NCBI GenBank assembly: GCA_944389075.1
Contig: CALXLA010000044.1
Coordinates: forward strand, 26,365-90,364
DNA: 64,000 bases
Direction of reading: 5' to 3'
Source of the DNA: an uncultured Spirochaetaceae bacterium
GTDB lineage: Bacteria > Spirochaetota > Spirochaetia > Sphaerochaetales > Sphaerochaetaceae
How positions within the stretch are numbered: position 1 is the stretch's first letter; each line of letters opens with the position of its first letter. Under the pieces are notes generated by a model. That model was not told the origin of the DNA, did not search any database, and saw nothing but the letters and a program-made list of their open reading frames with translations. Positions 1 to 64,000 of the stretch are shown one piece after another. The translations under genes and the position numbers were made by a program.

Positions 1-438
1 CTGGCTTGAAGTCATTCCGATGATCTCTTCAATCTTCTCATTGATCTGTTCTTTCTTTGTTAGGATGCTTCCATCCGGCAAGACCAGAGAAGCTGATGCA
101 GGATTATCCATCATTCCGCTGCCACGCTTCTTCGGCCTCTGCTGTGCTGGCTCGCGCCTTACCGTGTACTTCTTTCCTTTCTCAGAGAACGTAAGCTCAA
201 CGCTTGTCATGACATCATCATCCGCATACTGGGATCTCATAAGCTCAGCACTTCTGTCGCTATCTGATGTGGTTGCCCCATAAAGCGCATATGAAAGAGC
301 ATCGAAAATAGTTGTCTTGCCACTGCCGGTGTCACCGGATACAAGATAAAGTCCTTCATTCCCGAATGACGAGAAATCTATCGTGACAGTCCTGGCAAAT
401 GGACCGAATGCTGTAATCGTAAGTATCTCAGGCCTCAT
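1..438 (-). CDS. sbcC: SbcC exonuclease ATPase subunit (N-terminal part, cut by window edge)
   Basis: Only the first 146 codons are inside the window; the gene continues leftward beyond base 1. The translation starts MRPEILTITAFGPFA and carries a P-loop GDTGSGKTTIFDAL at about residues 36-49, the standard start of SbcC/Rad50-type SMC-like ATPases. SbcC pairs with the SbcD nuclease to process hairpins and DNA ends in the cytoplasm. The ATG overlaps the sbcD stop codon (ATGA), so the two subunits are translationally coupled. The coiled coil, zinc hook and C-terminal ATPase half cannot be seen here. Confidence 0.9.
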   Translation of the reverse strand, partial: MRPEILTITAFGPFARTVTIDFSSFGNEGLYLVSGDTGSGKTTIFDALSYALYGATTSDSDRSAELMRSQYADDDVMTSVELTFSEKGKKYTVRREPAQQRPKKRGSGMMDNPASASLVLPDGSILTKKEQINEKIEEIIGMTSSQ

Positions 439-1544
439 GCATTCCCCCAGATTTCAAGTATCGAATCCTCGACACACTTTCGCTGCTCATCGCTTATATC
501 CTTGCGGGCAATCAGAGAGAAAAGTTCCGTATAGTACTCAGCCGGAGAGCGTTCCTGCTCATATCCGGCGATAATCACATCATCTTCCAGCCTTCTTGTC
601 CTGCTGTTGTCATATTCCATTGCCAGAAAGCGGGGGAACCTGGCGGAAAGCGCACTCACCGCATCAGGGACATCTGTCTCATCTGTAAGCACAACATAGA
701 TGAAATCATCTGTGCTGCTCTCAGACATTATGCTGTTGAAATCACTGCGTCTTATCACGACATCATGAAGAGGGTGAAGCCTGATTTCCTCGATCTCCAG
801 ATTCCTGTCACCCCCTATCCTGCCATAAATGACAGCCTTGCCATCCCTCTCTGATGCTGAATATTTCAGAGGCGAACCTGAGTATCTTATGTTCGATGCG
901 CCAGCACTCTGTGCCCTGTGGATATGGCCAAGCGCCACATAATCGAAATCGGAAAAGGCCTCAGGAGGAACAGGCATCTCCCCTCCAATCATCAGGTCCT
1001 CGCTGCCGGAGACTGCTGCGCCTGTAACGAACTGATGCGAAACGAGTATATTGATTCTGGATTTGTCTATCTCTGTGTCAGCAATGACAGTACTGACTGC
1101 ATCTGCAAGCGAATTGATATCCCGGTCAGGGAAGAAACGTCTGCCATCAGCCAGCCTTATGTATGGAAGCATGTAGATGTCGGCATCACCAAGGCTTCTC
1201 TTCTCAAGGTGCCCATTGAATTTCCCTGCGATATGGAGGCCATGACTGTCTACTATATCGCTGAGAAACGAAAGCTTTTCAGCAGGATCATGATTGCCTG
1301 CTATCATGAATATGCTGCTTCCAGTCCTGTAAAGGCGGTTCATGAAGCCATCAAGAAGGGATGTCGCCTCCTCTGATGGTGCTGTCCTGTCATATACATC
1401 CCCTGCTATCAATACAGCATCCGGCTTTCTTTCCTCGATAATCGAAACAATCTCATCAAGTATATATGCCTGATCTTCATATAAGTCATAGCCATGAAGC
1501 TTTTTACCTATATGGATGTCCGATATATGGATAAAACTGAACAT
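435..1544 (-). CDS. sbcD: SbcD exonuclease subunit
   Basis: A 369-residue calcineurin-like metallophosphoesterase, Mre11/SbcD family. The phosphodiesterase motifs are in order: DIHIG (residues 9-13), GDVYDR (about 48-53), GNHD (about 83-86), and GHIHRAQ near residue 205. These residues bind the two catalytic metals. Length fits SbcD (about 370-400). It acts with SbcC on DNA double-strand ends and hairpins. The start has an AAGGAG ribosome site 7 bases upstream. The stop overlaps the sbcC start by four bases, giving the normal sbcDC order. It diverges from the acetyltransferase at 1629, leaving about 85 bases for both promoters. Confidence 0.93.
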   Translation of the reverse strand: MFSFIHISDIHIGKKLHGYDLYEDQAYILDEIVSIIEERKPDAVLIAGDVYDRTAPSEEATSLLDGFMNRLYRTGSSIFMIAGNHDPAEKLSFLSDIVDSHGLHIAGKFNGHLEKRSLGDADIYMLPYIRLADGRRFFPDRDINSLADAVSTVIADTEIDKSRINILVSHQFVTGAAVSGSEDLMIGGEMPVPPEAFSDFDYVALGHIHRAQSAGASNIRYSGSPLKYSASERDGKAVIYGRIGGDRNLEIEEIRLHPLHDVVIRRSDFNSIMSESSTDDFIYVVLTDETDVPDAVSALSARFPRFLAMEYDNSRTRRLEDDVIIAGYEQERSPAEYYTELFSLIARKDISDEQRKCVEDSILEIWGNA

Positions 1545-1628
1545 TCCCGTCTCCTTGGGGATGATTATCGCACAGATATCGTATCAGATGCAGTAACGAT
1601 GGGAAGGTGCTCATGATATAGTGAGGAT

Positions 1629-2237
1629 ATGGAAGACAGGATCATCATCAGGCGGGAGACTGAAGACGATATAAATGAGGTGAATATCCTGATAAGAAAC
1701 TCATTCTGGAACGTATATCGTCCCGGCTGTTCAGAACATCTGATTGCAAGCCGGCTCAGAGTATCTTCATGCTTTATCAGGGAACTTGATCTTGTCATGG
1801 AACTTGATGGAAAGATCATCGGTCAGATCATGTATGTGAAATCGCATATAGACACCGCGCATGGCAAGCTTTCCACCGCGATATTCGGCCCTGTATCGAT
1901 AGCTTCACAATATCAGCGGAAAGGTCTTGGGCTGTATCTTGTAAAACATTCACTGGACATAGCCTCAGAGCTTGGTATCAAAGCAGTGCTGATTGAAGGG
2001 AATCCTGACTTCTACAGGCATGCAGGTTTCATCAGGGCATCTGATAAACATATCTACAGCAATGCAGATAATCAGGACAATCCATATCTTCTTGTAAAAG
2101 AGCTGTCACTAGGCTATCTGGATAATGTAGGAGGCATATATTCAGTACCTTCTGAATATTTCCTTTCTGAAGAGGAAATAGTAGCTTTTGACAAGCTCTT
2201 CCCGCCAATGAAAAAAGCTGTCAGCTCTTCCTCCTGA
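1629..2237 (+). CDS. GNAT-family N-acetyltransferase
   Basis: A 202-residue GCN5-related acetyltransferase of the YhbS-like kind. The acetyl-CoA-binding signature Q-Y-Q-R-K-G-L-G lies at about residues 98-105, preceded by the FGPVSI strand and followed by the G-NPDFYRHAGF segment typical of this subgroup. The substrate (small molecule or protein amine) cannot be told from sequence. The C-terminal 50 residues are outside the usual fold. A GAGG site precedes the ATG. The last 17 bases overlap a decayed reading frame on the other strand, so the gene ends at the edge of degenerating DNA. Confidence 0.8.
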   Translation: MEDRIIIRRETEDDINEVNILIRNSFWNVYRPGCSEHLIASRLRVSSCFIRELDLVMELDGKIIGQIMYVKSHIDTAHGKLSTAIFGPVSIASQYQRKGLGLYLVKHSLDIASELGIKAVLIEGNPDFYRHAGFIRASDKHIYSNADNQDNPYLLVKELSLGYLDNVGGIYSVPSEYFLSEEEIVAFDKLFPPMKKAVSSSS

Positions 2238-2700
2238 GATTCTGCATGACTGAAATAATGACAGTACCAATACCACTTATGATTCCGATGATAATGACAT
2301 TCATCGTATCCATCAGCCTGGAATTCTGCCAGTCCCGCCCATAAGTTCCTTCTCTGTCAGCAGATTCCTCTAGCCATGTGATATATCGGATCTGTTTCCC
2401 GTATAAGCACCTATCGCTACAGAAACGAGGTCCGGGAACTCTGCTCTGCATGGAACATGAAGCAGATAAATGGCTCAAAGAGACTCACAAGAAGCAATGA
2501 AATGACTGCATATGCAAACATGACAGGCTCTGCTCCGATTATGGGGCTGCAATCGAGCAGATGATATAGATGCTGAATACCAGTCCGGCATAGGGGAATC
2601 TGTCATATTCTTTCCATGCAAATCAATTGCATAAGGAATCAATGACAGTACCCGCTCCCGGATAATTGTTATTACAGGACCTCTTGAAGGGAAAACAGCA
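2221..2700 (-). pseudogene. Decayed polytopic membrane-protein gene
   Basis: Read leftward, membrane-like peptide pieces appear in successive frames. The first is FPYAGLVFSIYIICSIAAP (about 2545-2600), ending in a stop. After a one-base shift near 2550 comes GAEPVMFAYAVISLLLVSL and FEPFICFMFHAEQ, again ending in a stop near 2430. A further shift gives a C-terminal piece MNVIIIGIISGIGTVIISV followed by the positive tail MQNLRRKS. The hydrophobic blocks and the positive-inside tail suggest a former multi-spanning inner-membrane protein broken by at least two frameshifts. The family is not recognisable. The stretch 2238-2732 otherwise holds no intact gene. Confidence 0.45.
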
Positions 2701-2732
2701 TGCAGCGCAGAACGGCCGCATGCTGATGATTG

Positions 2733-4394
2733 TCAGTATATTTCGTAATAGGAAACTGTTCCGGAAACCTCGTTGGCAACAAGAAGGGCAGTTTTTCCTG
2801 TAGGGCTCACATCTGCATTTGTGAAAGCGAGCCCCTCAGGAGCAACATCTCCACCTGTTACCCACTTATCAAGTTCACCATCATCATATGCCTCTGAGCC
2901 GGCTATGACAGATCTGAAATCCCTTGGATTCAGATAATCAACGAATACGGACTGCTCAGGAACTGTCACATCATACATCATTACGCCGCCTGTACGCTCA
3001 AGCGCGATGAATGCATAGCAGTTCCCATCGATGAGACCAGTTGTCACACTCTCAGGCTCTGGTCCCTTCTTCCCTGACCTGTCGTCAAGAACAGCATTGT
3101 CATTCGATGCATTGAAGAATTCCGGATAAAGCTCTGCCGTGATAGCCTCGAAATCGTCGCCGCTGGAGAAGACTTCTGCAAGACCATTTTCCTGAACAGC
3201 ATAAACTGTGAATGAGCGACCTCCGAATATATAGTCCATGTTCTCATCAAGCCCCTCATAGTCATCAGACCTGAAGAATACGACTTTCCCATCTATACCT
3301 GTATTCTGATATGACAGCAGCCCGCTAGGGGATGATTCCCCATCACCGAAGTCCCTCTCATCCTCATTCAGGTAGAATGAAGGGGAATCCTCATCGCCCC
3401 ATTCCCTTGCATCGCCTTCATTGGCAGTCACAAGGTATGTTGTCCCATCTATGCTGAATGCAGCAATACCATCTGGCATCCTGATCCCGGAAAGAGCGCC
3501 ATATGTCTTAGGATCATAAGCATCATCTGATTTATCGATATCTACAGGAACTTCAGAGTAATCCTCGAATCCTGCGCTCCAGATCCAATCGAATCTCTTT
3601 TCAGCAATATCAAGAGATGCGATCGCATTAGCTTCCTGAAGCGTAATATAAGCCTTGCCTCCGCTTATTGCGATATATTCAGGCTCGAAATCCACGGAAG
3701 GAAGACTATTCTTCATCAGGATTACCCTATCTTCTATCAATGCGTTCCTCGAAGATTCCGAATCAAAGTCATCAAACCCCACGACTGCGGATGAAAGCGA
3801 ATCAGCACTTATGACTGATACAGAACCTGCAGGATCTGCAATGCCTTCACCATATCCCTCACGAGGCTCACCTTCATCAGCTGTCAGTATCGTATTATTG
3901 TCAGCAAAGACAATCATATCTGGCTGGACACCGCATCCGACTGCGCCACGCAGAACCACAGAGCCATCCGGCAGGCAATCAAAGACAGCTACGTAGCCTT
4001 TATCTGCATAGCCTTCAGCCTGAAGCGCTACAGCAAGCAAAGTACCATCAGGACTTACAGCAACTGAAGTCATGTCGCCATAATCGAAATCAGGATCATA
4101 TTCACTGATGATGGCCTTGACATCGATATCAGAGCCGGAAAGCCTGATATCGCTTCCATTTCCTGATAATGCATTGAGATCCAAAGCAGTAAGAAGGCCC
4201 GACTGTCCATTTACTGCATATGCATATCCATTGGTGCTGTTATAAGCGATGATCTCCATCACACCGCCATCTGTATTGAATTGCCCGGCATTATAATATG
4301 CGCTCTTATGCATTGTAGGTGTTGATGCGAAAACTGATAATGCCGCTGCCGATAACGCTGCGAAAACAGATAAAAGCTTTATACTCCTATTCAC
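2733..4394 (-). CDS. Secreted choice-of-anchor-I-like beta-propeller protein
   Basis: A 553-residue exported protein. The chosen start is GTG at 4394, with GGAGG eight bases upstream; it gives a clean signal peptide (KLLSVFAALSAAALSVFA, cut near residue 26), whereas the longer in-frame ATG at 4490 would bury it. The body shows propeller features: SVAVSPDGTLLAVALQ, PDMIVFADNNTILTADEGEPREGYG, EPEYIAISGGKAYITLQEAN, and YLVTANEGDAREWGD. These match the choice-of-anchor I domain, often found alone or joined to extracellular nucleotidases or alkaline phosphatases. The many aspartates suggest calcium binding. No enzyme residues or anchor are seen. Function is unknown; a periplasmic or surface phosphate-related role is only a guess. 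Confidence 0.75.
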   Translation of the reverse strand: MNRSIKLLSVFAALSAAALSVFASTPTMHKSAYYNAGQFNTDGGVMEIIAYNSTNGYAYAVNGQSGLLTALDLNALSGNGSDIRLSGSDIDVKAIISEYDPDFDYGDMTSVAVSPDGTLLAVALQAEGYADKGYVAVFDCLPDGSVVLRGAVGCGVQPDMIVFADNNTILTADEGEPREGYGEGIADPAGSVSVISADSLSSAVVGFDDFDSESSRNALIEDRVILMKNSLPSVDFEPEYIAISGGKAYITLQEANAIASLDIAEKRFDWIWSAGFEDYSEVPVDIDKSDDAYDPKTYGALSGIRMPDGIAAFSIDGTTYLVTANEGDAREWGDEDSPSFYLNEDERDFGDGESSPSGLLSYQNTGIDGKVVFFRSDDYEGLDENMDYIFGGRSFTVYAVQENGLAEVFSSGDDFEAITAELYPEFFNASNDNAVLDDRSGKKGPEPESVTTGLIDGNCYAFIALERTGGVMMYDVTVPEQSVFVDYLNPRDFRSVIAGSEAYDDGELDKWVTGGDVAPEGLAFTNADVSPTGKTALLVANEVSGTVSYYEIY

Positions 4395-4472
4395 TTCGAT
4401 ATCCTCCGCTGAGGATGGTAATCCATGATTATGAAAACAGCAGACTGCTTGATGTAAAATCCATGTAAAAGC

Positions 4473-4505
4473 AAAAGGCTTCCCCATCACATGATGAAGA
4501 AGCCC
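4473..4505 (-). terminator. Rho-independent terminator after nrdB
   Basis: On the minus strand the sequence GGGCTTCTTC, loop, GGGGAAGCC is followed by TTTTGCTTTT, about 20 bases after the nrdB stop. The stem has seven to nine pairs and a T-rich tail. Confidence 0.7.
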
Positions 4506-4524
4506 TACATCCTTTCAAAAGGAA

Positions 4525-5568
4525 TCAGAGATCATCGACCAGAGCTGCGGATTTAGCATAGGCAGTGCTTCTTGCCTCAAAGAAATCCGTCTTGACCATA
4601 TTCGCATTCGAATACTGGGAAACCCATGCCATATCAGCAGGCTCCTTCTCGAATTCAGGATACAGAGGCTCAAAACCTATGCTCTGCCATCTGAGATTGC
4701 CAAGGTAATGTATGTAGTCAGATACCATCTTGCGTGTAAGTCCCGGGATATCATCACCGATTACATACTCGCCCCATGCGGCTTCCTGCCTTACGCCTTC
4801 TTCCATCATCTCCTTGTAGATAGCTATGCGCTCAGGAGTGAAAAGCTCCGGCTCTTCCTTCTTCAGCTCAAGGATGATGTTCCTGAAAAGCCATAGATGG
4901 GTATTCTCATCCCTGTTTATGTATCTGATTTCCTGTGCAGATCCCGGCATCTTCCCATTACGCGAAAGATTGTAGAAGAACATGAAACCCGAATAGAAAT
5001 ATATTCCCTCAAGGATGAAATTCGCCACAAGGACCTTCATCAGATGGAAAAGATCGCGGTTCTCGATGAAATCGTTATAGCAGCTGCCAATGAAAGTATT
5101 CCTTCTCAGGAGATGCTCATCTGTCTTCCACTGGAACAGGATGTCATTGCGCTCATCAGGAGAGCAGATCGTATCGAGCATATAGGAATAAGCCTGGCTG
5201 TGAAGGCACTCCTGGAAAGTCTGGATATGAAGACAGAGACCGACCTCATTGGCTGTTATGTAATCTGTCACATTGGGCAGATTCGCAGTCTGGAGGCTAT
5301 CAAGGAATACAAGGAACGAAAGTATCTTGTCATATGCCTTTCGCTCAGACGGAAGCAGATGATGGTAGTCCTTCAGATCCTGCGCGAGGTTTATCTCCTC
5401 AGGGATCCAGAAGTTGTTCATCGCCTGTCTGTACCAGTCAGAGACCCAGCCGTATTTCATATTGTTGAAATCGTTGAGATTGGTCGTATTGCCGCCGACC
5501 ATCCTTCTCTTCTCTACCTCAGTATCCCCATCAGGATTGAACAAAGGCTTTCTTTTAAGCTCTTCCAT
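4525..5568 (-). CDS. nrdB: Class I ribonucleotide reductase, beta (radical) subunit
   Basis: A 347-residue NrdB. Metal-site and radical residues are visible: D90, E120, H123, E187, E221 and H224, with Y127 four residues after H123 in the ECLHSQAY motif, equivalent to the tyrosyl radical of classical class Ia/Ib enzymes. It therefore has a tyrosine rather than the phenylalanine of class Ic. With NrdA it reduces ribonucleotides to deoxyribonucleotides for DNA synthesis in the cytoplasm. It sits 9 bases downstream of nrdA, in one transcript, and is followed by a terminator. No nrdI or nrdH is adjacent, which argues against class Ib but does not exclude it. Confidence 0.93.
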   Translation of the reverse strand: MEELKRKPLFNPDGDTEVEKRRMVGGNTTNLNDFNNMKYGWVSDWYRQAMNNFWIPEEINLAQDLKDYHHLLPSERKAYDKILSFLVFLDSLQTANLPNVTDYITANEVGLCLHIQTFQECLHSQAYSYMLDTICSPDERNDILFQWKTDEHLLRRNTFIGSCYNDFIENRDLFHLMKVLVANFILEGIYFYSGFMFFYNLSRNGKMPGSAQEIRYINRDENTHLWLFRNIILELKKEEPELFTPERIAIYKEMMEEGVRQEAAWGEYVIGDDIPGLTRKMVSDYIHYLGNLRWQSIGFEPLYPEFEKEPADMAWVSQYSNANMVKTDFFEARSTAYAKSAALVDDL

Positions 5569-5577
5569 AATGCCTCC

Positions 5578-8094
5578 TCAGCTTGAGCAGCTCTCGCATT
5601 CATCCACCTCAAGGCTCTTCGAGCGGATGTAGTAGATGCTCTTCACATGACACTTAGATGCAAGGATATAGAGATCCAGGACCTGCCTCATAGTGTAATC
5701 ATTCGTTATATAGAGATTCATCGACTGAGCCTGATCGATATGACGCTGTCTCACTCCCTGTGCCCTGACAGACCAGCTCTGATCTATCTGGTAAGCACTC
5801 TTGTAGTACCACCATGTGGCATTGGAGAGCTCAGGGGCTGTACGCGGGAGCATGCTCCCCTTCTTCTCCTCATAGTAGAAGCGGTTCATCACAGGATCGA
5901 CACCCGCAGTTGTTCCTGTAAGTATCGATGTCGAGGATGTAGGGGCGATGGCAAGGAGATATGCATTGCGCATTCCCCTCTCATGGACCTTTGCCTTCAG
6001 ATCAATCCATTCAGGAGAATCATAGCCACGGCTCTCGAAATACTCGCCTGTATCCCATTCAGAACCTTTGAAATATGCATATGAGCCCTTTTCCTCAGCA
6101 AGGATCGAAGACTCTTCTATGGCTGCATATGCTATTGTCTCGAAGACCTCATCGACAAACTTCAGATGTTCCTCGCTTTCCCATCTGATGCCATTCTTCG
6201 CAAGCATATGATGATAACCGGATACGCCGAGGCCGATGGACCTGTATCTGTCATTCGTAATGCGTGCATACGGCAGAGGATAGAAATTCAGCGTGATGAC
6301 GTTATCAAGGGCACGGACGACAGTCCTTACAAGGGATAAGAGCTTATCCTTGTCCTTCACATCGACATTGCCAAGGCAGATGGATGCAAGATTGCAGACA
6401 ACGAAATCGCCTGGCTTTGTCTTCTGAACAACGACGGTATCACCATCTTCTGTGGTTATCTCGACATCCTCAGCGACAATCTCAGACATGTTCTGCGCAA
6501 TCTCAGTACAGAGATTGGAGGAATAGATGATTCCCTTATGCTTATTTGGATTCATCCTGTTCACTTCATCGCGGTTGAACGTGAATGGAGTGCCTGTCTC
6601 GACAGCGCTCTTGAGTATCAGGCGGACAAGATCCTTCAGCAGGATAGAACGCTTTGATATTCGTCTGTCGCGTACACAGTCAAGATAGCGCTCTGTCCAC
6701 TCATCGCCGTAGTAATCCTCCAGATGGTATCCCTTGACTGTGAATATCTCATGAGGGCACATCATATACCAGTCCTGATTCAGGTTCTCTTCGCAGAGCT
6801 TCCAGAAATAATCCGGATAGCAGATTGCAGGGAAGACATCGTGGGCCTTCATCCTGTCATCGCCGTTATTTGTCCTGAGATTGAGGAATTCAGGAAGGTC
6901 CTTATGCCATACATCGAGGTACACAGCTGCTGCTCCTGCCCGGACTCCGAGCTGATCGACAGCGACTGCAGTATCGTTGACAAGACGTATCCAGCGGATG
7001 ACACCGCCAGCAGCTCCTTCAAAGCCCCGGATTGATGAGCCATTTGCCCTTACCTTGCCGAAGTACAGCCCCATTCCGCCGCCAAGCTTCGAGACCTTGG
7101 CGAAATTATCGATGGAGCGGTATATGCCATCAAGGGAATCAGGAACAGTATCTATGAAGCATGATGAAAGCTGATGGATCGGCTTGCGGGCATTTGCAAG
7201 CGTAGGTGTCGCCATCGTGACTTCCATTCTCGAAAGCATGTCGTAGAAAACCTTCACATGGGAAAGCCTGTCCTTCGTTTCAGGAAGTGCAAGATGGAGA
7301 GCTATTCCAAGGAACATTTCCTGAGGAGTCTCAAGGATCTCATGGCTGTGGGAATGGATGAGATAGCGCCTGATGAGAAGCTCAAGACCGGAATACGTGA
7401 AGAGCTTGTCGCGCTCATTGTCTATATAGGATGCGGCCTCCTCTATCTCAGCCCTGGTATATCCTTTCAGAATGTAATCACCATACAGGCCTTCGGATGT
7501 AAGATGCTGGAGCTTGTCATAGAATGCCGTGATGTTCTTCTCCGACAAACGCACGGCAAGATCCTTATGGAAGGAAAACAGCAGGAAGCGGGATGCTATG
7601 AATTCCCACTTGGGGGCCTCCGGGCGAGTAAGTTCGACAGCTGCCCTTGTTATAGCCTCATACTTCTCAGCCTCGCTCATGTTCTCCTTCGAGAATGAGA
7701 TGAACTTGTCTGCAAGGATTGAAAGCGAATACGGATCTTCGGGGAAATCCTTCTGGATCCCGGAAAGGACAGATGCAAGGGTCTTATCGCTGAAATGATC
7801 AAGGATCCTTGTCCTTTCGTTGCGTCTTGCAGTACGTTCGCTGCGGAAAAGGATATAGTTCCTTGCCGCCTGGAACTGTCCGGAAGCCATCAGGGCTTCC
7901 TCTGCCCTGTCCTGGATTTCCTCAACGCTCCATGCCTTGTTTTTATCAAGTTCTGAAGCAATCTTCCCAGCCAAAGATGCGGCAAGCCCTTCCGGATAAT
8001 CCTTTCCAGTGCTGTCAAGCGACTTCTGTATGGCCCGTTCTATCTTTCTGGGATCGAAAGCCTCCAGTCGTCCATCTCTTTTTGTTATCTCCAT
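5578..8094 (-). CDS. nrdA: Class I ribonucleotide reductase, alpha (catalytic) subunit
   Basis: An 838-residue NrdA. The N-terminal 95 residues form an ATP-cone (starting MEITKRDGRLEAFDPRKIE), the allosteric activity site. The active-site cysteines are recognisable in LSSCFIDTV, SNLCTEI and NLASICL, and the C-terminal tail ends in ECESCSS, the redox pair that re-reduces the active site. Family length is usually 750-850. It forms the enzyme with NrdB encoded 9 bases downstream. Two NrdR-box-like elements lie just upstream of the start, so repression by NrdR is likely. The ribosome site is a modest GCGGGG. Confidence 0.95.
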   Translation of the reverse strand: MEITKRDGRLEAFDPRKIERAIQKSLDSTGKDYPEGLAASLAGKIASELDKNKAWSVEEIQDRAEEALMASGQFQAARNYILFRSERTARRNERTRILDHFSDKTLASVLSGIQKDFPEDPYSLSILADKFISFSKENMSEAEKYEAITRAAVELTRPEAPKWEFIASRFLLFSFHKDLAVRLSEKNITAFYDKLQHLTSEGLYGDYILKGYTRAEIEEAASYIDNERDKLFTYSGLELLIRRYLIHSHSHEILETPQEMFLGIALHLALPETKDRLSHVKVFYDMLSRMEVTMATPTLANARKPIHQLSSCFIDTVPDSLDGIYRSIDNFAKVSKLGGGMGLYFGKVRANGSSIRGFEGAAGGVIRWIRLVNDTAVAVDQLGVRAGAAAVYLDVWHKDLPEFLNLRTNNGDDRMKAHDVFPAICYPDYFWKLCEENLNQDWYMMCPHEIFTVKGYHLEDYYGDEWTERYLDCVRDRRISKRSILLKDLVRLILKSAVETGTPFTFNRDEVNRMNPNKHKGIIYSSNLCTEIAQNMSEIVAEDVEITTEDGDTVVVQKTKPGDFVVCNLASICLGNVDVKDKDKLLSLVRTVVRALDNVITLNFYPLPYARITNDRYRSIGLGVSGYHHMLAKNGIRWESEEHLKFVDEVFETIAYAAIEESSILAEEKGSYAYFKGSEWDTGEYFESRGYDSPEWIDLKAKVHERGMRNAYLLAIAPTSSTSILTGTTAGVDPVMNRFYYEEKKGSMLPRTAPELSNATWWYYKSAYQIDQSWSVRAQGVRQRHIDQAQSMNLYITNDYTMRQVLDLYILASKCHVKSIYYIRSKSLEVDECESCSS

Positions 8095-8101
8095 TAATAC
8101 C

Positions 8102-8148
8102 CCGCTATAAATATGGTTATTGAATTATCGCTGCACAATATATTGCGT
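8102..8148 (-). promoter_or_regulatory. Tandem NrdR-box-like operator upstream of nrdA
   Basis: Two 16-bp elements spaced 31 bp centre to centre (three helical turns), the arrangement typical of NrdR sites. The distal one, GCACAATATATTGCGT at 8133-8148, matches the palindromic consensus ACACWATATATWGTGT at 14 of 16 positions. The proximal one at 8102-8117 matches at about 11 of 16 and reaches to within 8 bases of the nrdA start. NrdR boxes repress nrd operons when dATP is high. nrdR itself is not in the window. Element spacing is the main support. Confidence 0.6.
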
Positions 8149-8300
8149 ATGAAAAATAGCAGATAATCAGAGTATACATCAAGCAGGCACCAATATACCA
8201 GAACACATGCAATAGAATCCGGAACAGGATCCTGCAAACTGCTGCTATTTCCTTTCAGGTACTGATGAAAGGGATTATCTTAGACTAAAAATATCCTAGA

Positions 8301-8693
8301 TTACCAGCCAAGTGCCGTTCTGACAAAAGGCAATGCTTTGATATCCGCAGGAAGCCAGTCCACAGACTCAAGCATATCAGAGGTAATCCACTTCATTGCC
8401 TTATGTTCCTTGATGGTTATATTGCCTTCTACGATATGACAGAGATAGCAGTCCATGATGAGATAGAAGTCCTCATACTGATGTTCAATCGTACAAAGGA
8501 AGCTATCGACTGCTATCGTTGTCTCAAGCTCCTCCCGTATTTCCCTGACAATAGTCTTCTCGCCGGACTCTCCCTCTTCCCTTTTTCCTCCTGGAAATTC
8601 CCAGAAGCCTTTGTATTTTCCGTATCCACGTTCTGTGGTCAGTATCTTATCTCCATCCTTGATTACAGCCGCGCTGACTCTGATTGTCTTCAT
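8301..8693 (-). CDS. Nudix hydrolase, MutT-like
   Basis: A 130-residue protein starting MKTIRVSAAVIK, the same length as E. coli MutT (129). The Nudix box is present as GGKREEGESGEK...REIREEL at about residues 36-57, except that the late glycine of the usual EExG is glutamate. The segment GFWEFPGGK fits 8-oxo-dGTP diphosphatases that clean the nucleotide pool. A longer in-frame start at 8792 would add 33 residues without homology, so the internal ATG is preferred, though its ribosome site is weak. It diverges from the ModE-like gene at 8840. Exact substrate is inferred. Confidence 0.8.
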   Translation of the reverse strand: MKTIRVSAAVIKDGDKILTTERGYGKYKGFWEFPGGKREEGESGEKTIVREIREELETTIAVDSFLCTIEHQYEDFYLIMDCYLCHIVEGNITIKEHKAMKWITSDMLESVDWLPADIKALPFVRTALGW

Positions 8694-8839
8694 ATCCAGG
8701 AATGTTAGCAGAATTGGCAATTCAATGCCATTTGATATCTTGCTTACATAATCAGAGACATTAAGGAATGGAAACAGTATTGAATCATGCATTCCTATGG
8801 CTTACACTTATATCGAATACTTTCTGGAAACTATTCGGT

Positions 8840-9172
8840 ATGGATGTAGTTCTTAAACTCAGGATTGCGCTTGATAACGGAAGCATATTATTCGGACCGG
8901 GTTCCGAAGAGCTTTTCACGCTGATAAGCGAGACAGGCTCTGTCAGCCAGGCTGCAAAGAAAATGGGGCTGAGCCTTTCGAAGGCATGGAAGATCGTGAA
9001 GGATACGGAAGAAGTCTACGGCTCCCCTCTTGTCATATGCTCCCAGGGAGGAAAAGGCGGAGGAAAATCCGTACTGACAGATGATGCGGTCGAGCTTGTG
9101 GAGAAGTACAGGGAGCTCAGGCTTCATACTGAAAAGGAAGCTAACCGCAAGGCAAAGGAGCTTTTCGGATGA
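8840..9172 (+). CDS. ModE-type winged-helix regulator without ligand domain
   Basis: A 110-residue protein equal to the N-terminal DNA-binding half of ModE. Characteristic pieces are LFGPGSEELFTLISETGSV, SQAAKKMGLSLSKAWK (recognition helix) and SQGGKGGGKSVLT (wing). The C-terminal molbindin (MOP) domain is absent. The ATG at 8840 is preferred over the one at 8768, which adds 24 unlike residues. It is the first gene of the transport operon and overlaps the permease by four bases. By family and context it probably controls this operon in response to molybdate or tungstate, but it has no evident ligand site of its own. Confidence 0.8.
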   Translation: MDVVLKLRIALDNGSILFGPGSEELFTLISETGSVSQAAKKMGLSLSKAWKIVKDTEEVYGSPLVICSQGGKGGGKSVLTDDAVELVEKYRELRLHTEKEANRKAKELFG

Positions 9173-10167
9173 AGAAGCGCATCATCATAGCATTCATAAT
9201 CATTTACATCGCAGTCTTCTTCATATCATTTTCAATCGGAAGATTCCCGATAGGTCCTGTAGAGCTGATAAAGATCCTTCTTTCCAGAATACTGCCGATC
9301 AATGCGGACTGGACGCCGCAGGCTGAATCCGTGGTATTCAATATAAGGCTTCCGAGAATACTGGCATCATCCCTTATAGGAGCGGCATTATCGCTCTCAG
9401 GGCTCATATTCCAGACAATCTTCAGAAACCCGATGGTATCGCCGGATGTCCTCGGAGCATCAGCAGGCGCAGGATTCGGGGCATCGCTGGCAATACTTCT
9501 GGGACTCAGCAGCCTTGGCATCTCAGCGGTGTCGTTCATAGCAGGACTTGCCGCAGTCTCCATTGTCTGGCTTATAGGAAAGACAGTTAAGGGCAACCAA
9601 GTCCTGGGGCTTGTCCTTGGCGGAATTATGGTCTCTTCGATATTCCAGTCAGCAACGAGCTTCGTAAAACTTGTGGCAGACACTGACAACCAGCTTCCTG
9701 CCATCACCTACTTCCTCATGGGATCTCTTGCAGGGGCAGGTACTGAAGAGCTGAAGATCATAATACTGCCGATAGTGCTCTCATCAGCTGTGATGATTCT
9801 CCTTTCCTGGCGGATTGATATTCTCTCGCTGTCAGAGGAAGAAGCAATGTCCCTCGGGATAAACACATCCGCGATAAGGGGAATCGCTATTGTCGCGGCA
9901 TCGCTTATGACTGCATCAGCTGTGGCTGTATCAGGAGTCATAGGCTGGGTAGGCCTTGTGATACCTCATATAACAAGGATGATTGCAGGGACAGAAGCCA
10001 GAGTCACATTCCCATCATCCATGTTATTGGGTGCTGCATTCCTTACTGCAGTCGATACCATCAGCAGGACAATCTCGACATCTGAAATACCGATTGGCAT
10101 ACTCACATCTTTCATAGGGGCTCCATTCTTCCTCTATCTGATAATCAGGGAGGGCCGGAGAGCATGA
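9169..10167 (+). CDS. FecCD-family ABC transporter permease
   Basis: A 332-residue integral membrane protein with about ten hydrophobic segments and the FecCD/BtuC hallmarks: RLPRILASSLIGAALSLSG, FRNPMVSPDVLGASAGAGFG (residues 78-98), and the ATPase-contact region AVSGVIGWVGLVIPHITRM near residue 255. This type II importer family handles iron-siderophores, haem, cobalamin and, in the MolBCA branch, molybdate/tungstate. The ModE-like gene directly upstream favours the latter. It overlaps both neighbours by four bases (ATGA). Confidence 0.88.
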   Translation: MKKRIIIAFIIIYIAVFFISFSIGRFPIGPVELIKILLSRILPINADWTPQAESVVFNIRLPRILASSLIGAALSLSGLIFQTIFRNPMVSPDVLGASAGAGFGASLAILLGLSSLGISAVSFIAGLAAVSIVWLIGKTVKGNQVLGLVLGGIMVSSIFQSATSFVKLVADTDNQLPAITYFLMGSLAGAGTEELKIIILPIVLSSAVMILLSWRIDILSLSEEEAMSLGINTSAIRGIAIVAASLMTASAVAVSGVIGWVGLVIPHITRMIAGTEARVTFPSSMLLGAAFLTAVDTISRTISTSEIPIGILTSFIGAPFFLYLIIREGRRA

Positions 10168-10934
10168 CAATAAGCGCAGAGAACATCTCATTCTCATATA
10201 GTAAAGAGAAAATCCTCGATGATATCTCATTCACACTTCCCTCTTCATCGCTTACTGCCCTTCTCGGACGGAATGGCGCTGGAAAATCAACGCTGATGAG
10301 AATCATGATGGGATTCCTCAAGCCTGACAGCGGCAGGATCCTGATCGATAATCAGTCACTTGATGAACTCAAGCCTAAGGAAAGAGCCCTGAAGATCGCA
10401 TACATCCCCCAGTTCTCGCCTATAGCCTATCCGCACACCGTAAGGAATCTCGTACTTATGGGCCGTGCGCCATCGCTTCCGCTATTCGCAAAGCCCGGGA
10501 AGAAAGACGAGGAAATTGCAGATAAAGTGCTATCCGATCTCGGGATAAGCCATCTTTCATCAAGACCGATTGATGAGATATCCGGAGGGGAAAGGCAGCT
10601 TGCGATCATAGCAAGGGCTCTTGTACAGGATGCAGGGATACTTCTACTTGATGAACCTGCTTCATCTCTTGATTACGGGAATCAGCTGAAAGTGCTTGAG
10701 ACGCTCTCAACCCTAAAGGATAAAGGCTATACCCTGCTCTTCACGACGCATAGCCCGGATCAGGCCTTGATGGCATCGACATCACTGATGCTGATGGATG
10801 AGAACGGAAAGATTGAGATGACAGACAAAGAGCATCTGGAAGAAGAACGGCTGTCCAGGCTTTACGGAAGGAAGCTCCATATAAGCCGGATCTTCACAGG
10901 AAGAAACGAGAGGATGACATGCGTTCCGGAATGA
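10164..10934 (+). CDS. ABC transporter ATP-binding protein (type II importer)
   Basis: A 256-residue ATPase with Walker A GRNGAGKST (residues 36-44), Q-loop YIPQFS, signature ISGGERQLAIIARAL and Walker B ILLLDEPASSLD, followed by the H-loop TTHSPDQ. It energises the FecCD permease from the cytoplasmic side. It overlaps the permease gene by four bases and the methyltransferase gene by 4-16 bases. Family members include FecE, BtuD and MolC. Confidence 0.9.
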   Translation: MTISAENISFSYSKEKILDDISFTLPSSSLTALLGRNGAGKSTLMRIMMGFLKPDSGRILIDNQSLDELKPKERALKIAYIPQFSPIAYPHTVRNLVLMGRAPSLPLFAKPGKKDEEIADKVLSDLGISHLSSRPIDEISGGERQLAIIARALVQDAGILLLDEPASSLDYGNQLKVLETLSTLKDKGYTLLFTTHSPDQALMASTSLMLMDENGKIEMTDKEHLEEERLSRLYGRKLHISRIFTGRNERMTCVPE

Positions 10935-11590
10935 AGTGGTGGACAGAAAAGAAAATAGAATGGTACCGGAGGGCCTCAGAGGAAAGCCTTTGCCACAGAC
11001 AGCTTGCTTCTGTTCTTGAAAGGCATCTTATAAAGGAACTGAACATACTCGAGCTTGGCTGCGGGCTGGGATATGAGGCTGAGATACTGGCGGATGATGG
11101 CTATATGATAAAAGCCGCGGATACCGATGAGATGGTACTTCAGGAAGCATACCGGCGCTCAGGCAAGAATATCTACATCAATCTAGATGCATACGGCCCG
11201 CTTCCATATCCTGATCAGATACTGATGATATCATTCGGTCATCTTGACTTGCCAGATTCAGTCAGGCATTTCCTGTCTTATACAAAAAGGATTGTCACTG
11301 CGGTTCCGCATCACAACAGCCAGGGATTCCAGACAAGGGAAAACAAGATCTCCAGAATACTCAAGGCAATAGATGAAGCAGGTGCTGAATACGAAGAGGA
11401 GATCATAGTACTGGATTTCAGCCAGCCTCTTCTCTCGCTGAGTGATGCGGAGGAATACATATCAGCATGCTATCCGGAAGAGCATAAGGAAAGGCTTCTG
11501 AAGCTTGTGGAAGAGAATGATGGAAAATACCCATACATTCTCAGGAACCGCAAGGAATTCTCAATACTGACAATCACATCGGAGGAATAA
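10919..11590 (+). CDS. Class I SAM-dependent methyltransferase in the transport operon
   Basis: A 223-residue Rossmann methyltransferase. Motif I is ILELGCGLGYEAEIL at about residues 41-55, followed by an acidic residue at the end of strand 2 (KAADTDE) that would bind the SAM ribose. The substrate is not recognisable. Two starts are possible: 10919 with a good GAGAGG site, or 10931 giving an ATGA overlap with the ATPase stop. Its stop shares one base with the ATG of the binding-protein gene, so it is fully embedded in the importer operon. A metabolic link to the imported ligand is likely but unidentified. Confidence 0.75.
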   Translation: MRSGMKWWTEKKIEWYRRASEESLCHRQLASVLERHLIKELNILELGCGLGYEAEILADDGYMIKAADTDEMVLQEAYRRSGKNIYINLDAYGPLPYPDQILMISFGHLDLPDSVRHFLSYTKRIVTAVPHHNSQGFQTRENKISRILKAIDEAGAEYEEEIIVLDFSQPLLSLSDAEEYISACYPEEHKERLLKLVEENDGKYPYILRNRKEFSILTITSEE

Positions 11591-12603
11591 TGAGGAAAAT
11601 AACAGTTCTGCTTATCGCAATGCTTATGACAACAACAGTTTATGCTGCAGTATTCACAGATTCTCTTGGACGCAGCGCTGAACTGTCTGACAAGATAGAG
11701 AGAATCGTACCATCAGGCAATCTTTCCCAGATGGCACTCTACTCCGCAGCACCAGAGATGATGACTGGCTGGTCGCAGAGATTATCCGGAAGCGCTGAGA
11801 AGTATTTCCAGCAGGATACTGTGAATCTTCCTGTATTCGGGACATTCTATGGAAGGAAAGCAAATCTCAACAAAGAGGCTCTTATGGCCGCTGATCCTGA
11901 TGTCGTGATAGATATGGGAGAGATAAAGGGAAATCCTGAGTCGATGATACAGGATCTTGACTCGCTCTCTGAGGATATCATGATACCGGTGATCTTCATC
12001 GAGGCATATCTAGAGAATACACCTGAGGTATACAGGACACTTGGAAAGCTTCTTGGAAAGGAAGATACAACAGAACCGCTTGCTGTTTTTGCTGAGGATG
12101 CGCTCCAAATGGCAGAGAAAGCAAGGAAGGAAATAAAGGAACCGGTAAGCGTGTACTACTCAGCATCCCCTGATGGTCTTGAGGCAATTCCTGAAGGAAG
12201 CTTCCATGGAGAAGTGATTGAGATTGTAGGTGCGGAGAATGCAGTACCTTCATCATTCATCACAGATAAAAACACGATATCCATGGAAGAGCTGTACATA
12301 CTGAATCCTGATGTCATTCTTCTTGGAAATGAGGATGCATACAAGGAAGTGATGGGTAGCAGTCTCTGGAGGAACCTTGACGCGGTGAAGAACGGAAAAG
12401 TGTATCTTATTCCTTCTGAACCATACTCCTTCATAGATAATCCACCAGCGACAAATAGGCTCATAGGCATATACTGGCTCGGCAATCTTCTCTATCCTGA
12501 GCTCTACCCTGTGGATATCATAGAAAAGACCCAGAAATACTACAGCCTGTTCTACAGATATGATCTCAGTCGTGAACAAGCTGAATCGATACTGAGGATT
12601 TAA
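11590..12603 (+). CDS. Periplasmic substrate-binding protein of the importer
   Basis: A 337-residue type III (TroA/BtuF-like) binding protein. A signal peptide covers residues 1-20 (KITVLLIAMLMTTTVYA). The mature part shows DSLGRSAELSDKIERIVP at the start of the domain, the long central helix region, and a C-terminal lobe with ELYILNPDVILLGN and WRNLDAVKNGKVYLIP, all standard for FecB/BtuF/MolA proteins. The family binds metal chelates or oxyanions; operon context suggests molybdate or tungstate. A strong GGAGG site precedes the ATG, and a terminator follows. Confidence 0.85.
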   Translation: MRKITVLLIAMLMTTTVYAAVFTDSLGRSAELSDKIERIVPSGNLSQMALYSAAPEMMTGWSQRLSGSAEKYFQQDTVNLPVFGTFYGRKANLNKEALMAADPDVVIDMGEIKGNPESMIQDLDSLSEDIMIPVIFIEAYLENTPEVYRTLGKLLGKEDTTEPLAVFAEDALQMAEKARKEIKEPVSVYYSASPDGLEAIPEGSFHGEVIEIVGAENAVPSSFITDKNTISMEELYILNPDVILLGNEDAYKEVMGSSLWRNLDAVKNGKVYLIPSEPYSFIDNPPATNRLIGIYWLGNLLYPELYPVDIIEKTQKYYSLFYRYDLSREQAESILRI

Positions 12604-12634
12604 CAATCTTTGAGATATTGATATTCTCAACAAA

Positions 12635-12662
12635 CGGCGGACAATGTCCGCCGCTTTTATTT
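12635..12662 (+). terminator. Rho-independent terminator of the importer operon
   Basis: Perfect eight-pair stem CGGCGGAC / GTCCGCCG with an AAT loop, followed by CTTTTATTT, 32 bases after the binding-protein stop. Confidence 0.85.
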
Positions 12663-12894
12663 CAGACTTTCCCAAGAAATTTCATTATAGGCATATATCT
12701 TAGTTTTCACATATAGAAGAATACTCGTTTATTTTATGGAAACGAACTGCAACACTTAGTCTTTGACTGGAACTGATTTCTCATACAGATGCTCCGGTAT
12801 TATGTCACTACTGAACATTATATGAATATTTTCTTTTTATTCTGACAATATCTGTCATACATGGAAGATATCCTGCTCATATGGAGAAAAAATT

Positions 12895-15156
12895 ATGAGC
12901 TTTGTTCATCTTCATTGCCACACGGACTATTCTTTCGGAGATTCCACAGCACGGATTGAAGACTACATAGAGTCTGCCAGAAAAGCAGGAATGAAAATAC
13001 TCGCAATCTCTGACAGCAACAGCATTGCAGGGGCAATCAGATTTGCTGAGTCATGCATCGATGCAGATATAAAACCGATAATAGCAGCTGAGCTGTCAAC
13101 CTGTTTAGGAAATATCATATGCATTGCCATGAATAACAGAGGATTGAACAGTCTATCAAGACTGATTAATCTCTCCAGCAGTCTAATCACTGCGAAAGAC
13201 CTGAAGAATAATAATGAAGGCCTGATCTGCCTTTCCGGATATCTTGCAGGAAAGCTAACACAGAAAATACTGGCAGATGATATTGCTGAAGCAAAATCTA
13301 TCGCACTCTGGTTCAAGGAAGTTTTTGCTGACAGATTCTACCTTGAAATGCAAGATCATGGTAAAGACGAAGACAGGAAAGTTCTTCCCTCGATAAAAGC
13401 AATATCCGAAGAACTCGGAATAGAAACTGTATGCACGAATGATATCCACTATATCAAAAGCGAAGATGCTGATGCCTATAATACTCTTTGCTGCATCAAA
13501 AATGGCAGCATGAAGGATCTTCCATTGGAAAGCGGGGAATACTATTTCAAATCTCCTGAACAGATGGAAGAGCTCTTTTCCTGGTGCCCGGAAGCAGTTG
13601 AGAATACTTCCAGAATTGCAGACAGATGCAATATTGACTTTGCTTCATATTTGCAGATGCAGCAGGAATACCCTTACACAGATGGTCATGAATCCGCAGA
13701 CCTGCTTGTAAAGCTTGTCAATCAAGGCATCGAGAATCGGTATCCAGTAGTCACAGACACAATCAGACAGCGTATTGATGCTGAATTAAAGGTGATCATA
13801 GAAAGGGGCTATTCAGATTACTTCATGATTATCCATGATCTTGTCACCTGGGCCAGAAGAAAAGGCATAGTATTCTCCCCTGGTCTGGGTCATTCCGTCA
13901 GCTCGATTGTCTGCTATATACTGGAAATCACAGATATCGATCCTATCGAGTATGGTCTTGTTTTCGAGAGATTCATCAAACAAGATACGCAATTGGGAAT
14001 CACTACCATTTTGGAAGTGGACGAAGACGGATTCCCGATGATACTCAGATATCTGAATATAAAATACGGAAACCAGAATCTTGCGTATACCAACCGCTTT
14101 TACACAAAACATGATATTTCATCTGCAGCAAGACTCATCGCTCCAGCATATGGCAATCCTGATTTATCATGGCTTACGAACGAAACGACAGACATGCTTG
14201 AGAAGAAAATCAAAATGCAGAATTGCTTCAGCGATAATAAAATCCAGCATGCTGATTCTTTTGTTTCAAGTGTCATGAAAATCATAGGGTTAATCAATGG
14301 CTACAAACTGGATTCATACCCCACAATGACAATCTGCAGGCTTAAAGACAGACATCTGCCTATGCATGATAATCCGGACTTCGATCTGCCGATCATCCAA
14401 TATGACTGGTTCTTAAACCTGCTGGTTTTCGAAATCCGTCCTGCTAGGAATCAGCAGATAATCAGACATGCAGAGAAGATAATCAGGTTCATGTATGATT
14501 CTGATTTCGATATCAGGAAAATCAACATGTCTGATGCAAAGACTTTTGCACTCATCAATTCTGGAGACGATAGCCATGGATGGGGAATATTCACTCCGTT
14601 CATCGATATCATCCCATCTGCAGAAGAATTCTATATATTCGATGATTGCGAGTTTTTCCTGAAGGAAGAACTGATGAAACTAAAGCCACAGTCCATCAGG
14701 GATCTGGCTGTTTCGGCATTACTTGCCTCTAATCTTTCTCCTATATCAGTTGAAGAATATCTGAAAAAAGAAGAAATCGCAAATCAGGAAAAAGCTAAGA
14801 TCCTTGAAGAGACAAATGGGCATATACTCTATACCGAACAGTTTATACAGGCAATTCAGCTCATCCATGGAGTTACACTGCCTTTCAGCGAATCTTTAGT
14901 CAGAGGATTCAATAAGAAAAAAGCTTCAGAACTGAAAGCTCTTCATGATAGATTCAAGACAATAGCGAAGGATAACGGAATGGATTCCGATACAGCTGAA
15001 AAGATCTTCTATACATACCTGTATGAATCAGATAAATATACGAACAGTAAGGAAGTATTCATTCCCTGTGCAATGGTTGTTTATCAGCTTGGCTTCATCA
15101 AGGCAAATTATCCTGATGTGTTTCAGACTGCTCTGTCAAAGTTCTGTGACAAATGA
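12895..15156 (+). CDS. DnaE-like protein with lost polymerase aspartates
   Basis: A 753-residue relative of the DNA polymerase III alpha subunit, far shorter than DnaE (about 1,150). The PHP domain begins FVHLHCHTDYS (residues 3-13), but the usual TDH triplet reads SDS at 39-41; TNDIHY is kept at 181-186. Palm/thumb remnants follow: RGYSDYFMIIHDLVTWARR (304-322), GLGHSVSSIVCYILEITDIDP (330-350) and LVFERFIK. Where DnaE has the catalytic PDIDxDF, this protein reads ITTILEV (369-375), so the metal-binding aspartates are gone. The finger region ILEETNGHILYTEQ and NYPDVFQTAL are recognisable; the OB and tau-binding C-terminus is missing. A GGAG site precedes the ATG. It is intact as a frame, so it is probably expressed; function unknown. 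The 230 bases upstream (12663-12894) hold no gene. Confidence 0.8.
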   Translation: MSFVHLHCHTDYSFGDSTARIEDYIESARKAGMKILAISDSNSIAGAIRFAESCIDADIKPIIAAELSTCLGNIICIAMNNRGLNSLSRLINLSSSLITAKDLKNNNEGLICLSGYLAGKLTQKILADDIAEAKSIALWFKEVFADRFYLEMQDHGKDEDRKVLPSIKAISEELGIETVCTNDIHYIKSEDADAYNTLCCIKNGSMKDLPLESGEYYFKSPEQMEELFSWCPEAVENTSRIADRCNIDFASYLQMQQEYPYTDGHESADLLVKLVNQGIENRYPVVTDTIRQRIDAELKVIIERGYSDYFMIIHDLVTWARRKGIVFSPGLGHSVSSIVCYILEITDIDPIEYGLVFERFIKQDTQLGITTILEVDEDGFPMILRYLNIKYGNQNLAYTNRFYTKHDISSAARLIAPAYGNPDLSWLTNETTDMLEKKIKMQNCFSDNKIQHADSFVSSVMKIIGLINGYKLDSYPTMTICRLKDRHLPMHDNPDFDLPIIQYDWFLNLLVFEIRPARNQQIIRHAEKIIRFMYDSDFDIRKINMSDAKTFALINSGDDSHGWGIFTPFIDIIPSAEEFYIFDDCEFFLKEELMKLKPQSIRDLAVSALLASNLSPISVEEYLKKEEIANQEKAKILEETNGHILYTEQFIQAIQLIHGVTLPFSESLVRGFNKKKASELKALHDRFKTIAKDNGMDSDTAEKIFYTYLYESDKYTNSKEVFIPCAMVVYQLGFIKANYPDVFQTALSKFCDK

Positions 15157-15175
15157 TTAATATCCACAAAAATCA

Positions 15176-15208
15176 GGCTCTTGCATGGTACAATTGCAAG
15201 GGCCTTTA
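15176..15208 (+). terminator. Rho-independent terminator after the DnaE-like gene
   Basis: Ten-pair stem GGCTCTTGCA / TGCAAGGGCC (one G-U pair) with a 9-base loop, followed by TTTAT. Further right, two small hairpins (ACTTCC/GGAAGT near 15231 and CTTAG/CTAAG near 15251) have no clear role. Confidence 0.75.
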
Positions 15209-15312
15209 TCGGAAAACCATATAAATGATACTTCCTAATTCGGAAGTTTCTTAGGATCAATCTAAGTCCGCCAATTTATGCTCGCCTTTTAATCGTCTAC
15301 TAGCTCAGATTA

Positions 15313-15343
15313 TTGTACTCATGTTTATAAATAAACTTATAAT
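15313..15343 (+). promoter_or_regulatory. Possible promoter of the AT-rich orphan gene
   Basis: A perfect TATAAT at 15338-15343 with TTGTAC 19 bases upstream (spacing slightly long), 18 bases before the start codon at 15362. In such AT-rich DNA a chance match is possible. Confidence 0.4.
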
Positions 15344-15361
15344 CATACGAAGAAGGTCGAT

Positions 15362-17023
15362 ATGATTGTAAAAGAAATATTCTCAAATAATGGAATCCAT
15401 TTACACTACAAATACTTTGGAATAACAGATTTTGCTACTTATTTTGAATTAAATTCATTATTAGAACATTTGCCTTTTGTTATTGATACTATTTCAAAAC
15501 TTGAATTAACATGTCTGGATACAATAGATAATTTAAAAGATTTTATATTCATAAAGAAAATCTCTTTGTTTGCTGAAATTAAGAGTCAAATAAAACATGA
15601 TTATCAACAGGATTTTGGATACTTACTAAAATACACAAATAATATACTTAATAATTTTACAAAAAAAGACATAATAAAGTGCATCAATCAATCATATCAG
15701 GATTTTTTTACAGAGAAAGATAATTATGATGATTTCTATTCAGTCATTTTCGATTATATGATATCTTTTCAGACAGGAATATCCAAAAAAGTTTTTTTGC
15801 TATTTGCAAAGAAAAAGAAGAACTATATTCTAAATAACTTTGGAAAACTCGGATCAATAAAATACAACATTGAATTCTTTAACGAGATTCTCCCTCCTTC
15901 TTTCAGTTTAAAAGAAGCTAAAGAACTTGGTCTGAATCGAGTATTCTCAATATTCTCAAATATCTTAACAGATAAACTCTCACCTTTTAAAGAAAATATA
16001 AACATCTTCTTAGATAGGATCATCAATGAAGAAATTGAAATATTAAATAACGAACAAACCGTAATTACTAACATTATGCATATTGAAAGTGAATATCGTA
16101 TAATACTATCCTTTTTAAAGAAAATTAAACATCATAGGACTTTTCAACTCCAAAAATACCAGAATCACATCAATTCGATTCTAGATAATCATCTTTTAAA
16201 TCATGGTCAATCTTTTTCATTTACATTGCAAATTCAGGAAATCCTAATGGAAATAAAGAATATAGAAAACTGGCAATTGAAAATATTAATGTTAACCCAT
16301 GAATATAGAGAAATTGATAAAAAATTCAGAAGCATTCTCTCGTGCAAGTCCAAAGGAAAACAACACATAATAGATTATGTATCAAGCAATATACCTACAA
16401 ATGAATATTTTACTTTTTCACATCAGCAATTTCTAGAATTAATATATATTAATGGGGCAGCAATAATTCAAAGTCTTTGGCATGATTCTGAATTATATCC
16501 ATCACTTAAAACATGGTATAGATCAATACTGATAGCTATTGATGAATCAATTGAAAGTGGCGAAAATTTAGCGGATGATATTAATATTGCATTTGCTTTA
16601 TTGGATTGTATTTTACTTGGAAACAATAAAGATCAAGATTTATTGATAGCCAATTCCTATGGCGCTTGTATATTTATATGTGCAATGATTGAAAAGCTTT
16701 TAAGAGTTATATTCATTGATATTAATTCATTCAAAGGTATTTATGTTCCAGTTGAATACATACAATTAGGTTCTTTATTAAATTCACTTGAGATAAAAAA
16801 TATATTAGGAGAAAATCATACAAAAACACTTTTATTCTATTTAGGACATGCCGATGCAGAACATATTGGATATAATATTCGTAATTCATTGGCACATTTA
16901 ACAGAATACAATCTGAAAAATATAACACCACTTCAAGCTTGCAGCCTTTTTTATATTTATACCGATATTTTAAATTCCATAATGCTCAATAGATTCTATT
17001 CAGATCACTATATTCCAGAATAA
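15362..17023 (+). CDS. AT-rich orphan protein with HEPN-like RNxxAH motif
   Basis: A 553-residue, mostly helical, lysine/asparagine/isoleucine-rich protein with no family I can name with confidence. The C-terminal 130 residues resemble the DUF4209/HEPN type: an all-helical segment (DDINIAFALLDCILLG, then ANSYGACIFICAMIEKLLR), then R507-N-S-L-A-H512, an Rx4H motif like the RNase active site of HEPN toxins. No signal peptide or membrane segment is seen. Base composition is strikingly AT-rich (roughly 30% GC by eye) against about 48% around it, indicating recent transfer. AGAAGG precedes the ATG. It lies between the DnaE-like gene and the guaA island. An RNA-targeting defence or toxin role is inference from the motif only. 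Confidence 0.6.
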   Translation: MIVKEIFSNNGIHLHYKYFGITDFATYFELNSLLEHLPFVIDTISKLELTCLDTIDNLKDFIFIKKISLFAEIKSQIKHDYQQDFGYLLKYTNNILNNFTKKDIIKCINQSYQDFFTEKDNYDDFYSVIFDYMISFQTGISKKVFLLFAKKKKNYILNNFGKLGSIKYNIEFFNEILPPSFSLKEAKELGLNRVFSIFSNILTDKLSPFKENINIFLDRIINEEIEILNNEQTVITNIMHIESEYRIILSFLKKIKHHRTFQLQKYQNHINSILDNHLLNHGQSFSFTLQIQEILMEIKNIENWQLKILMLTHEYREIDKKFRSILSCKSKGKQHIIDYVSSNIPTNEYFTFSHQQFLELIYINGAAIIQSLWHDSELYPSLKTWYRSILIAIDESIESGENLADDINIAFALLDCILLGNNKDQDLLIANSYGACIFICAMIEKLLRVIFIDINSFKGIYVPVEYIQLGSLLNSLEIKNILGENHTKTLLFYLGHADAEHIGYNIRNSLAHLTEYNLKNITPLQACSLFYIYTDILNSIMLNRFYSDHYIPE

Positions 17024-17286
17024 AGATGATTGCCATTTCTTAAAAAAAACAACGGCTCTGTCTGGAACGTAATTCCCCCTTAGGAGTTGTTAACAACTTC
17101 TACAATCTCATCTTTTTATATAATTCTATTTCACGGATAATCGCAGAAAATAATCTTAACTTATTATGTATAATAGAATTGAAGATTCTAATCAGATAAT
17201 AGAAATAATACATATACCAGTCTTAAAATTTCCAATGGTAGTAATTTTGCACAAAAGTCCAAATAATAGTTATATCTGACACAAAA
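17024..17286. other. AT-rich intergenic stretch left of the island
   Basis: No gene is supported. The only structure noted is a 14-bp perfect palindrome AGTTGTTAACAACT at 17085-17098. The stretch keeps the AT-rich composition of the preceding gene and ends at the left direct repeat. Confidence 0.5.
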
Positions 17287-17357
17287 AATCGTTATAAAAC
17301 AATTCCTTGCAATATAACGATTCTCCTAATAGCGATAAAATCAAATCATTCCCACTC
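17287..17357. repeat. Left direct repeat (att-like) of the guaA island
   Basis: This 71-bp sequence matches 29881-29951 at 68 of 71 positions in the same orientation. The right copy contains the last codons and stop of guaA plus its 3' flank, so this left copy is a duplicated guaA 3' end with no gene attached (read on the minus strand it still gives GAGTGGGAATGA, Glu-Trp-Glu-stop). It contains a perfect 10-bp inverted repeat AATCGTTATA / TATAACGATT (17287-17296 and 17313-17322). Such duplications are left by site-specific integration. Confidence 0.9.
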
Positions 17358-17482
17358 AATAATTTCATTGTCTCATACACTATTTATGGTGTCATAGAAT
17401 CTCAAATAAACACTATATATCTCATTCATCTCACAAGTATCAGATGGTTCAGGAATTTTTGGGGCCAAATCTGGGTCAGGCA

Positions 17483-17782
17483 TTAAGCTTCACCATTATT
17501 GGGGATGCGAGTAGGCACGAGAGTGTAACCTATTGCATTCAGTATCTTACATACTGTAGCAAAAGAAGGATTGCCATTCGGAGAAAGTGCCTTATAAAGT
17601 CCTTCTCTGGTAATTCCCGCTTCTTTTGCAGTCTTTGTCATACCTTTTGCTCTTGCTACTGTATCTATCGCTTTGATAAGCGCAGCAGAATCATTCTCCT
17701 TTGCCACCTCATTAAGATAAAGAGTCTGAAGCTCATCAGTATCAAGGTATTCAGCTGCATCAAATTTAGTCAGTTTCTCCAT
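17483..17782 (-). CDS. Antitoxin of a type II toxin-antitoxin pair (HTH)
   Basis: A 99-residue helix-turn-helix protein of the HigA-like 'addiction module antidote' family. It starts MEKLTKFDAAEYL, the usual N-terminus of this family. The DNA-binding part is residues ~45-90: KGMTKTAKEAGITREGLYKAL then NPSFATVCKILNAIGY. It would neutralise the toxin encoded upstream and autoregulate the pair. The ATG at 17782 is chosen because GGAG lies seven bases upstream, inside the toxin gene; the frames overlap by 17 bases. It is the first gene inside the left island end, where it could stabilise the island. Confidence 0.85.
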   Translation of the reverse strand: MEKLTKFDAAEYLDTDELQTLYLNEVAKENDSAALIKAIDTVARAKGMTKTAKEAGITREGLYKALSPNGNPSFATVCKILNAIGYTLVPTRIPNNGEA

Positions 17783-18074
17783 CTTCATACTCCTTTGCAA
17801 GTTTCTTTGCTGTCTTTATATCATCACTCTGCGTTTTCTTATCTCCACCAACAAGAAGGATGATAATCTCTGAACTGCGGTCCATGAAATACACGCGGTA
17901 TCCACTCCCTACATCAATCCGAAGTTCAAAAACCTTATCACCAACGAACTTCGAATCTCCGAAATTACCTTGCTCAAGCCTTTCAATCCTGCGCGCTATT
18001 GCAACCTTAGCTAAGTTATCCTTCAACTTTCTAAACCACTTTGCAAAACGCTCAGTTTGTAAGACTTCTTTCAT
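17766..18074 (-). CDS. RelE/HigB-type toxin
   Basis: A 102-residue toxin of the RelE/ParE fold ('addiction module killer' family). Conserved pieces are FAKWFRKLKDNLAKVAIARRIERL, GDSKFVGDKVFELRIDVGSGYRVYF and IILLVGGDKKTQSDDI, with the arginine and lysine-rich surface used for mRNA or ribosome contact. Probable action is mRNA cleavage at the ribosome, as for relatives. A start at 18092 would add six residues; MKEVLQTERF at 18074 matches the family start better. Neither start has a Shine-Dalgarno sequence, and a good promoter ends seven bases before 18074, suggesting a leaderless message. The toxin gene precedes the antitoxin, as in higBA. Confidence 0.88.
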   Translation of the reverse strand: MKEVLQTERFAKWFRKLKDNLAKVAIARRIERLEQGNFGDSKFVGDKVFELRIDVGSGYRVYFMDRSSEIIILLVGGDKKTQSDDIKTAKKLAKEYEDGETD

Positions 18075-18080
18075 GCTTAT

Positions 18081-18109
18081 AGTGTAAACCATAGTTCACA
18101 TTCAGTCAA
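18081..18109 (-). promoter_or_regulatory. Promoter of the toxin-antitoxin operon
   Basis: Minus-strand TTGACT (18104-18109), a 17-base spacer, then TACACT (18081-18086). Transcription would start about at 18074, the first base of the toxin ATG. Confidence 0.65.
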
Positions 18110-18230
18110 TCTACTGTTAGACAACACGTATTGCCATAATAGCGTATTGACCAATAATCAGGTCACGTTGACCAACGTAGAGCGGATAAGGCACCCTGCG
18201 TTTCAAAGAACTACGAGCTTTGCTGTGGTG

Positions 18231-18278
18231 TGATTATTCGCCCGTAATAGCACCGGTGCTTTTGCGAACGAATAATCA
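18231..18278. repeat. Nested inverted repeat around a 12-bp palindrome
   Basis: Ten-base arms TGATTATTCG (18231-18240) and CGAATAATCA (18269-18278) flank a perfect palindrome AGCACCGGTGCT (18249-18260). It lies in non-coding, decayed DNA. Upstream, TTGACCAA occurs twice within 18145-18180. A protein-binding site, a hairpin, or an element end are all possible. Confidence 0.5.
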
Positions 18279-18425
18279 ATCAAGAGTAAGCCAGACAGTA
18301 TTCTTTGAAGCGGAAATCCTGACATCCAGCTCGAAAGCCCCATCATGGAACATCACCAATGCTTTGTTATCAACGTACATATTTCTCCCTGCTTCTGTCT
18401 TATCAATCACGAAGGCTTTCATCAT
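18276..18425 (-). pseudogene. Truncated RhuM-like gene start
   Basis: A 49-codon frame whose translation contains VDNKALVMFHDGAFELDV then KNTVWLTLD and a stop. This resembles the N-terminus of RhuM-family (virulence/Fic-like) proteins, which reads roughly 'dGk..ldV...d.TVWLtq..mAeLF' and continues for 250 or more residues. Here the frame breaks immediately after the VWLT motif, at the edge of the inverted repeat 18231-18278. Best read as the stub of a lost gene. Family assignment rests on about 30 residues. Confidence 0.4.
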
Positions 18426-18439
18426 TATCGGTTCTTAAC

Positions 18440-18936
18440 CATATTTCATCTACATCGGAGAGCCTCACCAATGATTTTGAAAGAGCTGGATATCAAATGA
18501 ACAAAGAGACCATTGAAAGCTATATCGACAAACTCATCTGCTCTGGCTTCATGCGCTCCATACCTCAATACAAAAGGAAAGAGGTCTAGAAACTTTATGC
18601 CCTCAATCATCAGATGGGAGTACTCTACAAAGCTGGAAGCGAGTACACAAAGACAATCCTTGAACATATCATTCTCAGCAGCATCCTTAGACATACAGAT
18701 CTTATTCCCTCTTTATTACATGACAAAGAATGGTAAAGAGATATCATTCATTCTCACCGGCGAGAATGGAGAACCATGCTACCTCATCGATGTTTTCTGA
18801 TGATAAGTATGCAATACGTGAGACTGGCGCCAGGAAGGGTGTAATAATCACAAGTGATCATGATTCTCAGGAAGATGATATAATCACAATGTCAATTTTA
18901 GAATTGGTAAATTCATACCGAATTCGTACTTTATAA
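18440..18936 (+). pseudogene. Frameshifted remnant of a DUF4143-type ATPase
   Basis: Three consecutive frames give pieces that line up with the C-terminal half of the AAA/DUF4143 ATPases common in bacteria. First: ERAGYQMNKETIESYIDKL, GFMRSIPQYKRK, a stop, then LYALNHQMGVLYKAG and LEHIILSSIL. After a frame change comes YYMTKNGKEISFIL with CYLIDV (the 'GkEiDFv' nuclease-like core). After another change comes GVIITSDHDSQEDDI near the end. The AAA domain itself is missing. The remnant ends about 10 bases before the helicase gene on the other strand. No intact gene lies in 18093-18944. Confidence 0.5.
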
Positions 18937-18944
18937 TATGCCAA

Positions 18945-21900
18945 TTATATTCTCTTATTCCGAGCGTGATTGATTTCAGCACGCACCGTGTCCACGCAAT
19001 AATCCATATCTTCAATCAGCTCTTTGACAACAAAACGCATCGGTTTCCAGCCATATTGTTCAATAGCTGCATCTCTGCGGAAGTCACTTTCCTTTCTCGA
19101 CCCATCAGCATTGAAATGATACTGATACCCATCCACCTCGATATCAAGCCTCACAAATTCATCCTGATATGCCATATCAAACCGGTATCCGAGAAAACTG
19201 TATTGCGGTTTTGTTTCAATTCCAGCTTTTTGAAGAGCGTTGAATAAGGCCTCTTCCCATACAGAATCAAATGTGACATTGTCATCTCTCTTTCTGGAGT
19301 ATTCACTAAGCATACTCAGTATTTTCGAAGATGAATTTCTGCTGAGAGTCTTGTTTCCTATGACAATAAGACACGCCTTAGCTCTGCTTAATGCAACATC
19401 ATAGATGTTATTGTTCTGCTCATTGGTAAGATACCAGATCTGTTTATTCCTCATATCAGGAAGATACCCAAGGACAAACAGAATCACATCACACTCCCCT
19501 CCTTGAAATCCATAGGCTGTGTCAACTTTGACATCATTATGGGAGAACCCATTCCCGTAGATTTCATTTGCAAGTCTGTTTGCCACTGCACGTAAAGGAG
19601 TAACAACACCGATAGAACCATTGTAATTTTTGTTCTTAAAATCCTTAAGAAACCCAATGCAAGTACTGATTTCGTGATCAAGGCCATCTTCAATATTTAT
19701 CCATCGCAGGTGGTCACCTGTTTCAAATCCAGGAGGATAATTCAAAGGCCGTTCATTTGTACGAATACGAAGATTTCCATTGTAAAAGGCCTTATTGATA
19801 AAACCAGCTATGTCTGCGTCGCAACGGAAATGTTCTTTCAGCATTGATGGTTTAGCAAAACGAGAAGCAATTGAATAGGCTGTGTTTGTATAAAACTCAA
19901 AAGAGGCCGTATTCGAATCAACAGAATAGTACTTTCCAAGAATCATATCATGCCGCCTCTTGCTCATCGTGATGATGGGCCGAAACTGCTCTGGGTCGCC
20001 AATAATCATTGCTCTCTTGGCTCTGAATAACATTGGAATCACGGAGACACAATCACACTGGGAGGCCTCATCGATAACAACCATATCGAAGACTCCGCCT
20101 GCAAGAGGAGAAGCATGGCGTGCTGAAAGAAGAGAAACAGCCCATGCAGGAACTACTGAAAACATCTTCTGCTCAGCAGTTACCATTTTAGATTGCCTAT
20201 CCTTAGAAAGGGCTTTCCATGTCGGGCCTGATTTGCTTGCAGCAGATCTCTGCTGCCCGATGAATTCATAGTCCTTTTCATCAAGAGTGCGTATCTGCTC
20301 CCCCCATTTATACAGAAGAGAGGAGGAAGCATTGTCAATCATATTCTTCATCGCAGCATTGTAATCGTCGCTATAATCTTTGCTTCCTGAAACTGCAGTA
20401 TGGTATTCAGCATATGCTTTATTGACTTCTGCTTTTGCTTTTCTGTATGAAGCTGAGGCCGTGACCAACTCCTTGCAGATAGCATCTAGCTTCTTATCCT
20501 TATCAATCGAGATACTTGAAATCAGATGATATTTCTCGACAAGCTGAATTCTCGCATCCTCAATCTTCTTGCCATGGAGCATTCGATACAAGAACCCGGC
20601 AATTCCAGCTTTCTTCGAAGAATCAACTATAATGGCCAATCTGAGTATTTCACTGAGGGTTTGATCTTTGAAGACCGAAGAATCAGCATGAACAAGAATG
20701 GACTTCAGATGGGTAAGCTCTGATATATATTTCTGCTCAATCTTCAGATATGACGATACAATGTTATTCAATTCCTCTGAGACTTCTTTGATCTCAGAGA
20801 CGGTATTTGCAGAATCCAAGACTATCTTGTCAGAAGCTTCACCGGAGGCTGGAACTGCAGAAAGAATTGTCCGCGCTTCCTCTTCTGGCTTCACCTGATA
20901 CCAGTCAGTCAATTCTCCATCATCGCTATTACAATATCGTATGAGCGGAATGGACCTGGATTCTGAAAGAAGTGTATCTGCTCTATCATGAATCGCCTCA
21001 AGAGCAGCGTGGTTACGGCTAGAGAAAACAACTGACATGCCTCGATATACACAGTTGGCTATAAGATTGACAGCAACCTGTGATTTACCTGTTCCCGGTG
21101 GGCCTTGAAGCACTGTGAGATGATGAGATAATGCATCCTCGACCGCTTCAAGTTGCTCACTATTGCTAGTCAAGAAAGGAATTGCTGAGATTCTGGCTTC
21201 ATTTGTATCTTTGTAAGGGTGCTTGCGGAAAATGTATGCAAGCGCAGATTTGTCAAGCTCTGCAGCATCCGCCTGTTCTATCATCTTAAGTTCACGGATA
21301 AGGCCGTTATTGAAAACAGTATTGTCTGTTCGGAAAAGAATCACAGTATTGCATAGCTTCCTTCTCTTCTGTCTGCTCGATACTTTCGGAAGTGTCTGTA
21401 CAGTGCGTTCAGGATCGAATTCATCGGCAATGTTTGAATATGTTGAGTATCCGATGATTGTTCTTAGAGCATGAGCCAGATTCAGTCCATCATCTTCCTC
21501 AAGTTCATCAAAGAGTTCATCAAGCTGTGATAAATCACAGTTACGGGTTATCCACTCAAAATTGTAAGAGGCATTCTTGAATAAAGGCTTGATGCGTACT
21601 TTGTAATCCTTGCCAGGCCTATCATCTTTTGAAAAATAATCACAAAAGCATATAGGGATCAGGAATAGTGGAAGATAGTCATAGACTTCTCCGTTCTCAT
21701 CAAACCGAGCTTCAACTGGATATCCTATACAGGCTTCAGGCGAAGACTCATTACTTTGAGCAATAGCATGAAGCATCTTTGATTCTCTTGCCTTAAGAGA
21801 TATGACGAAATCAGGTTCAAAATCGCTTTTATGAGAAGGAAACCATAATGATGGTATTGTTGGAGGAATATAGAACTGCTGTCCTTGCTTTGTCACAGAT

Positions 21901-22244
21901 AAATGGAATTCCTTACGGTCCTCAGTCTTCACACATTCAATGTAATAAGATAGAAGCTTCCTAAAATCAGTCCACTCTGCCTCTGTGCTCATCGTATTTC
22001 CAGAAGCCCCCATCCCAAGTCTGTTTTTGGGGAAAATCTGTAGACCAATGTCCGCAATGCCAACAATCATTCCATTCGATTTGATTACATTCTTCCGTTT
22101 CATAAGATGAAGAAGAGATGGAGCATCACCGGGGCGTATTCTGTTAAGCAAGTCTATGAAATCATCATAGGTATAGTTACGGGGTTTACCGCCTCTGACT
22201 TCCCATTGCTCAAGTACTGCTATGATTTCTTCTCTTTCAGTCAT
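18945..22244 (-). CDS. UPF1/DNA2-type SF1 helicase fused to a Vsr/DUF559-like endonuclease
   Basis: A 1,099-residue protein, last gene of the island operon. Residues 1-355 are an uncharacterised N-terminal region. The SF1 helicase follows: Walker A GPPGTGKS (381-388), FSSRNHAALE (Ia, 407-416), a long helical insertion (about 475-660), Walker B MVVIDEASQ (721-729), IGDPEQFRP (748-756), LKEHFRC, then DTAYGFQGGECDVI and NVALSRA-type motif VI read as DVALSRAK. The last 110 residues look like a PD-(D/E)xK nuclease of the Vsr/DUF559 kind: WEEALFNAL, GYRFDMAY, LDIEVDGYQYH, FRRDAAIEQYGW. UPF1-type helicases move on RNA or DNA; the fused nuclease would cut the displaced strand. It starts nine bases after the Hsp70-like gene. 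Antiviral effector role is inferred from context. Confidence 0.82.
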   Translation of the reverse strand: MTEREEIIAVLEQWEVRGGKPRNYTYDDFIDLLNRIRPGDAPSLLHLMKRKNVIKSNGMIVGIADIGLQIFPKNRLGMGASGNTMSTEAEWTDFRKLLSYYIECVKTEDRKEFHLSVTKQGQQFYIPPTIPSLWFPSHKSDFEPDFVISLKARESKMLHAIAQSNESSPEACIGYPVEARFDENGEVYDYLPLFLIPICFCDYFSKDDRPGKDYKVRIKPLFKNASYNFEWITRNCDLSQLDELFDELEEDDGLNLAHALRTIIGYSTYSNIADEFDPERTVQTLPKVSSRQKRRKLCNTVILFRTDNTVFNNGLIRELKMIEQADAAELDKSALAYIFRKHPYKDTNEARISAIPFLTSNSEQLEAVEDALSHHLTVLQGPPGTGKSQVAVNLIANCVYRGMSVVFSSRNHAALEAIHDRADTLLSESRSIPLIRYCNSDDGELTDWYQVKPEEEARTILSAVPASGEASDKIVLDSANTVSEIKEVSEELNNIVSSYLKIEQKYISELTHLKSILVHADSSVFKDQTLSEILRLAIIVDSSKKAGIAGFLYRMLHGKKIEDARIQLVEKYHLISSISIDKDKKLDAICKELVTASASYRKAKAEVNKAYAEYHTAVSGSKDYSDDYNAAMKNMIDNASSSLLYKWGEQIRTLDEKDYEFIGQQRSAASKSGPTWKALSKDRQSKMVTAEQKMFSVVPAWAVSLLSARHASPLAGGVFDMVVIDEASQCDCVSVIPMLFRAKRAMIIGDPEQFRPIITMSKRRHDMILGKYYSVDSNTASFEFYTNTAYSIASRFAKPSMLKEHFRCDADIAGFINKAFYNGNLRIRTNERPLNYPPGFETGDHLRWINIEDGLDHEISTCIGFLKDFKNKNYNGSIGVVTPLRAVANRLANEIYGNGFSHNDVKVDTAYGFQGGECDVILFVLGYLPDMRNKQIWYLTNEQNNNIYDVALSRAKACLIVIGNKTLSRNSSSKILSMLSEYSRKRDDNVTFDSVWEEALFNALQKAGIETKPQYSFLGYRFDMAYQDEFVRLDIEVDGYQYHFNADGSRKESDFRRDAAIEQYGWKPMRFVVKELIEDMDYCVDTVRAEINHARNKRI

Positions 22245-22253
22245 CTGCTTTCC

Positions 22254-24782
22254 CTATAGATCTGCTGTAGGTATATTGAGATTGCCTTTGCCATTCAGAT
22301 ACAAATTAAGAATCGACCCCCATCTCTTTACATCCCCAAAACATGAGTCATTCCTTCTTGCAATATTTCTCAGTACAGATTCATCATGCAGCAATCCAAC
22401 ATTCATCAATACAGATTCTGATAAGTACTGATAAAAGCACTTCTCAAAAGCCTGCCTTTGAGACAGCTTCAAACCAATTGCTTTATAAATAAGTAACACT
22501 TCAGAATCCTTGTAATCGGAGATATTCAGAAGACTTATGTACCTATCAATAAATAGCCTGACAGGCTCAGTGCCATTTGACGATAACATATTAAGAAGAA
22601 TGTAATAGCTTCCATCTACAGTAATGACATCATTTTCATCCTGTTTGCAGAACTCAGAGTAAACGCTCCTGAGTTTCATCATAAAACAGAGAATTTTACA
22701 TATATTCGAACGAATGCCTGATCCGCTTTGACTTGAGTAATAAGAAGAAATGAGCATATTCAGAGTTGTATATATCTGTGAAAGATCCTGAGCCAGTATC
22801 TCGAAGACATCGGGGTTGCTCATCATTATCTGATAGGCAGCACGATACCAGTGATTTGCCCCACTGACTCCTTGCTCAAAGCTTCCTGTAGATAACTTAC
22901 GGAAGAATGCTTTCATGAATAGAACCCCATCATCCTGTGATGTGAACATGTTCGCACAGAATGATGCTTTTCCAGCATCCAATTTAAAGTATTTAGTCGA
23001 ACATCTCTGTCCGAGATCTCTTATATATTTTCTTACATATTCTGTAACATGAGGAACCTGCAGAGGATGATATGTCCAGGCTGCTAGGGTGATAAGATCG
23101 GAAGAATGAGCTACCTCGAAACGTTCATCGATTGTATTAAGAAATTTCAGGCATGCTTCCTTCTGATCCGGGTCTTCAGGCAATCCATCATCATCTTCAG
23201 TCGGTACACCAAATGTGTTATAGCGTTCAAATCTGGTAATATCCTTAGCTGCTGGATGAGCCCAGACCGATTTATTGATATCAGCCCCCTGCAAGAAAGC
23301 ATTATTAAGTATGAAGCATCGAATCGGAAGATATACTGAATCTGTAAGATATCCGGATTTCTTTCTGACATAAGGAATATCAGGAGGAAAGGAACGTTCC
23401 ATTTCGCTCTCTAGTGTTTCTAGCGTCTTATCAGAATCCTCCATCTTCTCCCAGTCGAGCTGGAGTCCCCTGAATATCGTTTCATACTTATGGTCTTTAG
23501 CAACGATATCAACAGAGGCTCTTCCCTGTCCAGGAATCAGAGATGGTTGCAGTTCAAGTTCAATTGTCTTTCCATGGATTTCTTTTCTAAGTTCATCTGG
23601 GATATCAAAAGGCTGGAAAAGGCTTTTAAGCGGAGCATTGCGTTTCTGCTCTCCCAATCGAAGATAGAATTCGACGTTTTTTGTCTCAGGATGAAGATAG
23701 ATTCCATCAACAGTCTTACCAACAATCCTCTTACTGCTCCTGAGCCTCTGATCTGCTTCGATAAGAGTTTTGAAATGATATCGCTCACTCCTGTCTGCAA
23801 CAACAAGGCTAAGAGCCTCGCACTCATCAAAGTAAGCCGTTATTTCATGCTCCATGCAATTTGCAAAACAGGCCGCACCATAAGCAATGGAATCACCGGT
23901 GGTATCTATTATCGGATTTTCGAACCATCTCTTAAGGGTGTCTCTAACCTCTGAACTCAGATTCCCAACAGCAATCACAGTTGTTATGCCTGTATTGCTG
24001 AGAAGTCTTATCCCATACAGGGGATCAATCGGGGCTATTGCTCTCTCAGAAGCCGGTTGCAGCATGCCAGCCTTTATTTCATAAGGAATCTGAGGCTTAA
24101 GAACATCAGCTTTCAATACTCTGTTGAATGGATAGTTCTCTGATCTGACATATCCAGTATCAGAGTTGAGGAATAGCCTATGTGCCGGAATCCAGAAACC
24201 ATCACATTCCTCAATCCAGAGATATGATATGGTTGTTCCAGTTGGCTCTATATCAACAACGGCAACCTTTTCGTGTTCACTGAATTCTTTCTGAATTCTC
24301 TCAGCATTGCCTAGAAAAGCCGCTACTGAACGCCATAAAAGGACTGGGGTTTTATGAAGCCCATCTGTAGCAGCTTTTATCAGTTTGTTCTGGAAATCGG
24401 CAGGCAGACGATCTGGGACAGGAATCACCAGTTTCTCTGTCTTATCTATCTTTTTTCCTGCAAGAGGAAGGAAAACAGCTCTGAACCAATTCCGAAGACT
24501 CTCAGTATCTTCGCGGTCACTACCTGATAATGCCAATATCTTTCTTAAATCAGCAGCCTTGGAAGCATCAATGGAAAACCCTTGGGCATCTTTGATGATT
24601 AGATCATCCAGCACTATATGTTCTGAATCGATGACATAAGGCTGTTTATTTGAACTGCTATCAGGAGAAATCAATATCAGAGGAAGCTTCAGCTCATCAC
24701 TTTTTATGGCATCCGTTTTTTCAGATGGCTCATAGCCGTAATACTTTCCTCCCCAGAGGTCCATAACAGAAAATGAACTCAT
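22254..24782 (-). CDS. Hsp70/actin-fold protein of the island operon
   Basis: An 842-residue protein whose first ~330 residues look like a diverged Hsp70 nucleotide-binding domain. They include a degenerate phosphate-1 strand (SVMDLWGGKYYGYE, 5-18), PVPDRLPADFQNKLIKAA (121-138, like the Hsp70 'VPA.F...qr' segment), phosphate-2 VAVVDIEPTGTTISYLWI (173-190) and an adenosine-type motif IAVGNLSSEVRD near 270. A beta-rich middle (about 390-460) could be a substrate-binding-like part, and the C-terminal 370 residues are helical and unrecognised. No membrane segment. The ATG overlaps the upstream stop (ATGA) with a strong GGGGG site. Hsp70-like partners occur in some McrB-type defence operons and are thought to sense translation products or RNA; that role is inference. 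Confidence 0.65.
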   Translation of the reverse strand: MSSFSVMDLWGGKYYGYEPSEKTDAIKSDELKLPLILISPDSSSNKQPYVIDSEHIVLDDLIIKDAQGFSIDASKAADLRKILALSGSDREDTESLRNWFRAVFLPLAGKKIDKTEKLVIPVPDRLPADFQNKLIKAATDGLHKTPVLLWRSVAAFLGNAERIQKEFSEHEKVAVVDIEPTGTTISYLWIEECDGFWIPAHRLFLNSDTGYVRSENYPFNRVLKADVLKPQIPYEIKAGMLQPASERAIAPIDPLYGIRLLSNTGITTVIAVGNLSSEVRDTLKRWFENPIIDTTGDSIAYGAACFANCMEHEITAYFDECEALSLVVADRSERYHFKTLIEADQRLRSSKRIVGKTVDGIYLHPETKNVEFYLRLGEQKRNAPLKSLFQPFDIPDELRKEIHGKTIELELQPSLIPGQGRASVDIVAKDHKYETIFRGLQLDWEKMEDSDKTLETLESEMERSFPPDIPYVRKKSGYLTDSVYLPIRCFILNNAFLQGADINKSVWAHPAAKDITRFERYNTFGVPTEDDDGLPEDPDQKEACLKFLNTIDERFEVAHSSDLITLAAWTYHPLQVPHVTEYVRKYIRDLGQRCSTKYFKLDAGKASFCANMFTSQDDGVLFMKAFFRKLSTGSFEQGVSGANHWYRAAYQIMMSNPDVFEILAQDLSQIYTTLNMLISSYYSSQSGSGIRSNICKILCFMMKLRSVYSEFCKQDENDVITVDGSYYILLNMLSSNGTEPVRLFIDRYISLLNISDYKDSEVLLIYKAIGLKLSQRQAFEKCFYQYLSESVLMNVGLLHDESVLRNIARRNDSCFGDVKRWGSILNLYLNGKGNLNIPTADL

Positions 24783-26101
24783 AATGTTAACCCCCTGAAG
24801 AAAGAAGATGACACAATTGCGTTATATATGTCATGGGCAATATCATCACTGACAGACTTACCGACAAAGCGCATTGATTCCGTCTCTGCTCTGTACTCAT
24901 TTCCTGATTCTGAATAGATTATCGATAAGCCTCTTCTTTCTGCTGTGAAAACATCCAGATGTGCATAATCAGGAATCAGATAGCATCGGATTACATGCTT
25001 TACATCTCCCATAACCGTATTAAGGATGTTTCCATCACGGCATCTGAACTCTATTCCCTCATCATTATCCATAATCCGGAAAGAACGATTAGTTTCACCG
25101 CAATAGTCAAAATATGCTTGATTGGGATCTGAACAGAATGTTCCATTCTCTGAAGCATACTGGAACATCCAGATATCATGACTGATTGCACCTTCGGTAT
25201 GAATTCTGTCATCGATTGCAGCAATTGCAATAAGCTTAGCTGTCTCATAGAACATCCTATGCCGATAACGCCACATAGTTTCAATCTCAGTAATATGATT
25301 CGCCAGACGAAGATAGCTGAGCCAGATTGCGTGATAGAATCTATTGTTCTGCAAAGTATAATTCGGTACCGGCACAGAATGAAGCATCCTGACTTCATTG
25401 AATTCTGGCATTGAAAGGCCTTTGCTTACAAGTGAGACGAATCTGCGCACAAGAGCAACTTTCTTAGAGTTCCTGTATCTATCTTCTCTACCATATTTTG
25501 CAATATATCGCCGGCCTTCATTGAGACTATAAATCATATACTGCTTTAGAACTCTGTTTTCGAGTGTATCCATTGATTCATGCCTCACAACCCCCATAAG
25601 CTTCTGCTTTGTTCCACCTTTCTCGACAGCAGTGTAGCCAGGCTGCCTTGCAAGCCATCTCATGCAATAGCTGTCTATCTGCTGGATATTGCCAAGAGGA
25701 ACAAGCTCCTGATTTCGTCGCAGGACTTTTCGAGGACTCTGTAGAAGATGTTGAAGTGAGATGAAATCGTTATCTGCTATCTGCACTATCATCTTCGAAG
25801 GAGGCTCATCAGAATAAGACGTATTAGAACAGTAATCGAGAATAGAGGAAAGCTTTACAGGAAGCTCCTTGCGTTTATTCCTGATCCTATAAGGAAGAGC
25901 CAGGTCAGTTTCTGCCTCGTCGAGGATTGCTGTATAGAACTCACGCATATCATCCATGACATCGAATTTCAGCAGAATCTCATCGGATTGGCTGGAAGAG
26001 GCATAATATCGCCTGACTTCACGCGTATCAGTATAAATCTCTTCTGTGAAGCGCTCATTGATTGATCCTGGATAAATGCGGAAGTCAGATAATATGGACA
26101 T
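24779..26101 (-). CDS. DUF2357 / McrC-N-terminal-like protein
   Basis: A 440-residue protein of the DUF2357 kind, the domain that stands in front of the nuclease in many McrC proteins. Diagnostic segments are QPGYTAVEKGGTKQKL, then RHESMDTLENRVLKQYM (about 180-196), the conserved 'dT.ENR.lk' helix. The C-terminal part (HVIRCYLIPDYAHLDVFTAE) shows no convincing PD-(D/E)xK triad, so it may be a McrC without a cutting domain. The ATG at 26101 is preferred over 26128: it lies just after the McrB stop with an AGG at the right distance. It would link the McrB-like ring to its target or effector, as McrC does. Confidence 0.65.
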   Translation of the reverse strand: MSILSDFRIYPGSINERFTEEIYTDTREVRRYYASSSQSDEILLKFDVMDDMREFYTAILDEAETDLALPYRIRNKRKELPVKLSSILDYCSNTSYSDEPPSKMIVQIADNDFISLQHLLQSPRKVLRRNQELVPLGNIQQIDSYCMRWLARQPGYTAVEKGGTKQKLMGVVRHESMDTLENRVLKQYMIYSLNEGRRYIAKYGREDRYRNSKKVALVRRFVSLVSKGLSMPEFNEVRMLHSVPVPNYTLQNNRFYHAIWLSYLRLANHITEIETMWRYRHRMFYETAKLIAIAAIDDRIHTEGAISHDIWMFQYASENGTFCSDPNQAYFDYCGETNRSFRIMDNDEGIEFRCRDGNILNTVMGDVKHVIRCYLIPDYAHLDVFTAERRGLSIIYSESGNEYRAETESMRFVGKSVSDDIAHDIYNAIVSSSFFRGLTL

Positions 26102-26106
26102 CACGA

Positions 26107-28035
26107 TTACCTGCTGACACCCTTCCACTGGAAGAAGGTGTTGCTGTTCCTGCTGGAAATCACTTCTGAAAAAATCTTTGTAAGCTCATCATCTTTGACT
26201 TTTTCTATCGTGCCCAGCATTGAACGAAGCACATCAGAAACCGCCGATTCTGACATATCAACGCCATTCAGTTTCGGGAGTATCTTCATCTCTATCTGAT
26301 CAGCCAATGCTGCATTGAAGCTGGCTGGATCTTTATCAGCACCCGGATACATCGAGACATAAGTCTCTATTGATCTCCACACACGATAAGCGAATGGATG
26401 GTTAATCTTTGCCATATTCTGATTCAGTTCAGTCACTATTGAATCAAGCCTTTCCATCAGGTCTGGATGGAGTTTCTTTTCTTTGCAGAGCTTCTTCCAT
26501 GAACTGTACTGCATATATCTTCCATCATCAGGATACTTCTTGAAGAAAACATCATTGTCCATCTTGGCATTTATTGATTCAGGCATTCCGAATCGGAGCA
26601 CATTCGCCCTATCCATTACTTTATCTGATAGAGTCTGTGTCGTCTCATCCTCATTCATCGTTCCAACGAAGAGAGTATTGGAGTCAACAAACAATCGTCT
26701 TGCGGACTCTGAATCACCTATTGAACCACCTTCAATCTCAATCTCTGCTGTTTTTCTGACATCATCGTCAAATTTATCAGAGATACTCCTACGCTGTTCG
26801 AGCTTGCTCAGCATGTCGCTGAAGTAATACTCAACCCTTGCCAGGTTCATCTCATCTAGAAGCACGATGTTCATAGGAAGGGAGTCCTCTGTAGGATACT
26901 TCTTTATCACTTCCGCTTTATTGTTGAAGATATCAAACTGCCATAGCATTCTTGAAAGCTCGGTTGCTTTGTATCTGTTCTGCATGTAGTTGTAGAATCC
27001 GAACATATCCTGTGGGCTATCCCATCTTGGTTGAACAGCAACTGAAAGGAAATTCATTCCGAACGCCCGGGCATAGAGAGATGGCAAGAGACTCTTTCCT
27101 GTTCCTGAAATTCCTGCTAAGACAACAAGCGGAGAGGCGTCTTCAGCCTTGAGGCTGGTATGGAAAGCATTGATAGTCCTATCGCTGAAGATGATATTGC
27201 TATCCTTAAGAGCCTCTTTGAAGCCATTAAGCATACTCTCTTCATCTTCATCTTTCATTGGGATTGCGCCTTTGTCAAAATAAGGCCTATCCAGATCTTC
27301 CCATCTTGTCTTCTCAGCCTTTTCTCGTCCCTCTTCCTTAGCCCATTGAATCTTGGAAGCTTCAAGATCTGTCGTCAGTTTTTCAAGCTTCTGCCTACCC
27401 TGCTCATATTGAGTCTGGACTTCTTGGCTCTTTGCTCTTGCCTCCTCAGTCTGCCTTTCGAGTGAGTTCTTCTCTTCCTTAAGCTTCTGAATATCAAGCC
27501 TGAGATTATCAACTTGGATTTTTAGGCCTTCTATCTGTTTATCGAGTTCATTAATCTGATCGTTCTTCTTATTTATCTCAGTGATGAGTGAATCATGTTT
27601 CTCCTGCTGATCCTTGATCTCTTTATCAAGCTTATGCTGATTCTCCTGAAGTTCTGTAAGTTCCTCATTCTTCGTTTTAAGGTCATCATCAGCAGCTTGA
27701 AGCTTTGAGGTTATCTCTTTGATATCCTCATTCATCTTATCTATAAGAAGTTTCTTATCATCATAATCTTTCTGGAAATCATTGATGAATTTCTCCATTG
27801 CTTCTTTCTTGTCTATGATCTGCTGAACAGCAAGCTTCTCAGCTTCGAGCTGCTTAATCTGCTCTTTGACGTAGTAGTAGTTATCCCTAGCCGCTGCAAT
27901 TGCGCTTTCAAGCTTCTCTCTGGTCCGGTTGTATGGGTTCAATCTACGTGCTCTGAAGTACATGACACAGGAAAAAACAACAATGATAAGAAGAATGCCT
28001 ACTGAGACTATTGCCGTTAATATTACAAGAATCAT
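26107..28035 (-). CDS. Membrane-anchored coiled-coil McrB-like AAA ATPase/GTPase
   Basis: A 642-residue protein. Residues 2-27 are a transmembrane helix (ILVILTAIVSVGILLIIVV), and residues ~36-240 a long charged coiled coil. The AAA module runs from about 265 to 625: Walker A GISGTGKS (308-315), QPRWDSPQDMFGFYN, Walker B VLLDEMN (391-397), and VGTMNEDETT (457-466), matching the MNxxD signature of McrB GTPases where TMNxxDR is canonical. McrB proteins form hexameric GTP-driven rings that work with McrC. Here the usual DNA-reading N-terminus is replaced by the coiled coil and membrane anchor. Its ATG overlaps the previous stop by four bases with GGAGGT upstream, so production is coupled to the coiled-coil partner. 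Confidence 0.8.
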   Translation of the reverse strand: MILVILTAIVSVGILLIIVVFSCVMYFRARRLNPYNRTREKLESAIAAARDNYYYVKEQIKQLEAEKLAVQQIIDKKEAMEKFINDFQKDYDDKKLLIDKMNEDIKEITSKLQAADDDLKTKNEELTELQENQHKLDKEIKDQQEKHDSLITEINKKNDQINELDKQIEGLKIQVDNLRLDIQKLKEEKNSLERQTEEARAKSQEVQTQYEQGRQKLEKLTTDLEASKIQWAKEEGREKAEKTRWEDLDRPYFDKGAIPMKDEDEESMLNGFKEALKDSNIIFSDRTINAFHTSLKAEDASPLVVLAGISGTGKSLLPSLYARAFGMNFLSVAVQPRWDSPQDMFGFYNYMQNRYKATELSRMLWQFDIFNNKAEVIKKYPTEDSLPMNIVLLDEMNLARVEYYFSDMLSKLEQRRSISDKFDDDVRKTAEIEIEGGSIGDSESARRLFVDSNTLFVGTMNEDETTQTLSDKVMDRANVLRFGMPESINAKMDNDVFFKKYPDDGRYMQYSSWKKLCKEKKLHPDLMERLDSIVTELNQNMAKINHPFAYRVWRSIETYVSMYPGADKDPASFNAALADQIEMKILPKLNGVDMSESAVSDVLRSMLGTIEKVKDDELTKIFSEVISSRNSNTFFQWKGVSR

Positions 28036-29306
28036 CTTGCACCTCCTTCGGATGCATCTTCACTGAGTTGGTTTGCTTTTGCTTCAAGCTGTCCGATTGT
28101 TCGATTGAGTTCTGCAATTCTGCTATCAAGAGAACTTATCTCTGCTCGTTTCTGAGTCAGTTCAGCATCAGCTGCTGATATAGAAGTTGCGACTACGGAT
28201 AGTGCTGATTGCCTAGAAGTGAAATCAGACACAGATGACTGTAAAGTCTCTATCTGTTCATTTAGATTATTCTTGGTATTCTCAAGAACCGCGACATCAG
28301 ATTCAAGAGAAGATTGCTGTACAGAAAAATCTGAAACCTGCTTTTGAAGAGTATTATATTCTGCTGTAAGAGAAGCTAGCCTAGCATTTGTCGAAGCCAA
28401 TGTACTTTCAGCTTCACTGTTATCAGCAATGAAAGAAAGAAGCTCACTTTTCTGCTGCGTAAGAGATGAAACATCACCGGAAAGAATTTCCTTTGTGTTA
28501 GAAAGCGCTGCGATTTCTGAATTCAAAGCATTCCTTTGTGATGTAAGGTCTGACACAATAGTAGCAAGATTCTGATTCTGATTCTGAAGGTCAGAAAGAT
28601 TGTCCTGAGCATCTGCAACCTGTGAATCAAGCAGGTTCTTGGTATTCTGCTGTCTTGATATCGAATCATTGAGAATATTAAGAGAGGACTGTGTATCGCT
28701 GACAGACTGACGAAGTGCTTCGTACTGATCATTCAGTTCATCATTGCGGGATGTCAAAGCTGTGTTCAACCCTGCCAATCTTGAATTCTCACTCTGCAGG
28801 TTGCTTTGAGTATCCATCAATCCATTAACATCATTCTCCAATGCGGTTTTCTGCTCATTCAGAACATTGTTTGCATTCTGAAGATCTATACTTCTCTGTG
28901 CCTCATCTGAAAGATCGGCTATCGTCTGATTCAGGGATTCAATCTCATTCTGCAGAGCATTTCGCTGATTCGTGAGGATAGATATCTTGTCTTCCTCACT
29001 TACTCTTAGCTCTTCCATATGTGAATTGAAGGTTGTTCGTTCTTCCTCTACACTGACTCTGAATTCCGACAGCGTGTTTTCCCACTCAAGGAAATCCTCG
29101 GAATAATAAGTGATTGCAGCAATTGCAGCAATTGCAGCCAGCACAGCAATAAGCACAGCCAAACAGTAAATCAGTTTACCTCTCTGACTATCTTTTATTT
29201 CCTTCGCAGTAGGTTCGAAATCGAAATCAATCACATTCGAAGCCTGCTCCTGCTCATCCTCCAGATTCTGCTCTGAAAAGTCTGTATCATTTGGATTCTG
29301 TGACAT
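28032..29306 (-). CDS. Membrane-anchored coiled-coil protein, first gene of the island operon
   Basis: A 424-residue protein with an acidic N-terminus (1-42), one transmembrane helix (45-68, LIYCLAVLIAVLAAIAAIAAI) and an almost unbroken coiled coil (about 75-415) rich in Gln, Asn, Ser and Leu heptads. No enzyme motif is present. The topology, one helix then a long rod, parallels the N-terminus of the downstream McrB-like protein, so the two rods may assemble with each other at the membrane. The start has GGGAGAAGGG upstream. Coiled-coil partners are a hallmark of CoCoNuT-type systems, but this gene could also be a generic spacer or sensor. No clear promoter was found in front. Confidence 0.7.
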   Translation of the reverse strand: MSQNPNDTDFSEQNLEDEQEQASNVIDFDFEPTAKEIKDSQRGKLIYCLAVLIAVLAAIAAIAAITYYSEDFLEWENTLSEFRVSVEEERTTFNSHMEELRVSEEDKISILTNQRNALQNEIESLNQTIADLSDEAQRSIDLQNANNVLNEQKTALENDVNGLMDTQSNLQSENSRLAGLNTALTSRNDELNDQYEALRQSVSDTQSSLNILNDSISRQQNTKNLLDSQVADAQDNLSDLQNQNQNLATIVSDLTSQRNALNSEIAALSNTKEILSGDVSSLTQQKSELLSFIADNSEAESTLASTNARLASLTAEYNTLQKQVSDFSVQQSSLESDVAVLENTKNNLNEQIETLQSSVSDFTSRQSALSVVATSISAADAELTQKRAEISSLDSRIAELNRTIGQLEAKANQLSEDASEGGAR

Positions 29307-29880
29307 ACTTTCCCTTCTCCCCTTATTCTGGATTTGATTTTATCCTTCTGAATATAAGGAGTATATCACTCAGATTCTTTTTAATCTCCAGCAATTACAG
29401 ACAATCTTCCCATTTTATGCAGGAACCTCACTTGCAAAAGTAAGAGCAAGTCTGAAGAAGTGGTGATCTGTGCCCCTAAAAGATAACACATATCAGCAAC
29501 GGCTTCTTTCGAAGGGCACAAAGGACGCGGACTTGCAAAGATGAAAGCTGAAGAGTGGAAAGAGAAGAAGCATTATCCTGCTCAGTATCTCTCCTGTCAG
29601 AGAATAGCACAGTGTCTTTCTGCGATGCGGTGCATAGCCACTGGCCATGAGTATGAGATGAGGACAGTTATTGTCGACACGGAGCATAAGGCATTCTCCA
29701 TCGTCTGTCCTATAGCCAGGGAACTATACGAAGCTTCTTTTCCTTCTGATGTGAGGAGTTCATAGCAGTATAGGGCGAGCATAAGGAGCTTTGTGATCCA
29801 GCTGTGGGCAATGGGAATAGTTGCCGCCGCACTTCTCGCATCAAAACTCTGCTGAGATGAATCGCAACTGAATAGTTACG
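29307..29880. other. Gene-free island end next to guaA
   Basis: The position where guaA-island integrases usually lie holds no intact gene. Short peptides such as TIFPFYAGTSLAKVRASLKKW (plus strand, from 29401, followed by a stop) and a 74-codon plus-strand frame at 29541-29765 are not recognisable and lack supporting ribosome sites. Possible remnants of a lost gene, but this cannot be shown. Confidence 0.5.
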
Positions 29881-29951
29881 AATCGTCATAAAACAATTCT
29901 TTGCAGTATAACGATTCTCCTAATAGCGATAAAATCAAATCATTCCCACTC
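29881..29951. repeat. Right direct repeat (att-like), overlapping the guaA 3' end
   Basis: Matches 17287-17357 at 68 of 71 bases. It includes the last four codons' worth of guaA (Glu-Trp-Glu-stop) and about 59 bases of 3' flank, so the integration regenerated a complete guaA. The inverted repeat seen in the left copy is present with one mismatch. Confidence 0.9.
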
Positions 29952-31493
29952 TATCGTTGCTGGTGGTTTTGATGTTACATCATAGAGGACTCTGTTAACG
30001 CCTTTGACCTCATTGCAGATTCTGGAAGAAGCTCTCTGAAGGACATCATAAGGCATCCTGTACCAGTCAGCTGTCATAGCATCCTCTGAAGTGACTGCAC
30101 GGAGAGTACAGACTTCCCTGTATGTCCTCTCATCACCCTGCACGCCTACGCTCTTCACAGGAAGAAGATCTGCGAATGCCTGCCAGATTTTATCATAGAG
30201 TCCAGCCTTGCGGATCTCATCGATGAAAATCGCATCAATATCACGGAGAGTATCGAGGCGCTCCTTAGTAACCTCTCCGATGCATCTCACGCCAAGGCCA
30301 GGACCTGGGAACGGATGACGGTACACAAGCTCATCAGGAAGACCGAGCTCCTTTCCAAGTGCCCTTACCTCATCCTTGAAAAGATCCTTCAGAGGCTCAA
30401 GAAGCTGCCACTTCAGATCCTCAGGAAGACCGCCGACATTATGATGTGATTTGATTGTCGAGGACGGACCGCCGAATGGCGACTTCGACTCAACAACATC
30501 AGGATACAGCGTGCCCTGAGCCAGGAATGAGATATCCCCGCACTTCCTTGCCTCCCTGTAGAATGTATCGACAAAGAGCTTTCCGATTATCTTCCTCTTG
30601 CTCTCAGGCTCAGTCACGCCCTTGAGCGCTGCAAGGAAATCATCCTCAGCATCAGCATACTGAAGCCGCATGCTGAAGTTCTTCGAGAAAAGATCTATTA
30701 CAGACTGCGCCTCATTCTTGCGAAGCATTCCGTTATTCACGAACACACAGACAAGCTGATCACCGATTGCCTTATGGATAAGGACAGCAGCAACAGATGA
30801 ATCGACTCCTCCTGAAAGACCGCAGAGAACAGTCTTGTTGCCTACAGTCCTGCGGATATCCTCAATGGCATCGTTGACGAATGAGCCCATGTTCCAGTCA
30901 GCTCTTGCTCCTACGATATCAAGGACGAAAGAGCGGATCATTTTCTCGCCTTCAACGGAATGCACGACCTCCGGATGGAACTGCACGCCATAGAACTTGC
31001 GGGCCTTATCCTCCACAGCAGCATATGGGCATGTCGGAGTCGTAGCTGTGACAGTGAAGCCCGGAGCCATTCTATCGACACTGTCACCATGGCTCATCCA
31101 TACCTGGCTTCTGTCGCTGACATTGCGGAAAAGAAGCGATGACTTATCCGCGATATCAATATTCTGAAGCCCGTATTCCTTCTTATCAGGACAAGTGACA
31201 TTTCCGCCAAGGCATTCTGTCATCACCTGAAGGCCATAGCAGATGCCGAGAATAGGGATTCCCAGCGAGAATATCGCACTGTCAGGTCTGGGAGAGCCTG
31301 GAGTCTTAACGGAAGCAGGCCCGCCCGAGAATATGATTCCCTTAGGCCCGATGCTTCTCACTTCTTCCGCGCTGATCGTGAAAGGCACAATCTGGCTGTA
31401 GACACCGCACTCCCTGACACGCCTTGCTATAAGCTGGCTGTACTGTGCGCCGAAATCGAGAACGAGTATGCAATCATGATCTGATACTGCCAT
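29940..31493 (-). CDS. guaA: GMP synthase (glutamine-hydrolysing)
   Basis: A 517-residue two-domain GuaA. The class I glutamine amidotransferase domain shows GGPASV, the nucleophile in GICYGLQ (residue ~85) and FHPEV (His-Glu of the triad, ~170). The ATP-pyrophosphatase domain has the PP-loop LSGGVDSS (~225-232). The C-terminal dimerisation domain ends in KPPATIEWE, the family-standard terminus. It converts XMP to GMP in purine synthesis. The C-terminal codons form the integration site of the island to its left. Upstream genes on the same strand (ECF transporter, 47 bases away) could be co-transcribed. Confidence 0.97.
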   Translation of the reverse strand: MAVSDHDCILVLDFGAQYSQLIARRVRECGVYSQIVPFTISAEEVRSIGPKGIIFSGGPASVKTPGSPRPDSAIFSLGIPILGICYGLQVMTECLGGNVTCPDKKEYGLQNIDIADKSSLLFRNVSDRSQVWMSHGDSVDRMAPGFTVTATTPTCPYAAVEDKARKFYGVQFHPEVVHSVEGEKMIRSFVLDIVGARADWNMGSFVNDAIEDIRRTVGNKTVLCGLSGGVDSSVAAVLIHKAIGDQLVCVFVNNGMLRKNEAQSVIDLFSKNFSMRLQYADAEDDFLAALKGVTEPESKRKIIGKLFVDTFYREARKCGDISFLAQGTLYPDVVESKSPFGGPSSTIKSHHNVGGLPEDLKWQLLEPLKDLFKDEVRALGKELGLPDELVYRHPFPGPGLGVRCIGEVTKERLDTLRDIDAIFIDEIRKAGLYDKIWQAFADLLPVKSVGVQGDERTYREVCTLRAVTSEDAMTADWYRMPYDVLQRASSRICNEVKGVNRVLYDVTSKPPATIEWE

Positions 31494-31540
31494 CTATTAA
31501 TCTCCCAGTCTTGAGTTTACAAATTAAAGCCGCAGCTTTT

Positions 31541-32059
31541 CTACCACCTGAGGCTGTCAAGGCGAGGATAGCCTTTCCTCACCGCCTCATAAAGCCCAAG
31601 GCCGACTATCGCGCCTACACCGCTCTGAATGATATTAGGCACTACCTCAGTGAGCGCTTCCGCGAATGTCACAAGGAAAAGAGATGTCAGGAAAAGATAT
31701 CCGAGCGAAACAATGACAACAGCTGAAAGAGCTGCCAGAAGCTTTACAGCGATTGTGGACTTCATCTTCTTCACGATGAGGCCAAGGACAAGAGCCTCGA
31801 CTCCATGCACGACAAAGGAGACAGGAGCCCACTGAGCATATCCTCCGAGAATATCAGCAAGAGCTGTACCTACACCGCCTGCGATGAATCCAGTCACAGG
31901 ACCGAAAGCATAGGAGACAAATGAGACACCGGCATCAACAAGAGATATATATCCACCCGTGGCGCTCACAGGAATCCTTATGACGATTGTGAATACTGCG
32001 ACAATTGCTGTAGAAACGGCAATGAGGCTTATGCGCAAAGCGCTTTTGTTCTTTTCCAT
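31541..32059 (-). CDS. ECF transporter substrate-binding (S) component
   Basis: A 172-residue membrane protein with five to six hydrophobic helices. The first helix, ALRISLIAVSTAIVAVFTI, is followed by the family's GGYISLVDAGVSFVSYAFGP segment and GVGTALADILGGYAQW. It is an S component of an energy-coupling factor vitamin importer; the last genes of the same operon supply EcfT and the fused ATPase, a dedicated (group I) arrangement. Substrate is not decidable; HMP/thiamin or other cofactor precursors are typical. The ATG at 32059 is preferred over 32113, which would overlap ecfT and has no ribosome site. Confidence 0.8.
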   Translation of the reverse strand: MEKNKSALRISLIAVSTAIVAVFTIVIRIPVSATGGYISLVDAGVSFVSYAFGPVTGFIAGGVGTALADILGGYAQWAPVSFVVHGVEALVLGLIVKKMKSTIAVKLLAALSAVVIVSLGYLFLTSLFLVTFAEALTEVVPNIIQSGVGAIVGLGLYEAVRKGYPRLDSLRW

Positions 32060-32070
32060 TTTCCAACCCC

Positions 32071-32805
32071 TTATTTCAGCAATATGAACAAGATGACCGG
32101 AATAATAGCACAAAGCGCCATCTCTATGTAATACGATTCAGGCTTCGGAAACGGCTGTTCTGTATGCTTTCTTCCGAATCCCCTTTCCTCAAGCACAGAG
32201 GCGCTTTCGGGAATCATCCGGATAGCAGCGACAGTCAATGCCGTCACTGAAGGAATTACAGGATAACCTCGCTTCCCTTCTGAAAGCCTCAGCGACATGG
32301 AATCCCTTATCTCCGTGAAAAGAGAGCCAAGATGAGGTATGAACCTGAGGATCATCGAAAGGGAAAGCGCTGCCTTATAAGGCATATGGAAGAACCTCAG
32401 TGCCTTCACTATCTCAGAGTTCCTGGCAGTCTCAAGAAGACATTCAAGCATCAGTGCGACAGACATGAAGCGCATCGCTATCATATAGACTTCATGGAAG
32501 CCCTGTTTTGTTACTAGCTTGAATCCATTGATGACAATCAAAGCTTCTGATGAGCGTGACTGGAATGGCATGAAAAGGAACATCAGGATGAAAACAGGGA
32601 GAATCCTTCTTATATTCCTCCATGTCTCCCTGAGTCCCAGTGAGAAAATGGAAATGAATATAGGGATCAGTGCATAGACAGTTATCGAAGGAAGAGTGCT
32701 GACAAAGAACGGAAAGATCACCATGAGGATGGTGAAGACAAGCTTAGGACGCGCATCGAGGCGATGGTAAAGAGACTCTCCATAAATGTAGGAATCAATA
32801 TCCAA
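32071..32805 (-). CDS. ecfT: ECF transporter transmembrane component EcfT
   Basis: A 244-residue T component: hydrophobic N-terminal helices (HRLDARPKLVFTILMVI), the coupling region MSLRLSEGKRGYP (the first Ala-Arg-Gly-like motif reads SLRLSEG) and VLEERGFGRKH (the second, ERG). These contact the two ATPases. It starts within the last codons of the ATPase gene and ends 11 bases before the S component. It sits in the inner membrane as the scaffold of the vitamin importer. Confidence 0.85.
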   Translation of the reverse strand: MDIDSYIYGESLYHRLDARPKLVFTILMVIFPFFVSTLPSITVYALIPIFISIFSLGLRETWRNIRRILPVFILMFLFMPFQSRSSEALIVINGFKLVTKQGFHEVYMIAMRFMSVALMLECLLETARNSEIVKALRFFHMPYKAALSLSMILRFIPHLGSLFTEIRDSMSLRLSEGKRGYPVIPSVTALTVAAIRMIPESASVLEERGFGRKHTEQPFPKPESYYIEMALCAIIPVILFILLK

Positions 32806-34120
32806 GGATCTGTCCTCCTTCAGCTCTCAGCTTCATGCCGGGCAATGCCGATGCGAATTTCCTGTCGTGCGTGATGATCAGCAGCCCTGTTCCTATTTCA
32901 AGATATGCCTCAACAGCCTTGAACGTGCTTTTATAATCCAGCGCGCTATCAAGTTCATCGAAGATTGCGAAAGGTCTTCTCAGCAACAGGAAGACAGCTG
33001 CCTGCAGGAGCTTTGCCTTGCCATATGAAAGCTCAGAGACATAACATTCAGGCCTGAGACCGAATCGCCTGAGGACATCATCTATAGCTGAATCATCAGC
33101 TCCTGTGCTCTTCAGCTCATCAAGCACTGTCGGCAGAAAAAGCTGCTGATATGGATTCTGCATGAGATACGCGACCTTATGCCTACGTTCCTTATAAGAG
33201 AGTTCCTTGCCATCGATAGCTACAGCCCCCTGCTCTTCCCTCACAAGCCCGCAGAGTACTTTCGCGAATGTACTTTTGCCGCTTCCGTTCTCGCCAAGAA
33301 GGACAGAAACTGTACCGCTCTTCAGAGAAAAGCCATCTGCAGACAAGACAAACGGATTGCTTTCCTTCATTCCCCTGTGCCGTCTCTCAAGCCTTATGCC
33401 ATCTACTGCAATAACATGTTCCGATACACATTCAGGAAAGGAAATATGGGGCATATCCTCACCTGTGTACTCTGCGCACATGCCATCCTTTATGGAGACA
33501 GTACGGTTGAATATGCCGCTGTATTCAGCAAGCTCATGTGAGCCAAGGACGATGACGCTCTTATCAAGAGCAGATAGAATTGAAGCAAGCTTCTCGCGCC
33601 ATTCAGGGGAAAGCTCATCAAAAGACTCATCAAGGATATAGATATCCGGATCTATCGCGAAAAGCACAGCAAGCATCAGACGGCGTTTCTCCCCGCCTGA
33701 AAGCTGAGACGGACTTGCCTGCCTGAGATTAGTAAGTGAAAAACGCTGAAGATTCTCAGCCATCCTTCTCTCAATCTCCGGCCATGGGAGTCCCATATTC
33801 GATAACGGGAAGATGATTTCCTCTTCAACAGTCGAAAAGAGGAGCATCTCATCGGTATTCTGGCTGATGCGGCTCACTATCTCCATCCGCTCAGGGATAG
33901 GAATCGATAGAAGGTCCTTTCCATCTACTGTTATCTGACCTGAAAGCTTTCCATCGGAATATGCAGGAACAGAACCTGTCAGAATCTTCGCAAGTGTGGA
34001 CTTCCCGCTGCCCGGCGGAGACAATACAAGCAGATGCTCACCGCGTTCAAGAGACAGCGAAAAAGAGGAGAAAATGTTTTCTCCTCCTTCATAGCTGAAA
34101 CTGAGATCATCAACGACCAT
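32795..34120 (-). CDS. Fused ECF ATPase (EcfA-EcfA')
   Basis: A 441-residue protein with two ABC domains in one chain. Domain 1 (~1-215): Walker A PPGSGKST, signature LSGGEKRRLMLAV, Walker B IYILDESFDELS. Domain 2 (~235-441): Walker A GENGSGKST, Q-loop YLMQNPYQQLF, Walker B FAIFDELDSALD, but a weak signature reading LSYGKAKLL. The pair would drive the ECF importer. Because one signature is degenerate, only one of the two composite ATP sites may be fully active. It overlaps plsC by 11 bases and ecfT by 11. Confidence 0.88.
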   Translation of the reverse strand: MVVDDLSFSYEGGENIFSSFSLSLERGEHLLVLSPPGSGKSTLAKILTGSVPAYSDGKLSGQITVDGKDLLSIPIPERMEIVSRISQNTDEMLLFSTVEEEIIFPLSNMGLPWPEIERRMAENLQRFSLTNLRQASPSQLSGGEKRRLMLAVLFAIDPDIYILDESFDELSPEWREKLASILSALDKSVIVLGSHELAEYSGIFNRTVSIKDGMCAEYTGEDMPHISFPECVSEHVIAVDGIRLERRHRGMKESNPFVLSADGFSLKSGTVSVLLGENGSGKSTFAKVLCGLVREEQGAVAIDGKELSYKERRHKVAYLMQNPYQQLFLPTVLDELKSTGADDSAIDDVLRRFGLRPECYVSELSYGKAKLLQAAVFLLLRRPFAIFDELDSALDYKSTFKAVEAYLEIGTGLLIITHDRKFASALPGMKLRAEGGQILGY

Positions 34121-34856
34121 CAGGCCCCGGGAATGACTCGACTTCCCTTCTTATCATGTTCTCGACATATGTATGGACTTCCTTGAGCTCCTCATCGGAG
34201 AGGGACGTTGTATCGATAGCAGGAAGGATCTTCACATAGACATGAACAGGCTTTATTGACCTAGCTCCCTCAAGACAGAATCTCGTATTCCCAAGAGCGA
34301 CAGGAACGATCTTCGCCTTGGCCTTTATCGCCATCTTGAACGCTCCTGCCTTCATCTCACCCATCACGCCTGTCTTGCTCCTTGTGCCTTCAGGGAAGAT
34401 GCACATCGGAATCCCTGCCTTAATCTGGTCAGCACCCTTGAATATCGTCTTCGCGCTCTCCCTGAGGCTTGACCTGTCAATCGGAAGACAGTGCAGGACC
34501 TTCAGCAGGCCATGAAGCACAGGAACCTTATAAAGCTCCTGCTTCGCTACAAGACCGCACCACATGCCCGAGCCAAGAATCACAGGGATATCAACCATTG
34601 AAGAATGATTCGGCACATAGCAGATTCTCTCACCTTTCTGCGGGATATTCTCTCTGCCCTCAACTTTGACAAGAGCTCCAAGCGTTATATAAATCCATCT
34701 GATTATCATCTGGATAATCACATAGATGACAGCATCGGCAGCTTTATACAGATGGAGGAATCTCAGAAGATTGCCGAATATGATAGTCAGCAGGCCAAGA
34801 AGCGCAAAGACAGGTACAAGCAGTGTCATGCCGACAATCTGGCGGATCCTACCCAT
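34110..34856 (-). CDS. plsC: 1-acyl-sn-glycerol-3-phosphate acyltransferase
   Basis: A 248-residue PlsC. Two N-terminal hydrophobic helices (VGMTLLVPVFALLGLLTIIFG) anchor it; the acyltransferase motifs are NHSSMVD (HxxxxD-like, about residue 94) and FPEGTRSK (about 162). It makes phosphatidic acid from lysophosphatidate at the inner membrane. The start at 34856 (MGRIRQIVG) is chosen because the longer frame to 35066 reads through the end of the helicase gene. It overlaps the helicase by 8 bases and the ATPase gene by 11. Confidence 0.9.
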   Translation of the reverse strand: MGRIRQIVGMTLLVPVFALLGLLTIIFGNLLRFLHLYKAADAVIYVIIQMIIRWIYITLGALVKVEGRENIPQKGERICYVPNHSSMVDIPVILGSGMWCGLVAKQELYKVPVLHGLLKVLHCLPIDRSSLRESAKTIFKGADQIKAGIPMCIFPEGTRSKTGVMGEMKAGAFKMAIKAKAKIVPVALGNTRFCLEGARSIKPVHVYVKILPAIDTTSLSDEELKEVHTYVENMIRREVESFPGPDGR

Positions 34857-36363
34857 TGTTCTTCCTCCTGAGGAATCTGGATACAAAGCGGCTGAATATG
34901 CCTTTCTTAACCGCCTTGACTTCCTTTGTCTCCACAGTCTTCTCAGCAACTGGCTTAGGCTGAGATGGCTTCTTCTGGGCAGGCTTGGCATTCTGCGCAT
35001 TGACCTTCTTCGGCTTGCTTCCGGAAACACCATACTGCTTTTTGTAGTAATTAAGACGCTCATCAAGGCTCATTGTCGCGAGCTTTGCGTAATCCTCTTC
35101 AGCCGGCTTAGGCTTGCTCTCCTTACGCTTCTGGGGCTTATTGCCCTTGACAGACGGCTTCTTGATACTCTTCTTATCATGGACAGCGGAGCGCCTCGGG
35201 CTCTTGTAATGATACCCCTCGCTCTTATCCTCCACAGCCTCAAGCCCTATCTCATCAGGCCAGAGCACAGGAATCTTCATCTGGATGTAGTTCTCTATGG
35301 GTTCAAGGCCATAGATGTATTCCTCACATGCCAGAGTTATGGCCTTACCGGATTTTCCGGCCCTCGCAGTACGTCCGATGCGATGGACATAACTCTCATA
35401 ATCCTCCGGGATATCGTAATTGACGACGAGCTGGAGATCATCAATCTGGAGACCTCTTGCGGCCACATCAGTCGCGACAAGGATCGGAAGATTGCCGCTC
35501 TTCATCTTATCGAGGGTCTTCAGGCGCTGGGACTGAGGCATATCACCCATGAGGTATGCAGCCTTATAGCCATTCATCTGAAGTCTCTTGGCAACCTCGA
35601 CAGCCCTGTCCTTCATATTAGTGAAGATAAGACAGGACTCTGGCTTCTCCTTTGCAAGGATTGAAAGGAGCAATCCGAACTTCTCGGTATGTGTGACATG
35701 GAAAAGCTCCTGCTCTATCTTGCTGACAGTTATCTCCTCAGGCTGTACGAGGATCTCCTCAGGATTATTCATGTAGCTCCATGCGAGATTGCGTACCCTT
35801 GTCGAGAGTGTCGCGGAGAAAAGCATCGTCTGCCTCTCCGATGGAGCCACCATCTTGGAGAACATATCCTGGATATCAGGATAGAATCCCATATCGAACA
35901 TCCTGTCAGCCTCATCGAGGACTACTGTATCGAAACAGCGGAAATCGATCTTGCTTGACTTCGCGAAATCAAGAAGGCGCCCTGGAGTACCCACATAGAG
36001 ATCAAGCCCTGAGGAAAGCTCCTCAAGCTGGTCTTTATAGCCTACTCCGCCGTAGAAGCATCCGATACGGAAATCGGGATACCCCGCCGAAAGGATCTTC
36101 GCATCATTCTCTATCTGCACAGCAAGCTCACGTGTCGGCGCGACGACAAGTGCTGCCCCGCTTTTGTTCCTGCCATGCTTTTCCAGTATCGTAAGAAGGA
36201 AAACTGCCGTCTTGCCGCTGCCGGTCTTAGACTGCACCATCACATCATTTCCCTGAAGAGTCACCGGGAGGACCTTTGCCTGAACCTCAGTACATTCGCT
36301 ATATCCAGCTTTCTCGACTCCGGAAAGCACCTCTTCAGAAAGAGCTAATTCAGAAAATCGCAT
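34849..36363 (-). CDS. DEAD-box RNA helicase
   Basis: A 504-residue RhlB/RhlE-like helicase. Motifs in order: Q motif CTEVQAKVLP, I SKTGSGKT (45-52), Ia PTRELA, II DEAD (~153), III SATLS, V ATDVAARGL, VI HRIGRTARAG (~335). The C-terminal 130 residues are a lysine/proline-rich tail ending in a short basic helix (FSRFVSRFLRRKNNG), which probably binds RNA. Likely role is ribosome assembly or mRNA turnover. It is the first gene of an operon that continues with plsC and the ECF transporter. Confidence 0.92.
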   Translation of the reverse strand: MRFSELALSEEVLSGVEKAGYSECTEVQAKVLPVTLQGNDVMVQSKTGSGKTAVFLLTILEKHGRNKSGAALVVAPTRELAVQIENDAKILSAGYPDFRIGCFYGGVGYKDQLEELSSGLDLYVGTPGRLLDFAKSSKIDFRCFDTVVLDEADRMFDMGFYPDIQDMFSKMVAPSERQTMLFSATLSTRVRNLAWSYMNNPEEILVQPEEITVSKIEQELFHVTHTEKFGLLLSILAKEKPESCLIFTNMKDRAVEVAKRLQMNGYKAAYLMGDMPQSQRLKTLDKMKSGNLPILVATDVAARGLQIDDLQLVVNYDIPEDYESYVHRIGRTARAGKSGKAITLACEEYIYGLEPIENYIQMKIPVLWPDEIGLEAVEDKSEGYHYKSPRRSAVHDKKSIKKPSVKGNKPQKRKESKPKPAEEDYAKLATMSLDERLNYYKKQYGVSGSKPKKVNAQNAKPAQKKPSQPKPVAEKTVETKEVKAVKKGIFSRFVSRFLRRKNNG

Positions 36364-36491
36364 TTATTCTGTCCTTTGATTTCTAGGATCAACGAATAAA
36401 CAGTATCGTAACTGTCCTGTTTTGTCCATTGTATGGAGCAGAATGCCGGACACAGGTACTGATATCATTCACAAGGAGCTATAATCTCAAT

Positions 36492-36983
36492 ATGGTGATC
36501 ATTCATAACGCAAGCGTCGTGGAAGAGAACACAGACGCAATAGTCAATGCAGCAAATGAAAGCCTTCTCGGCGGAGGCGGTGTCGATGGCGCAATACACA
36601 AAGCTGCAGGTCCAGGGCTCCTTGAGGAATGCAGGACACTCGGCGGATGCAGGACAGGAAGCGCAAAGATCACGAAGGGATATAATCTGAAAGCCCGGTA
36701 TGTGATACATGCGGTGGGTCCTGTGTATATCGATGGCAGGCATGGAGAGGAAGAGCTTCTGAGAAGCTGCTACAGGACAGCACTGGCAATCGCAAAGGAG
36801 AAAAATCTTTCAAGCATCGCCTTCCCGATAATCAGCGGAGGCGTATATGGCTACCCGAGAAGAGAAGCCATACGCATCGCGCTTGAAGAGCTTTCAAAGA
36901 CAGATATGAAAGCAATCCTCTGCTGCTATCTCAGTGACGAGTACAGCATAGCAGAGGAAATATATTCAGAGCTCGGCCTTTAA
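36492..36983 (+). CDS. Macrodomain ADP-ribose hydrolase
   Basis: A 163-residue stand-alone macrodomain of the YmdB/MacroD type. Signature segments are [26 protein letters not shown] (about 15-40), HAVGPVY, and [12 protein letters not shown] (about 115-127), which wrap ADP-ribose. Family members remove O-acetyl from O-acetyl-ADP-ribose or ADP-ribose from proteins. [11 protein letters not shown] at 36492 is the start with the domain; AAGGAG lies somewhat far (13 bases) upstream. It converges on glyA with a four-base overlap. Confidence 0.9.
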
Positions 36984-38488
36984 TCGGCAAGCGGGAATGC
37001 CTTCTCAAGGAAATCAAGGTCAAGCTCAGGATAGAGAAGATGATTATCGAGGAGTGTCCTGACTCTCTTTCTTGCATCTTCCATGACATCCTCCGGTGCT
37101 TTTGCCTTGTTCTTCGAAAGCTGTCCTGCATGTTCTCCCTTGGTAAGCTTCACAGGATGCGCAGAGGACAGGACCGATACGATTATGTCTGCTATCTCGT
37201 CCATATCAGATGCATCCATTCCAAGGGTTGTGACAGCAGGAGTTCCAAGTCTCAGGCCTGATGTATACCATGGGCCATTCGGATCGAATGGGAGCGCATT
37301 CCTGTTGAGCGTTATCCCCGCATCCCTGAGAAGGCTCTCAGCCTGGCGTCCATTCAGCCCATAAGGAGTAACATCGATAAGCATGAGATGATTATCAGTT
37401 CCGCCAGTTGCTACCTTGGCACCTCTCTTTATGAATGCGTCAGCCATCGCAGAGGCGTTCTCCTGGATCTTCGCAGCATATTCCCTGAATGCAGGTGACT
37501 CAGCTTCCTCGAATGCCACAGCCTTTGCAGCCATCACATGAGGGAGCGGTCCTCCGATTACAAGCGGACATCCCTTATCCACTGATTCAGCGAACTCCTT
37601 CTTGCAGAGGATCATGCCACCTCTTGGTCCCCTGAGTGTCTTATGAGTCGTAGTCGTGACGACATCTGCCCATCTGACTGGATCATAGTCACCTGTGAAT
37701 ACCTTTCCTGCGACAAGTCCCGCGAAATGAGCCATATCCACCATGAAGACAGCTCCGTTCTCATGCGCGATCTCGCTCATGCGCCTGAAGTCTATCTTCC
37801 TCGGGTATGCTGAGTACCCGGCAAGGAGGATCAGAGGCTTTATCTCTTTCGTGAGGCGCTCTATCTCATCGTAATCAAGAAGACCTGTCTCCTTATCGAC
37901 AGAATATGAATAGGCATCGAACATCTGTGCCGAGATATTCTGCCTGTAACCATGCGTGAGGTGTCCACCTGAATAGTAATCAAGGCCAAGAAGGCGCTGG
38001 TTGTGAAGCGCGTGGCGGATCTTGTTCCAGTCTTCCCTTGTCATCGAAGAAGGATTCGTGACTCCCATTTCCTCAAGAGAAGGCACCTGGATACGGGTAT
38101 TGAGTATTGCCCAGTAAGCGCAGAGATTCGCATCAGCACCGGAATGCGGCTGGACATAGGCGTGATCGGCTCCGAAAAGCCTTACAGCAGCAGCTGCAGC
38201 CTCACTCTCAATCGCATCTACATTCTCGCATCCTGCATAGAATCTGTGCTCAGGGAAGCCCTCGCTGTATTTATCGGTAAGGAGATTGCCCATCGCAGCC
38301 TGTACAGAAAGCGAGGAGAAGTTCTCGCTTGCGATAAGCTTGAGATGGCTTCTCTGATCCTTGAGTTCCTTGACGATCCTTGCCGCTACTGAAGGAGACA
38401 CCTTCGCAACAAGCTCAAGCGATGATACATACATTGCCATTTCAGGCGTAATATTCCCATGTGAAAGATAGTCAGCTAGAATTCCCAT
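36980..38488 (-). CDS. glyA: Serine hydroxymethyltransferase, long form
   Basis: A 502-residue GlyA, longer than the usual 415-430, with an extra N-terminal ~45 residues and an insertion, the form found in spirochaetes and chlamydiae. Hallmarks: [30 protein letters not shown] and the PLP-lysine in [14 protein letters not shown] (~300). It interconverts serine and glycine and supplies one-carbon units. The ATG at 38488 has GGAGG four to five bases upstream and is preferred over 38536. A divergent 120-base region separates it from infA. Confidence 0.95.
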
Positions 38489-38559
38489 AAAACCTCCGCT
38501 TTGCAATACTCTATTCTTTTTGGCATCCAAAGCCAATTACCTGCGGATACAAAAATCAA

Positions 38560-38588
38560 TTGACACGAATGATTGCCAACTCTATACT
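38560..38588 (+). promoter_or_regulatory. Strong sigma-70-type promoter of infA
   Basis: Perfect TTGACA at 38560-38565, a 17-base spacer, and TATACT at 38583-38588, 23 bases before the infA ATG. AAGGAG at 38601 supplies the ribosome site. Confidence 0.88.
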
Positions 38589-38611
38589 TTTCACGGATTT
38601 AAGGAGAGAAA

Positions 38612-38830
38612 ATGGCGAAAGAAGAAGCTATTGAAGTAGAAGGCGTCGTAAAAGAAGCCCTACCGAACACGATGTTCCGCGTAGAGCTAACTAACAAACT
38701 TGTTATCCTTGCGCATCTTTCAGGCAAGATGAGAAAGCATTACATCAGGATCGTTCCTGGCGATACAGTCAAGGTAGAGCTTTCTCCGTACGACCTCACA
38801 AAAGGCAGAATCGTCTACCGCGAACGCTAA
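38612..38830 (+). CDS. infA: Translation initiation factor IF-1
   Basis: A 72-residue S1/OB-fold protein: [58 protein letters not shown]. This is complete IF-1 in both length and sequence. It occupies the ribosomal A site during initiation. It stands alone between glyA and the Smr gene (which overlaps its last four bases on the other strand), with its own strong promoter. Confidence 0.97.
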
Positions 38831-40125
38831 GCTTTAAGTATTATCCAGAATGCACCTGCGCCCCCTGCTGATATCGGGGCGTTAGCTTTTTCACTAACAA
38901 ACGGAGAGGAATCAAGCAGTGTGGAGACATACTGCCTCAGGACTCCTACCCCATCCTCACTGTGCAGGCCCTTGCCTGTTATGATCGAGATCTTCCTGAG
39001 CCCATGCTTATGGCAGTCCTCGATGAATTCATGTACAGCCTTATCTGTCTCCTCAACTGTCATGCCATGGAGATCGAGTGTCGACTGCGGCATCATGGCC
39101 CTGAGCTTTGATATCGTCAGGACTTCCTTCTTCTTCTCATCATCGCCCTTCTCCCTGATATAGTCCTCGAATGTCTTCTCGTCGGTCTTGTCCTCGAACT
39201 TCTTCAGCGACTTGCCGAAAGAAGATGGATCAAGAGTCGGGAGATGGCTATCTGTACGGCGAGCACCGTCATTTCCACCGAATACGGACCAGACAGCTGT
39301 TTCGGAGCGCTTCTCCCCATTTTCCGGCTGACGGAAGAACGAATCCTCCATAATGCTCTCTGCAGCTTCCTCAGACGTATTGCCATCAGTCCTCTTCTGC
39401 TGCTTATGGCCTTCAAATTCCGTTAGGATATCCGAGAAGGAACGCGATGGCTTATACTCAGACTTCTTCTCCTCAACCGGTTGCTGTACAGGCTCCTCTT
39501 CCTTCTCAGGGACTTCCGGACGTACGAATGACTCGTTCTTTCCTCCGAAGATCGTCCATGATACAGCCGATGAGACCTCATCATCCTCTTCCATCTTCCT
39601 GAAAAGCGTTGTCTCCTCTACCTTCTCAGTTTCTTTCTCAGGAACCTCAGTCTTCTTTTCAGGAACAGCCTGCTTCTCCGGCTTCCTCTCAGGTGCCGCT
39701 GTTTTCCCGGCAGGCTCTTCATCTCCGCCTTCATACTGCCTGAGAATATCGGCAAAAGAACGGGACGGCTTGTATTCGCTCTTCTTTATTTCCTTATTGC
39801 TCTTCTTAGGCGTGGAAGAACGGCCTTCCCATTTGTCGAGGATAGCACCGAAATCAGTCGGGGCTGATGATTTTCCTGCCTTGGATTTCGGCATCTGATA
39901 AGGATTTCCCGTATGCTCGAATGAATAAAGGATATCCGCAAAAGATGCAGATGGATCATAGCCCTTGACTATCTCGCCGGGGCTTTTGCGCTTTACAGGC
40001 TGCTGAGGCTTCTTCTCTTCCTTCTTCTCAACAAGCTTTATCCCTGCAAATGGAGAGGGATCTCTATCATCATCAATAAGGCGGCGTCTTATCTCGGCCG
40101 CCTTTGCTTTATTCTTCTTAGACAA
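38827..40125 (-). CDS. Smr-domain protein with repeated SFxDIL motif
   Basis: A 432-residue protein. The C-terminal ~85 residues are an Smr domain ([18 protein letters not shown] at 350-367, [13 protein letters not shown]), a DNA/RNA endonuclease-like fold known from MutS2. The preceding 345 residues are charged and disordered but carry a short motif five times: [10 protein letters not shown] (61-70), [11 protein letters not shown] (91-101), [11 protein letters not shown] (123-133), [11 protein letters not shown] (229-239) and [11 protein letters not shown] (302-312). A second motif, WTIFGG (190) and WSVFGG (279), alternates with it. Start is TTG at 40125, three bases after the upstream stop. 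The motifs look like protein-docking segments; function unknown. Confidence 0.85.
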
Positions 40126-40127
40126 AT

Positions 40128-40772
40128 CTATGCTTCCCTGATATCCAGGACTTCAGCTACAAGCGGAGTCATAAGCTGAAGAAGCTTCTCCTTCTTGCAT
40201 CCCTGCACCTTTATCGTGCAGATCGCATTTGTAGGATCGGTCCCTGTGAATGTACCAAACGATACTATATCAAGGCCATTCTCCGCAAGCACTGCGCTTA
40301 TCTTCGCGATAGTACCCGGTCTGTCCTCTACAAGGAAGGACATCCTGACACCATAGTGCCTTGCGCCGAAAAGCTCAAGAAGGATGCGGAACATATCGCT
40401 TTTCGATACAATTCCGACAAGTATATCACCCTGAACGACAGGCAGGCATGAGAGATCCTGATCGACCATCAGCCTTGCAGCTTCCTCAACTGTCGTATCC
40501 TCGGTAATCGTCACGACATCCTTTGTCATGAGATCCTTGACCTTCAGCTTCGAAAGCAGATAAGCCATCTCATGGATTGAAAGGCTCGATGCAGGTGATG
40601 GCGACGCATGCAGGACATCCTTTTCAGTGATAACGCCTACAAGCTTCTTATCTTTATCAAGAACAGGAAGGCGGTGGACCTTCTCCCTTTTCATCAGATC
40701 TGCAGCCTCGCCGACAGACATCATCGGAGTCGCTGTAACAGGATTGCGCGTCATGCGTGTTGCAATAATCAT
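40128..40772 (-). CDS. CBS-pair protein with C-terminal ACT domain (AcuB-like)
   Basis: A 214-residue protein: two CBS motifs (RMTRNPVTATPMMSVGEAADLM at 6-27 and DLMTKDVVTITEDTTVEEAARLM at 80-102) followed by an ACT domain (SFLVEDRPGTIAKISAVLAEN, 145-165). CBS pairs bind adenine nucleotides and ACT domains bind amino acids, so this is a small-molecule sensor, like AcuB. It has no output domain. It is the first gene of a two-gene unit with the Smr gene and diverges from the KamA-like gene. Confidence 0.88.
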   Translation of the reverse strand: MIIATRMTRNPVTATPMMSVGEAADLMKREKVHRLPVLDKDKKLVGVITEKDVLHASPSPASSLSIHEMAYLLSKLKVKDLMTKDVVTITEDTTVEEAARLMVDQDLSCLPVVQGDILVGIVSKSDMFRILLELFGARHYGVRMSFLVEDRPGTIAKISAVLAENGLDIVSFGTFTGTDPTNAICTIKVQGCKKEKLLQLMTPLVAEVLDIREA

Positions 40773-40847
40773 CTATTGCCTCCTTCTGTTATGATAATCC
40801 AGCTTGTGAAGTTATTAAACCTTTTGAGGATTCTTTGCCCCAATTTG

Positions 40848-40876
40848 TTGAAGCAAAATCCTGCAAATGGTATAAA
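40848..40876 (+). promoter_or_regulatory. Promoter of the KamA-like gene
   Basis: TTGAAG at 40848-40853, 17-base spacer, TATAAA at 40871-40876. The predicted transcription start, seven bases on, is the first base of the GTG at 40883, implying a leaderless message. Confidence 0.55.
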
Positions 40877-40882
40877 CATCGC

Positions 40883-41920
40883 GTGGCAATTACGGATATC
40901 AGTCAGCTGGAAACGATGATAGAGCTTACAGAAGAGGAAAGAGCATGGAAAGAGGACGGCCCTTCGACTCTCCCCCTTCTGATATCAGATCATATGGCAA
41001 AACTGATCGCAAATCCTGCGATAAGACGCCAGTTTGTCCCATCATCAAGGGAAAACACCGATGATATCGGTACGCTCGATCCTCAGGAAGAGAAGAAGCA
41101 CGAGGGAACAGAACGCCTCATACACAGATACACGAACAGAGCCGCATTCCTCACGACAGACAGATGCTTCTCATACTGCAGGCACTGCTTCAGACGCAGA
41201 TTCACAGGTTCGATGACAGGTCCTGCATCAGACGAGGATATAAGAAAAGCAGCAGAATATCTTGCGAAGCACACCGAAATACGCGAGGTGCTTCTGACTG
41301 GAGGAGATCTCTTCACGCTCTCAGATGAGAGACTCGGCAAGCTCCTATCATCATTCAAGGCCGCAAGACCTGATATCATCCTCAGGCTGTGTACCCGAGC
41401 TGTCGCAGTACAGCCTGACAGATTCACCGAAGATCTCTTCAATGTCATAAGGGAAAACCAGACAGGGGCCCCATATTACCTGATGACCCAGTTCAATCAT
41501 CCTGATGAGCTGACAGAAGAGGCGATGCATGCCGTCGAAGGCTTCCTTTCTCTCGGGATTCCCGCAATGAACCAGACAGTCCTCCTGAAAGGAGTCAACG
41601 ATGATGCAGAGACTCTGATAAAGCTGTGCAATGACCTCCTGATGCACCGGATAAAGCCATACTATCTTTTCCAGGGAGATCTGGTAAAAGGAACGGCACA
41701 TCTCAGGGCATCAATAAGAAAAGGGCTTGAAATAGACAGGATACTGAGGAGAGAGCTTTCAGGACTAGCGCTGCCTCAGTACACGATAGACCTTCCGGAA
41801 GGCGGCGGCAAAGTCGCACTTACAGATAATCACATAATTGCCTTTGAGAACGGAATCTATGCTATCGAGACACCAGATGGCGATATAAGGCACTACCCTG
41901 AATCAGAATCTGAAGCCTGA
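40883..41920 (+). CDS. KamA-family radical SAM enzyme (EpmB-like lysine aminomutase)
   Basis: A 345-residue protein from the GTG at 40883 (VAITDISQLE). The radical-SAM cluster motif is RCFSYCRHCFRR (CxxxCxxC, about 93-104), followed by the SAM-binding LLTGGDLF and a PLP-type site in the C-terminal half (LPQYTIDLPEGGGK). The length is closer to EpmB (about 340), which makes beta-lysine for elongation factor P, than to lysine 2,3-aminomutase (about 415). efp and epmA are not in the window, so the role remains open. An upstream ATG at 40835 would overlap the promoter and is rejected. Confidence 0.82.
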   Translation: MAITDISQLETMIELTEEERAWKEDGPSTLPLLISDHMAKLIANPAIRRQFVPSSRENTDDIGTLDPQEEKKHEGTERLIHRYTNRAAFLTTDRCFSYCRHCFRRRFTGSMTGPASDEDIRKAAEYLAKHTEIREVLLTGGDLFTLSDERLGKLLSSFKAARPDIILRLCTRAVAVQPDRFTEDLFNVIRENQTGAPYYLMTQFNHPDELTEEAMHAVEGFLSLGIPAMNQTVLLKGVNDDAETLIKLCNDLLMHRIKPYYLFQGDLVKGTAHLRASIRKGLEIDRILRRELSGLALPQYTIDLPEGGGKVALTDNHIIAFENGIYAIETPDGDIRHYPESESEA

Positions 41921-42484
41921 CTTGAGCTTCTCATACAGTCTGATGGATACAACGGCCTCTTTCTTCCCCACTCTCTCGAAATAAGAGCGCTGCATGTCCA
42001 TTATCCGGATAATCATCTCCTCAAGAGTCGGGGATGAGAATATATGCTGTCTGTCATCGTCATCAAGATGCTTCCTGCCGGGTTCTGTATAATCCGCTAT
42101 ATAGCATATCGCGCCATATACGCCCATCTCATCGGATCCAAGTGTGTGATGACGGACTGCAAGCTTGTAGAAATCAGGAAGACTGTCTTCCGCATCCTCA
42201 TCGAAATGAACAGCTGCAAGCGCACCATGAAGGAGCATCGGCTCATTCTCTTCCTCTGGAAAGACATCAATGCCATGCTTCCTGCAATAATCAGGAGTGG
42301 ACTCATCGCATGAGTATCTGTATGCATCATGATATATGGCGATATACGAAGCTACACTGCTGTCGAGAAGAAAACGATCCGCAAGCTCTGCAGATACAGT
42401 CGCAACTCCCAGCGAATGCCTCATCCTCTTTTCCGGAAGTCTTGACTGCACTTTATCGCAAAGCTCTGTATAGCTGATGGCCAT
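41903..42484 (-). CDS. yqeK: YqeK-type HD-domain Ap4A hydrolase
   Basis: A 193-residue HD-superfamily protein. Metal-binding residues: RHSLGVATVSAELADRF (H23), YHDAYR (H51-D52), HGALAA and VRHHTLG (about 110). YqeK enzymes split diadenosine tetraphosphate symmetrically into two ADP. In many bacteria it follows nadD, as here. A textbook AAGGAGGT lies six bases before the ATG, inside the nadD 3' end; the frames overlap by 32 bases. Confidence 0.88.
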   Translation of the reverse strand: MAISYTELCDKVQSRLPEKRMRHSLGVATVSAELADRFLLDSSVASYIAIYHDAYRYSCDESTPDYCRKHGIDVFPEEENEPMLLHGALAAVHFDEDAEDSLPDFYKLAVRHHTLGSDEMGVYGAICYIADYTEPGRKHLDDDDRQHIFSSPTLEEMIIRIMDMQRSYFERVGKKEAVVSIRLYEKLKSGFRF

Positions 42485-43040
42485 CTATGTACCTCCTTAC
42501 GGATTCCGTGAGCATTTCTGGAGAACCTGAGCGGATCTCAGAGCTGGATGCATGCACGACAGGACTATGGATGCATTCAGTGTTGTCAGGAGCATCATGC
42601 TTCCCTTCCTCTCTTGTGAAGCAGATGAAGCGCACATGCGCATGAAGATATTCCCAGTCATGCCAATGCTCAAGAGCAGCCAGATGATCATCGCCGATGA
42701 TGAAATCAACCTTGCCGTCAAAACTGTAATCATCGAAGAAATGACGGACAGTATCGGATGTATAGCTCACCCCTTCTTTCCTGCCTTCATAATCGGAGAC
42801 AATGATCTCAAGATCATCATCCGGATATTCTTTCCTGTAATCATCAGCAAGAAGCGATACCATTGCGAATCTGTCATCAAAGGATGCAGGATGGCTTCCC
42901 TGCTTGAAGTTCGATATGCGTGCAGGAATCACAATGAGGGATGAGAATCTGCCAAGAAGCGCGACCTGATGGAAGATATGGAGATGACCGCGATGCGGAG
43001 GATCGAATGTACCTCCGAAAAGCGCGGTCCTACTCTTCAT
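42453..43040 (-). CDS. nadD: Nicotinate-nucleotide adenylyltransferase
   Basis: A 195-residue NadD. The nucleotidyltransferase motif GGTFDPPHRGHLHI is at residues 9-22, and SSSEIRSG is the C-terminal signature (like SSTxIR). It adenylates nicotinate mononucleotide in NAD synthesis. The ATG at 43038-43040 overlaps the obgE stop region by 11 bases; the longer frame to 43115 lies wholly within obgE and is rejected. Confidence 0.92.
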   Translation of the reverse strand: MKSRTALFGGTFDPPHRGHLHIFHQVALLGRFSSLIVIPARISNFKQGSHPASFDDRFAMVSLLADDYRKEYPDDDLEIIVSDYEGRKEGVSYTSDTVRHFFDDYSFDGKVDFIIGDDHLAALEHWHDWEYLHAHVRFICFTREEGKHDAPDNTECIHSPVVHASSSEIRSGSPEMLTESVRRYIDGHQLYRALR

Positions 43041-44085
43041 CGGACTCCCTGTAGTATGCATCGTTATCTGGACGGGATGTGAAGCCGCCATAATCCGGCT
43101 TTTCCGGAACAGCAAGCCTGAAAAGCTCCCATTTCACCTTCTCTACAAGGTCATCCATGTATATCGAAAGCGGAAGCACAGTCATATCGCCACCATACTT
43201 CGCTGAAAGCTCGGCAAAACGCTCTTCAGCGCCTTCCTCATCTATCTTGGTACCAATGAGGATCTTCTTCTTACCGGCAAGCTCTTCGCTGTAGGCTGCC
43301 AGCTCAGATGAAAGGACATCATAGGCTGTCAGATAGTTATCATCGGAAAGATCCACCATATAGCAGAGTCCATTCGTGCGCGATATATGACGGAGGAACT
43401 TGAAGCCCATTCCGGCACCTTCACTTGCCCCTTCGATGATTCCCGGGATATCCGCGATGACAACATCCTGATCTCCTTCCCTGAGGACACCGAGAACAGG
43501 GATCTTCGTCGTGAACGGATAGCCTGCGACTTTCGAGCGCGCATTGGTGAAGAGATTGATGAGCGATGACTTTCCAGCATTAGGGAAGCCTACGAGCCCT
43601 ATATCCGCGATGATCTGTAACTCAAGGCCTACCCTCATCTCGCTGCCCTTCTCGCCGGGCTGCGCGAAACGCGGTGTCTGTCTTACTGCATTGCGGAAAT
43701 GCCAGTTACCAAGTCCGCCCCTGCCACCTTCAAGGAACACAAACCTGTCGAGGCCGGTAAGATCCTTTATCACCTCGCCAGTCGCCGCATTCTTGATTAC
43801 AGTCCCCGGAGGTACCGGAATCTCGACATCCCTGCCATTGCGGCCAGCACACCTTGCGCCCTGTCCTGAACGGCCATTCTCTGCGCGGAAATTCCTGATC
43901 AGCTTAAGATGGCCGAGAGTTCTCAGGTTGTCCCTTACGACAAAGACAACGTCCCCGCCTCGGCCACCATCACCACCGTCAGGTCCGCCTTTGGGGACGA
44001 ATTTCTCCCGGCGGAAGGAAACACATCCGTGCCCGCCATCGCCGGAAGCGACATCAATATATGTTTCGTCGGAGAAGCCGAACAT
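43030..44085 (-). CDS. obgE: GTPase ObgE/CgtA
   Basis: A 351-residue Obg GTPase. The glycine-rich Obg fold fills residues 1-158 (GGDGGRGGDVVF, GRSGQGARCAGRNG). The G domain has G1 GFPNAGKSS (166-174), G3 DIPGIIEGA and G4 IGTKID. The C-terminal Obg tail is short. It acts in ribosome 50S maturation and stress control, and is encoded next to ribosomal protein genes L21 and L27 as in most bacteria. Confidence 0.96.
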   Translation of the reverse strand: MFGFSDETYIDVASGDGGHGCVSFRREKFVPKGGPDGGDGGRGGDVVFVVRDNLRTLGHLKLIRNFRAENGRSGQGARCAGRNGRDVEIPVPPGTVIKNAATGEVIKDLTGLDRFVFLEGGRGGLGNWHFRNAVRQTPRFAQPGEKGSEMRVGLELQIIADIGLVGFPNAGKSSLINLFTNARSKVAGYPFTTKIPVLGVLREGDQDVVIADIPGIIEGASEGAGMGFKFLRHISRTNGLCYMVDLSDDNYLTAYDVLSSELAAYSEELAGKKKILIGTKIDEEGAEERFAELSAKYGGDMTVLPLSIYMDDLVEKVKWELFRLAVPEKPDYGGFTSRPDNDAYYRESDEE

Positions 44086-44088
44086 CGG

Positions 44089-44349
44089 TTACTCGGCCTT
44101 GACCTCTACGATCGAGCAGTACTTCCTGTTCTTCCTGTCATGGAACTTAACAGTGCCTGCGACCTTAGCAAAGAGTGTGTAGTCCTTGCCGCATCCGCAG
44201 TTCTCACCCGGATGGATCTTCGTTCCTCTCTGCCTTACGATAACCTCTCCAGCCTTGACAAGCTGTCCACCAAATCTCTTGACGCCAAGGCGCTGTGCGT
44301 TCGAATCGCGTCCGTTGCGGGAAGATCCGCCACCTTTCTTATGTGCCAT
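44089..44349 (-). CDS. rpmA: 50S ribosomal protein L27
   Basis: An 86-residue L27 starting [16 protein letters not shown], which reaches the peptidyl-transferase centre, with no N-terminal propeptide of the kind processed in Firmicutes. Conserved [18 protein letters not shown] follows. It stands three bases upstream of obgE and 12 bases after rplU. Confidence 0.97.
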
Positions 44350-44361
44350 CTCTCTTCCTCC

Positions 44362-44673
44362 TTAGCCTTCGATCTTGTCAATCGTGATTGTGGTATAAGT
44401 CTCTCTGTGTCCCTGAGTCCTTCTGTAACCCTTTCTTCTGTGGAACTTGTAGACCTTCACCTTCTCACCTCTGAACTCTGAACCTACAGTAGCTGTGACC
44501 TTCGCACCTTCGACATAAGGCGTGCCGAACTTTGCAGTCTCACCATCTACTACAGCCAGAACCTTCTCGATTTCATAGGAAGAACCTTCCTCAAGGTTCA
44601 GCCTGTCAACCGTAAGCTTCTTTCCCTCTTCAGCCTTATACTGCCTGCCGAGGATTTCAACAAGTGCGTACAT
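44362..44673 (-). CDS. rplU: 50S ribosomal protein L21
   Basis: A 103-residue L21: MYALVEILGRQYKAEEGK at the start and KVYKFHRRKGYRRTQGHRE, the rRNA-binding C-terminal part. First gene of the rplU-rpmA-obgE-nadD-yqeK operon. The usual small ysxB/prp gene between L21 and L27 in Firmicutes is absent, consistent with the unprocessed L27. Confidence 0.97.
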   Translation of the reverse strand: MYALVEILGRQYKAEEGKKLTVDRLNLEEGSSYEIEKVLAVVDGETAKFGTPYVEGAKVTATVGSEFRGEKVKVYKFHRRKGYRRTQGHRETYTTITIDKIEG

Positions 44674-44783
44674 GTTCTTTCCTTTAGTTTTGATTTCCAG
44701 TGTGTTCTACCCTATCTGCCATGAAAGTGGAATACCTTCTTCCAGGAAAAACGCGGAAAAACGGAAAATAAATGATTTATAAA

Positions 44784-44797
44784 CAAACGTTCGTTTG
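44784..44797. promoter_or_regulatory. Inverted-repeat operator in front of the TetR gene
   Basis: Half-sites CAAACG and CGTTTG separated by TT, 13 bases before the TetR start and between the divergent tetR and rplU genes. Typical in position and form for TetR self-control. Confidence 0.6.
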
Positions 44798-44810
44798 ATA
44801 TCATATCCAT

Positions 44811-45350
44811 ATGAAGATCCATTCAAAGGAAGACATCCTGAAAGAAGCACTGGACATAATCGCATATGACGGAATAGACAAGCTTTCCATGTCAGAGCTA
44901 GCGAAAAGACTTGGAATCAACAAATCAAGCATCTACCACTGGTTTGAGAGCAAAGAGGAAATCATTGAAGAAGCCTTCCGATATGGGCACAGCAGGCTGA
45001 TGGCAAAAGGCTTCAGGCTATCCCTCGGACCAGATGCGCTCAGGACAGCGGCAAAAGCCTGGCAGGATATATTCACCGATGCGGAGATCCTTCCTTATCT
45101 GAGGACAGTATTCTCGCTCAGATTCTCAATGCCGGCTGCCGAGGAGGAAGCAAGAGCCGTCAAGCTCATGATCCATGGCCAGATTGATGTCATACTCACG
45201 AGCTATGGATACAGCTCCAGAATGATTCCGGAGCTGTTCTCTGCGCTCCTTACCGACAAGCTCCTGTCAGAGCTAGAGGGCCAGCATGAGGATATTGAGG
45301 GAATCGCAGGAAAGTATATCGAATTCCTGGGGAAGTCGGGCATCAGATGA
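44811..45350 (+). CDS. TetR-family transcriptional regulator
   Basis: A 179-residue regulator. The N-terminal helix-turn-helix is complete: EDILKEALDIIAYDGIDKLS (7-26) and ELAKRLGINKSSIYHWFESK (29-48). The C-terminal ligand domain is not informative. It likely represses itself through the inverted repeat 13 bases upstream. No efflux or enzyme gene lies directly next to it in the same direction; the neighbours are converging or diverging, so other targets are unknown. No clear Shine-Dalgarno precedes the ATG. Confidence 0.9.
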   Translation: MKIHSKEDILKEALDIIAYDGIDKLSMSELAKRLGINKSSIYHWFESKEEIIEEAFRYGHSRLMAKGFRLSLGPDALRTAAKAWQDIFTDAEILPYLRTVFSLRFSMPAAEEEARAVKLMIHGQIDVILTSYGYSSRMIPELFSALLTDKLLSELEGQHEDIEGIAGKYIEFLGKSGIR

Positions 45351-45362
45351 TGCCTGCCCGGA

Positions 45363-46547
45363 TCATCGCCTGAGCAAGGCCCCAAGCTTTCCAAGTCTCT
45401 CAAGCGCTTCGTCAAGAGTCTTCTCTGACCTTGCGAAATGCAGCCTGATGAGATTGTTCACATCTTCCCTGAAGAAGCTGGATCCAGGAACCGCAGCCAC
45501 TCCGATATTCGTGACCATCCACTCGCAGAACTCAAGATCGGTCCATCCCCTGAATTCATCAAGCTCAAGGAAATCCGATATATCGACAAGGACAAAATAG
45601 GAGCCCTGCGGCACATTGTGCTTAAGTCCTATCCTGTCGAGGCCAGCAAGGAAATGATCGCGTTTCCTCGTATAAAGCTCCTGCAGATCAGAATAGTAGC
45701 TGTCAGGAAGCGTAAGTCCTGCCACAGCCGCTTCCTGAAGCGGAGCCGCAGCTCCTACAGTAAGGAAGTCATGGACTTTCTTCGCAGCTTCGATCACGTC
45801 CTCTGGCCCGATGAGATATCCGAGCCTCCAGCCTGTTATCGAATATGTCTTCGAAAGCGAGCTGCATGTTATGGTATGATCGAACATTCCCGGAAGCGAT
45901 GCAGCTGCCACATGGACATTCGGCGCATAGATTATATGCTCATAGACTTCATCTGTAACGACGAATGCGTCATATCTGAGAGCAAGTTCCCCAATCGCGG
46001 AAAGCTCTTCCCTGGTGAATACCTTGCCACAGGGATTCGATGGATTGCAGACTATGATTGCTTTTGCACCCTGTCTGAATCCATCCTCGATAAGGGAGAT
46101 ATCAAAGGAATATTCAGGAGGAACCAGCGGTATGTAGATCGGCTCGGCGCCAGAGAGAATCGCATCGGCTCCATAGTTCTCATAGAAAGGAGAGAAAACC
46201 ATGACCTTATCACCAGGATTGCAGATCGTCATCATAGCGCACATCATCGCTTCCGTGCCGCCACATGTCACGACAATCTCCTTCTCCGGGTCGATTGTGC
46301 GCTTCAGCGTCTTCGCAGCCTTCAAAGCCAGCGCCTCGCGGAAATTCTCCGCACCGAATGTGATTGAATACTGATGCGGTCCCTTGTATGCGGCTTCCGC
46401 AAGCGCATCAAGAAGCTCCTTCGGAGGATCAAAGTCCGGAAATCCCTGCGAAAGATTGATGCTTCCCGGGCATCCATCGCTTATGCGCGTCATCCTCCTT
46501 ATCACGGAATCCGTGAACTCTCCTACTCTTCTGCTCAATTCAGGCAT
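45363..46547 (-). CDS. Class I/II PLP-dependent aminotransferase
   Basis: A 394-residue fold-type I aminotransferase. Landmarks: INLSQGFPDF (30-39), TCGGTEAMM, CNPSNPCGKVF (171-181), the PLP-binding SLSKTYSITGWRLGY with the lysine at about 236, and R371 region NLIRLHFARS. Closest in pattern to aspartate/aromatic or kynurenine-methionine aminotransferases (YbdL-like); the amino donor is not decidable. It converges on the TetR gene and stands nine bases downstream of the LarA-like gene, so the two may be co-transcribed. Confidence 0.9.
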   Translation of the reverse strand: MPELSRRVGEFTDSVIRRMTRISDGCPGSINLSQGFPDFDPPKELLDALAEAAYKGPHQYSITFGAENFREALALKAAKTLKRTIDPEKEIVVTCGGTEAMMCAMMTICNPGDKVMVFSPFYENYGADAILSGAEPIYIPLVPPEYSFDISLIEDGFRQGAKAIIVCNPSNPCGKVFTREELSAIGELALRYDAFVVTDEVYEHIIYAPNVHVAAASLPGMFDHTITCSSLSKTYSITGWRLGYLIGPEDVIEAAKKVHDFLTVGAAAPLQEAAVAGLTLPDSYYSDLQELYTRKRDHFLAGLDRIGLKHNVPQGSYFVLVDISDFLELDEFRGWTDLEFCEWMVTNIGVAAVPGSSFFREDVNNLIRLHFARSEKTLDEALERLGKLGALLRR

Positions 46548-46556
46548 ATATCCACC

Positions 46557-47834
46557 TCACTTATTGACTTCCGGAAGCACGGTCGAACCATATGGAATCA
46601 CATAGATGCTCTTGCCTTCAAGATCCGCATCCGCAAGAAGCTCGGACATATCATCATATGCCCTGATTCCCATAGGAGCGACTGTCTCCCTGGGGATCGA
46701 CGAATACATAAGTATCCGGAATCTGGAAGCCTGCTCGCAGTTGAGGAAGAAGATATATCCGCCAACTGTGAACTCTGTCCTCAGCTTCTCCTCGAAGGTT
46801 CCATCGACAAGAGGACCTATCCAATCGAAATAATCCGGGCTTCCACCGCCATTCCTGCCCTCAAGGAGAAGTATCAATGTACCGCCATCCTTGAGTGCTG
46901 ATATGACATTATCGACAGCTTTTGTTCCCTGATAAAGCGATTCATCCTTCGGGAATCCACCGCAGCTCGTGATGACTACATCTGCTTTCCTGTCTATCGG
47001 CACCGTATAGATTTCCCTGACGCGGCTGCATGCCTTCTCCCATGATTTCTTCCAGTGTCCAGCATAGATGGCCGCCGGCCTGAACTCCGAATCAGTGACA
47101 AGATTTATCATGAAAAGATTCTTCATCATGGCAGCAGCCTCGCACATATCCTCATTGAGAGGATTGCCGTCGAGAACGCCATTCCCGATTTCGGGATTCG
47201 TCACGAACTTATCAGGAGCAAGGCTGTAGGCATGGTTGTGCTTGATTGTCTCAAGTCCTGAGATTCCCGGAAGTATGCTCTTCCTGCCCCCTCCGAATCC
47301 AGCCATCACATGATATGTGGCAGCCCCGAGACATATGACGAGATCAGCGTCTGCCGCATCCTTGTTCACATATACCGGGGTCTTATAGCTCGTTGTACCA
47401 AGATATGCAAGATCGAGAGCCCTGCAATCATGGTTAACCGTCTTCACCTTGCGGAAGACATCAGGAGTCACAAGCTTCATGAGATCCTCTTCGGAACCTC
47501 CCTCATGTGTACCCGTAGCGACAATGATCTCAAGATCTTCATAGTTCTTGCCGCATCTGTCGACAAGATAGCTTATGATTCCCGGCACGAAAAGATCCTG
47601 GCGCATCCAGAAGCGCGTCATATCGCTGATGACGATCGCTATCCTGCCTGCTGATGACGCAATGACGGAAAGCGGTTCCGTTCCTATCGGATTGTCAAGC
47701 GCCCTGAACAGCTCTTCCCTTATATCAGAGAGAGTCTCCGTACTGTTGCCCTCGATAACGCCTATCACCTGCGCATCATCTATTGGGATGGAAAGCTCAG
47801 AACTTCCATATCTGAAAAGATAATCCTTAATCAT
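46557..47834 (-). CDS. LarA-family (DUF2088) racemase-like protein
   Basis: A 425-residue homologue of the nickel-pincer lactate racemase LarA. The residues that hold the cofactor in Lactobacillus LarA (H108, H174, K184, H200) have clear counterparts: H110 in ATGTHEGGS, H175 in TYHVMAG, K185 in GFGGGRKS and H201 in KHNHAYS. So it can probably bind the same cofactor and racemise a 2-hydroxy acid; the substrate may differ from lactate. larB, larC and larE, which make the cofactor, are not in the window. It lies between an aminotransferase and an amino-acid transporter. Confidence 0.85.
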   Translation of the reverse strand: MIKDYLFRYGSSELSIPIDDAQVIGVIEGNSTETLSDIREELFRALDNPIGTEPLSVIASSAGRIAIVISDMTRFWMRQDLFVPGIISYLVDRCGKNYEDLEIIVATGTHEGGSEEDLMKLVTPDVFRKVKTVNHDCRALDLAYLGTTSYKTPVYVNKDAADADLVICLGAATYHVMAGFGGGRKSILPGISGLETIKHNHAYSLAPDKFVTNPEIGNGVLDGNPLNEDMCEAAAMMKNLFMINLVTDSEFRPAAIYAGHWKKSWEKACSRVREIYTVPIDRKADVVITSCGGFPKDESLYQGTKAVDNVISALKDGGTLILLLEGRNGGGSPDYFDWIGPLVDGTFEEKLRTEFTVGGYIFFLNCEQASRFRILMYSSIPRETVAPMGIRAYDDMSELLADADLEGKSIYVIPYGSTVLPEVNK

Positions 47835-47842
47835 ATTACACC

Positions 47843-48580
47843 TTAAAGAACTTTATCGAGGAAGCTTATCAGCCTCGGACTCCTCGGGCTGTCAAAGAAC
47901 TCATCGGCAGGCCTGTCCTCATCAATCCGCCCGCCATCAAGGAAAAGTATGCGGTTGCTCACCTCACGTGCAAAGCGCATCTCATGAGTGACGATTATCA
48001 TGGTCATGCCAGCAGATGCAAGCATCTTCATGACATCAAGCACCTCGCCGATCATCTCTGGATCGAGCGCAGATGTGGGCTCATCGAAAAGCATGACATC
48101 CGGCTCCATCATAAGGGACCTGACAATGGCAATCCTCTGCTTCTGTCCCCCGGAGAGCTGCGAAGGATAGGAACTGGCCTTATCTTCAAGTCCCAGCCGC
48201 TTCAGGAGCTTGATGGCCTTTGCCTCAGCTTCTTCCTTCTCCATACCGAGAATCCTGACAGGAGCAACTGTGAGATTCCTCATCACATTCATGTTGTTGA
48301 ACAGATTGAAGTGCTGGAATACCATGCCAATCCTCTGCCTCTGCTTGTTGATATCGACATCCTTCGCACAGAGATCGGTACCATCGAATATGATCTGTCC
48401 GGATGTCGGTATCTCAAGAAGATTCAGGCATCTCAGGAACGTGCTCTTGCCACCGCCAGAAGGTCCGATTATCGAGACCACCTTGTTCTTTTCGAAATCC
48501 GTGGAGATTTCATTGAGGACCAGATTCTTCCCGAAGCTCTTGGATAGATTCCTCACCTGTATAATGCTATGCCCGCTCAT
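47843..48580 (-). CDS. Polar amino-acid ABC transporter ATPase
   Basis: A 245-residue GlnQ/ArtP-type ATPase: Walker [10 protein letters not shown] (38-46; the middle glycine replaces the usual serine), Q-loop [11 protein letters not shown], signature [15 protein letters not shown], Walker [16 protein letters not shown]-loop VTHEM. It powers uptake of a polar amino acid. It overlaps the permease gene by 14 bases and is the last gene of the three. Confidence 0.93.
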
Positions 48581-49262
48581 GTCTCATCCTCTTTTCAAGA
48601 AGCGCTATGAATCTGCCTCCGATGAATGTCATGACGAAATAAATGCATGCCGCAATCGCAAGACATGGAAGGCTTCTGTATGTGACTGCAATGACATCAT
48701 TCGTACGGAACATCAGGTCCGCGATTCCAATCACAGAAACAATCGATGACTCCTTGATGACTGTCACGAATTCATTGCCCAGAGCCGGGAGTATGTTCTT
48801 CACAGCCTGAGGGAGGATGACAAGCGTCATCGATTCCCTATATCTGAATCCGATGCTTCTTGCGGCCTCCATCTGCCCGGAATCAACCGCCTGTATCCCG
48901 GATCTGATGACCTCAGCGATATATGCGCAGCTGTTCATGCTCATTGCGACGATTCCAGCCATGAATCTTGAGAAATTGGGGATCCATGAAACATCGGGGA
49001 ATGTTATCCCTATCATCGGAAGTCCATAGAAAATGAACATGAGCTGGACCATCAGCGGTGTTCCGCGTATAAATTCGATATATGCGACAGCTATCCATTT
49101 GAGCGGCTTGATCCTGCACATCCTCATCACTGCCATAAGCGTACCGAAGATAAGACCAAGCACGACGCTCAGAGCCGCTATGATGAGAGTATTCTTCACG
49201 CCTTCCATGAAGAAAGGCGTGTATCTTTCAAGTATTGCGGCGATTTGCGCAAAGAATCCCAT
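48567..49262 (-). CDS. Polar amino-acid ABC transporter permease
   Basis: A 231-residue HisM/GlnP-type permease with about five membrane helices: [24 protein letters not shown] near the N-terminus, [16 protein letters not shown] (62-77), and the EAA loop [32 protein letters not shown] (132-163) that contacts the ATPase. It sits three bases before the end of the binding-protein gene's transcript unit and presumably forms a homodimer, since only one permease gene is present. Confidence 0.93.
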
Positions 49263-49264
49263 AA

Positions 49265-50080
49265 TCAGAGACCAAGCTCTTTCTGGAGGGCGACTGCCTC
49301 ATCCCAGGCTTTCTGATAGGACCCATCGCTGAGAACCCTTGCGATTACCTTGTTGACCTCCGCCTTCAGGTCCTCATTTCCCTTCTGGATGATGATTGAC
49401 TTGCCGAATCTGGCTTCCTCGGAATCGAATGTATAGTTGGCAATTGTGAGCTTGCCATCGCTTGATGCTATGATCGAATCACCTACAGCCGCATCAACGA
49501 CAAGTCCCGCGATGTTGCCATTCTGCACTTCGATTGCCAGCTCAGGATACTTTGCGAGCTCGAAAAGCTCGGAATCAGGGAAGACCTTGCGGATGAGCTG
49601 AGACTGGATTGTACCCCTCTGCGCACCAACCTTGAGTCCCGCAAGGGATTCAGGAGATGTATATACATTCTCATTGCCTGTGGCAACGACAAGATACTGG
49701 AGGCTCTCCTCATAGATATCGGAGAAATCTATGACTTCTGCTCTCTCTGGAGTATTCGTGAAGGCCGCGATTCCAAGATCAACCTGACCTGCCTGAATAG
49801 CAGGGATGATGCCATCGAATGCCATATCGACGATTTCGAGATTGACGCCAAGCGCATCAGCGATTTCCTGAGCGAGGAACATATCGCAGCCAACTATATT
49901 GGCATCCATATCCTTGAACTCATATGGAGCATACTGGGCCTCTGTACCGACAACAAGCTTTCCAGTCCTGTTGATTCTATCCAGCACAGACTCGCTTTCG
50001 CCAGCTCCTGATGCGAAAGCCAGCCCTGCAGCTGCAATCAGCATAGAGAAAAGCACGATAAATCTTGAAAATCTCTTCAT
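49265..50080 (-). CDS. Polar amino-acid periplasmic binding protein
   Basis: A 271-residue family 3 (SBP_bac_3) binding protein. Signal peptide to about residue 24 (RFIVLFSMLIAAAGLAFASGA). The ligand-pocket signature is GKLVVGTEAQYAPYEF (40-55), FDGIIPAIQAGQVDLGIAAFTNTPERAE (84-112) and VGAQRGTIQSQ. First gene of the importer operon, with AAGGAG upstream. The ligand may be arginine or another basic or polar amino acid, since argS and an ARG-box-like palindrome lie just upstream; this is inference. Confidence 0.92.
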   Translation of the reverse strand: MKRFSRFIVLFSMLIAAAGLAFASGAGESESVLDRINRTGKLVVGTEAQYAPYEFKDMDANIVGCDMFLAQEIADALGVNLEIVDMAFDGIIPAIQAGQVDLGIAAFTNTPERAEVIDFSDIYEESLQYLVVATGNENVYTSPESLAGLKVGAQRGTIQSQLIRKVFPDSELFELAKYPELAIEVQNGNIAGLVVDAAVGDSIIASSDGKLTIANYTFDSEEARFGKSIIIQKGNEDLKAEVNKVIARVLSDGSYQKAWDEAVALQKELGL

Positions 50081-50111
50081 AATATTTCTCCTTGCAATGG
50101 AAGTCTGTATT

Positions 50112-50140
50112 TTTATACAAAATCATTTCGGTTTAGCCAA
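50112..50140 (-). promoter_or_regulatory. Promoter of the amino-acid transporter operon
   Basis: Minus-strand TTGGCT (50135-50140), 17-base spacer, TATAAA (50112-50117), about 32 bases before the binding-protein ATG. Confidence 0.65.
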
Positions 50141-50162
50141 GAGTTCCCCATGCCAAATCTGA

Positions 50163-50180
50163 ATTTTTATGCATAAAAAT
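50163..50180. promoter_or_regulatory. 18-bp perfect palindrome, ARG-box-like
   Basis: ATTTTTATGCATAAAAAT, embedded in TGAATTTTTATGCA and TGCATAAAAATGAA, which resemble ArgR operator halves. It lies about 22 bases upstream of the -35 element of the transporter promoter. Could equally be another AT-rich regulator site. Confidence 0.4.
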
Positions 50181-50205
50181 GAAATCTGCTATCCAATGCA
50201 TGGAA

Positions 50206-50235
50206 ATGCCCTGCCAATCATGACAGGCAGGGCAT
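50206..50235 (-). terminator. Rho-independent terminator of argS
   Basis: Perfect ten-pair stem ATGCCCTGCC / GGCAGGGCAT with a 10-base loop, eight bases after the argS stop; the T tail (TTTCC) is short. Confidence 0.8.
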
Positions 50236-50242
50236 CTGATCA

Positions 50243-51985
50243 TCACATAGATTCGAGGAATGGTATACCTATAAGCGCAAAGGCATTCTTCATGACGCCG
50301 AGAAGCGCGGAAACAAGCCTTACTCTCGAAACGACAAGCTCCTTCGTATCGGCTTTGAGTATCTGATTGTCATGATAGTAATGGCTGAATGTCTTCGCAG
50401 CATCATACAGGAACGCGGCGATTATACTCGGATCGAATGTATCAGCTGCTTTCCTGACCTGGGACGGGAAAGATGCGATGAGCTTGAGGAGTTCCTTCTC
50501 ATCATCGACTGTAAGCAGGGAGCAATCAGAAGTCACGCCTGCGAACGCATCCTTGTCGAACTTGCGAAGAATCGATGAAATGCGTGCGCATGTGTACTGA
50601 AGATAAGGTCCCGTATTACCGCTGAAAGAGATAGATTCCTTAGGATTGAAGATCATATCGCGCTGCGGCTGGACCTGAAGAAGGAAGTAGTTGAGGGCTC
50701 CAAGCGCGATCTTGTGGGCAGTCTCATCAACATCATCGACCTCAGCTTCCCTTCCCTTGCTGATTATCTCTTCTTTCGCAAGCTGAGTGAGCTCTGCAAG
50801 GAGATCGTCAGCATCTACGACAGTGCCTTCCCTTGACTTCATCTTTCCATCTGGAAGATTGACCATGCCATAAGAAAGGTGATGGAGCTCATCAGCCCAC
50901 TTGTAGCCAAGACACTTCAGGACATAGAACAGGACCTTGAAATGATAGTTCTGCTCGGAAGCGACGACGTAGATAAGGGAATCAAAAGGCCAGTCATCAT
51001 GGCGTTTGACAGCTGTACCGATATCCTGGGTCATATAGAGAGTCGTCCCATCACGGCGGAGAAGGACCTTCTTATCCAATCCTATCGGAGCGAGGTCTAT
51101 CTGGACAGAACCATCCTCTTCCCTCTGGAATATGCCCATATCGAGGCCTTTCATGACCTCTTCGCGTCCAAGCTTATATGTATCGCTCTCATAATAAAGC
51201 TTATCGAATGATATGCCTGTATTCCTGTAAGTCTCGGCAACACCATCAAGCGTCCACTTGTTCATCTTCTCCCAGAGTGCCCTTACCTCAGGATCCCCTG
51301 CTTCCCAGTCCCTGAGCATCTGCTGGGCCATCTGGTCTGGAGTATCGTCCCCGGCTTCCTTCTCCCACTGGGCAAAGCGCACGTAGTATCGTCCGACGAA
51401 ATGATCGCCCTTCTCTCCTGTCGACTCCGGAGTCTCCCCATTGCCGAAGAGCTTATAGGCAAGCATCGACTTGCAGATATGGACACCCCTGTTGTTGATG
51501 AGATTGACTTTCATCACATCAGCGCCAGTTGCGGAAATGAGAGATGATACAGCCTGTCCCAATGCATCATTCCTCATATGTCCAAGATGAAGAGGCTTGT
51601 TGGTATTCGGACATGAGAACTCGATCATCACCTTGCGTCCCTTGCCTGACTCATTGTGTCCATACGCAGAACCTTCATTCTCAGCCCTGCTGAGGATCGC
51701 ATCTGCGAGCTTAGGGATATCGAAGCGGACATTCAGATAAGGACCTGCAAGCACAATCTCTCCAGCAGGATGATCATCGCCAAGGCGTTCAGCAACAGCT
51801 TCTGCGATCTTCTGAGGTGCCATCTTCAGTGCTTTGGCATAAGGGAAAAGCGGGAAAGCGACATCGCCCATCTCGCTCTTAGGTGGCTGCCCGATTGCAA
51901 GCTGCGGTATATCATCAGTACCTGCAATAGCCTTCAGTTCATTCTCTATAGCCTCTTTCCAGGCATATTTAAGCTCTTCAAGCAT
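50243..51985 (-). CDS. argS: Arginyl-tRNA synthetase
   Basis: A 580-residue class I synthetase. The arginine-specific N-terminal domain (1-110) precedes the HIGH-type motif PNTNKPLHLGHMRNDALG (about 122-139). The KMSKS region is reduced to GKMKSREGTVVD (about 363-374), as in many ArgRS. The C-terminal anticodon-binding domain is helical (VRKAADTFDPSIIAAFLYDAAKTF). It charges tRNA-Arg in the cytoplasm. Single-gene unit with its own terminator. Confidence 0.96.
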   Translation of the reverse strand: MLEELKYAWKEAIENELKAIAGTDDIPQLAIGQPPKSEMGDVAFPLFPYAKALKMAPQKIAEAVAERLGDDHPAGEIVLAGPYLNVRFDIPKLADAILSRAENEGSAYGHNESGKGRKVMIEFSCPNTNKPLHLGHMRNDALGQAVSSLISATGADVMKVNLINNRGVHICKSMLAYKLFGNGETPESTGEKGDHFVGRYYVRFAQWEKEAGDDTPDQMAQQMLRDWEAGDPEVRALWEKMNKWTLDGVAETYRNTGISFDKLYYESDTYKLGREEVMKGLDMGIFQREEDGSVQIDLAPIGLDKKVLLRRDGTTLYMTQDIGTAVKRHDDWPFDSLIYVVASEQNYHFKVLFYVLKCLGYKWADELHHLSYGMVNLPDGKMKSREGTVVDADDLLAELTQLAKEEIISKGREAEVDDVDETAHKIALGALNYFLLQVQPQRDMIFNPKESISFSGNTGPYLQYTCARISSILRKFDKDAFAGVTSDCSLLTVDDEKELLKLIASFPSQVRKAADTFDPSIIAAFLYDAAKTFSHYYHDNQILKADTKELVVSRVRLVSALLGVMKNAFALIGIPFLESM

Positions 51986-52021
51986 GTTATTCTCCGTATA
52001 TAGCAGACTACATTAAAAAGT

Positions 52022-52963
52022 TCAGATACGTAAAGATACCTCTCCAGAGGAAAGAACCTCTTCCCTTCCATCGGTATATCTGACGAGAAGATGACCGGCA
52101 TCATCCAGTCCATATGCATAGGCCTGAATCATTTTCCCGGCCTTGATGACAGTCACCTCCCGGCCTATGACAAAGCACCTTTCCCTGTAGAGACTGATGA
52201 AATCAGTACCCTGGATATCAAGAAGGCGCTTTGAGATATCAGCGGCAAGCGCAGCCCGGGAAACAGCAGGCGGACAATCCTGATATATGAATCCCATCTT
52301 GCCCCTGAGATCCTCTGGTATCTCATCCTCAGTACCTGATAGATTCACGCCGATTCCGACAATCACCTCATCTAAGCCTCCGAGCTCCATATTGACGATT
52401 CCCTCTGTAAGGATCCCGACGATCTTCCTTCCATCAAGGTATATATCATTTACCCATTTTATAGCGGTCTTTCTGCCTGTGAGGGCCTCAATGCTCTCAG
52501 ACACAGCAACTGCCGCGGATATCGTGACCATATCTGGGCGCGTGATGCTGCTTCCAGCCATCGTCAGGCAGAGATACAGCCCGCCTTTCGGAGAGAAAAA
52601 GGAACGACCAAGCCTTCCTCTGCCACCAGTCTGCATCGCGGCGACTGTGCAGAAAGGAGACTTTACGCCTGAGGCCAGAAGCTTCCTTGCCTCTGCGAAT
52701 GTGCTCGTGGTTTCAGGATAGTAGTAGACTGGCAGTTCCCCGAATGCAATGGCAAGAGTCTTCTCAGAAAGCACATCCCCCGACTGGTAGATATAGCCGA
52801 GCTTCTTCGATGCCCTGATATCATAGCCATCGGCTATCAGGGACTGCACGCTTTTCGATACAGCCATCCTTGAGCATCCGATTCCCTCCGATATCATCTG
52901 GCCTGAAACATGCTTGCCCTCATTCCTGATGAGGAAGTCCAATACAACATCCTTGACTGCCAT
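52022..52963 (-). CDS. birA: Bifunctional biotin-protein ligase / biotin repressor
   Basis: A 313-residue BirA with an N-terminal winged helix ([23 protein letters not shown], 16-38), so it is a group II ligase-repressor. The biotin loop is [13 protein letters not shown] (112-124), then [17 protein letters not shown] (167-183), and a C-terminal SH3-like domain. It makes biotinyl-AMP and loads it on acyl carrier proteins, and can repress biotin genes. No bio operon is in the window. It stands 36 bases upstream of argS. Confidence 0.93.
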
Positions 52964-53044
52964 ATTCTGTATTGTATCTTTTTTTCAGCTCGCTTTCATC
53001 AAGTCATGCTACCAAAGCATCAGCTTATTGGGTATCATGCGGCT

Positions 53045-53938
53045 ATGTACAATTCAGACAGATTCGTTGATTCGTTCCTCACATCATTCTCCCGCGCATC
53101 GAGAAATGAGACAGGAAGGGAAAATACCCTGCCCAAGATGCAGGACATAGAGAAGATGGAAGAGCTTCTATCGCTGCTGTTCTTTCCTGGACGCCAGGGC
53201 ACAGGCGGAATAGAGAACCTCAGAAGCATAATAGAATACAACATGGAGATGTTCACAAGGCTCCTTCATGATTCGATAAAGCAGGCACTGTCATATGAGC
53301 ATAGAGAGCATAGTGCATCATGGGCCATGAACCTTGCGACAGAGCATGTCGATGCGCTCTGCGAAGAGCTTCCGAGGATAAGGCTTCTATTGAAGAAAGA
53401 CGCTGAGGCTGGATACATGGGGGACCCTGCCGCACGCAATGTCCACGAAGTGATCCTTTGCTACCCTGCAATGAAGGCCATAACAGTGCACAGGGTCGCT
53501 CACTTCCTTTTCAGGAGAGGCGTTCCACTTGTTCCCAGAATGATGAATGAGGTGATCCATCAGAGAACCGGAATAGATATCCATCCTGGCGCGGAGATCG
53601 GCGAAAGCTTCTTCATCGACCATGGAACAGGTGTCGTAATCGGAGAGACAACCATAATAGGCAACAATGTGAAACTTTATCAGGGTGTCACGCTGGGAGC
53701 TCTTTCCATCCCGAAGCACGGATGCGGAACACTGCTCGAAGGAGCGAAGAGACATCCTACGATAGAGGACAATGTCACGATCTACGCAAATGCCACAATA
53801 CTCGGGGATGTCACAATCGGCAGCGGTTCGACCATCGCATCGAATGCATGGATAAAGAACGACATTCCGGCCAATTCGCTTGTCATAACAGCCACTCCTG
53901 AAATCAAGGTGAAGCCTAAGGCCCTACCGAAACGATAA
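53045..53938 (+). CDS. cysE: Serine O-acetyltransferase
   Basis: A 297-residue CysE/EpsC-type enzyme. The helical N-terminal part (1-165) precedes a left-handed beta-helix with hexapeptide repeats: [20 protein letters not shown] (175-194), [32 protein letters not shown]. It makes O-acetylserine for cysteine synthesis. The start [10 protein letters not shown] at 53045 has a TATCAT six bases upstream and no Shine-Dalgarno; the longer frame to 52910 runs into birA and has no family match. It converges on mtaB with a 23-base overlap. Confidence 0.92.
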
Positions 53939-55196
53939 CAGGATCCACAGATGTTATGACTCCTTCGTAAAGCATGCCCTCTACAGCAGCACGGCCTGCA
54001 GGGAGGGCTATTCCTGCTTTCAGATAGTTTCCTGTAGTACCGGAATTCCCCTTCTCCGCAAGGATCTCGACAGTCTTGCCAAGCTGTCTTCCGACATATT
54101 CACTGCTGAGCCTCTTTGAAAGCGAGCGAAGCACGGAAGCCCTTTCATCCCTGACTCTCTCCTCTACTCTGTCCTTTGCGCCATAAAGCGGCGTACCTTT
54201 TCTCGGAGAATAAGGAAAGACATGCATCGCAGCAAACTTGTTTCTCTCAAGAAAATCATAAGTCATCATGAAATCCTTCTCAGACTCACCCGGAAGCCCT
54301 GCTATTACATCACATGCGATGAATGGATCATCCTTGAATTCCCTCATCTTCTCTATGATGTACTGCACATGCTCAATCGAATATACTCTTCCAGCTCTCC
54401 TGAGGACATAAGGAGATGCCGTCTGTATTGGTATATGGAAGTGAGGCTGCATTCTCCTGTCCTTCAGCGTTGCAAGCAGTCTGTCATCGACATGATCCGG
54501 CTCCATAGAGGAAAGCCTTATCCTCATTCCATCGCCAAGAGCGGCCAGAAGCTTCTCCACCAGTCCTCCAAGGCCATCTCCATCATGGTCATACATCGTG
54601 AGATTGACACCTGTAAGCATGATCTCATGGAACCCTGACTCCTCAATGGCCTTCGCCCTCTTCACGACCTCATCAGCATCGAGCGATACGCTGCTGCCCC
54701 TTGCGATCGTCGTCCTGCAATAACCGCAGTTATTGTCACAGCCATCCTGAACCTTCAGATATGCACGCGAGTGATACTCAAATGAAGAAGCATCGAATGC
54801 GAACAGATCCGTGGATCTTGTTGTAAACGAGACTATGGCATCATGGATTGAAAGCCCTGAGTGCACTGCGCTCTTTATATGATCTGGAAGAGACAGGAGC
54901 GAGGCCTTCTCCTTCAGTGAGAAGACAGTAACCTTATCTGAAAGCGAAAGTATCTCATCTTCAGCGAGCTGAGCATAGCAGCCTGTCACAATCACTTCCG
55001 CATGTTTTGCGAAAAGACGTATCATGCGCCTGGCTTTCTGCTCTGCCTTGCTTGTGACTGTGCATGAATTGACTATCACTATATCTGCATCATCGGCAGA
55101 TGAAAGCGTAAAACCTGCCTTATGGAAACGATCGGCAATCGATTCGCTCTCTGCCTGATTCAGTCTGCAGCCAAGGGTATAGATAAATATGTTCAA
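53916..55196 (-). CDS. mtaB: tRNA t6A methylthiotransferase (MtaB-like)
   Basis: A 426-residue radical SAM methylthiotransferase. N-terminal UPF0004 domain with three cluster cysteines ([25 protein letters not shown]), then the radical SAM motif CDNNCGYC (about 152-159), and a C-terminal TRAM-like region (about 365-426). The pattern fits MtaB, which makes ms2t6A37 in tRNA, rather than MiaB or RimO. Its start overlaps the TyrA-like gene by four bases. Confidence 0.9.
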
Positions 55197-55930
55197 TCCT
55201 CTTCCTCTCTTCTAAGGGCATTGAGGACCTTCTCGATTGCGACCTGCAGCGAAAGCCTCATCTCCTTTGCATATGGATTGTACCGCTGAAGATCATAGAA
55301 AAGCTGCATCGGGTCATTGCATGTCTGCTCTACGATAGTCATCAGTGACCTGTAGCCCTGTGTTGCTATCGGAGTCGGCTTCATTCCCATAGCATCAAGC
55401 GTTCGTCCGACAAAGTGCGTCACGCCCTGGGAATATGCGGCTTCCTCATCATGTCTTTCAGCGCTCATCTCAAGGACAGTGAGCTCCATATTCTCGAAAA
55501 GCTTCTTTATATTGCGGTATCTGTCATCATCAGTGGTCGTGACAGGGCACATGACGACAGGGAGACCTTTCAGGCCATGCGCACCGGAATCGGGACCGAA
55601 CATAGGATGGGTTGCGATCATGAAATTCTCAGGAGAAACATACTCCTTCATCCATCTTCGCGGATAGATCTTGACGGAACATGTATCCATGACGACAGTA
55701 TTCCTTCCGATTCTCGATGCGGTTCTCCTGAGCACATCTTCGAATGCGGATATCGAAACAGCGAAGAAAAGATACTCCGAATTCAGCACTTCATCTTCTG
55801 TTCCGCGTCTCACTCCTTCCGGGAGCGGATGCTCGCTGCGTGAGTATGCGACGACATCACAGCCTGCCTTGGCAAGACATCCTGCCCAGAATGTTCCGAA
55901 TCTTCCTAATCCGTAGATACCGATTTCCAT
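55193..55930 (-). CDS. Prephenate/arogenate dehydrogenase-like protein
   Basis: A 245-residue TyrA-family protein. The NAD(P) motif is GIYGLGRFGTFWA (4-16); MDTCSVK and THPMFGPDSG (106-116, with the substrate-binding His) are typical of prephenate dehydrogenases. The helical C-terminal half is shorter than in full TyrA and no ACT domain is present. It probably serves tyrosine synthesis, either on prephenate or arogenate. Translationally coupled to mtaB by a four-base overlap. Confidence 0.82.
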   Translation of the reverse strand: MEIGIYGLGRFGTFWAGCLAKAGCDVVAYSRSEHPLPEGVRRGTEDEVLNSEYLFFAVSISAFEDVLRRTASRIGRNTVVMDTCSVKIYPRRWMKEYVSPENFMIATHPMFGPDSGAHGLKGLPVVMCPVTTTDDDRYRNIKKLFENMELTVLEMSAERHDEEAAYSQGVTHFVGRTLDAMGMKPTPIATQGYRSLMTIVEQTCNDPMQLFYDLQRYNPYAKEMRLSLQVAIEKVLNALRREEED

Positions 55931-55966
55931 GAGTTGAGGATAGTATCAAAAAGGAATGTAAATCAA

Positions 55967-55988
55967 GAATCCCCCGGCCGGGGGATTC
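55967..55988. terminator. 22-bp perfect palindrome between two operons
   Basis: A GC-rich perfect palindrome (GAATCCCCC GGCC GGGGGATTC arms) six bases after the end of the giant lipoprotein gene and 36 bases before the TyrA-like gene start. As RNA it folds into a nine-pair stem with a GGCC loop. The following T-rich tract is weak (TTGATTT), so it may be a terminator or another protective hairpin. Confidence 0.6.
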
Positions 55989-55993
55989 AGGAA

Positions 55994-58900
55994 TCAATAC
56001 AGCTTCTCCAGATACTCCTGGAATACCTCGCTTATCAAGCGCCCTTCCGAGAGCTTCTGGCCGAACTCGAAATCATCACCACCTGCCGCGAGGAAGTCAT
56101 TGGTAGCAACCACATAGACAGTCTCGTCATCACTGCGGTCAAGAAGGACATCATCAAGGTATACCCTCCTGATTCTCTCTCCCTGAGATGCTGAAGGCGA
56201 ATAGACGATCTTCAGATCTGTCTGGGTGAATGCACCTGCGCTCTCCGGAAGATTGGAATATCCAAGCTCGAGAATCTTATAGATATCGGCAGGAGTTACT
56301 TCGCATGTCACTATGATATTCTCAAACGGAAGCACCTCCAGGATATCGCCAGCTGTAATCGGACCAGCTTCAAGGGAAGCCCTTATCGATCCGCCATTTA
56401 TTATCGAGAAGTCAGCTCCGCTTTCCTGAGTCATCGCATCGCAGATCATCTTGGAGAGATTCGTCTTTCTGGTCCTTACGTCCTCACGCTCTCCATTGAG
56501 ATTCATCGGCAGATATCCGATGGATCTGCCAAGAACAGAATCAAGCTCTGCCTGCTTTCCGGAAACATACTCATCGACCTCAGGATCGGAAAGAACCGAC
56601 TTGATGCCCATCGATGCGAAGAAGCTGCTCTCGGCAGGTGTCCCAACATCATCAGCTGTTATGAGGAATGCATCCTCCGATACAGCCTCACCATCCTTCA
56701 CATGGATGTCCACGACTCCGATATTCTCAAGATATTCGCCAGCCGACACGATAAGCGTACCATTCACGCGCTCACCACCATCCATGGCAGTATGACTGTG
56801 TCCATCTATGAACAGATCGATGCCATCGACAGCAGATGCGATATCAGCGCTTGTTATCGATTCAGGAAGCGAAGGCCCGAACCCCATGTGGCCAAGGACG
56901 ATCACATAGTCTGCGATTTCATGAGCGACATCAATGGCTCTCTGCGCATTATCAATAATATCCTGGGATATGAACTCCACACCTTCTGTATTTGCAGGAT
57001 GGGACATCAGCTTCGTATCAGGAGTCGTAAGACCTATGACACAGACATCAAATCCATTGAAACTGTAAATCTGATACGGCTGGAAATAAAGCATCCCGCT
57101 CTCATCCGAGATATTCGCAGAAAGGACTTTGAAAGAATCGTTATCATCAGTCCATGCATCAATATCCAGAAGACGCTGGAATCCATAATTGAAATCATGA
57201 TTGCCAGGAACCATCGCATCATACCCAAGCATATCCATGATTTCAGCTACAGTCTGCCCTTCCGTATAATTAGCAAGCACTGTTCCATGGAATGTATCGC
57301 CAGCATCAAGAACAAGAACATTATCAGTCATTGCCCTTGCCATATTCAGAAGCGTCGAAAGCCTTGAATATCCGATAAGTCCATCGCCTTCTTCAATCCT
57401 GCCATGGACGTCATTCGTATGTACGACAATCAGATTGAATTCATCGCTTCCCTGATCATTCTTCACTATCGGCTGAATACCAAATGGATATTCAACAGAC
57501 TCTTCTTCAGCAACTGGTTCCTCAGGAACAGCAACTTCTTCAACCGGAACTGATTCTTCCATAACCGGAATTTCTTCAGTTGCTGGAACCATAAGCGTTG
57601 TAGCATATTCCTCAATATCCGCGACCATGTAAGGAAGATTCAATTTCACATCTTCCCTAGTAATCGTTTCAGGATATGTGAGCTCGACTGCATCGCCTGT
57701 GTATCTGTAATAAATGCCATCAACGTACGAACCATACTTAGCTACCTCGTATGCGAAGAAGCCATCTACATCTGACTCAAGCACTACAGGTGGAAGCGCA
57801 AGTGTCGTCTTTCCGTCCTCTACCGTGAATTCTGCCGTGTATCCGAGTACCTGATATGCAATTACTTCAGGCTCTTCAGCACTCACTGTCTCTTCGGGAA
57901 CAGAAGTCTCTGCGACAGGTGCTGTTTCTTCTGTAATCACAAGTGTTGCAGCATATTCTTCAATATCCGCGACCATGTATGGAAGATTTGCTTTCACATC
58001 CTCTCTTGTGATTGCTTCAGGATATGTGAGTTCCACAGCATCGCCTGTGTATCTGTAATAAATGCCATCAACGTACGAACCATACTTAGCTACCTCGTAT
58101 GCGAAGAAGCCATCGACATCAGACTCAAGCACCACCGGTGGAAGCGCGAGCGTTGTCTTTCCATCTTCTACTGTGAACTCTGCTGTATATCCAAGCACCT
58201 GATAAGTAATCACTTCCGGTTCTGCGATAACTTCTACTGCAGGGCCAGCTTCTGGCTCTTCTACAGACTCTTCAGCAATAACAGCTTCCGGCTCATTCAG
58301 GGACTCCCAGTAAGCAACGATATCCTCAGCAAGAAGAGGTACATAGACATCCCTGATTTCCTCTATAGGAATATCCTCAGGATAGCTTATCGCAACACCT
58401 TCCGGGATGAATCTGTAATAGACCCCGTCAAGCATCGAGCCATATTTCTCTACCTCGCTTGCAAAGAATCCTTCAATATCACTATCCGTGACTATTTCGG
58501 GAAGGATCATCTGAAGCTCGCCTGTGTAGATATAACCTGTGAACTCATTTCCAAGGTATTCATACCTCACGACCAGAGGCTCTATGATCTCAGGTTCCGC
58601 GAGAACCGGGGCTGATGCTATTACTACAGGTTCTGGTTCTTCTGCAGGAACTGCAAGTGTTGCAGCATACTCTGCAATATCATCGACCATGTAAGGAAGA
58701 TTCGCTTTCACATCCTCTCTTGTAATCGTCTCAGGATATGTGAGCTCTACTGCATCGCCAGTGTATCTATAATAGATTCCATCAACATATGAGCCATACT
58801 TGGCCACCTCATATGCGAAGAAGCCATCTACATCTGACTCAAGCACCACAGGTGGAAGCGCGAGCGTTGTCTTCCCATCCTCTACTGTGAACTCTGCTGT

Positions 58901-61201
58901 ATATCCAAGCACCTGATACGTAATTACTTCTTCAGGCTCTGCAGCTGCTTCTTCGACAACCTCAACGGGTTCTTCAGGAGTAGTTTCCTCGACAGCAACT
59001 ATAAGCATCGCTGCATATTCTTCAATATCCTTAACCATGTAAGGAAGATTCAACTTTACATCTTCCCTTGTGATTGTTTCAGGATATGTGAGTTCTACAG
59101 CATCACCTGTGTATCTGTAGTAGATCCCATCTACATATGAGCCATATTTAGCAACCTCGTATGCGAAGAAGCCATCGACATCTGACTTAAGCACTACAGG
59201 TGGAAGCGCGAGCGTTGTCTTTCCATCCTCTACTGTGAATTCTGCCGTGTATCCGAGTACCTGATATGCAATTACTTCAGGCTCTTCAGAGGCTGTTTCA
59301 ACAACTACTGTTTCCTCAGGAACAGAAAGCTCTTCAACAGAAACAATATTCTCATCTACAGCTGAGGCTGTAAGTGTTAACGCATATTCTTCAATATCCG
59401 CGACCATGTAAGGAAGATTCAATTTCACATCTTCCCTAGTAATCGTTTCAGGATATGTGAGCTCGACTGCATCGCCTGTATATCTGTAGTAGATGCCATC
59501 AACATACGAACCATACTTAGCAACCTCGTATACGAAGAAGCCGTCTACATCCGACTCAAGCACTACAGGTGGAAGAACAAGCGTTGTCTTTCCATCCTCT
59601 ACCGTGAATTCTGCTGTGTATCCGAGCACCTGATATGCAATTACCTCTGGCTCAGGAACTGCAGATTCTTCAGCGATTTCCAAAACTGGTTCTTCAGCAG
59701 GAATTGCAACAGGGACTTCCGGCTCATTCAGGGATTCCCAGTAAGCTACGATATCCTCAGCAAGAAGCGGTACATAGACATCCCTGATTTCCTCTATAGG
59801 AATATCCTCAGGATAGCTTATCGCGACACCTTCCGGGATGAATCTGTAATAGACTCCGTCAAGCATCGAGCCATACTTCTCTACCTCGCTTGCAAAGAAT
59901 CCCTCAACATCGCTGTCCGTGACTATCTCTGGAAGAATAAGCTGAAGCTCTCCTGTGTAGATATAACCTATGAAATCACTTCCTAGATATTCATACCTGA
60001 CAACCAGAGGCTCTATGATCTCAGGCTCTTCGAGAACAGGAGCTGATGCTATCACCGCTGGCTCTGACACCTCTATCACAGATTCTTCAGCTATTGGAGC
60101 TGCAAGTGTTGCCGCATACTCCTCAATATCCGCAACCATGTATGGAAGATTCGATTTCACATCTTCTCTGGTAATCGTTTCAGGATATGTAAGCTCTACA
60201 GCATTGCCAGTGTATCTGTAGTAGATGCCATCAACATACGAACCATACTTGGCCACCTCATATGCAAAGAAGCCATCGACATCAGACTCAAGTACCACAG
60301 GTGGAAGCGCAAGCGTTGTCTTCCCATCTTCTACTGTGAATTCAGCTATGTATCCAAGTACCTGATACGTAATTACTTCTGGCTCTGATACAGGCTCTTC
60401 TGCGACTGGTTCCTCTGTAATCTGAATTCCCACGGTTGCCGTTTCTTCAACAATCGGAGCTGCGAGCGTTGCTGCATACTCCGCAATATCATCAACCATG
60501 AAAGGAAGATTCAACTTTACATCTTCCCTGCTTATCGTCTCAGGATATGTGAGTTCTACAGCATCGCCAGTGTATCTGTAGTAGATGCCATCAACATACG
60601 AACCATACTTGGCCACCTCATATGCGAAGAAGCCATCTACATCTGACTCAAGCACTACAGGTGGAAGAACAAGCGTTGTCTTCCCATCCTCTACTGTGAA
60701 CTCTGCTGTGTAGCCAAGTACCTGATATTCAATGATCTCAGGCTCCTGAATTACTTCATTTCCGATTGCCTCAGGCTCTGCTGGAGGAAAAAGCGAATCA
60801 ACATATTCAGCTATATCAGAAAGGAATATTCCTGCTGTATTCCTTAGCTCTTCCGCAGAAGATCCCTTAGGATATGAAAGGATTATCTTTCCAGGAGTCG
60901 AAACGTCATATATGATATGCCTTGCATCTTCCCCATGCTTTCCGGCTTCATAGCGAAGGAAAGCTTCTGCATCGGATATCGTGACCACGTTTTCCGGATA
61001 TGTCACAACAGCTGAACCATCATCAGCAGAGACTGTGACCTCATAATCATAATAGCTTTGCGATAAAACGACCGGCAGCTCAGATGATGCAGTTATTTCT
61101 GGAATAAATGTATCTACAGGTTCCGTTGTCTGACATGAAAAAAGTACCGCAAGTAATATTGCCATTACAGACACAAGTCTTATTCTGGATATGCGTTTCA
61201 C
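55994..61201 (-). CDS. Giant lipoprotein: ten repeats of an unnamed domain plus UshA-type 5'-nucleotidase
   Basis: A 1,735-residue exported protein from a GTG start with GGAGG upstream. The signal peptide ends in the lipobox LFSC (Cys23). Residues ~40-1235 hold ten modules of about 95-120 residues: one diverged, seven of type A (YQVLGYTAEFTVEDGKTT ... SDVDGFFAYEV ... DGIYYRYTGDAVELTYPE ... REDVKLNLPYM) and two of type B (RYEYLG ... SDVEGFFASEVEKYGSM), joined by Glu/Pro/Val-rich linkers. From about 1250 a complete 5'-nucleotidase follows: VHTNDVHGR, DAGDTFHG, GNHDFNYG, GHMGFG, GHSHT, and a C-terminal domain with NGGSIRAS. The enzyme end probably hydrolyses nucleotides outside the cell; the repeats may reach across the envelope or bind a surface. 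The type A and B order repeats as a higher-order unit. Confidence 0.9.
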   Translation of the reverse strand: MKRISRIRLVSVMAILLAVLFSCQTTEPVDTFIPEITASSELPVVLSQSYYDYEVTVSADDGSAVVTYPENVVTISDAEAFLRYEAGKHGEDARHIIYDVSTPGKIILSYPKGSSAEELRNTAGIFLSDIAEYVDSLFPPAEPEAIGNEVIQEPEIIEYQVLGYTAEFTVEDGKTTLVLPPVVLESDVDGFFAYEVAKYGSYVDGIYYRYTGDAVELTYPETISREDVKLNLPFMVDDIAEYAATLAAPIVEETATVGIQITEEPVAEEPVSEPEVITYQVLGYIAEFTVEDGKTTLALPPVVLESDVDGFFAYEVAKYGSYVDGIYYRYTGNAVELTYPETITREDVKSNLPYMVADIEEYAATLAAPIAEESVIEVSEPAVIASAPVLEEPEIIEPLVVRYEYLGSDFIGYIYTGELQLILPEIVTDSDVEGFFASEVEKYGSMLDGVYYRFIPEGVAISYPEDIPIEEIRDVYVPLLAEDIVAYWESLNEPEVPVAIPAEEPVLEIAEESAVPEPEVIAYQVLGYTAEFTVEDGKTTLVLPPVVLESDVDGFFVYEVAKYGSYVDGIYYRYTGDAVELTYPETITREDVKLNLPYMVADIEEYALTLTASAVDENIVSVEELSVPEETVVVETASEEPEVIAYQVLGYTAEFTVEDGKTTLALPPVVLKSDVDGFFAYEVAKYGSYVDGIYYRYTGDAVELTYPETITREDVKLNLPYMVKDIEEYAAMLIVAVEETTPEEPVEVVEEAAAEPEEVITYQVLGYTAEFTVEDGKTTLALPPVVLESDVDGFFAYEVAKYGSYVDGIYYRYTGDAVELTYPETITREDVKANLPYMVDDIAEYAATLAVPAEEPEPVVIASAPVLAEPEIIEPLVVRYEYLGNEFTGYIYTGELQMILPEIVTDSDIEGFFASEVEKYGSMLDGVYYRFIPEGVAISYPEDIPIEEIRDVYVPLLAEDIVAYWESLNEPEAVIAEESVEEPEAGPAVEVIAEPEVITYQVLGYTAEFTVEDGKTTLALPPVVLESDVDGFFAYEVAKYGSYVDGIYYRYTGDAVELTYPEAITREDVKANLPYMVADIEEYAATLVITEETAPVAETSVPEETVSAEEPEVIAYQVLGYTAEFTVEDGKTTLALPPVVLESDVDGFFAYEVAKYGSYVDGIYYRYTGDAVELTYPETITREDVKLNLPYMVADIEEYATTLMVPATEEIPVMEESVPVEEVAVPEEPVAEEESVEYPFGIQPIVKNDQGSDEFNLIVVHTNDVHGRIEEGDGLIGYSRLSTLLNMARAMTDNVLVLDAGDTFHGTVLANYTEGQTVAEIMDMLGYDAMVPGNHDFNYGFQRLLDIDAWTDDNDSFKVLSANISDESGMLYFQPYQIYSFNGFDVCVIGLTTPDTKLMSHPANTEGVEFISQDIIDNAQRAIDVAHEIADYVIVLGHMGFGPSLPESITSADIASAVDGIDLFIDGHSHTAMDGGERVNGTLIVSAGEYLENIGVVDIHVKDGEAVSEDAFLITADDVGTPAESSFFASMGIKSVLSDPEVDEYVSGKQAELDSVLGRSIGYLPMNLNGEREDVRTRKTNLSKMICDAMTQESGADFSIINGGSIRASLEAGPITAGDILEVLPFENIIVTCEVTPADIYKILELGYSNLPESAGAFTQTDLKIVYSPSASQGERIRRVYLDDVLLDRSDDETVYVVATNDFLAAGGDDFEFGQKLSEGRLISEVFQEYLEKLY
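57590..60770 (-). repeat. Block of nine near-identical in-gene repeats
   Basis: DNA encoding repeats 1-9 of the giant lipoprotein. Type A copies are centred near 57.73, 58.07, 58.78, 59.14, 59.51, 60.24 and 60.60 kb, type B copies near 58.43 and 59.87 kb. Adjacent type A copies share long runs of identical bases (for example the segment reading REDVK...DIEEYA), separated by variable Glu/Pro-rich linkers. Such high identity suggests recent duplication or gene conversion. Confidence 0.85.
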
Positions 61202-61360
61202 AAGATTCCTCCTTTTGTGAATGCATCCTGCATTACTTAGAATAATATCACAGCTATTTCTGGCTTCTAGGTTAATTCGATGCTAATAGAGGAAAAAGAA
61301 ACACAAATATTGGCATATAACTGTGCGGAAAAGTAACAGTTGAGATATTTTTTCACAGCA

Positions 61361-61387
61361 AAAAGAGGCTCTCCGAAGAAAGCCTCC
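61361..61387 (-). terminator. Rho-independent terminator of the two-repeat lipoprotein gene
   Basis: Minus strand GAGGCT, ten-base loop with UUCG, AGCCTC, then TTTTTG; 20 bases after the stop at 61407. Confidence 0.8.
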
Positions 61388-61406
61388 GATTCACAAATGG
61401 AATTAA

Positions 61407-62207
61407 TCAAACACCGAAGAATGAAATCATGTCGCTTACAGCGATAGCCGCAAAGCCTACTACGCTTGCCCTTGTATCTGTTTCAGGGAATGTGAAGACA
61501 GCATGACCATCTTCAGGAATCGTGTAATACACTCCACTGAGAATGCCTGCACCTGCGGTCATGGAATTCTCGTATGCGAAGAATGATTCCATATCAGAAG
61601 AAGTGATCTCCGCTGGATATGCCATTGTGGCTGTGCCATCTGCGATATCAAGACTTACGGAATAGCCATCATATGCAAACTCTACTGTATATGGATCGGC
61701 TGATGGATAAAGAGCAATGGCTGCTTCAAGCGCACCCGTGCCGAAGATAGCCGAATAAGCCCTGAGATCCTCAGAAGAGATACCTTCTGGATAGACAAGG
61801 CGAAGCTCTGTATCACTGTCGAATGAATATGTCACATCCGATGCAAGATCAGGGAGCACTGCCGAAATCTCAGCAAGATACATATCCACATCACTTCTTG
61901 TGACGATTGCTGGATATGAGATGATTGCATAGCCATCATATGCCTGGATATCCAATGTATAGCCATGATAGCTATAAGATGATGACACAGGACCGGCTGG
62001 TACGGCAGGTTCCGGTTCTGTTGCAGGAACAGCATCTTCTGCTGCCTCTTCAGTCTGCTGGACAGGTGCCGCAGGGATATCTGCAGGAACAGCAGTCTCC
62101 GCAGGTGCCTCAACAACAGTAGCCGCTTCTTCCACCTGGCTCTGACAGCCAGCGAGAAGCATAAGACTCATCATAAGAACAAATGCTATTTTCGAGAATC
62201 CTTTCAC
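61407..62207 (-). CDS. Lipoprotein with two copies of the same unnamed domain
   Basis: A 266-residue lipoprotein from a GTG start with GGAGG upstream. Lipobox LLAGC (Cys21), then an Ala/Glu/Pro linker (25-75). Two domain copies follow: YHGYTLDIQAYDGYAIISYP ... RSDVDMYLAEI ... LVYPEGISSEDL (79-165), and YDGYSVSLDIADGTATMAYP ... SDMESFFAYE ... GVYYTIPEDG ... FPETDTRAS (175-262). The same SD(V/M)xxFFAYE and YPExxxxED elements recur in the giant lipoprotein next to it, so both genes encode one domain family. No enzyme motif. Probably an envelope lipoprotein; possibly the source module of the giant gene. Confidence 0.85.
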   Translation of the reverse strand: MKGFSKIAFVLMMSLMLLAGCQSQVEEAATVVEAPAETAVPADIPAAPVQQTEEAAEDAVPATEPEPAVPAGPVSSSYSYHGYTLDIQAYDGYAIISYPAIVTRSDVDMYLAEISAVLPDLASDVTYSFDSDTELRLVYPEGISSEDLRAYSAIFGTGALEAAIALYPSADPYTVEFAYDGYSVSLDIADGTATMAYPAEITSSDMESFFAYENSMTAGAGILSGVYYTIPEDGHAVFTFPETDTRASVVGFAAIAVSDMISFFGV

Positions 62208-62316
62208 AATATCCTCCCAATATCGAGATTATATCATGAAGATAAAGCATTTCAGGAGAGCTGAATTATAAAGAGTAAATGAATTTCAGCTGGCGATACA
62301 AAAATTCATATAACAG

Positions 62317-62343
62317 AAAAAAGGCAGCCCGAAGACTGCCTTC
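62317..62343 (-). terminator. Rho-independent terminator of enolase
   Basis: Minus strand AAGGCAG, loop TCTTCGGG, CTGCCTT continued as TTTTTTCTG; 19 bases after the enolase stop. Confidence 0.88.
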
Positions 62344-62361
62344 CGAAGATATCGCAATAGC

Positions 62362-63669
<1,308 letters not shown>

Positions 63670-63692
63670 TTATTCAGATTTTCGTACCTCTA

Positions 63693-63721
63693 AATATCGA
63701 TTGTTTTACTGTAAAAGTCAA
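63693..63721 (-). promoter_or_regulatory. Promoter of enolase
   Basis: Minus strand TTGACT (63716-63721), 17-base spacer, GATATT (63693-63698), about 36 bases before the enolase ATG. Confidence 0.65.
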
Positions 63722-63740
63722 GGAAATGGGTATGTTTATG

Positions 63741-64000
63741 TTATACGGCCTGATACCCAAGGAGCGCACTTATCCTGTTCGCCGTCTCCCTCAGCTGCGG
63801 TATCGTCCCCTCTATCTCTTCCTCCGTCATGTTGGGGGACAATGCGCTCGCCGATATCGCCGCCACTATCCTCCCTTCCCCATCCCTGATAGGCACCGCA
63901 GAGCAGTTGTCATTCAGGATATACTCGTTCCTGTCCCTTCCGGCTTCCTCTTCCCTTACACGCCTCAGTTCCTCAAGCAGCCTCCCGCTGTCTGTTATCG
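63741..64000 (-). CDS. IclR-family regulator, C-terminal end (cut by window edge)
   Basis: The last 85 codons are visible, read leftward from base 64000 to a TAA at 63741. They give EELRRVREEEAGRDRNEY, then NCSAVPIRDGEGRIVAAISAS and EEIEGTIPQLRETANRISALL, the effector-binding C-terminal domain of IclR regulators with the typical AISxS segment and final helix. The helix-turn-helix half lies outside the window. The stretch is noticeably GC-richer than enolase. Effector and target genes are unknown. Confidence 0.82.
   Translation of the reverse strand, partial: ITDSGRLLEELRRVREEEAGRDRNEYILNDNCSAVPIRDGEGRIVAAISASALSPNMTEEEIEGTIPQLRETANRISALLGYQAV

What the first reader, a model, noticed from the sequence alone, without database searches (positions are those of the whole stretch)
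18945..29306. Five-gene membrane-coiled-coil / McrB-like / Hsp70-like / helicase-nuclease system
One overlapping operon encodes a membrane coiled-coil protein, a membrane coiled-coil McrB-like AAA ATPase (GISGTGKS, MNED), a DUF2357 McrC-N-like protein, an Hsp70-fold protein and a UPF1/DNA2-type helicase with a terminal nuclease. The order and four-base overlaps show one functional unit. As I recall, the CoCoNuT branch of McrBC-type systems is defined by McrB GTPases with long coiled coils plus OB, Hsp70-like and RNase or nuclease partners, and is predicted to target RNA. This locus fits that branch, probably the Hsp70-containing type, with a distinctive layout. Its location in an att-flanked island with a toxin-antitoxin pair supports defence.
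Basis: partly seen in the sequence, partly recalled or inferred. Interest (0 to 1): 0.93.

Follow-up and report, generated by a model that had tools for sequence, protein, structure and literature searches.

The report
Membrane-anchored CoCoNuT defence operon
A mobile island in this bacterium carries a five-gene operon from a branch of the CoCoNuT (McrBC-like) systems; two of its coiled-coil proteins are predicted to sit in the cell membrane, and it likely defends the cell by detecting foreign genetic material, which it would cut with a fused helicase-nuclease.

The parts
28032..29306 (-). CnuA: 424-aa coiled-coil protein with one predicted membrane helix
   Evidence: ORF; coiled-coil family matches only; hydrophobic segment; profile built from A of seven loci finds it in the same place in other loci
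29100..29174 (-). Predicted membrane helix of CnuA, residues 45-69
   Evidence: 19-residue hydrophobicity maximum 2.92; prediction only
26107..28035 (-). CnuB: 642-aa membrane helix + coiled coil + NxD McrB-type AAA domain
   Evidence: AAA_5, PDC-M26A 1.2e-33, GISGTGKS / LLDEMN / GTMNEDETTQ, trees
27955..28035 (-). Predicted membrane helix of CnuB, residues 1-27
   Evidence: hydrophobicity maximum 3.32; helix present in 118 of 120 listed relatives; prediction only
24779..26128 (-). CnuC: DUF2357 McrC-like protein; likely real start ATG at 26101
22254..24782 (-). CnuD: Hsp70-fold protein with helical C-terminal part
23436..24782 (-). Hsp70-like NBD/SBD part of CnuD, residues 1-449
   Evidence: range of matches
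18945..22244 (-). CnuH: UPF1-type SF1 helicase with C-terminal Vsr-like PD-(D/E)xK nuclease
   Evidence: AAA_11/AAA_12, MTES_1575, DUF559; alignment with Rhizobiales CnuH
18972..19256 (-). Nuclease domain of CnuH, residues 997-1091
   Evidence: MTES_1575 match; D1023, D1034, E1036, D1038, H1043 kept in 13 of 13 CnuH
29881..29954 (.). Island end, guaA side: guaA 3' end plus terminator (74-bp repeat)
17287..17360 (.). Island end, far side: second copy of the repeat, then chromosomal sequence as in relative G226
17766..18092 (-). RelE/ParE-family toxin (HI1419 type) in the same island; probably not part of the system
   Evidence: TIGR02683 9e-38
17483..17800 (-). Antitoxin (HI1420 type)
   Evidence: TIGR02684 6e-30

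Best explanation
The operon is a variant branch of the Type III-B CoCoNuT (McrBC-like) systems in which two coiled-coil proteins, CnuA and CnuB, are predicted to be anchored in the cell membrane, and it likely acts as an antiviral machine that would detect foreign nucleic acid with its Hsp70-like and McrC-like subunits and cut it with its helicase-nuclease. Shown here: the five genes and their order, their co-occurrence in other genomes, the NxD McrB phylogeny, kept helicase and nuclease motifs, conserved hydrophobic N-terminal segments, and the island at guaA; the Hsp70 and McrC folds are shown on predicted models. Inferred: CnuB forms an NTP-driven ring that CnuC switches on, as in McrBC; CnuA and CnuB hold the complex at the inner membrane through their helices and coiled coils; CnuD, whose nucleotide loops look degenerate, reads RNA, ribosomes or single strands instead of refolding proteins; this activates CnuH, which unwinds and cleaves. 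Whether RNA or DNA is cut, and whether the invader is cleared or the cell is stopped, is open; I lean to invading nucleic acid caught at the membrane.
For: Gene set of published Type III-B (PMC11090510). AAA tree: window with Rhizobiales III-B loci 91/89, window side 97/92, III-C next 98/86, III-A apart 90/64 (64-row tree agrees). Five parts together in 14 of 18 III-B-like loci. Hsp70 fold, McrC fold. Profile matches of C (100%) and D (99.5%) to Rhizobiales-side proteins. CnuB membrane helix in 19 of 19 III-B/III-C loci and 118 of 120 listed relatives, 0 of 7 III-A-like. Nuclease residues kept in 13 of 13. Island at guaA; Shedu and restriction genes beside the R. leguminosarum locus.
Against: No experiment. 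Membrane helices rest on a hydrophobicity scan, which also scores the P-loop region of three Rhizobiales CnuH at 1.9-2.0. CnuA's orientation cannot be told from charges. The IG-like N-terminal domain reported for III-B CnuC is not in the model. CnuD is not tied to the III-A CnuCD by profile (3.8%). Foldseek alone gives CnuC no match at E up to 0.001. Gene order does not follow the tree strictly: L065 has the window's order but groups with the Rhizobiales side. RNA or DNA as target untested.
Confidence: 0.6

Rival explanations
1. It is a DNA restriction system at the membrane: the anchored McrB/McrC ring and CnuH would act on phage or plasmid DNA as it enters, and RNA plays no part.
For: [quoted passage not shown] Founding McrBC cuts DNA (recalled). 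Membrane anchors would put it where DNA enters.
Against: UPF1-like helicase and Hsp70-like reader are read as RNA-linked in PMC11090510. CnuC shows no conserved nuclease motif.
Confidence: 0.3
2. A-B-C-D is a damage or infection sensor that would trigger self-destructive effectors; CnuH cleaves host nucleic acid and stops the infected cell, and other effectors can take its place.
For: In L066 an A-B-C-D module without CnuH on its 26.5-kb contig is flanked by two caspase-domain ORFs; in L067 a SNF2-type helicase ORF precedes A-B-C-D. PMC11090510 proposes an abortive back-up response.
Against: L066 is one locus, and L067 ends at D, so CnuH there is not excluded. 14 of 18 loci have CnuH.
Confidence: 0.25
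3. It is not a defence system but an envelope or cell-division machine like the CoCoPALM systems.
For: CoCoPALM McrBs carry FtsB-like membrane and coiled-coil helices (PMC11090510). CnuA has weak ZapB and DivIC matches.
Against: No signal peptidase or pilus gene among the nine ORFs typed at 12.9-29.3 kb. CnuD and CnuH partners, tree placement with III-B, an island at guaA, CnuD in 1 of 392 genomes of its phylum. The cell-division matches are probably generic coiled coil.
Confidence: 0.04

Closest known systems
Type III-B CoCoNuT (Bell et al. 2024, PMC11090510), represented here by plasmid loci of R. tropici, R. leguminosarum and S. meliloti (L035-L037)
   Same: Same five parts; McrB domains group together; CnuC and CnuD profiles match; CnuH aligns from helicase to nuclease; N-terminal membrane helices in A and B in both
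   Different: Helicase last instead of first; CnuC about 110 residues shorter at the N-terminus and without a beta-sandwich there in the model
Type III-C CoCoNuT, Synechocystis pSYSX (L038)
   Same: NxD McrB with N-terminal hydrophobic helix and DUF2357 partner
   Different: Phospholipase D protein instead of a Vsr nuclease; my CnuD profile did not find its CnuD
Type III-A CoCoNuT, Enterobacter and Caballeronia plasmids (L039, L040)
   Same: NxD McrB, DUF2357 and a UPF1-type helicase
   Different: No membrane helix in CnuB; long CnuC/CnuD fusion; PP2C and kinase (TerY-P-type) genes beside it
McrBC of E. coli and Thermococcus
   Different: NxD instead of NxxD motif (NxxD recalled and PMC11090510), coiled coil and membrane helix instead of a DNA-reading domain, no conserved McrC nuclease motif
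PADLOC models: PDC-M26A (candidate) and Mokosh MkoA/MkoC
   Same: PDC-M26A 1.2e-33 to CnuB; MkoC 2.6e-37 and MkoA 5.1e-37 to CnuH
   Different: Partial matches, to part of CnuB and to the helicase of CnuH; CnuC had no PADLOC match and CnuD none below 0.03

Membership tests
CoCoNuT (all types) | McrB-type AAA domain with NxD instead of NxxD | tested here: met
   GTMNEDETTQ in the window; NxD in all III-B, III-C and III-A reference rows
CoCoNuT (all types) | McrB fused to a long coiled coil | tested here: met
   SMC/Rad50-type coiled-coil matches over residues 34-241
CoCoNuT (all types) | Missing or inactive McrC nuclease offset by another nuclease in the operon | tested here: met
   No invariant acidic/lysine set in the C-terminal half of CnuC in 15 sequences; nuclease on CnuH
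Type III-B CoCoNuT | GTPase phylogeny (basis of the published classification) | tested here: met
   Groups with Rhizobiales loci of III-B layout at 91/89; the published reference list was not available
Type III-B CoCoNuT | Gene content: separate CnuA, CnuB, CnuC, CnuD, and CnuH with fused Vsr-like nuclease, no separate CnuE | tested here: met
Type III-B CoCoNuT | No TerY-P genes | tested here: met
   None among the nine ORFs typed at 12.9-29.3 kb
Type III-B CoCoNuT | CnuD with Hsp70-like NBD/SBD | tested here: met
Type III-B CoCoNuT | HEAT-like helical part in CnuD | tested here: inconclusive
   C-terminal part of the model is helical; HEAT identity not tested
Type III-B CoCoNuT | N-terminal IG-like beta-sandwich in CnuC (reported feature, not the basis of classification) | tested here: not met
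   First 110 residues mostly helical in the model; shared region starts about 108 columns earlier than in the Rhizobiales side. Hence filed as a variant
Type III-B CoCoNuT | Inactivated PD-(D/E)xK fold kept in CnuC | tested here: inconclusive
   Beta-rich C-terminal domain; only weak rows beyond McrC
Type III-B CoCoNuT | N-terminal wHTH and OB fold in CnuH | not tested
CoCoPALM | Associated signal peptidase / pilus assembly genes | tested here: not met
   None among the nine ORFs typed at 12.9-29.3 kb
Antiphage defence system | Protection against phage in an assay | not testable with these tools
   Inferred from island, site, neighbours and family only

The most novel reading that the evidence does not exclude
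Type III-B (and III-C) CoCoNuTs are membrane machines: two single-pass coiled-coil subunits hold an McrB/McrC motor and an Hsp70-like reader at the inner membrane as a sensor core for incoming nucleic acid, and that A-B-C-D core drives exchangeable effectors (UPF1-Vsr helicase-nuclease, SNF2 helicase, caspases).
Probability: 0.35. Interest if true: 0.78.

Novelty: new variant of a known kind. Interest (0 to 1): 0.52.

Why it matters
CoCoNuTs are a large predicted class of defence systems, and in my searches I found no experiment on Types I-III. A membrane helix in the III-B motor subunit in every III-B locus examined gives a concrete, cheap test of where these systems act, and it separates III-B/III-C from III-A. 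The five-gene set, described as mainly alphaproteobacterial, is here also in genomes labelled Akkermansia, Lentisphaeria and Clostridia, and one locus suggests that caspases can replace the nuclease.

Tried and rejected
CnuA as a periplasmic coiled-coil sensor: tempting from the window's charges, but the counts of positive residues differ between loci, so dropped. CnuD to III-A CnuCD by profile: 3.8% probability. CnuD in viral contigs and plasmids: no match. CnuB in phage records: two partial matches. The first tree (64 rows) had very long branches; it was rebuilt without eight rows (Eco_L044, Dei_L042, Kp_L041, L074, Rrhi_L043, L021, L075, and the duplicate P0071, 56 rows). The whole-CnuB profile hit 205 of 392 genomes, mostly by coiled coil; hits with AAA coverage were followed. 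The 117-of-117 charge count for CnuB is partly trivial, since its helix starts at or near residue 1. Promoter scan: 27 found against 28.2 in shuffles. tRNA and Rfam scans of the window: nothing. CoCoPALM identity: rejected on partners and tree. Papers: PMC11090510 abstract, sections 7 and 9 and found passages (figures and supplement not seen); PMC9376610, PMC12707154 and PMC12458937 found passages; PMC10542128 search listing only. That membrane helices in III-B are not in print rests (six places with 'transmembrane' in that main text, none on III-B) and searches. DnaK loop motifs and what founding McrBC cuts are recalled. No call names the host.

Full report
What is there. Five ORFs on the minus strand, in transcription order A (28032-29306), B (26107-28035), C (24779-26128), D (22254-24782) and H (18945-22244). 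B carries AAA_5, C DUF2357, H AAA_11/AAA_12 and MTES_1575; D has no Pfam match at E up to 1. The genes are tightly packed: 4-base overlaps at A/B and C/D, a 9-base gap at D/H, and at B/C either a 22-base overlap or, with the ATG at 26101, a 5-base gap.

Motifs. B has GISGTGKS and the shortened NxD motif as GTMNEDETTQ, the signature of the CoCoNuT branch (PMC11090510). H has GPPGTGKS and IDEASQ; the nuclease residues D1023, D1034, E1036, D1038 and H1043 are kept in 13 of 13 CnuH proteins from III-B-like loci.

Family. Published Type III-B has a coiled-coil-only CnuA, CnuB, CnuC, a separate Hsp70-like CnuD and a CnuH with a directly fused Vsr-like nuclease, and never TerY-P (PMC11090510). tblastn of B and of H in plasmids found both in R. 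tropici, R. leguminosarum and S. meliloti; these loci read H-A-B-C-D. The Synechocystis locus has a phospholipase D gene, as III-C should; the Enterobacter and Caballeronia loci have CARF, PP2C and kinase genes and a long DUF2357 protein, as III-A should. In the 56-row AAA tree the window and the Rhizobiales loci lie in one group (91/89), the window side 97/92, III-C next (98/86), the III-A rows apart (90/64); the 64-row tree agrees, with its long branches noted. Gene order does not follow the tree strictly: L065 has the window's order but groups with the Rhizobiales side. Profile comparison ties C and D to the Rhizobiales-side proteins (100% and 99.5%) but not D to the III-A fusion (3.8%). 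The Rhizobiales-side C has about 108 more columns before the shared region, where III-B is reported to carry an IG-like domain.

Conservation. Eighteen III-B-like loci were examined by profile: A-B-C-D-H as separate genes in 7 (window, L002, L003, L004, L064, L065, L123; the window genes); the same order with C and D fused in 2 (L061, and L063, where H is in pieces and A short); H-A-B-C-D in 5 (L035 with H split by an IS, L036, L037, L068, L118); no H seen in 4 (L062, L067 and L124 cut by contig ends; L066 over its whole 26.5-kb contig). L067's A was not found by profile; the ORF in its place has a membrane helix and coiled coil. By record title L002 is a Clostridia MAG, L003 an Akkermansia MAG and L004 a Lentisphaeria MAG. 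Frequency: CnuD in 1 of 392 genomes of the window's phylum, the host itself; CnuB at E up to 1e-60 in 12 of 387 genomes of the phylum of L003 (10 III-B-like, two of them the seeds; 2 III-A-like) and in 1 of 398 of the phylum of L002, the seed; at E up to 1e-90 in 3 of 179 and 5 of 188 in two class-wide draws that overlap these.

Membrane helices. A 19-residue hydrophobicity scan gives CnuB an N-terminal helix in the 16 loci (one is III-C; weakest L067, 1.58, just under the 1.6 used elsewhere) and in the three: 19 of 19. Of the 120 relatives listed (of 5509 found), 118 have it; the other two proteins are shorter at the N-terminus. Seven III-A-like CnuB have none, but one of these, L069, is a C-terminal piece. 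CnuA has one in 13 of 14 (the exception is a 232-residue piece) and in three of three more: 16 of 17; one A cut by a contig end was not counted. Against: the same scan scores the P-loop region of three Rhizobiales CnuH at 1.9-2.0, so hydrophobicity alone is not proof. CnuB's charges fit a cytoplasmic coiled coil and AAA domain; CnuA's orientation cannot be told. The main text of the CoCoNuT paper speaks of transmembrane helices for CoCoPALM and some accessory proteins only.

Island. A 74-bp repeat (95%) lies at 17287-17360 and 29881-29954. The right copy is the guaA 3' end with the sequence after it; the left copy continues into sequence that follows guaA in relative G226, the right copy does not; so the 12.5 kb between were inserted at the guaA 3' end. 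Both copies hold GAGTGGGA, the site used by GIsul2-type islands (PMC9376610 passages). Of 12 same-genus regions downstream of guaA that I fetched, ORFs of three were typed: G226 has a cytosine methylase with HEF_HK and response-receiver genes, G336 a PDC-S68 gene and SspB-, SspC- and SspA/DndA-like genes, G388 an ankyrin-repeat ORF. The R. leguminosarum locus has a Shedu gene and a restriction gene beside it. GC is 0.40-0.42 over the operon against 0.44-0.51 to its right.

Reading. This is a branch of Type III-B. It differs from the Rhizobiales loci by gene order and by the missing N-terminal part of CnuC, and it shares with them the membrane helices that the published text leaves out. Most likely it is a membrane-held surveillance complex: CnuB ring and CnuC activator as in McrBC, CnuD as reader, CnuH as unwinding nuclease. 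The step from anatomy to antiviral function, and the choice between RNA and DNA, are inference. The caspase-flanked A-B-C-D locus (L066) hints that the core can drive other effectors; it is a single case.

Noticed in passing
L066 4164-16597 (G552:C248): A-B-C-D module with no CnuH on its 26.5-kb contig; a TPR ORF and a caspase-FGE ORF (GHG and DAC motifs) lie directly upstream on the same strand and a caspase-Sel1 ORF directly downstream.
   Followed up: partly
L067 4173-14121 (G480:C74): A SNF2-type helicase ORF (best PADLOC match DrmD, 7e-177) directly precedes A-B-C-D; the contig ends after D.
   Followed up: partly
L061 10300-13233; L063 5474-8623; protein P0012: CnuC- and CnuD-like parts in one ORF, an independent sign that the two proteins work together.
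   Followed up: no
L118 1869-16694 (IMG/VR contig of 62 kb): H-A-B-C-D locus on a contig classed as viral, with a Phage_integrase ORF upstream and an RTasSbcB (DRT-type) match downstream.
   Followed up: partly
L106 9320-14859 and L109 1713-14369: The guaA 3' end in same-genus genomes carries other defence-type genes: cytosine methylase with HEF_HK genes in one, PDC-S68 and Ssp genes in another.
   Followed up: partly
window 12895-17023: Low-GC stretch between the island and the gene at 11590-12603: a 753-aa diverged PHP/DNA polymerase III alpha ORF below family cut-offs for the full enzyme, and a 553-aa ORF without a family; in relative G226 the orthologue of the 11590-12603 gene lies next to the guaA-site genes.
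   Followed up: no
NC_005232.1 (pSYSX) 11771-13495 and 66489-68213: The Synechocystis plasmid has two equally scoring CnuB matches.
   Followed up: no
L002 8298-11951: CnuH of the Clostridia MAG runs more than 100 residues beyond the nuclease (1217 aa against 1099 in the window).
   Followed up: no
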